Assembly: GCF_000497445.1 (NCBI RefSeq)
Contig: NZ_CM002285.1
Location: forward strand, 4,625,686 to 4,647,521
DNA from: Streptomyces roseochromogenus subsp. oscitans DS 12.976
GTDB lineage: Bacteria > Actinomycetota > Actinomycetes > Streptomycetales > Streptomycetaceae
Length of the DNA stretch: 21,836 nucleotides
Direction: 5' to 3'
Of this stretch, positions 1 to 21,836 are shown piece after piece; position 1 is the first letter of the stretch; each line of letters begins with the position of its first letter. The position numbers and the translations under genes are program-made. The notes below the pieces were generated by a model, which ran no database searches, had not been told where the DNA came from, and saw only the letters and a list, made by a program, of their open reading frames with translations.

Positions 1-87
1 GCCGAGCCGCCGGGCGGCGCCGCCGGCCAGCACGACGGCGTCGTAGGGCACGGGCGTCCCGGGGGCGGCGGGGGCGTTGTCGCTCAT
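1..87 (-). CDS. mobA: MobA-like molybdenum cofactor guanylyltransferase, N-terminal fragment
   Basis: Only the first 29 codons are in the window; the gene runs off the left edge on the minus strand. The translation ends VVLAGGAARRLG. This is the nucleotide-binding signature LAGGxxxRxGG of NTP transferases of the MobA/GlmU-N fold, which bind GTP or another NTP with this loop. MobA attaches GMP to molybdopterin. The Ala/Pro-rich N-terminus is typical of streptomycete versions. The ATG at 87 is the only sensible start before the motif. The gene has the same orientation as the dehydrogenase operon but lies beyond its terminator. Other small nucleotidyltransferases share this motif, so the exact substrate is unproven. 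Confidence 0.6.
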   Translation of the reverse strand, partial: MSDNAPAAPGTPVPYDAVVLAGGAARRLG

Positions 88-125
88 CCCCCGAGTATGT
101 CCCGAGGGGCTGCGCTTGTATCGTC

Positions 126-152
126 CGCGGGGCCCTCCTTCCGGGCCCCGCG
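126..152 (-). terminator. Hairpin terminator of the 2-oxoacid dehydrogenase operon
   Basis: A perfect 10-bp stem (CGCGGGGCCC / GGGCCCCGCG) with a 7-nt loop lies four bases after the E2 stop codon on the minus strand. There is no U-run, which is common for streptomycete terminators. It separates the E2 gene from the MobA-like gene. Confidence 0.75.
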
Positions 153-156
153 TGGG

Positions 157-1659
157 TCACAGCGTGCGCAGGAGCACCGCCGGCTGCTCCACGCAGTCCG
201 CCACGTACCGCAGGAAGCCGCCGGCCGTGCCGCCGTCGCACACCCGGTGGTCGAAGGTGAGCGAGAGCTGGACGACCTGGCGCACGGCCAGCCCTCCTTC
301 GTGCACCCAGGGCTTCGGGACGATCCGGCCGACGCCGAGCATGGCCGCCTCGGGGTGATTGATGATCGGCGTGGAGCCGTCGACGCCGAAGACCCCGTAG
401 TTGTTCAACGTGAAGGTCCCGCCGGTGAGTTCCCCGGGTGTGAGCGTTCCGGTACGGGCGGCCTCCGTGAGCCGCGCGAATTCGGCGGTCAGCGACTCGG
501 CGTCGCGCGCGTGGGCGTCCCGGACGACCGGCACGACGAGCCCGCGCCCGGTCTGCGCGGCGAACCCGAGGTGGACGTGGTCGAGCTGGACGACCTCGCG
601 CGCCTCGGCGTCGACGTACGAGTTCAGCTCGGGGAACCGGGCGAGCGCGGCCGTGCAGATGCGGGCGAGCAGCGCGAGGAGCGAGATCTTCGGCCCTCCG
701 GCGGCGTTCATCGCGGCACGCGCGCGCATGAGTTCGGTCGCGTCGGCGTCGACCCAGCAGGTGGCGTCCGGGATCTCCCGGCGGCTGCGGGAGAGCTTGT
801 CGGCGACGGCACCCCGCACGCCCTTGAGGGGGACGCGGATGCCCGCGGCGCGCGCGGCCGAAGAGGTCGGGGCGGGCGAGGGCGTGACGGCGGAGGCCGC
901 CGGGCCGGGCGCCTCGGCCGTGCGGCTGCTCTGGGCGGCCTTGGTCCGCAGGACGTGCTCGACGTCCGCGCGCAGGATCAGCCCGTCCGGGCCCGAGCCC
1001 GCCAGCTGCCGCAGGTCCACGCCGCCCTCACGGGCGAGCCTGCGCACCAGCGGGGAGATCACGGGCACGGGGCCTTCGGCGTGGAGTGCGGCCACGGGCG
1101 CGTGGGTCGTACCGGGGACGGCCGGGGTCCCGTTCTGCCGCGCCGTTTCAGCGGACGCCGCGGTCGCGCCCCGCTGCCCGGCCGGGTGCGCTCCGGACGA
1201 CGCGCTCGCGGCACACGGCGCGCTCGCGGCGGGGGTGCCGTCGCCACCGGTCCCAGCGTTCATGTGGGGCGTGCAGTCGCCCCCGGTCCCGGCGTTCGCG
1301 CCGCGGGTCGCCACCGGGGTCGGCCGTACCCGTCGGCGGCGCGAGGGCGCTTCCGAGGTGCCGTATCCGACCAGGACGTTGCCTGACCCCTCGGCCTCGC
1401 CCGTGGGGGCCGCCGGTCCCACCGCGACGGTCAGCAGCGGTGCGCCGACCGGCAGTTCGGTGCCCTCCTCGCCGAAGCGGGCGGTGACCACACCGCCGTA
1501 GGGGCAGGGCACCTCGACCATCGCCTTGGCCGTCTCGACCTCGACGACCGGCTGGTCGACGGCGACGACGTCGCCGACCTGGACCAGCCAGCGCACGATC
1601 TCCGCCTCGGTGAGTCCCTCGCCGAGGTCGGGGAGCCTGAACTCCAGCACCTGTGCCAT
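157..1659 (-). CDS. bkdC: Dihydrolipoamide acyltransferase, E2 of a branched-chain-type 2-oxoacid dehydrogenase complex
   Basis: The 500-aa E2 core enzyme passes the acyl group from its lipoyl arm to CoA. An N-terminal lipoyl domain (about 3-78) has the lipoyl-lysine K45 in ETAKA. A long Ala/Pro/Gly/Thr linker follows, containing a 12-residue duplication. The peripheral subunit-binding domain is at about 200-236 (ISPLVRRLAREGGVDL). The acyltransferase domain is at about 270-498, with catalytic H471 and D475 in DHRVCDGG. I chose the ATG at 1659 over an in-frame ATG at 1677 because the lipoyl domain starts there and the start overlaps the E1beta stop (TGATG). It is the last gene of an E1alpha-E1beta-E2 operon. 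No E3 gene is near, so E3 must be supplied from elsewhere. The substrate could be branched-chain oxoacids or, from the paa context, phenylpyruvate. Confidence 0.9.
   Translation of the reverse strand: MAQVLEFRLPDLGEGLTEAEIVRWLVQVGDVVAVDQPVVEVETAKAMVEVPCPYGGVVTARFGEEGTELPVGAPLLTVAVGPAAPTGEAEGSGNVLVGYGTSEAPSRRRRVRPTPVATRGANAGTGGDCTPHMNAGTGGDGTPAASAPCAASASSGAHPAGQRGATAASAETARQNGTPAVPGTTHAPVAALHAEGPVPVISPLVRRLAREGGVDLRQLAGSGPDGLILRADVEHVLRTKAAQSSRTAEAPGPAASAVTPSPAPTSSAARAAGIRVPLKGVRGAVADKLSRSRREIPDATCWVDADATELMRARAAMNAAGGPKISLLALLARICTAALARFPELNSYVDAEAREVVQLDHVHLGFAAQTGRGLVVPVVRDAHARDAESLTAEFARLTEAARTGTLTPGELTGGTFTLNNYGVFGVDGSTPIINHPEAAMLGVGRIVPKPWVHEGGLAVRQVVQLSLTFDHRVCDGGTAGGFLRYVADCVEQPAVLLRTL
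1225..1296 (-). repeat. 36-bp in-frame tandem duplication in the E2 linker
   Basis: Two adjacent 36-bp copies (1261-1296 and 1225-1260) encode NAGTGGDCTPHM and NAGTGGDGTPAA. The reading frame is kept, so only the flexible linker between the lipoyl and subunit-binding domains is lengthened. Confidence 0.75.
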
Positions 1660-2663
1660 CAGCCCTCGGCCTCCCACTGCAGCCGGGCCACGGCGTCCAG
1701 GATGCGGTCGACGCCGGGCAGATGGTGCCGCTCCAGCATGGGCGGGGGGTAGGGGATGTCGAAGCCTGCCACACGCAGCACCGGCGCCTCCAGGTGGTGG
1801 AAGCAGCGCTCGGCGATGCGGGCCGCGATCTCGCCGCCCGGCCCGCCGAACCCGGTGGACTCGTGGACGACGACCGCGCGTCCGGTGCGCCGCACGGCCG
1901 CGCAGACCGTCTCGTCGTCGAACGGCACCAGCGAGCGCAGGTCGACCACCTCCAGGTCCCAGCCCTCGGCCCGCGCGGCCTCGGCGGCCTCCAGACAGAC
2001 CGGCAGGGAGGGGCCGTACGTGATGAGCGTGGCGCTGCGGCCCGGGCGCCGGACGACCGCCCGTCCGATGGGCTCGACCTGCGTCGGCTGCTCGGGGTTC
2101 CAGGTGTCCTTCGACCAGTACAGCCGCTTGGGCTCCAGGAAGACGACCGGGTCGTCGGAGGCGATGGCCTGGCGCAGCAGGCCATAGGCGTCGGCGACGG
2201 TCGCAGGTGTGACGACGTGCAGTCCCGGCGTGGCCAGGTAGTAGGCCTCGGAGGAGTCGCTGTGGTGCTCGACACCGCCGATGCCGCCGCCGTAGGGGAC
2301 GCGGACGGTGATCGGCAGGGGCATCCTGCCGCGGGTGCGGTTGCGCATCCGGGAGACATGGCTGATCAGCTGCTCGAACGCCGGGTAGGCGAAAGCGTCG
2401 AACTGCATCTCCACCACCGGTCGCAGGCCGTACATGGCCATGCCGACGGCGGTGCCGAGGATGCCGGCCTCGGCGAGCGGGGTGTCGGTGCAGCGGTCCT
2501 CGCCGAACTCCTTGGTGAGGCCGTCGGTGACCCGGAAGACACCTCCGAGGGTACCGACGTCCTCGCCCATGACGTGCACGGCAGGGTCATCGGCCATCGC
2601 GTCGCGCAACGCGCGCGTGAGGGCCTGCGCCATGGTGGCGGGCTTGACGGCGACGGTGGTCAT
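1659..2663 (-). CDS. bkdB: 2-oxoacid dehydrogenase E1 beta subunit (transketolase-like)
   Basis: This 334-aa protein is the beta subunit of the thiamine-diphosphate-dependent decarboxylase. Typical E1beta blocks are visible: VMGEDVG (31-37), TPLAEAGILG (61-70), RVPYGGGIGGVEHHSDSSEA (121-140) and the interface stretch ATPGLHVVTPATVADAY (144-160). The C-terminal transketolase-C domain contains HESTGFGGPGGEIAA. The length is normal for the family (about 325-340). It starts in an ATGA overlap with the E1alpha stop and ends in a TGATG overlap with E2, so the three subunits are translationally coupled. It forms the alpha2beta2 heterotetramer with the product of the preceding gene. As with the E2, the family is clear but the oxoacid preference cannot be read from sequence alone. 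Confidence 0.92.
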   Translation of the reverse strand: MTTVAVKPATMAQALTRALRDAMADDPAVHVMGEDVGTLGGVFRVTDGLTKEFGEDRCTDTPLAEAGILGTAVGMAMYGLRPVVEMQFDAFAYPAFEQLISHVSRMRNRTRGRMPLPITVRVPYGGGIGGVEHHSDSSEAYYLATPGLHVVTPATVADAYGLLRQAIASDDPVVFLEPKRLYWSKDTWNPEQPTQVEPIGRAVVRRPGRSATLITYGPSLPVCLEAAEAARAEGWDLEVVDLRSLVPFDDETVCAAVRRTGRAVVVHESTGFGGPGGEIAARIAERCFHHLEAPVLRVAGFDIPYPPPMLERHHLPGVDRILDAVARLQWEAEG

Positions 2664-3814
2664 CGGATGCCGCCTTCCGGCTCGCCGTGCTGCTCCTGCT
2701 CGGCTTCCAGCTCGGCCCTGAGCAGAGCGCGCTGCTCGCGCAGTTGGGCGGTGGTCTCGGCGTAGACGTGGTCGAAGAGGGCCATGGGGTCCAGTTCGGG
2801 GTCGCGGTTCATGCGGTCGCGCAGATCGGCGGCCATCTCCTCGGCGTCCTGCCGGGCGGCCTCTATCGCGGGCTGGTCGAGCAGCCCTCGCGCGGTCAGC
2901 TCCGCCTCCAGCAGCTCGATCGGGTCGTGGGCGCGCCAGGCCTCGACCTCGGCGTCTGCGCGGTAGCGGGTGGCGTCGTCGGCGTTGGTGTGGGCGTCCA
3001 TCCGGTATGTCACCGCTTCCACCAGGGTCGGGCCGCCGCCCGCGCGCGCGTGCCGTACGGCGTCGGCGAGGACCTCGTGCACGGCCGCCGCGTCGTTGCC
3101 GTCGACCAGCCGGCCCGGCATGCCGTACCCGACGGCCTTGTGGGCCAGGGAGGGCGCGGCGGTCTGCTTGGCGAGCGGGACGGAGATCGCGAAGCCGTTG
3201 TTCTGGACGAGGAAGACGACGGGCGCCTGCCAGACGGCGGCGAAGTTCAGCGCCTCGTGGAAGTCGCCCTCGCTGGTGCCGCCGTCGCCGACCAGGGCGA
3301 GCGCGACCACGTCGTCGCCCTTGAGGCGGGCGGCGTGCGCGAGGCCGACGGCGTGCGGCAGCTGGGTGGCCAGCGGGGTGGAGAGGGGAGCCACACGGTG
3401 GGTGCGGGGGTCGTAGCCGTTGTGCCAGTCGCCGCGCAGCAGGGTGAGCGCCTCGACGGGGTCGACGCCCCGGGCGACGACGGCGAGGGTGTCGCGGTAG
3501 CTGGGGAAGAGCCAGTCGCGTTCTTCCAGGGCCAGCGCGGCGGCGACCTCGCAGGCCTCCTGGCCGGTGCTGGAGGGGTAGACGGCGAGGCGGCCCTGTT
3601 TGGTGAGCGCGGTGGCCTGCGTGTTGTAGCGGCGGCCGCGCACCAGCTGGGCGTAGAGCCGGATCAGCAGGTCCGGGTCGGCCTTGGCGGCCGCCTCGGT
3701 GCCGAGGACGCGGTAGGGCTCGGCGTCGGGCAGCAGCGGCGCGGGGTCCATACGGGGCTGCCAGGCGGGCGGCGGGGATGGCCGGTACGCGCCCCGCTGC
3801 TCCATGACCGTCAT
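2660..3814 (-). CDS. bkdA: 2-oxoacid dehydrogenase E1 alpha subunit (thiamine-diphosphate binding)
   Basis: This 384-aa protein has the TPP motif GDG (176-178) ... NN (205-206), with 26 residues between. A phosphorylation-loop-like segment follows (YRMDAHTNADDATRYR, about 270-285). E1alpha and E1beta together decarboxylate a 2-oxoacid and reductively acylate the lipoyl arm of E2. The conserved PSSTGQEA block (80-87) and HRVAPLSTPLATQLPHA (about 139-155) match branched-chain E1alpha proteins. The start at 3814 has a GAGGAGG site 7 nt upstream; a second in-frame ATG lies at 3805. It is the first gene of the operon, and its promoter region is shared with the divergent Lrp/AsnC gene. That region carries a PaaR-like operator and a 36-bp inverted repeat. 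Branched-chain specificity is the default family call. A phenylpyruvate role is an inference from context. Confidence 0.9.
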   Translation of the reverse strand: MTVMEQRGAYRPSPPPAWQPRMDPAPLLPDAEPYRVLGTEAAAKADPDLLIRLYAQLVRGRRYNTQATALTKQGRLAVYPSSTGQEACEVAAALALEERDWLFPSYRDTLAVVARGVDPVEALTLLRGDWHNGYDPRTHRVAPLSTPLATQLPHAVGLAHAARLKGDDVVALALVGDGGTSEGDFHEALNFAAVWQAPVVFLVQNNGFAISVPLAKQTAAPSLAHKAVGYGMPGRLVDGNDAAAVHEVLADAVRHARAGGGPTLVEAVTYRMDAHTNADDATRYRADAEVEAWRAHDPIELLEAELTARGLLDQPAIEAARQDAEEMAADLRDRMNRDPELDPMALFDHVYAETTAQLREQRALLRAELEAEQEQHGEPEGGIR

Positions 3815-3874
3815 GACGGCACCTCCTCGTGGGAGCGGCTACGGGAGGCGCGTCGGCTGTGAAGCGCCTCACCA

Positions 3875-3888
3875 ACCGATTGTTCGGT
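3875..3888. promoter_or_regulatory. PaaR-like operator A (2-oxoacid dehydrogenase operon)
   Basis: The sequence is ACCGATTGTTCGGT, with 5-bp arms ACCGA/TCGGT around a 4-nt centre. On the minus strand it reads ACCGAACAATCGGT, one base from the operators at 6763 and 11817. It lies about 60 bp upstream of the E1alpha start, consistent with control of that operon. Its centre (TG instead of CG) deviates from ACCGNNCGNNCGGT, so affinity may be lower. Confidence 0.55.
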
Positions 3889-3915
3889 CGCCAGCACATT
3901 TTGGCTACAGGCCCC

Positions 3916-3951
3916 TCCAGGCTGTGGACAAACGGTTCTCCACAGCCTGGA
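3916..3951. promoter_or_regulatory. 36-bp inverted repeat between the E1alpha and Lrp/AsnC genes
   Basis: Perfect 13-bp arms (TCCAGGCTGTGGA / TCCACAGCCTGGA) flank a 10-nt spacer, roughly midway between the two divergent genes. Each arm contains a TTNTCCACAG-type motif reading inward from the spacer. Such a symmetric site next to a divergent Lrp/AsnC gene is a good candidate operator for that regulator. A transcribed hairpin or a DnaA-box pair are alternatives. Confidence 0.6.
3922..3945. promoter_or_regulatory. Inverted pair of TTNTCCACAG motifs (DnaA-box-like)
   Basis: TTGTCCACAG reads on the minus strand (3931-3922) and TTCTCCACAG on the plus strand (3936-3945). The first contains TTGTCCACA, the DnaA box preferred in Streptomyces. 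The same 10-mer recurs at 6730, 11740 and 11763. Confidence 0.5.
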
Positions 3952-3989
3952 ATGAATGCAGGACGTCCACGGCGAGGGAGCGGGGGGCA

Positions 3990-4490
3990 ATGGCAGCTGA
4001 ACAAATGGCCGACGGACCGCAGGACAGCGTCCCGCTGCCGCCGCCGCGTCCGCTGGACGCCATCGATCAGGACATCCTGAAGATCCTCCAGTCGGACGGC
4101 CGCGCCTCGATACGGTCCGTCGCCGAACGCGTCCATGTCTCGCGCGCCAACGCCTACGCGCGCATCAACCGGCTCGTCGAGGACGGCGTCATCCGTGGCT
4201 TCAGGGCGCGCGTGGACCACGAGCGGGCGGGGCACGGCACGTCGGCGTACGTCACTCTGAAGATCGTCCAGAACACCTGGCGCTCGGTCCGCGAGCAGCT
4301 CAGGCGGCTGCCCGGCGCCTCCCACATCGCCCTCGTGGGCGGCGACTTCGATGTGCTGCTGCTCGTGCACACGCCCGACAACAGGGCGCTGCGCGAGCTG
4401 GTGCTCACCCGGCTCCAGGCGATCCCCGAGGTGCTCAGCACCCGCACGCTGCTGGTGTTCGAGGAGGAGGACCTGGAGCCGGAGGCGTGA
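3990..4490 (+). CDS. Lrp/AsnC-family transcriptional regulator (BkdR-like)
   Basis: This 166-aa protein has an N-terminal winged helix-turn-helix (LDAIDQDILKILQSDGRASI at 22-41, recognition region VSRANAYARINRL at about 50-62). A C-terminal RAM ligand-sensing domain (about 86-156) carries the core GGDFDVLLLV (117-126). Lrp/AsnC proteins form octamers or dimers and usually bind an amino acid or a related metabolite. The ATG at 3990 follows a G-rich site (GGGAGCGGGG). The frame is open further upstream, but that part overlaps the promoter region. The gene is divergent from the E1alpha-E1beta-E2 operon, the usual arrangement of a BkdR-type activator that senses branched-chain or aromatic amino acids. 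The acidic tail EEEDLEPEA runs into the 23-bp repeat that follows. The effector is not predictable. Confidence 0.88.
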   Translation: MAAEQMADGPQDSVPLPPPRPLDAIDQDILKILQSDGRASIRSVAERVHVSRANAYARINRLVEDGVIRGFRARVDHERAGHGTSAYVTLKIVQNTWRSVREQLRRLPGASHIALVGGDFDVLLLVHTPDNRALRELVLTRLQAIPEVLSTRTLLVFEEEDLEPEA

Positions 4491-4605
4491 CGAAAAGCGT
4501 GCCCGAGGCGTGACCAAAAGCGAGCCGGAGGCGTGACCAAAGACGTGCCGGAGGCGTGACGAAAAGCGTGCCCGAGGCGTGACCGAAGGCGAGCCGGAGG
4601 CCTGA
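4491..4605 (+). repeat. 23-bp tandem repeat, five copies, between convergent genes
   Basis: Five consecutive 23-bp units (4491, 4514, 4537, 4560, 4583) each end in GAGGCGTGA, CGGAGGCGTGA or a close variant. Units 1 and 4 are identical; the others differ at a few bases. The last codons and stop of the Lrp/AsnC gene (EPEA-stop) are a partial copy of the unit, so the array seems to have grown from the gene's 3' end. It fills the whole gap up to the TetR gene. The unit length is not a multiple of three, so the array is not coding. There are no unique spacers, so it is not CRISPR. Confidence 0.85.
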
Positions 4606-4607
4606 GC

Positions 4608-5195
4608 TCAGCTTTGCTTGAGGCCCGCGAAGACCAGCCGGACCACCGCGTCGGCCACCTCGCGTTCGCCGGCGCCCCGCGGGTCCGGCCGGTACCACTC
4701 CACGATCGAGTTGATCATGCCGAAGACCAGCCGGGTGGCCAGGCGGACCTCGACGTCGCCGCGGACGTCCCCGTCGGCCGCCGCGGCCTTCAGCAGTTCC
4801 GCGACCCGGTGGTCGAAGTCGCGCCGCCGCTCCAGCGCCCACCGCTCGGTCGCGGTGTTGCCGCGCACCCGCAGCAGCAGCGTCACGTACGGCAGCTCGC
4901 CTATGAGCACCTCGACCATGCGCCGCACCACGTGCTCCAGCCGGTCCACGGCACGCCCCACGCACGCGTGCTCCTCGGCCAGGATGGCGAACAGGCCGTC
5001 CAGGGCGCGGCTGACGGCCCGGCGCAGGAGTTCCTCCTTGCCGCTGACGTGGTGGTAGATCGACGACTTGGAGATCCCGGCGGCCTTGGACAGGTGCTCC
5101 ATGGAGGTGCCGTCGTAGCCGCGCTCGTTGAAGACCTGGACGGCCACGGAGAGCAGTGTCTCGGGTGTGTACGTGTCGCGCTTGACCGTGGTCAT
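4608..5195 (-). CDS. paaR: TetR-family repressor, candidate PaaR
   Basis: This 195-aa protein has an N-terminal TetR DNA-binding domain: ETLLSVAVQVFNERGYDGTS (12-31), then the helix-turn-helix MEHLSKAAGISKSSIYHHV (32-50) and GKEELL. The helical ligand domain (about 75-190) has no clear relative by eye. The ATG at 5195 overlaps the paaH stop (ATGA), so enzyme and regulator are coupled. It is the only TetR gene among paa genes. The palindromes at 6763 and 11817 fit ACCGNNCGNNCGGT, the core I recall for C. glutamicum PaaR. Hence I infer that it represses the paa genes and is relieved by phenylacetyl-CoA, as for known PaaR proteins. The TetR family is certain; the PaaR assignment rests on context and the operators. 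Confidence 0.7.
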   Translation of the reverse strand: MTTVKRDTYTPETLLSVAVQVFNERGYDGTSMEHLSKAAGISKSSIYHHVSGKEELLRRAVSRALDGLFAILAEEHACVGRAVDRLEHVVRRMVEVLIGELPYVTLLLRVRGNTATERWALERRRDFDHRVAELLKAAAADGDVRGDVEVRLATRLVFGMINSIVEWYRPDPRGAGEREVADAVVRLVFAGLKQS

Positions 5196-6706
5196 GAGGT
5201 GCTCTCCCGCTTGTCGATGGCGTACGCGTGGCGGTAGAGCGCGAGGGAGGGCGCGTAGCGTCCGGAGGGGTCGCGCTCGTGCATCTCGTCCAGGACGTCG
5301 AAGGCGAACTCGCGACCGAGCCTGCGGTCCCACTCGAACGGGCCGAGCGGGTAGTTCACCCCGAGGCGCATGGCCGTGTCGATGTCCTCCTCGGTGGCGA
5401 CGCCCTTGGCGACGGCGTCATGGGCGAGGTCGATGATCCGGGCGACCGTGCGCGCGACGATCATGCCGGGGACGTCGCCGATGACGCTGACGTCCTTGCC
5501 GAGGGCCTGGAACAGGCCGATGGCCTCGGCGAGGGTCTTCGGCGAGGTGTCGTGGGAGGCGGACAGGGCGACGCGGGTGGCCGCGCGGTAGTCCAGGGCG
5601 AGGTCGAAGTAGACGACGTCCCGGAATTCCACGCAGGTCTGCCCGTCGGCGAGGACCAGTTGGCCGCCGCTCGGCAGCACCAGGCGGGTGCCGTTGTCCT
5701 CGTCCTCCTCGCGGACCGGGATGCCCGCCTCGCGGATCAGCGTGAGCAGCTCGGCCGCGGGGCCGAGGCCGCCCTCGGCGACGACGTAGGCGGGCGGCTG
5801 CTCCTTGTCGGCGGTGTGCGGTTCGGGCTTCTCGGCGCCCTCGGCGTGGTCGTACCAGCCGTGCCCCGTCTTGCGGCCGAGGCGGCCGGACTCCACCAGC
5901 CGGCGCTGGGCCAGGGACGGGGTGAAGCGCACGTCCTGGAAGAAGGACTGCCACACCGAGTGGGTGACGGACTCGTTGACGTCCTGCCCGATCAGGTCGG
6001 TCAGTTCGAAGGCGCCCATCCTGAAGCCGCCGGACTCGCGCAGGATCGCGTCGATGGTGGCCGGGTCGGCGGCCTGGGCCTCGTAGACCGCGAAGGCCTC
6101 GGCGTAGAACGGCCGGGCGATCCGGTTGACGATGAAACCCGGGGTGTCGGCGCAGGCCACCGGGGTCTTGCCCCAGGCGCGGGCGGTCTCGTACGCGCGC
6201 GTGGCCGATGTGACGTCGGTGGCGGACCCGGAGACGACCTCGACCAGCGGCAGCAGCGGGGCCGGGTTGAAGAAGTGCAGGCCCACGAAGCGGCCGGGGT
6301 GGCGCAGGGCACCGCCGATGGCCGTCACCGACAGCGAGGAGGTGTTGGTGGCGAGCAGGCAGTCCTCGGCGACGATCTCCTCCAGCTCGCCGAAGAGCTG
6401 CTGTTTGACGTCCAGCCGCTCCAGGACGGCCTCGACGACCAGTCCGCAGTCCGCCAGCTCGGCGAGGCTCTCCGCGGGCGCGAGGCGGGCGCGGGCCGCG
6501 TCCCGGTCGGCGCCGGTGATCCTGCCCTTCTCCGCGAGCCGGTCGAGGCGCGTGCCGATCGCCGCGGCCGCGTCCCGGGCCCGCCCGGCGACGGCGTCGT
6601 ACAGCCGCACGGGGTGGCCGGCGACCAGCGCGACCTGGGCGATGCCCTGGCCCATGGTGCCGGTGCCGACGACGGCCACGGGGCTGCTGAGGTCGAGTGC
6701 TGTCAT
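5192..6706 (-). CDS. paaH: 3-hydroxyacyl-CoA dehydrogenase, PaaH-type with two C-terminal domains
   Basis: This 504-aa protein performs the NAD-dependent oxidation of a 3-hydroxyacyl-CoA. In the phenylacetate pathway the substrate is 3-hydroxyadipyl-CoA, giving 3-oxoadipyl-CoA. The Rossmann motif GTGTMGQGIA is at 14-23. The catalytic set S123, H144 (HFFNPAP), E156 and N194 has exactly the spacing of the short-chain HAD enzymes. A first C-terminal domain (about 185-285) and a second (about 388-485, GMIVARTVARIIDLAHDAV) give the roughly 500-aa PaaH architecture rather than the 285-aa Hbd form. The ATG at 6706 has a GGGAGGA site 8 nt upstream. It is divergent from paaN across a PaaR-like operator and coupled to the TetR gene. 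3-Hydroxybutyryl-CoA is an alternative substrate. Confidence 0.85.
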   Translation of the reverse strand: MTALDLSSPVAVVGTGTMGQGIAQVALVAGHPVRLYDAVAGRARDAAAAIGTRLDRLAEKGRITGADRDAARARLAPAESLAELADCGLVVEAVLERLDVKQQLFGELEEIVAEDCLLATNTSSLSVTAIGGALRHPGRFVGLHFFNPAPLLPLVEVVSGSATDVTSATRAYETARAWGKTPVACADTPGFIVNRIARPFYAEAFAVYEAQAADPATIDAILRESGGFRMGAFELTDLIGQDVNESVTHSVWQSFFQDVRFTPSLAQRRLVESGRLGRKTGHGWYDHAEGAEKPEPHTADKEQPPAYVVAEGGLGPAAELLTLIREAGIPVREEDEDNGTRLVLPSGGQLVLADGQTCVEFRDVVYFDLALDYRAATRVALSASHDTSPKTLAEAIGLFQALGKDVSVIGDVPGMIVARTVARIIDLAHDAVAKGVATEEDIDTAMRLGVNYPLGPFEWDRRLGREFAFDVLDEMHERDPSGRYAPSLALYRHAYAIDKRESTS

Positions 6707-6729
6707 GTGCGCGATCCTCCCGCACGACG

Positions 6730-6739
6730 TTTTCCACAG
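6730..6739 (+). promoter_or_regulatory. TTNTCCACAG motif in the paaH/paaN intergenic region
   Basis: TTTTCCACAG lies 23 bp from the PaaR-like operator, on the paaH side. It is one of five copies of this 10-mer, all found in intergenic regions that also contain a PaaR-like operator. Confidence 0.45.
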
Positions 6740-6754
6740 ATGCGGCGGACCCCC

Positions 6755-6782
6755 TTGTCCCGACCGATCGTTCGGTTACTCT
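6755..6782 (+). promoter_or_regulatory. Candidate paaN promoter
   Basis: TTGTCC (6755-6760) and TACTCT (6777-6782), 16 bp apart, resemble -35 and TANNNT -10 boxes. The operator at 6763-6776 occupies the spacer. On the opposite strand the overlapping TAGAGT (6783-6778) could serve as the paaH -10, though I see no -35 for it. This layout predicts that one bound repressor would block both directions. Confidence 0.45.
6763..6776. promoter_or_regulatory. PaaR-like operator B (paaH/paaN)
   Basis: ACCGATCGTTCGGT is the exact reverse complement of the site at 11817-11830. The identity extends to 17 bp (ACCGAACGATCGGTCGG on the minus strand). It fits ACCGNNCGNNCGGT and lies in the middle of the divergent promoter region of paaH-tetR and paaN. 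Confidence 0.75.
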
Positions 6783-6877
6783 AGCTCTGACTGCCCGCCC
6801 GCCGCCCACCACCGCCCTGACCGAGGCGCTTCGCGCCACACTTTTTATTCAACCGCGCCACTTTCTTCCCAGGTTGT

Positions 6878-6895
6878 GAACTCGACGACGAGTTC
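6878..6895. promoter_or_regulatory. Inverted repeat in the paaN leader
   Basis: GAACTCG-ACGA-CGAGTTC has perfect 7-bp arms and a 4-nt loop. It lies 7 nt upstream of the GAGGAG ribosome site (6903-6908). In RNA it would form a hairpin just ahead of the ribosome site. It could instead be a second operator. Confidence 0.5.
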
Positions 6896-6918
6896 TCCAG
6901 ATGAGGAGTTGGTCCCGC

Positions 6919-8613
6919 ATGGCCGCCGAACTGACCGCCCACGCTCTGATCGCGAAGCACCGGCCCACCCTGGACCAGGCACTGGAAGCGATCCGCACGC
7001 GCGCGTACTGGTCGCCGCATCCCGAGCATCCGAAGGCCTACGGCGAGAACGGCAGCCTGGACGCGGCGACGGGCAAGGCCGCCTTCGACGCCCTGCTGGG
7101 CAACCGCCTCGACCTCGCCGACCAGCCCGGCATCGACGACTGGGTGGGCGACGAGGTCTCCCCGTACGGCATCGAGCTGGGCGTGACCTACCCGCACGCG
7201 GACATCGACGTGCTGCTGCCCGCGATGAAGGCCGGACAGCGCGCCTGGCGGGAGGCCGGCGCAGAGCTGCGGGCCATGGTCTGCCTGGAGATCCTCAAGC
7301 GGATCAGCGACCGCACCCACCAGTTCGCGCACGCGGTCATGCACACCAGCGGGCAGGCGTTCATGATGGCGTTCCAGGCGGGCGGCCCGCACGCCCAGGA
7401 CCGCGGCCTGGAGGCGGTGGCGTACGCGTACGCGGAGCAGGTCCGCACGCCCGAGACGGCCGAGTGGACCAAGCCGCAGGGCAAGCGCGACCCGCTGGCC
7501 CTCACCAAGCGGTTCACGCCGGTCCCGCGCGGCCTCGCCCTGGTCATCGGCTGCAACACCTTCCCGACGTGGAACGGCTATCCGGGCCTGTTCGCCTCCC
7601 TGGCGACCGGCAACGCGGTCCTGGTCAAGCCGCACCCGCGCGCGGTTCTGCCGCTCGCCCTCACTGTGCAGATCGCGCGCCAGGTGCTCGCCGAGACGGG
7701 CTTCGACCCGAACCTGGTGGCGCTGGCCGCCGAGCGCCCCGGCGAGGGCATCGCCAAGACCCTCGCGACCCGCCCCGAGATCCGGATCATCGACTACACA
7801 GGGTCGACGATCTTCGGCGACTGGCTGGAGGCCAACGCCCGCCAGGCGCAGGTCTACACCGAGAAGGCCGGCGTCAACACGGTGATCGTGCACTCCACGG
7901 ACACCTACAAGGGCATGCTGTCGAACCTGGCGTTCTCGCTGTCCCTGTACAGCGGCCAGATGTGCACCACCCCGCAGAACCTGCTCATCCCGCGCGACGG
8001 CATCCGTACCGACGAGGGCCCCAAGACCTTCGACGAGGTCGCCGCCGACCTCGCCCGCGCGGTCGACGGTCTCCTCGGCGACGACGCGCGCGCGAACGCC
8101 CTGCTGGGCGCGATCGTCAACCCGGACGTCAAGGCCCGTCTGGAAGCCGCCGCCGGCCTCGGGGAAATCGCCCTCGCCTCACGGGAGATCAGCAACCCCG
8201 AGTTCCCGGACGCGGTGGTGCGCACCCCGGTCATCGTCAAGCTGGACGGCGCCAAGCCGGACGACCAGGCCGCCTACATGAGCGAGTGCTTCGGCCCCGT
8301 CTCCTTCGCCGTCGCCGTCGACTCGGCCGCCGACGCGGTGGAGCTGCTGCGCCGCACGGTCCGCGAGAAGGGCGCGATGACGGTCGGCGCCTACACCACC
8401 GACCCCGAGGTCGAGCGGGCGATCGAGGAGGTGTGCCTGGAGGAGGCGGCCCAGCTGTCGCTCAACCTGACCGGCGGGGTGTATGTGAACCAGACTGCCG
8501 CCTTCTCCGACTTCCACGGCTCGGGCGGCAACCCGGCGGCGAACGCGGCCCTCACCGACGGCGCGTTCGTGGCCAACCGCTTCAGGGTGGTGGAGGTCCG
8601 CCGGGAGGCGTAG
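6919..8613 (+). CDS. paaN: PaaN, ALDH-type phenylacetic acid degradation protein
   Basis: This 564-aa aldehyde dehydrogenase belongs to the PaaN branch that lacks the C-terminal MaoC-like hydratase domain of PaaZ. Visible ALDH features are CNTFPTWNG with oxyanion N213, substrate-loop K237, TGSTIFG (294-300, NAD site), the general-base-like E315 in YTEKAGVN, and nucleophile C349 in SGQMCTTPQN. The expected reaction is oxidation of the semialdehyde made when the ring is opened; the hydrolase step would need a separate enoyl-CoA hydratase, which is not in this window. I chose the ATG at 6919 because a GAGGAG site lies 10 nt upstream, and because the alternative ATG at 6901 would put that site inside the gene. 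The gene stands alone on the plus strand, divergent from paaH. The exact reaction of this PaaN type is less well established than that of PaaZ. Confidence 0.88.
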   Translation: MAAELTAHALIAKHRPTLDQALEAIRTRAYWSPHPEHPKAYGENGSLDAATGKAAFDALLGNRLDLADQPGIDDWVGDEVSPYGIELGVTYPHADIDVLLPAMKAGQRAWREAGAELRAMVCLEILKRISDRTHQFAHAVMHTSGQAFMMAFQAGGPHAQDRGLEAVAYAYAEQVRTPETAEWTKPQGKRDPLALTKRFTPVPRGLALVIGCNTFPTWNGYPGLFASLATGNAVLVKPHPRAVLPLALTVQIARQVLAETGFDPNLVALAAERPGEGIAKTLATRPEIRIIDYTGSTIFGDWLEANARQAQVYTEKAGVNTVIVHSTDTYKGMLSNLAFSLSLYSGQMCTTPQNLLIPRDGIRTDEGPKTFDEVAADLARAVDGLLGDDARANALLGAIVNPDVKARLEAAAGLGEIALASREISNPEFPDAVVRTPVIVKLDGAKPDDQAAYMSECFGPVSFAVAVDSAADAVELLRRTVREKGAMTVGAYTTDPEVERAIEEVCLEEAAQLSLNLTGGVYVNQTAAFSDFHGSGGNPAANAALTDGAFVANRFRVVEVRREA

Positions 8614-8620
8614 CGACTGC

Positions 8621-9370
8621 TCAGGAGGGTGCGCCCCCTGTAGCACTCCAGTGGTACAGCGTCATCGCCACGCTGGTGGCGAGGTTGTAGCTGGAGACCT
8701 GGGGGCGCATCGGCAGGGCCAGCAGATGGTCGGCACGCGCGCGCAGCTCGGCCGACAGCCCGCTGCGCTCCGAGCCGAACGCCAGGACGGCGGCGTCGGG
8801 CAGCTTGGTGCCGCGGATGTCCTCGCCCTCCGGGTCGAGGGCGAACAGCGGCCCGGCGGGCAGCTCGTCGACGCCGAGGCGTTCCACGGCGGTCGCGAAG
8901 TGCAGGCCGGCGCCGCCGCGCACCACCGTGGGATGCCAGGGGTCGAGCGTGCCGGTGGTGACCACGCCGGTCGCCCCGAAGCCGGCGGCCAGCCGGATCA
9001 CGGCGCCGGCGTTGCCCAGGTTGCGGGGGTTGTCCAGGACCACGACGGGCGCGCTGCGCGGGGTGCGTGCGAGCGTGCGCAGGTTGGCCTCGCGCGAGGG
9101 CCGTACGGCGAGCGCGGCCACACCGGTCGGGTGCGGCCGCGGCACGAGCGAGGCGTACGTCTCCGCGGACACCTGCGTGAGCAGCGCGTCCAGCGCGTCC
9201 CGTACGTCACCGGCGAGTTCCTCGGCGAGGGCGAGCGCGGCCGCCCGGTCGGTGGTGACCGCCACCGGGATCTCGGCCCCGAAGCGCAGCGCGTGCTTGA
9301 GGGCGTGGAAGCCGTCGAGCAGCACGGCGTCATCGGCGTGCGCGCGCCAGCGGGTCAGCGGGTCGGTCAT
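8621..9370 (-). CDS. TrmH/SpoU-family RNA 2'-O-methyltransferase
   Basis: This 249-aa SPOUT-class (trefoil-knot) methyltransferase uses S-adenosylmethionine to methylate a ribose 2'-OH in rRNA or tRNA. All three SpoU motifs are present: DNPRNLGNAGAVIRLA (113-128; N114, N120, R126), FGSERSGLS (198-206) and SYNLATSVAMTLYHW (227-241). The N-terminal 90 residues form the usual substrate-binding extension. The start at 9370 follows an AGG about 9 nt upstream; a GTG at 9379 is possible. It lies 10 nt after the HTTM gene, so it is probably the last gene of a DUF5819-HTTM-methyltransferase operon. It converges on paaN with only 7 nt between stops. The RNA target is not predictable, and it has no evident link with phenylacetate. 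Confidence 0.88.
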   Translation of the reverse strand: MTDPLTRWRAHADDAVLLDGFHALKHALRFGAEIPVAVTTDRAAALALAEELAGDVRDALDALLTQVSAETYASLVPRPHPTGVAALAVRPSREANLRTLARTPRSAPVVVLDNPRNLGNAGAVIRLAAGFGATGVVTTGTLDPWHPTVVRGGAGLHFATAVERLGVDELPAGPLFALDPEGEDIRGTKLPDAAVLAFGSERSGLSAELRARADHLLALPMRPQVSSYNLATSVAMTLYHWSATGGAPS

Positions 9371-9380
9371 GCCGTGCACC

Positions 9381-10580
9381 CTACGCGGCCCCCTGCGGGC
9401 TCCCCTCCGGCGAGCGCGGCGCGGGCACCGCGGGGTCACTGCGCCGGACCGTCCGCTCGCGCGCGCGTGCCACCAGCGCGCCCAGCCGGCGCAGGAACGG
9501 CGTCGGCAGGAAGACCGCGTCCGCAGTGATCATGGCCAGCGAGAAGAACGGCAGCCCGAGCACGACCGCGATCACCGAGTGCTCGATCATCAGCAGCACC
9601 AGCAGGACGTTCTTGACCCGCCGGTTGAACAGGGTGAACGGGAAGGCGACCTGCACCGCGACCGTCCCGTAGGCCACGATCGTCATGATCGTGCCGCTGG
9701 CGGACATCAGATCCGCGAGTCCGGGCCAGGGCGAGAAGTAGTCCAGGTGGAGCGGGTAGTAGACGGCGGTGCCGTCCTGCCAGCGCGAGCCCTGGATCTT
9801 GTACCAGCCGGCCGTCGCATAGATCAGGCAGGCCTCCGCCATGATCACCAGCAGGGCGCCGTTGTGGAGGATGTTGGTGATGACGTCCAGCAGGATCCGC
9901 GGCTCCGGCGACTTCGCCCAGCGGCCGACGGCCCACCACAGGCCGAGTACCACCCAGGCGGTCCACAGCAGCGCGGGGATCAGCCAGCCGTTGTCGAACC
10001 GGCCGGTGAACGTGGCTATCGCGAGCGCGAGTCCGAACACCGCCCACAGGGCCGGTCCCACCCGGTCGGCGGGAACCCGCTCCCCACGCGCGCGTGCCGC
10101 CCCGGTGCGCGCCGCCCGCCGCGCGTCCAGCGACCACACCTGTCCGCACCGTGTGAACACGAGGTAGAAGGACATCAGGTGCAGCACGTTGTCGCCGCCG
10201 TCGCCCACGAAGACGCTGCGGTTCTGCAGTGACAGCACCCCCAGCATGAACAGCACGGACGCGGTCCGGGTGCGCCAGCCGAGCAGCAGCGCGGCACTGG
10301 CGGCGATCGCCAGCAGGTAGAAGCACTCGAACCACACCTGTCCGTCGGACCACAGCAGAGCCGTGAACGCGTGGTTGTCGGCGGTCAGCTCCTTGGCGAG
10401 GTTCCAGCCCCACGGTCCGGCCGGACCGTACAGCTCCTGGCGGTGAGGGAACTCACGCAGCAGGAACAGCAGCCAGGTCCCGGCGAACCCGATGCGGATC
10501 ACGGCGCTCTGATACGGCCCGAGAGCCGCGCCGGTGGCCCGGGCGATACCGCACGAGAGGATCAGGGAGAGCCTGTTCAC
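9381..10580 (-). CDS. HTTM-domain membrane protein (vitamin K carboxylase-like fold)
   Basis: This 399-aa protein has about eight to ten hydrophobic segments (roughly 27-42, 84-100, 106-120, 132-143, 175-192, 200-217, 236-258, 295-316, 322-340, 343-358). The block AGWYKIQGSRWQDGTAVYYP (257-276) is the HTTM signature. Its lysine (K261) is in the region that holds the catalytic lysine of vitamin K-dependent gamma-carboxylase. The Arg/Pro-rich C-terminus is probably cytoplasmic. The GTG start at 10580 overlaps the DUF5819 stop (GTGA) and has a GGGAGGT site 5 nt upstream; an earlier in-frame ATG at 10619 would lie inside DUF5819. The bacterial function is unknown. Its pairing with a DUF5819 protein suggests a two-protein membrane complex. 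Confidence 0.85.
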   Translation of the reverse strand: MNRLSLILSCGIARATGAALGPYQSAVIRIGFAGTWLLFLLREFPHRQELYGPAGPWGWNLAKELTADNHAFTALLWSDGQVWFECFYLLAIAASAALLLGWRTRTASVLFMLGVLSLQNRSVFVGDGGDNVLHLMSFYLVFTRCGQVWSLDARRAARTGAARARGERVPADRVGPALWAVFGLALAIATFTGRFDNGWLIPALLWTAWVVLGLWWAVGRWAKSPEPRILLDVITNILHNGALLVIMAEACLIYATAGWYKIQGSRWQDGTAVYYPLHLDYFSPWPGLADLMSASGTIMTIVAYGTVAVQVAFPFTLFNRRVKNVLLVLLMIEHSVIAVVLGLPFFSLAMITADAVFLPTPFLRRLGALVARARERTVRRSDPAVPAPRSPEGSPQGAA

Positions 10581-11518
10581 CGCACACCTCCCGCTGCCTC
10601 GCCGGCCGTCACGGTCCACCAGGGCAGCACGCGGTAGACGGGCTTGTCGGGCACGCGCTCACGGCTCCACTCGGGCGGCTGCACATTGGTGGTGCTGGAA
10701 CGGATCTGCACGCGCTGGATGACGCCCTCCTGGTCGGCCGGATAGGTCCGGTACAGCCGCATCACCACGATCCGGCGCAGGTACTGCTCGGACAGGGAGC
10801 CGCGCATGCCCAGGGAGCGGTTGTCGGTGCTGTGCGTGGCGGTGAAGAAGTCCCAGGCACGTCGCAGCTCGTTCTGCTGCGTGTGGCTCGGCACCAGGTT
10901 GCCGTCGATCGCGGCACCGTCCTGGGCGGAGAGGTCGGTCCACCCGGTGGTGCGCAGTCCGCCGTCCTTCGCGCGCACCACGGCACGCACCTGCACGGCG
11001 ATGTTCTGCTGCAGCGGGTTCGGCGCGAACAGCTTCCAGTTCTGCTCGAACTCCGGGTACACCCATTCCTCGACGGCCTTGCCGTGCTGCTTGGTCACCG
11101 TGTTCGCGGGGGCGAGGCTGAGGAACACCATCAGCAGATGCACACAGGCGGCGACGCCGACCACCGCGAGCGCCAGCGCCGCGACGACCTGGTAGCGGGG
11201 GGAGAGGGCGGCCACGCCGGTACGGGGCACGCCGGGCGGCCGCGGGGCGCCGGGCTCGGGCGACGGCACAGGGATGGTCAGGGCAGTCGGGGTGGCGGGC
11301 CCGGCCGTCGGCTTCGACCGGGGTGCGCGGTCCGCGCTGCCGAAATCCCCGCCGCCGGAATCCCCGACGCCGTCATCCGCGCCGCCGGAATCCGCACCGC
11401 CCGCGGCCGCCGCATCCGTCAGGGAGTCCACGCGGGCCGGGGGAGTCTCCGGGAGACGCGTCCCGGCCGACCCGTCGGGGCCGGGCCGGGCCCCCGAGTC
11501 CTCGTCGTACGCGTCCAT
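10577..11518 (-). CDS. DUF5819-family membrane-anchored protein
   Basis: This 313-aa protein begins with a disordered segment (1-105) rich in Gly/Asp/Ala/Pro. One transmembrane helix follows (about 110-136, [20 protein letters not shown]). The rest is an extracytoplasmic domain beginning with [15 protein letters not shown] (154-168), a block typical of proteins paired with HTTM partners. No catalytic motif is recognisable. I chose the ATG at 11518, which has a weak GGGGCGGA site; the frame stays open upstream into the paaA promoter region. It is first in an operon with the HTTM gene (GTGA overlap) and the TrmH-like gene. It is divergent from paaA across 353 bp. The family call is by pattern recognition and the function is unknown. 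Confidence 0.75.
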
Positions 11519-11621
11519 TCCGCCCCGTCCCCCGTTTCGGCTCGGTCGTTCGGCTGGGTGTCCAGCTCGGTGCTGCGGCGCCACCACGAGCGCCCCATGA
11601 TTCACGCACGCCACTCCTCGG

Positions 11622-11635
11622 CGTTCCACGGAACG
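11622..11635. promoter_or_regulatory. 14-bp inverted repeat upstream of the DUF5819 gene
   Basis: CGTTCC-AC-GGAACG has perfect 6-bp arms and lies about 100 bp upstream of the DUF5819 start, in the 353-bp gap facing paaA. It could be an operator for the minus-strand operon. No other copy was noticed. Confidence 0.35.
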
Positions 11636-11739
11636 GTACTCAGCCCCGGCCACCGGGCGCAGCCCCGGGGGCGGGCGAGGGCCGTGGTCCTCGCCACGCG
11701 GTACGGCGCCGGCACCGGGCGCGCCCGCCCTCCCGCACG

Positions 11740-11772
11740 TTGTCCACAGGCTGCCGCCGGAGTTTTCCACAG
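11740..11772 (+). promoter_or_regulatory. Two TTNTCCACAG motifs upstream of the paaA promoter
   Basis: TTGTCCACAG (11740-11749) and TTTTCCACAG (11763-11772) are direct repeats 23 bp apart, about two helical turns. They sit just upstream of the candidate -35 box. The first contains a perfect streptomycete DnaA box. This position suits an activator or a second regulator of the paa operon. Confidence 0.5.
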
Positions 11773-11775
11773 CGG

Positions 11776-11804
11776 TTGACACCCCACGGCGCCCGGCACA
11801 CCAT
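11776..11804 (+). promoter_or_regulatory. Candidate paaABCDE promoter
   Basis: A consensus-quality TTGACA (11776-11781) is followed after 17 bp by CACCAT (11799-11804), a weak match to TANNNT. The predicted start is near 11811, directly before the operator at 11817. That arrangement suits repression by blocking initiation. Confidence 0.45.
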
Positions 11805-11816
11805 TGATGCGCACGG

Positions 11817-11830
11817 ACCGAACGATCGGT
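11817..11830. promoter_or_regulatory. PaaR-like operator C (paaABCDE)
   Basis: ACCGAACGATCGGT is identical to operator B on the opposite strand and fits ACCGNNCGNNCGGT. It lies 41 bp upstream of the paaA start and directly downstream of the candidate promoter. Confidence 0.78.
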
Positions 11831-11871
11831 CGGTACAGATTCACCCAAGAGCCCGAGGTCAGGGGGACCGC

Positions 11872-12905
<1,034 letters not shown>

Positions 12906-12909
<4 letters not shown>

Positions 12910-13193
12910 GCACCACCGACTGGCCCCTGTGGGAGGTCTTCGTGCGCTCCCGGCGCGGCCTCTCCCACACCCACGCCGGCAGCCTGCACGCCCCCGACGC
13001 GGAGCTGGCCCTGCGCAACGCACGCGACCTGTACACGCGCCGCGGCGAGGGCGTGTCGATCTGGGTCGTCCCGGCCGCCGCGATCACCGCGTCCTCGCCG
13101 GACGAGAAGGACCCGTTCTTCGAACCGGCCGCCGACAAGCCCTACCGGCACCCGACCTTCTACGAGATCCCGGAAGGGGTGAAGCACCTGTGA
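12906..13193 (+). CDS. paaB: Phenylacetyl-CoA epoxidase subunit PaaB
   Basis: This 95-aa protein is a small structural subunit of the PaaABCE complex, thought to bridge the PaaAC units. It is recognised by [20 protein letters not shown] (6-25), the [19 protein letters not shown] block and the C-terminal [11 protein letters not shown]. The start overlaps the paaA stop (ATGA) with a GGAG upstream, and the stop overlaps paaC (GTGA). The length equals that of well-known PaaB proteins. It has no catalytic residues of its own. Confidence 0.95.
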
Positions 13194-13921
13194 CCGCCAC
13201 CGGCCCCGCCACCGTCCCGGTGACCGCCGCGCTCGCCCTCGGCGACGACGCCCTGGTGCTCTCCCACCGGCTGGGGGAGTGGGCCGGGCACGCCCCCGTC
13301 CTCGAGGAGGAGGTCGCTCTCGCCAACATCGCCCTCGACCTGCTCGGCCAGGCCCGCATCCTGCTGTCGATGGCCGGTGACGAGGACGAACTGGCCTACC
13401 TGCGCGAGGAGCGGGCCTTCCGCAACCTCCAGCTGGTCGAGCAGCCGAACGGCGACTTCGCCCACACGATCGCCCGCCAGCTGTACTTCTCCACCTACCA
13501 ACAGCTGCTCTACGCCGAACTGGCAGCCGGCGACGGCCCCTTCGCGCCCCTCGCCGCGAAGGCGGTCAAGGAGGTCGCCTACCACCGCGACCACGCCGAG
13601 CAGTGGACCCGCCGCCTCGGCGACGGCACGGAGACCAGCCACGAACGGATGCGCCACGCCTGCGCGGCCCTGTGGAAGTTCACCGGTGAGATGTTCCAGC
13701 CGATCGAGGGCCTGGAGACCGACTGGACCGGCCTGGACCAGCGCTGGCAGGAGTCCGTCGCAGACGTCCTCAGCCGTGCCACGCTGCCCCTCCCCGAGGG
13801 TCCGCGCACCGGCGCCTGGTCGGCCGGCGCCGGCCGACAGGGCCTGCACACCGAACCGTTCGGGCGGATGCTCGCCGAGATGCAGCATCTGCACCGCAGC
13901 CACCCGGGGGCGTCATGGTGA
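13190..13921 (+). CDS. paaC: Phenylacetyl-CoA epoxidase structural subunit PaaC
   Basis: This 243-aa protein is a ferritin-like paralogue of PaaA that pairs with it and supports the active site. Recognisable blocks are LGDDALVLSHRLGEWAGHAP (17-36), EEEVALANIALDLLGQARIL (39-58), ANGDFAHTIARQLYFSTYQ-like NGDFAHTIARQLYFSTYQ (87-104) and KEVAYHRDHAEQW (127-139). The start is the GTG at 13190, which overlaps the paaB stop (GTGA) behind a GGAAGGGG site; the upstream in-frame extension would overlap most of paaB. The 3' end overlaps paaD by 7 nt. The length is typical for the family. Confidence 0.93.
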   Translation: MTATGPATVPVTAALALGDDALVLSHRLGEWAGHAPVLEEEVALANIALDLLGQARILLSMAGDEDELAYLREERAFRNLQLVEQPNGDFAHTIARQLYFSTYQQLLYAELAAGDGPFAPLAAKAVKEVAYHRDHAEQWTRRLGDGTETSHERMRHACAALWKFTGEMFQPIEGLETDWTGLDQRWQESVADVLSRATLPLPEGPRTGAWSAGAGRQGLHTEPFGRMLAEMQHLHRSHPGASW

Positions 13922-14496
13922 CCGCCACCGCCCTGGAGGCGGAGCTGCTGGAGCTGGCCGGCTCGGTGCCCGACCCCGAACTGCCGGTGCTCACACTCCA
14001 GGAGCTGGGCGTGGTGCGCGCGGTGCACGTCCACGGCGGGGACGCGGTCGAGGTCGACCTGACCCCCACCTACACCGGCTGCCCCGCCATCGAGGCGATG
14101 AGCGTGGACATCGAACGGGTGCTGCGCGCCCACGGCATGCGTGAGGTCACGGTCCGCACGGTGCTCACCCCCGCCTGGACGACCGACGACATCAGCACCG
14201 AAGGGCGGCGCAAACTCCAGGAGTTCGGCATCGCTCCCCCACGGGTGCGCGAGGCCTCCGGCCCGGTCGCACTGGCTCTCGGCCCGACCCGAACCGAACA
14301 CGAACCCCCCGCACGCACCAAGGCCACCTCGCCCACCGCACCGATCGCATCCACCGCGCCCACCGATCCCATCCGCTGCCCGCACTGCGGCTCCGCCGAC
14401 ACCGAGTTGCTGAGCAGGTTCTCGTCCACCGCGTGCAAGGCGCTGCGCCGCTGCCTCGCCTGCCGTGAACCGTTCGACCACTTCAAGGAGTTGTGA
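13915..14496 (+). CDS. paaD: PaaD, MIP18-like Fe-S assembly protein of the epoxidase
   Basis: This 193-aa protein has an N-terminal DUF59/MIP18 domain (about 5-100) with VPDPELPVL (18-26) and C56 in the TGCPAIEAM block. A C-terminal zinc ribbon has C155, C158, C174, C180 and C183 and ends REPFDHFKEL. Between them is an unusual Thr/Pro/Ala linker (about 124-152). PaaD is needed for epoxidase activity and is thought to help mature an iron centre, probably the Fe-S cluster of PaaE. Start: ATG at 13915 (7-nt overlap with paaC) or GTG at 13918 (GTGA overlap); both are plausible. The stop overlaps paaE as TGATG. Confidence 0.92.
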   Translation: MVTATALEAELLELAGSVPDPELPVLTLQELGVVRAVHVHGGDAVEVDLTPTYTGCPAIEAMSVDIERVLRAHGMREVTVRTVLTPAWTTDDISTEGRRKLQEFGIAPPRVREASGPVALALGPTRTEHEPPARTKATSPTAPIASTAPTDPIRCPHCGSADTELLSRFSSTACKALRRCLACREPFDHFKEL

Positions 14497-15560
14497 TGGC
14501 GCGCTTCCACCCGCTCCCGGTGGCCGCGGTCGACCGGATCACCGACGACTCCGTCGCCCTCACCTTCACCGTCCCGCCCGAGCTGCGCGAGGAGTACCGG
14601 CACGCACCTGGTCAGCACCTGGCGCTGCGCCGACAGGTCGACGGCACCGAGATACGGCGCACCTACTCGATCTGCTCCCCCGCGCCCGACCCGGCCGGCG
14701 CGGGTCCGGACACCCTGCGGGTGGGTGTGCGGCTGGTGGAGGGCGGAGCCTTCTCCGCCTACGCGCTGAAGGAGATCAATGTCGGTGACGTGCTGGAGGT
14801 GATGACGCCGGCCGGCCGCTTCACCCTGGAACCGGCGCCGGGGCTGTACGCGGCGGTCGTCGGCGGCAGCGGGATCACCCCGGTGCTGTCCATCGCCTCC
14901 ACTCTGCTGGCGCGCGAGCCGGCGGCCCGGTTCTGTCTGATACGCAGTGACCGCACGGCGGCCTCGACGATGTTCCTGGAGGAGGTCGCCGACCTGAAGG
15001 ACCGCTACCCCGAGCGGTTTCAGCTGGTGACCGTGCTCTCCCGCGAGGAGCAGCAGGCGGGCCTGCCGTCCGGCCGGCTCGACCGCGAGCGGCTCAGCGG
15101 GCTGCTGCCCGCGCTGCTGCCGGTCAACCAGGTCGCGGGCTGGTTCCTGTGCGGGCCGTACGGGCTGGTGCGGGGCGCGGAGCAGGCGCTGCGCGAGCTG
15201 TCGGTGGACCGCTCCCGCATCCACCAGGAGATCTTCCATGTGGACGCGGGCTCGCCACCGGCCACCACCGCCCGGACCCCCGCGCACAGCACGGTCACCG
15301 CCCGGCTCGACGGACGCGGCGGCACCTGGCCGGTACAGGAGGGCGAGTCCCTGCTGGAGGCGGTCCTGCGCAACCGCCCCGACGCGCCCTACGCCTGCAA
15401 GGGCGGAGTCTGCGGGACCTGCCGCGCCTTCCTGGTCTCCGGCGAGGTGCGCATGGACCGCAACTTCGCTTTGGAGACGGAGGAAACGGAAGCCGGCTAT
15501 GTCCTGGCCTGTCAGTCGCACCCGCTGACGGAACGGGTGGAGCTGGACTTCGACCGCTGA
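14496..15560 (+). CDS. paaE: Phenylacetyl-CoA epoxidase reductase PaaE
   Basis: This 354-aa flavin and iron-sulfur reductase passes electrons from NAD(P)H to the PaaA di-iron site. Domains in order: FAD-binding beta-barrel (about 3-112) with RTYS (55-58); NAD(P) domain (about 115-245) with GGSGITP (123-129) and CGPYG (219-223); C-terminal plant-type 2Fe-2S domain (about 265-350) with C301, C306, C309 and C339. The ATG at 14496 has AAGGAG five nt upstream and overlaps the paaD stop; the adjacent GTG at 14493 is too close to that site. It is the last gene of the paaABCDE operon, followed by a G-rich structured region. Length and cysteine spacing are standard. Confidence 0.95.
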   Translation: MARFHPLPVAAVDRITDDSVALTFTVPPELREEYRHAPGQHLALRRQVDGTEIRRTYSICSPAPDPAGAGPDTLRVGVRLVEGGAFSAYALKEINVGDVLEVMTPAGRFTLEPAPGLYAAVVGGSGITPVLSIASTLLAREPAARFCLIRSDRTAASTMFLEEVADLKDRYPERFQLVTVLSREEQQAGLPSGRLDRERLSGLLPALLPVNQVAGWFLCGPYGLVRGAEQALRELSVDRSRIHQEIFHVDAGSPPATTARTPAHSTVTARLDGRGGTWPVQEGESLLEAVLRNRPDAPYACKGGVCGTCRAFLVSGEVRMDRNFALETEETEAGYVLACQSHPLTERVELDFDR

Positions 15561-15586
15561 GGGCTGCGGGGGCGGCAACTCGGCGT

Positions 15587-15615
15587 GGGGGAGGGGGGAG
15601 GGGGGAGGGCCCCCT
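15587..15615 (+). terminator. G-rich element after paaE: possible G-quadruplex or hairpin terminator
   Basis: Four G-runs of 5, 6, 6 and 3 separated by single A residues (15587-15609) form a canonical quadruplex pattern on the coding strand. The third run also pairs with CCCCC (15610-15614), giving a 6-bp stem (AGGGGG/CCCCCT) with a 5-nt loop. The two structures exclude each other. It lies between paaE and the acyl-CoA dehydrogenase gene and may end or attenuate paa transcription. Confidence 0.5.
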
Positions 15616-15654
15616 AGGAACGCCGGGGTTTCGCGTCGGACCATTCCCTTCTTC

Positions 15655-15668
15655 TAGAACCTGTTCTA
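15655..15668. promoter_or_regulatory. KstR-type palindrome upstream of the acyl-CoA dehydrogenase
   Basis: TAGAAC-CT-GTTCTA has perfect 6-bp arms and fits TNNAACNNGTTNNA, the motif I recall for the actinobacterial steroid regulator KstR. It overlaps a possible promoter, TTCCCT (15644) with N17 then TATCTT (15667), and lies 45 bp upstream of the start codon. Confidence 0.6.
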
Positions 15669-15713
15669 TCTTGACGAACCGTCAGATCACCGGACTCGCC
15701 GGGAGGACAGGCC

Positions 15714-16856
15714 GTGGACTTCACCTTCACCGAGGAGCAGCGGGCGGCGGCCGAGGCGGCGCGCGGGGTGTTCGCCGGCGTGGTACCGGACGCGGTGCCC
15801 AGCCCGGCGCTCACCACCGGTGCCGTGGCCGAGGGCTTCGACCGGGAGCTGTGGTCCCGGCTGGCCGAGGCGGATCTGCTGAGTCTGCTGCTCGACGAGG
15901 CACACGGCGGTTCCGGTCTGGACGCGATCGCGCTGTGCCTGGTGCTGCGCGAGTCGGCCAAGGTGCTCGCCCGGGTGCCGCTGCTGGAGCACAGCGCGGC
16001 GGCAGCGGCCGTACAGGCCTATGGCGGGCCGGAGTTGGCGCGGCGGCTGCTGACGCGGGCCGGCCGGGGCGAGCTGGTACTGACGATCGCGGCGAACGGC
16101 CGCAGCGGCCACGACCCGGCCGAACTGGCCGTCGGCGCACAGCGGGACGGTACGGAGTGGGTGCTGGACGGGGTGCAGACGGCGGTGCCGTGGGCGTACG
16201 GCGCGGACTTCGTCGTCGTACCGGCGCATCTGGCCGGGACGGCTGCCGAGCGGACCGTGCTCGCGCTGGTGCCGCGTGAGCGGGACGGCGTGGTCCTCGC
16301 CGAGCAGGTGTCCACCAGCGGAGAGCGGCTGGCCGAACTGCGGCTCGCGTCCGTGCGGATCGGCGCGGGTGACGTCATCGAGGCGGACGGCGCCTGGGAG
16401 TGGCTGCGTGCGCTGCTCGCCACCGGTACGTGCGCGCTGGCGCTCGGGCTGGGCGAGCGGGTGCTGGACATGACCGCCGAGTACACCGGGAAGCGGGAGC
16501 AGTTCGGGTATCCGATCGCGACGTTCCAGGCGGTGGCCGTGCAGGCTGCGGACCGGTATATCGATCTGCGCGCCATGGAGGCCACCCTCTGGCAGGCCGC
16601 CTGGCGGATCGCCTCGGGGGCGTCGGGGGCGCTGCCCGCCGCCGGGGACGTCGCGGTGGCGAAGATCTGGGCGGCGGAGGGGGTGCGCCGGGTGGTGCAG
16701 ACGGCCCAGCATCTGCACGGCGGGTTCGGGGCCGACACCGACTATCCGCTGCACCGGTATCACGCCTGGGCCAAGCACGTGGAGCTGGCGCTCGGCCCGG
16801 CGTCGGCGCACGAGGAGAGGCTCGGGGATCTCCTGGCCGCACATCCCCTGGGCTGA
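15714..16856 (+). CDS. Acyl-CoA dehydrogenase (FadE-like)
   Basis: This 380-aa flavoenzyme has the three-part ACAD fold. The N-terminal helical domain begins DFTFTEEQRAAAEAARGVFA. The middle beta domain (about 120-225) contains GTEWVLDGVQTAVPWA. The C-terminal helical domain has REQFGYPIATFQAVA (261-275) and HLHGGFGADTDYPLHRY (333-349). The catalytic glutamate found in many ACADs after the HGG segment (YEGT) is absent. This resembles FadE proteins of actinobacterial sterol and lipid degradation, some of which act as heteromers. The GTG start at 15714 has GGGAGGA upstream. It follows paaE on the same strand but has its own KstR-type palindrome, so I think it is a separate transcript. The substrate is unknown; a CoA ester from sterol, fatty-acid or phenylacetate breakdown is possible. 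Confidence 0.85.
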   Translation: MDFTFTEEQRAAAEAARGVFAGVVPDAVPSPALTTGAVAEGFDRELWSRLAEADLLSLLLDEAHGGSGLDAIALCLVLRESAKVLARVPLLEHSAAAAAVQAYGGPELARRLLTRAGRGELVLTIAANGRSGHDPAELAVGAQRDGTEWVLDGVQTAVPWAYGADFVVVPAHLAGTAAERTVLALVPRERDGVVLAEQVSTSGERLAELRLASVRIGAGDVIEADGAWEWLRALLATGTCALALGLGERVLDMTAEYTGKREQFGYPIATFQAVAVQAADRYIDLRAMEATLWQAAWRIASGASGALPAAGDVAVAKIWAAEGVRRVVQTAQHLHGGFGADTDYPLHRYHAWAKHVELALGPASAHEERLGDLLAAHPLG

Positions 16857-16920
16857 CCGGCGCGCGGTCCCGCAGGTGGCGCAGAACGCTCCCCGAGGCA
16901 ACAAGGAGGGCTAAGGAGAG

Positions 16921-17268
16921 CTACAGAACGAACCCGGGCTCGCCCTCATCCGTGATCACCGGGCGGCCCGCTGCCTGCCAGACCTGCATGCCGCCGTCGA
17001 CGTTCACCGCGTCGATGCCCTGCTGGACCAGGTACATGGTGACCTGGGCCGAGCGGCCGCCGGAGCGGCAGATGACGTGGACGCGACCGTCCTGCGGGGC
17101 AGCCTCGGTCAGCTCGCCGTAGCGGGCCACGAACTCGCTGATGGGGATGTGCAGCGCTCCCTCGGCGTGGCCCGCCTGCCACTCGTCGTCCTCGCGGACG
17201 TCCAGCAGGAAGTCGCCGTCCTTGAGGTCCGTGATCTCGACCGTGGGTACCCGAGCTGCGAAATTCAT
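16921..17268 (-). CDS. Single-domain rhodanese-like sulfurtransferase
   Basis: This 115-aa protein is one complete rhodanese domain. DFLLDVREDDEWQAGHAEGA (19-38) is the family's N-terminal block. The active-site loop is CRSGGRS with C67, which carries the persulfide. VNVDGGMQVWQAAGRP closes the fold. Such GlpE/PspE-sized proteins move sulfane sulfur in the cytoplasm. The ATG at 17268 has only a weak GGGGA site 3 nt upstream. It converges on the acyl-CoA dehydrogenase gene (64 bp between stops, where I see nothing). The upstream gene (J-domain) is on the same strand, 51 bp away. No specific acceptor can be named. Confidence 0.88.
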   Translation of the reverse strand: MNFAARVPTVEITDLKDGDFLLDVREDDEWQAGHAEGALHIPISEFVARYGELTEAAPQDGRVHVICRSGGRSAQVTMYLVQQGIDAVNVDGGMQVWQAAGRPVITDEGEPGFVL

Positions 17269-17319
17269 GTCCCCGACGCTACCCGAAGGTCCCGGGCGCC
17301 TGCTGAAGCGAGCCGCGGC

Positions 17320-18132
17320 TCAGTCCTGTGCCAGCAGGGACGCCAGCTCGGCCTCCCGCTGGGCGATGTCGGAGCGCAGTCGGCCGGCGATCTCCTCGAG
17401 GAGCCCGTCGGGGTCGTCCGGGGCGAGTCGGAGCATGCCGGCGATCGGGCCCTCCTCCAGTTCCCGGGCGACGAGGGTGAGCAGTTCCTTGCGCTGGGCG
17501 AGCCATTCGAGGCGGGCGTACAGCTCCTCGGCGGGGCTCGGGAGCCGCTCGGGCGGTACCGGGCCTGCCGCCCACTCCTCGGCCAGCTCCTTCAGCAGCG
17601 TCTCGTCGCCGCGGGCGTAGGCGGCGTTGACGCGTGTGATGAACTCCTCACGCCGCTGCCGTTCCGCTTCCTCCTGCGCCAGGTCGGGGTGGGCCTTGCG
17701 GGCCAGCTCACGGTAGAGCTTGCGGGCCTCTTCGCTGGGCCGTACCCGCTCCGGAGGGCGTACGGCCTGGTCGGTGAGCATGGCGGCGGCCTCCGGGAAC
17801 AGGCCGTGGCCGTCCATCCAGCCGTGCAGCAGTTCCTCCACGCCGGGGATCGGCAGGACGCGGGCGCGGGCCTCCTCGGCGCGGCGGATGTCCTCCGGGT
17901 CGCCGGTGCGGGCGGCCTTCGCCTCGGCGATCTCGGCGTCCAGCTCCTCGATCCGGACGTAGAGCGGGCCGAGCCGCTGCTCGTGCAGCCGGGAGAAGTT
18001 CTCGACCTCGACCCGGAACGTCTCCACGGCGATCTCGTACTCGATCAGCGCCTGCTCGGCGGCCCGTACGGCGCGCTCGAGCCGTTCCTCGGGCCGCGGC
18101 GCCTGGGACTGATCGGCTTCCGGGGTCGTCAC
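17320..18132 (-). CDS. J-domain (DnaJ-like) protein with N-terminal coiled coil
   Basis: This 270-aa protein, with a GTG start at 18132, begins with a long charged helical or coiled-coil region (about 13-92). A J-like segment follows at about 133-187, reading KLYRELARKAHPDLAQEEAE with the essential HPD tripeptide at 148-150. Another Glu-rich helical part ends the protein. J-domains recruit and stimulate Hsp70 (DnaK); the client of this one is unknown. No Gly/Phe or zinc domain is present, so it is not a canonical DnaJ. The ribosome site is weak and no in-frame ATG lies nearby. It precedes the rhodanese gene on the same strand. Confidence 0.75.
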   Translation of the reverse strand: MTTPEADQSQAPRPEERLERAVRAAEQALIEYEIAVETFRVEVENFSRLHEQRLGPLYVRIEELDAEIAEAKAARTGDPEDIRRAEEARARVLPIPGVEELLHGWMDGHGLFPEAAAMLTDQAVRPPERVRPSEEARKLYRELARKAHPDLAQEEAERQRREEFITRVNAAYARGDETLLKELAEEWAAGPVPPERLPSPAEELYARLEWLAQRKELLTLVARELEEGPIAGMLRLAPDDPDGLLEEIAGRLRSDIAQREAELASLLAQD

Positions 18133-18186
18133 GCCGAACAGCGTAGCCGCTGCGCTTGGCTCGGGCCGGGGGCATCTCGCCGTAGG

Positions 18187-18245
18187 GCTACCTGTAGTCC
18201 CGTACGGCTACCCCGTACAGCTACCTGTAGTCCCGTACGGCTACC
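18187..18245. repeat. Perfect 26-bp direct repeat between the DUF2252 and J-domain genes
   Basis: Two identical 26-bp copies (18187-18212 and 18220-18245) are separated by 7 nt, a 33-bp period. Each contains two CTACC boxes and a GTAC. The motif GTACRGCTACC also spans the junction. It lies in the 241-bp gap upstream of the J-domain gene; the rest of the gap shows no gene. A regulatory site array or a small duplication are both possible. Confidence 0.75.
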
Positions 18246-18373
18246 TGTCGTCTGCCGCGTGGGGAGCCGCATATCGACACAGCCTCGCGCTCCTAGGGTG
18301 CTGCAGCCGCCGTCGGCGCCCTCGCACCCTCCCCCCGGCCGCACCTCCGACCCGGCCACACCCCGAGCTTGTC

Positions 18374-19813
18374 TCATACCCCCAGCTCGGCCGCGATGCG
18401 TCCCGTCCGCACCGCCGCCACCAGCTCCGTGTGATCCTCCTCCGTGCGGTCGGCGTAGGTGACGGCAAAGGCGGCGATCGCCTCGTCCAGTTCCTCGTTC
18501 TTGCCGCAGTACCCGGCGATCAGCCGCGGGTCGGCGCTGTGGGAGTGGGCGCGGGCCAGCAGGGCACCGGTCATCCGGCCGTAGTCGTCGACCTGGTCGG
18601 CGGCGAGGGCGGCGGGGTCGACGCTGCCCTTGCGGTTGCGGAACTGGCGGACCTGGAAGGGGCGCCCGTCGACGGTCGTCCAGCCGAGCAGGATGTCGCT
18701 GACGACCTGCATCCGCTTCTGGCCCAGAACCACCCGGCGGCCCTCGTGGTCCACCGGCGGTGTCTCGAAACCGACCGTGGCCAGGTGCGGGACCAGGACC
18801 GAGGGCCGGGCCTCCTTCACCTGGAGCACCAGCGGCTGCTCACGGTGGTCGAGGAGCAGCACGACGTAGGACCGGGTGCCGACGCTGCCCGTGCCGACCA
18901 CCCGGAAGGCCACGTCGTGCACGGCGTGCCGGGCGAGCAGCGGGTGCCGGTCCTCGCTGAGCGTGTGGATGTACGACTCCAGGGACGCGGCGACCGCGTG
19001 GGCCTCCTCGTCCGGGATCCGGCGCAGCACGGGGGCGGCGTCCATGAACCGGCGTCCGCCGTCCTCGACCGCCTCGGTCGACTTCGCCGCGAACCGGCCG
19101 CTGGTGTTGGCGCGGGCCTTCTCCGAGACCCGTTGCAGGGTGCCGAGCAGATCGTGGGCGTCGGTGTGGGAGACCAGTTCCTCGTCGGCGATGGCGTTCC
19201 ACGCGTCGAGGACCGGCAGCTTGGCCAGCAGCCGCATGGTGCGGCGGTAGGCGCCGGCCGCGTCCTGGGCTGCCGCGCGGCAGGTGTCCTCGTCGGCGCC
19301 GGCCTCCCGCCCGGCGAGCACCAGCGAGGTGGCGAGCCGCTTCAGATCCCACTCCCAGGGGCCGTGTACGGTCTCGTCGAAGTCGTTGAGGTCGATGACG
19401 AGACCGCCGCGGGGGTCGCCGTACAGGCCGAAGTTGGCCGCGTGCGCGTCTCCGCATATCTGGGTGCCGATCCTGGTCATGGGGGTGCGGGCCAGGTCGT
19501 ACGCCATGAGTCCGGCCGAGCCGCGCAGGAAGGCGAACGGGGTGGCCGCCATCCGGCCGACGCGTATGGGCGTCAGCTCGGGGATACGGCCGGCGTTGGA
19601 CTCGGTGACGGCGCGCACCGCGTCGGGGCGGGCAGCGTCCAGGTCGAGGGTGCGGTGTGCGCCGCGCGGCACGCTCGTGCGCAGCGCCTTGCCCTCTTCC
19701 TTGGGCGAGCCCTGCCGCGGCCACTGGGCGAAGCCGCTCACCCGGGGCAGCCGGCGCGTGTCCCGCGCCACCGCGCCCACCGTGTCCGCCGCTTCCCCAC
19801 CGGCACCGGTCAC
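18374..19813 (-). CDS. DUF2252 family protein (kinase-like fold)
   Basis: This 479-aa protein is recognised as DUF2252 by TPFAFLRGSAGLMAYDLA (91-108), GDAHAANFGLYGDP (121-134) and DLNDFDETVHGPWEWDLKRL (141-160). The GDAHxxNFG and DLNDFDE blocks resemble the catalytic HxDxxxxN and metal-binding D motifs of aminoglycoside-phosphotransferase-like kinases. A small-molecule phosphotransferase is therefore plausible but unproven. I chose the GTG at 19813, with GGGGGAGG 7 nt upstream; the frame is open to 20002, but that part looks like promoter sequence. The gene is followed by the 26-bp direct repeat and preceded by three CGTACAAC boxes. No metabolic partner is evident. Confidence 0.85.
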   Translation of the reverse strand: MTGAGGEAADTVGAVARDTRRLPRVSGFAQWPRQGSPKEEGKALRTSVPRGAHRTLDLDAARPDAVRAVTESNAGRIPELTPIRVGRMAATPFAFLRGSAGLMAYDLARTPMTRIGTQICGDAHAANFGLYGDPRGGLVIDLNDFDETVHGPWEWDLKRLATSLVLAGREAGADEDTCRAAAQDAAGAYRRTMRLLAKLPVLDAWNAIADEELVSHTDAHDLLGTLQRVSEKARANTSGRFAAKSTEAVEDGGRRFMDAAPVLRRIPDEEAHAVAASLESYIHTLSEDRHPLLARHAVHDVAFRVVGTGSVGTRSYVVLLLDHREQPLVLQVKEARPSVLVPHLATVGFETPPVDHEGRRVVLGQKRMQVVSDILLGWTTVDGRPFQVRQFRNRKGSVDPAALAADQVDDYGRMTGALLARAHSHSADPRLIAGYCGKNEELDEAIAAFAVTYADRTEEDHTELVAAVRTGRIAAELGV

Positions 19814-19828
19814 CGCGACCGCCTCCCC

Positions 19829-19900
19829 CGTACAACGCGCACGACACGAACGGCACGTACAACCGTCCGCACGAACATCAACTCGCCCAGACCGTACAAC
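19829..19900 (-). promoter_or_regulatory. Three CGTACAAC boxes upstream of the DUF2252 gene
   Basis: Direct copies of CGTACAAC lie at 19829, 19856 and 19893 (GTTGTACG on the gene's strand), all within 90 bp upstream of the start. The one nearest the gene touches the ribosome site. They could be binding sites for one regulator. Confidence 0.4.
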
Positions 19901-20008
19901 CGATGGCCCGTATGCGTCAGACCCGGTGGGACACGGCAAGCATCGGGTCCGCTCGGTTCTTACCGATGTGGTGGCTTCTCTCGCGCCGATATGGAGCCTC
20001 AACTCCCG

Positions 20009-20602
20009 CTAACGGTGCTTCAGTTCCTGTTCGGCCACCGCCCGGAGGCTGTGCGGCGGGCGGCTGGTGAGGCGGTGGACGGTGTCGGTGGTGCGGTCCT
20101 CGGCGCCCTGGGCGATGGCGCGGTCCATCCGGGCCGGCAGGGCGGCGAACTCCGGTGGCAGCCGTGCGGCCAGCCGGTCTCGCAGCTGCTCGTACGTCAG
20201 CTGCCGGTGGGCCACGGGCCGGCCGGTGGCCTCCGTGACGAGGGCGGCGACGTGGTCGTGGCCGAGCGTCTTCGGTCCGGTGGGGACCGGATCGGTGTGG
20301 GGCGCCCGGTCGTCGGTCAGGGCACGGACGGCTACGGCGGCGAGGTCGAGCTGAGCTGTACGGCGCAGGCGGGCCCGCTGGAGGTAGGGCAGCGTGACGG
20401 CGGCCGGGTCCGGGTCGCCGACCGGCGGGACGGGGTAGACGTGTGCGGCTGCGGCGTGGGCGGCGGTGTCGTCCGAGTCGAAGCGGACCGCCTCCGCGCC
20501 CGGGAGCCGGGTGGCCCGGCGGCTCGCGGCGCGGACGCGGTGGCCGGCGGCGACCAGCCGCGCCTCGGTACGGCTGCCGGTGGCTCCGTTGGCCGCGCAC
20601 AG
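20009..20602 (-). pseudogene. Remnant of an NmrA-like NAD(P)-binding oxidoreductase
   Basis: A single open frame reads NGATGSRTEARLVAAGHRV (the Rossmann start of NmrA/SDR proteins) through SRRATRLPGAEAVRFDSDD. It then jumps early to DLAAVAVRALTDD and the C-terminal TGPKTLGHDHVAALVTEATG and RLTSRPPHSLRAVAEQEL. Intact relatives are about 270-290 aa; here about 195 remain, with roughly 100 residues of the middle missing. There is no ATG or GTG before the NGATG motif, and an in-frame TAG lies at 20629-20627, so the first codons are also lost. The frame is still open, so the decay may be recent. A short product from the in-frame GTG at 20215 (68 aa) is possible but unlikely to be functional. Confidence 0.75.
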
Positions 20603-20663
20603 CGGGCGGCGTTCACGGCCGGAGTCCTAGGGACCGATGCGCCCTCGGCCCCGAACGCCCCTA

Positions 20664-20681
20664 TGTGAGAGACAACTCACA
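20664..20681. other. Short inverted repeat TGTGAG/CTCACA
   Basis: Arms of 6 bp with a 6-nt spacer lie between the pseudogene and the 10-bp repeat. It could be a weak terminator or an operator remnant. Confidence 0.3.
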
Positions 20682-20687
20682 CCCGGC

Positions 20688-20738
20688 GCGAGAAAGTCGC
20701 GAGAGGTAGCGAGAAGTCGCGAAAGGTCGCGAGAAGTG
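20688..20738. repeat. Degenerate 10-bp tandem repeat, five copies
   Basis: Units of GCGAGAAGTC (one 11-nt, four 10-nt variants) lie head to tail between the pseudogene and the tRNA terminator. The purine-rich strand is the plus strand. No coding role is seen. Confidence 0.7.
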
Positions 20739-20787
20739 AAGAACGCCACCCCCCGCGCCGGCGCACAACGGCGGAGACGCAAAGCGA

Positions 20788-20821
20788 AACGGTCGGCATC
20801 GTGATCACGATGCCGACCGTT
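20788..20821 (-). terminator. 34-bp perfect palindrome, tRNA-Leu terminator
   Basis: Each half is 17 bp (AACGGTCGGCATCGTGA and its complement), symmetrical about 20804/20805. It begins 6 nt after the tRNA 3' end. On the tRNA strand it is followed by a short T-containing tail (TCGCTTT). The stem is unusually long and perfect. Confidence 0.8.
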
Positions 20822-20827
20822 CGTCGG

Positions 20828-20911
20828 TGCGCGAGGGGGGAGTTGAACCCCCACGCCCTTGCGGGCACTGGAACCTGAATCCAGCGCGTCTGCCTATTCC
20901 GCCACCCGCGC
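20828..20911 (-). tRNA. tRNA-Leu (anticodon CAG)
   Basis: This 84-nt class II tRNA has a 7-bp acceptor stem (GCGCGGG with CUCGCGC, one G-U pair). The anticodon stem-loop CTGGA-TTCAGGT-TCCAG carries anticodon CAG. A long variable arm (TGCCCGCAAGGGCG) and a T arm with GTTCAACTC follow. The discriminator is A, and CCA is not encoded. It reads CTG, the main Leu codon of these genes. Confidence 0.95.
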
Positions 20912-20967
20912 ATTGGGTGTGTCTTCCGGCTCCGTCCCTTTCGGGCTGGCCCCTTCCGACATCCAGA

Positions 20968-20996
20968 ACATTAGCACGTCGTACGGGGTGGGTTCA
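20968..20996 (-). promoter_or_regulatory. Candidate tRNA-Leu promoter
   Basis: On the minus strand TGAACC (20996-20991) is followed after 17 bp by TAATGT (20973-20968), a TANNNT -10. It would give a leader of about 50 nt before the tRNA. The -35 match is modest. Confidence 0.35.
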
Positions 20997-21503
20997 CATC
21001 CCTTCCCGCCCGGCGGCCACACCCACCGGCCGCACCCACCGATCGCGCCCGCCACCGGCGCGGACCGCGCCGGTCACCCGCACCCCGGCGCCCGCCGCCT
21101 GCGCGTTCGCCCCGCTTCCCGCCATGTCTGTCGCCGCTTCCCGCCGCGTCTGTCGCTGCCTTCCGGCGGGTATCGCGGCCCTCCCGGCGCGCATACCGGC
21201 GCCTTCCCGGCGCGCGTATCAAGGTGACCCGGTTCACGTATCAACCTCGTACCGGTCCCGGGCATCTGCCCAGGAGGCGGGCCGGGTCCACAGCCGGGTG
21301 CGGGACACTGGTCTTAGCCCGCCTCTACGATCCATGGCAGCGTGAGTGCGTGCCGGGAGTTCGAAGGGGAGCCGCTGGGGGAACCGGCTGATTGCCGGAC
21401 GCGTAGATACGATCAGTAAGCAGCACCAGCGGAACAGGCAGTACAGGCAAGGCAGCGGCTACACAGCAGGGCAACGCAACGACAGGGACGGAGGAGGTGC
21501 CCC
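20997..21503. other. Non-coding stretch before fhaA, with short repeats
   Basis: I see no convincing gene here. It holds a 22-bp tandem pair (21113-21134 and 21135-21156, two mismatches). After that, two copies of TCCCGGCGCGC (21182, 21205) lie 23 bp apart. The sequence TACGATC occurs at 21326 and 21408; either could be part of a -10 region for fhaA, but no -35 is clear. A strong GGAGGAGGT site precedes fhaA. Confidence 0.5.
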
Positions 21504-21836
21504 ATGGGAGTCCTGAAGAAGTTCGAGCAGCGTCTCGAAGGTCTGGTGAACGGCACCTTCGCCAAGGTCTTCAAGTCCGAGGTCCAGCCCGTGGAGATCG
21601 CCGGCGCACTCCAGCGTGAGTGCGACAACAACGCGACGATCTGGAACCGCGACCGGACCGTCGTACCCAACGACTTCATCGTGGAGCTGAGCACGCCGGA
21701 CTACGAGCGGCTCAGCCCCTACTCCGGGCAGCTCGGCGACGAGCTGGCCGGCATGGTCCGCGACTACGCCAAGCAGCAGCGCTACACGTTCATGGGCCCG
21801 ATCAAGGTCAATCTGGAGAAGGCCGACGACCTGGAC
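21504..21836 (+). CDS. fhaA: FhaA, FHA-domain protein (N-terminal DUF3662 part)
   Basis: The first 111 codons are present; the gene continues past the right edge. MGVLKKFEQRLEGLVNGTFA (1-20), then KSEVQPVEIAGALQREC and VVPNDFIVELSTPDYERL, are the hallmark of the DUF3662 domain that opens FhaA. The FHA domain, which binds phosphothreonine, would lie beyond the edge. FhaA is a cytoplasmic scaffold of the PknB/PstP/RodA/PbpA cell-envelope and division system of Actinobacteria, whose genes normally follow. The GGAGGAGGT site (21490-21498) is 5 nt upstream of the ATG. The truncation is only the window edge. Confidence 0.92.
   Translation, partial: MGVLKKFEQRLEGLVNGTFAKVFKSEVQPVEIAGALQRECDNNATIWNRDRTVVPNDFIVELSTPDYERLSPYSGQLGDELAGMVRDYAKQQRYTFMGPIKVNLEKADDLD

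What the first reader, a model, noticed from the sequence alone, without database searches (positions are those of the whole stretch)
3875..11830. One TetR operator shared by paaA, paaH/paaN and a 2-oxoacid dehydrogenase operon
Seen: ACCGAACGATCGGT at 11817-11830 and its exact reverse complement at 6763-6776, with identity over 17 bp. A one-mismatch copy lies at 3888-3875. Known, from memory: C. glutamicum PaaR binds a motif with core ACCGNNCGNNCGGT, which both exact sites fit. Inference: the TetR at 4608-5195 is PaaR, and its regulon here includes the dehydrogenase operon as well as the paa genes.
Basis: partly seen in the sequence, partly recalled or inferred. Interest (0 to 1): 0.72.

Follow-up and report, generated by a model that had tools for sequence, protein, structure and literature searches.

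The report
Likely PaaR control of bkd operon
In Streptomyces and close relatives, the DNA switch that controls breakdown of phenylacetic acid also sits, unchanged in the genomes examined that have a close copy of the regulator, in front of genes usually said to break down branched-chain amino acids, which suggests that those genes feed the phenylacetic acid pathway.

Summary
The third site is not a decayed copy: ACCGAACAATCGGT stands upstream of E1-alpha in 78 of 78 readable genus loci, and in that gap in 140 of 140 family genomes with a PaaR of 70% identity or more. Ten family genomes lack a close PaaR; only four of them have the gene, and 0 of 4 have the site. Outside the family, 0 of 10 orthologous upstream stretches have it. 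In two of four PaaR-less genomes the dehydrogenase genes lie beside or inside the paa cluster. Published transcriptomes show bkd, paa and paaK rising together. So PaaR (ortholog of SCO3833, PDB 2iai) very probably represses this operon, released by phenylacetyl-CoA. The likely logic, inferred, is that the complex makes phenylacetyl-CoA from phenylpyruvate. PaaR control of paaABCDE in Streptomyces is known; for the bkd link I found only a published synteny hint. No binding or enzyme assay was possible.

The parts
3875..3888 (-). PaaR operator of the 2-oxoacid dehydrogenase operon, ACCGAACAATCGGT in gene sense
   Evidence: exact in 78 of 78 readable genus loci (window included); GG at 3873-3872 also invariant, 3874 is A in 74 of 78 and T here
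6763..6776 (-). PaaR operator shared by the divergent paaH and paaN genes, ACCGAACGATCGGT in paaH sense
   Evidence: exact in 75 of 78 loci with paaN, other variants in 3
11817..11830 (+). PaaR operator upstream of paaA, ACCGAACGATCGGT
   Evidence: exact in 60 of 60 loci with paaA in the fetched stretch; 19 loci had no paaA in the stretch
4608..5195 (-). paaR, TetR-family regulator, ortholog of S. coelicolor SCO3833
   Evidence: PDB 2iai, 2.1e-97; ATGA overlap with paaH
5192..6706 (-). paaH-like 3-hydroxyacyl-CoA dehydrogenase
   Evidence: NF006124 above cut-off; TIGR02279 PaaH 582 bits, below its cut-off 669
6901..8613 (+). paaN
   Evidence: TIGR02288, 994 bits, cut-off 579
11872..12909 (+). 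paaA, phenylacetyl-CoA epoxidase subunit, first gene of paaABCDE
   Evidence: TIGR02156, 527 bits, cut-off 280
12906..15560 (+). paaB (12906-13193), paaC, paaD (13915-14496), paaE (14493-15560)
   Evidence: for paaC, paaD and paaE (paaE 414 bits, just below its cut-off 421); paaB by position and length only
2660..3814 (-). E1-alpha of a 2-oxoacid dehydrogenase (bkdA2 type, ortholog of SCO3831 by position)
   Evidence: TIGR03181, 429 bits, cut-off 411
1659..2639 (-). E1-beta of the same complex (bkdB2 type)
   Evidence: NF006667, 267 bits, below cut-off 321
157..1677 (-). E2 acyltransferase of the same complex (bkdC2 type)
   Evidence: Pfam PF00198, PF00364, PF02817 above cut-offs
3990..4490 (+). 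bkdR, Lrp/AsnC-family regulator, divergent from E1-alpha
   Evidence: Lrp-type models, all below equivalog cut-offs; divergent from E1-alpha in the 78 fetched genus loci
3902..3930 (-). conserved promoter-like stretch of the dehydrogenase operon, TTGTCC - 17 - TAGCCA, ending 13 bp upstream of the operator
   Evidence: conservation, read by eye; the consensus scan found no sigma-70 promoter here

Best explanation
PaaR is a TetR-type repressor whose regulon in this family is paaABCDE, paaH-paaR, paaN, paaK and the 2-oxoacid dehydrogenase operon bkdA2B2C2. Without phenylacetyl-CoA a PaaR dimer sits on ACCGA-N4-TCGGT at each promoter; at the bkd operon the site lies between a conserved promoter-like stretch and the start codon, where it would block initiation or early elongation. 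Phenylacetyl-CoA releases it (inferred from PaaR of Thermus and Burkholderia). The likely reason for including the dehydrogenase is that the complex oxidises phenylpyruvate to phenylacetyl-CoA, so its own product opens both the supply route (bkd, paaK) and the consuming route (paaABCDE, paaH, paaN). Shown here: sites, specificity, conservation, co-loss, neighbourhood. Inferred: binding, effector, direction, substrate. Likelihood: PaaR directly controls the bkd operon 0.9; repression released by phenylacetyl-CoA 0.85; physiological substrate phenylpyruvate or another aryl-2-oxoacid 0.5.
For: Genome-wide specificity: the 4 hits with at most 1 mismatch are paaA, paaH|paaN, bkdA2, paaK. bkd site exact in 78 of 78 readable genus loci and in 17 of 20 loci from other genera of the family. 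Family co-occurrence: 140 of 140 with a PaaR of 70% identity or more; of the 10 others only 4 have a listed E1-alpha, and 0 of 4 have the site. G233, whose E1-alpha falls in the operator-bearing clade (support 0.78; subclade 0.90), lacks PaaR, paaA and the site. The site keeps its distance to E1-alpha (median 63 bp, sd 29) more than to bkdR (median 105, sd 45). In PaaR-less G253, bkd genes run in one direction with paaN, paaH, paaA, paaK; in PaaR-less G037 paaA follows them in the same direction. Published expression: S. rimosus HP126, E1-alpha/E2/E1-beta 5.0/4.7/4.6 with paaE/D/C 4.1/3.5/3.3 and phenylacetate-CoA ligase 3.1 (PMC10612213, passages); SCUT-3 on feather, paaK/paaABCDE and bkdABC up together (PMC7181669, passage). 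A PDH-like pair PglB/C is proposed to turn phenylpyruvate into phenylacetyl-CoA in S. pristinaespiralis (PMC7089894, passages). In S. roseosporus bkdA1B1C1 is called critical and bkdA2B2C2 unnecessary for the branched starter (PMC9240718 citing Luo 2018, passage).
Against: No binding, expression or enzyme experiment was run. G243 has a divergent PaaR (61%) and one-mismatch operators at paaN and paaA but none at its bkd genes; its E1-alpha groups outside the operator-bearing clade. Class-level relatives have PaaR and an E1-alpha ortholog without the site (0 of 10). The family counts are not phylogenetically independent, and only one clear independent loss (G233) was found. Five family genomes carry further E1-alpha copies (six copies, 62-68% identity) without an exact site of their own. 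The E1-alpha passes a pyruvate-dehydrogenase-named model, and its best solved chains are PDH (208 bits) and 2-oxoisovalerate dehydrogenase (181 bits), so the substrate is not readable from sequence. Papers call the operon branched-chain and controlled by BkdR; MtrA is predicted there too (PMC12323332). Transcriptome co-variation is correlative, and those strains or media changed much else.
Confidence: 0.85

Rival explanations
1. The operator belongs to PaaR, but it controls the divergent bkdR (Lrp) gene rather than the dehydrogenase operon, so that bkd genes respond only indirectly.
For: The site lies in a shared divergent gap.
Against: When the gap grows, the site stays near E1-alpha more than near bkdR (sd 29 versus 45 bp). 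The conserved promoter-like stretch facing E1-alpha ends 13 bp before it. In all 78 readable loci the asymmetric 14-mer has the same orientation relative to E1-alpha, as at paaA and paaH.
Confidence: 0.1
2. PaaR control of the dehydrogenase serves branched-chain or general acyl-CoA supply: phenylacetyl-CoA signals amino-acid excess and opens a real branched-chain 2-oxoacid dehydrogenase.
For: Published naming and BCAA-linked work on bkdR and bkdA2B2C2. SCUT-3 grows on protein and up-regulates both.
Against: bkdA2B2C2 reported unnecessary for branched starter supply in S. roseosporus (second-hand). bkd genes lie beside or inside paa clusters in G037 and G253. A second E1-alpha of 41% identity, about 16 kb away, has no such operator (at most one mismatch) in this genome.
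Confidence: 0.35
3. The site upstream of the dehydrogenase is a promoter or BkdR element conserved for another reason that happens to resemble the PaaR operator.
For: Much of the gap is conserved, including a promoter-like stretch and a 16-bp inverted repeat at 3916-3951.
Against: Presence follows PaaR, not bkdR: G233 and G259 keep bkdR and E1-alpha but lack PaaR (at 1e-45) and the site. In this genome the same outer sequence, at most one mismatch, otherwise occurs only at paa genes.
Confidence: 0.04
4. Chance similarity.
For: None beyond the modest length of the motif.
Against: 3 of 3 ACCGANNNNTCGGT matches in the window are these sites with 0.00 expected; exact conservation in 78 of 78 readable loci.
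Confidence: 0.001

Closest known systems
PaaR of Streptomyces pristinaespiralis (SSDG_03033; Zhao et al. 2015, not held, seen only through passages of PMC10933834 and PMC7089894)
   Same: TetR regulator in Streptomyces repressing paa genes; putative site AACGA-N4-TCGGT, which the paaA site here contains exactly (AACGATCGGTCGGT) and the paaH|paaN site with one mismatch.
   Different: The passages seen report no control of paaK or of a 2-oxoacid dehydrogenase operon.
PaaR of Corynebacterium glutamicum (Chen et al. 2012, recalled; paper not held)
   Same: TetR repressor of paa genes (passages of PMC9493321, PMC13186573); core ACCGNNCGNNCGGT, recalled, fits the CG-centred sites.
   Different: The bkd site and most paaK sites read here break the central CG; no dehydrogenase target that I know of.
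PaaR of Thermus thermophilus (TTHA0973) and Burkholderia cenocepacia
   Same: TetR repressors released by phenylacetyl-CoA; sites CNAACGNNCGTTNG and ACCGACCGGTCGGTT (PMC9493321 passages); T. thermophilus targets include a phenylacetyl-CoA ligase (PMC6651687 passages).
   Different: The targets in the passages seen are paa operons (with a hypothetical gene and a pseudogene); no 2-oxoacid dehydrogenase complex among them.
BkdR-controlled bkdA2B2C2 of S. coelicolor (SCO3832, SCO3831-3829)
   Same: Same operon and divergent Lrp gene (PMC13033682, PMC8176718 and PMC12323332 passages).
   Different: Control named there is BkdR, with predicted MtrA sites; PaaR input is not mentioned in the passages seen.
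PccD of Saccharopolyspora erythraea
   Same: TetR regulator said to control a BCDH operon directly (PMC8176718 passage).
   Different: Different motif (T/ATGACGG/CTGT/CTGT/A) and linked to propionyl-CoA, not paa.

Membership tests
PaaR (TetR-type repressor of phenylacetate catabolism) | TetR-family protein, close ortholog of a Streptomyces PaaR | tested here: met
   2iai (SCO3833) 2.1e-97, and 3vpr (named only TetR family; that it is T. thermophilus PaaR is recalled) 4.5e-20. TetR-type models only, all below cut-off; no PaaR model among the hits. The S. pristinaespiralis protein itself was not compared.
PaaR (TetR-type repressor of phenylacetate catabolism) | gene linked to paa genes | tested here: met
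   overlaps paaH, 6.7 kb from paaA. Genus loci: paaN in the locus in 78 of 79, paaH in 62 of 79.
PaaR (TetR-type repressor of phenylacetate catabolism) | operators upstream of paa genes, specific genome-wide | tested here: met
   threshold at most one mismatch in the own genome.
PaaR (TetR-type repressor of phenylacetate catabolism) | direct binding and repression | not testable with these tools
   Needs EMSA, footprint, deletion mutant.
PaaR (TetR-type repressor of phenylacetate catabolism) | phenylacetyl-CoA as effector | not testable with these tools
   Known for Thermus and Burkholderia PaaR (PMC9493321 passages).
PaaR regulon member: bkdA2B2C2 operon | operator conserved upstream of orthologs wherever the regulator is present | tested here: met
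   78 of 78 readable in genus; 140 of 140 in family for PaaR at 70% identity or more. Not met for the divergent PaaR of G243 (61%), nor outside the family (0 of 10); G225 (56%) has no listed E1-alpha.
PaaR regulon member: bkdA2B2C2 operon | operator lost when the regulator is lost | tested here: met
   G233: E1-alpha in the operator-bearing clade and bkdR kept; PaaR, paaA and site not found. One independent case; G037, G253 and G259 agree, but their E1-alpha is of another lineage.
Branched-chain 2-oxoacid dehydrogenase | E1-alpha, E1-beta and E2 of the 2-oxoacid dehydrogenase superfamily | tested here: met
Branched-chain 2-oxoacid dehydrogenase | preference for branched-chain 2-oxoacids | not testable with these tools
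   Sequence does not separate PDH from BCKDH; enzyme assay needed.

The most novel reading that the evidence does not exclude
bkdA2B2C2 of this family, annotated as a second branched-chain 2-oxoacid dehydrogenase, is physiologically a phenylpyruvate (aryl-2-oxoacid) dehydrogenase of the PAA catabolon. PaaR ties it in through a fixed CA-centred operator, so that phenylacetyl-CoA, its product, induces both its making and its breakdown. CG-centred operators on the consuming genes versus CA/TG-centred ones on the producing genes (bkd, most paaK read) would give the two arms different thresholds.
Probability: 0.45. Interest if true: 0.7.

Novelty: new variant of a known kind. Interest (0 to 1): 0.55.

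Why it matters
It adds a phenylacetyl-CoA input to an operon studied for two decades as branched-chain catabolism and polyketide precursor supply, and offers a reason why Streptomyces keeps two such complexes. It makes the substrate of the second complex a testable question. It also matters for engineering: deleting paaR, or feeding phenylacetate, should change this operon, which bears on pristinamycin I, phenylglycine and other products made from phenylacetyl-CoA or short acyl-CoA.

Tried and rejected
Considered and set aside: chance; a degenerate third copy (the same ACCGAACAATCGGT in 78 of 78 readable loci); control of bkdR only; an ancient link (0 of 10 class-level upstream stretches). A strict rule that paaK always has a TG centre was rejected: of 19 paaK upstream stretches read, 14 have TG, 4 have CG (L136, L141, L145, L146) and 1 has no site (L140); the reverse also occurs, TG at the paaN gap in 2 of 78 genus loci plus one two-mismatch TG form and often in other genera. 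The thought that two dimers use overlapping registers at every site was dropped for bkd: the base after the 14-mer there is A in 74 of 78 loci. Paralogous regulators L091 and L092 were left out of the genus tally; L092 has ACCGAACATTCGGT at its own paaN. Other recurrent one-mismatch hits were only sampled: ACCGAGCGATCGGT lies downstream of a UvrD-like gene in the two loci checked. The exact hits in G228 and G253 and the second hits in G210 and G237 lie away from bkd genes and are treated as stray; about 0.016 exact chance hits per 10 Mb genome is my own base-composition estimate. The prior-art claim rests on paper searches in an open-licence library only; Zhao 2015, Chen 2012 and Luo 2018 were not held. 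PMC13118837 (passage) already notes PaaN synteny with bkd genes as potential functional or regulatory linkage.
Full report
What is there. The window lies in a 9.78 Mb genome, Streptomyces by inference. In order it carries the E2, E1-beta and E1-alpha genes of a 2-oxoacid dehydrogenase (157-3814, minus strand), a divergent Lrp-type gene (3990-4490), a TetR gene (4608-5195, minus), a paaH-like gene (5192-6706, minus), paaN (6901-8613, plus), three other genes, and paaABCDE (11872-15560, plus). By position next to bkdR the dehydrogenase is the bkdA2B2C2 type (SCO3831-3829 in S. coelicolor; PMC13033682, passages); this naming rests on position. paaR starts inside the last codons of paaH (ATGA overlap), so it is probably autoregulated through the paaH site. 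In 17 of 79 genus loci the operator stands directly upstream of paaR itself.

The sites. All three are ACCGA-N4-TCGGT; that pattern has exactly three matches in the window and none in 100 shuffles. Genome-wide there are four places with at most one mismatch: the three sites and one at C1:8704003. The fourth is directly upstream, on the same strand, of a 443-aa gene that passes the PaaK model TIGR02155 (706 bits, cut-off 646).

Conservation in the genus. 81 genomes were drawn. PaaR was found in 80 at 1e-20; G037 has none and G001, a 79% complete assembly, only a 34% hit. I fetched the other 78 loci and read them with the window (79 loci). Upstream of E1-alpha the sequence is ACCGAACAATCGGT in 78 of 78; the 79th (L090) reads N there. 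paaA: ACCGAACGATCGGT in 60 of 60 (in 19 loci paaA was not in the fetched stretch). paaN: the same in 75 of 78, ACCGAATGATCGGT in 2, ACCGAATGGTCGGT in 1. In the bkdA2-bkdR gap all 14 columns are invariant in the 78 loci; the next base is A in 74 of 78 (T here and in three others), followed by an invariant GG. Other parts of the gap, a promoter-like stretch among them, are also well conserved. Of 30 loci read for exact ACCGAATGATCGGT, 29 are upstream of paaK in gene sense and one is the paaR|paaN gap of G050; 59 of 81 genomes have that 14-mer. Of 19 further paaK upstream stretches (0.8-1.5 kb; 17 genomes without the exact form plus G047 and G012), 18 have a sense-strand site with at most two mismatches to one of the three forms, 14 with a TG centre and 4 with CG; one (L140) has none, and some sites lie up to about 0.6 kb from the gene.

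Family. 150 genomes were drawn, 38 of the same genus. PaaR of 70% identity or more is in 140, a divergent PaaR (56%, 61%) in 2, none at 1e-45 in 8. Exact ACCGAACAATCGGT is in 142. In 137 it lies within 500 bp upstream of the listed E1-alpha on the same strand. In G288, G292 and G246 it is also in the bkdR-E1-alpha gap; in G246 E1-alpha is only partly recovered and the site is about 0.6 kb from its extrapolated start. The remaining two (G228, G253) are elsewhere in genomes without PaaR. So 140 of 140 with a close PaaR have the bkd site. Of the 10 others, 6 (G225, G228, G238, G241, G251, G255) have no E1-alpha at 1e-110 (only 12 candidates a genome were scored), so the fair count is 0 of 4 (G233, G243, G253, G259). 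Six further E1-alpha copies in five genomes (G200, G252, G303, G310, G321) have no exact site of their own. These counts are not phylogenetically independent. The clearest independent event is G233: E1-alpha in the operator-bearing clade (support 0.78; its subclade 0.90), bkdR kept, but no PaaR, no paaA and no site. Of 20 loci fetched from other genera of the family, 17 have the exact site; the exceptions are two loci of genus g85 and G233.

Class. 148 genomes were drawn; PaaR at 1e-35 is in 42, of which 31 are outside the genus. I searched 30 of these 31 for E1-alpha; 9 have a copy of 58-69% identity. Their 10 upstream stretches show no site with at most two mismatches within 500 bp; one two-mismatch hit lies 1.3 kb away. 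The link therefore looks like an invention within this family.

Gene neighbourhood as independent evidence. In G253, without PaaR, E1-alpha, E1-beta and E2 run in one direction with paaN, paaH, paaA and paaK within about 14 kb. In G037, without PaaR, paaA follows E2 after about 0.9 kb in the same direction. Of the other two PaaR-less genomes with the gene, G233 has no paaA, and G259 has paaA on another contig of a fragmented assembly. The E1-alpha proteins of G037, G243, G253 and G259 (61-65% identical) form a clade of their own (0.97) that branches with those of other families (0.97), not with the operator-bearing clade. A complex kept with paa genes by operator in one lineage and by neighbourhood in another suggests a metabolic tie.

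Expression in print. S. rimosus HP126: E1-alpha, E2, E1-beta +5.0, +4.7, +4.6; paaE, D, C +4.1, +3.5, +3.3; phenylacetate-CoA ligase +3.1; in the column for strain HP126 delta-v3 the same seven read -2.9, -2.7, -2.7, -1.4, -1.0, 0, -1.3 (PMC10612213, Table 2, passages; taken as log2, reference of the second column not seen). The locus tags leave nine genes between paaC and E1-alpha, as in this window (paaB, paaA, three other genes, paaN, paaH, paaR, bkdR); that match is my arithmetic. On feather medium SCUT-3 raised paaK, paaABCDE, paaI, paaJ and bkdABC (PMC7181669, passage); which bkd cluster is not stated there. In S. coelicolor overexpressing lon, bkdA2B2C2 rose up to 20.6-fold; the word search of that paper found no paa or phenylacet term (PMC13033682). 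A 2026 synteny study noted PaaN lying with bkd genes and suggested possible functional or regulatory linkage (PMC13118837, passage). The passages I saw of the 2026 PAA-pathway survey (PMC13186573) and of RegPrecise 3.0 (PMC3840689) do not mention a bkd link.

How it most likely works. PaaR represses; phenylacetyl-CoA releases it (known for Thermus and Burkholderia PaaR, PMC9493321 passages). The bkd operator lies 13 bp beyond a conserved promoter-like stretch (TTGTCC-17-TAGCCA, by eye), and the paaN operator lies between TTGTCC and TACTCT (by eye); the consensus scan of 3700-7000 calls neither a promoter. The step from regulation to substrate is inference. PglB/C shows that a PDH-like enzyme is proposed to make phenylacetyl-CoA from phenylpyruvate in Streptomyces (PMC7089894), and bkdA2B2C2 is reported unnecessary for branched starter supply in S. 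roseosporus (PMC9240718 citing Luo 2018).

Against. A divergent PaaR (G243) has paaN and paaA sites but none at bkd. Sequence alone does not separate PDH from BCKDH. BkdR, and by prediction MtrA, also act on this operon, so PaaR would be one of several inputs. No experiment was run.

Noticed in passing
window 3916-3951: 16-bp inverted repeat TCCAGGCTGTGGACAA / TTCTCCACAGCCTGGA with a 4-nt spacer in the bkdA2-bkdR gap, overlapping the promoter-like stretch and largely conserved; candidate BkdR site.
   Followed up: partly
window 4478-4605: Tandem repeat of 23 bp, 5.6 copies, from the last codons of bkdR into the gap before the convergent paaR.
   Followed up: no
L207-L210: ACCGAGCGATCGGT recurs in several genus genomes; in the two loci checked (L208, L209) it lies downstream of a UvrD-like helicase gene, possibly the operator of another regulator.
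   Followed up: partly
L203 (G228:C3:16200-19200): One exact ACCGAACAATCGGT plus four near copies (ACCGAAC[AG]ATCCGT) within about 1.1 kb in a genome lacking PaaR; the first two lie in a 561-aa open frame, which looks like a coding repeat.
   Followed up: no
window 9436-11539: Two conserved genes (one DUF5819, one without Pfam or NCBIfam hit) lie between paaN and paaA in most genus loci; function unknown.
   Followed up: no
L092 (G033) and L091 (G011): Second PaaR-like genes (about 60% identity) elsewhere in two genus genomes; the G033 copy lies near a second paaN preceded by ACCGAACATTCGGT.
   Followed up: partly
window 6759-6776 and 11817-11834: The paaH|paaN and paaA operators extend into a second palindrome shifted by 4 bp (AACGATCGGTCGGT at paaA, one mismatch at paaH), as if two dimers could bind overlapping registers; the bkd site does not keep it.
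   Followed up: partly
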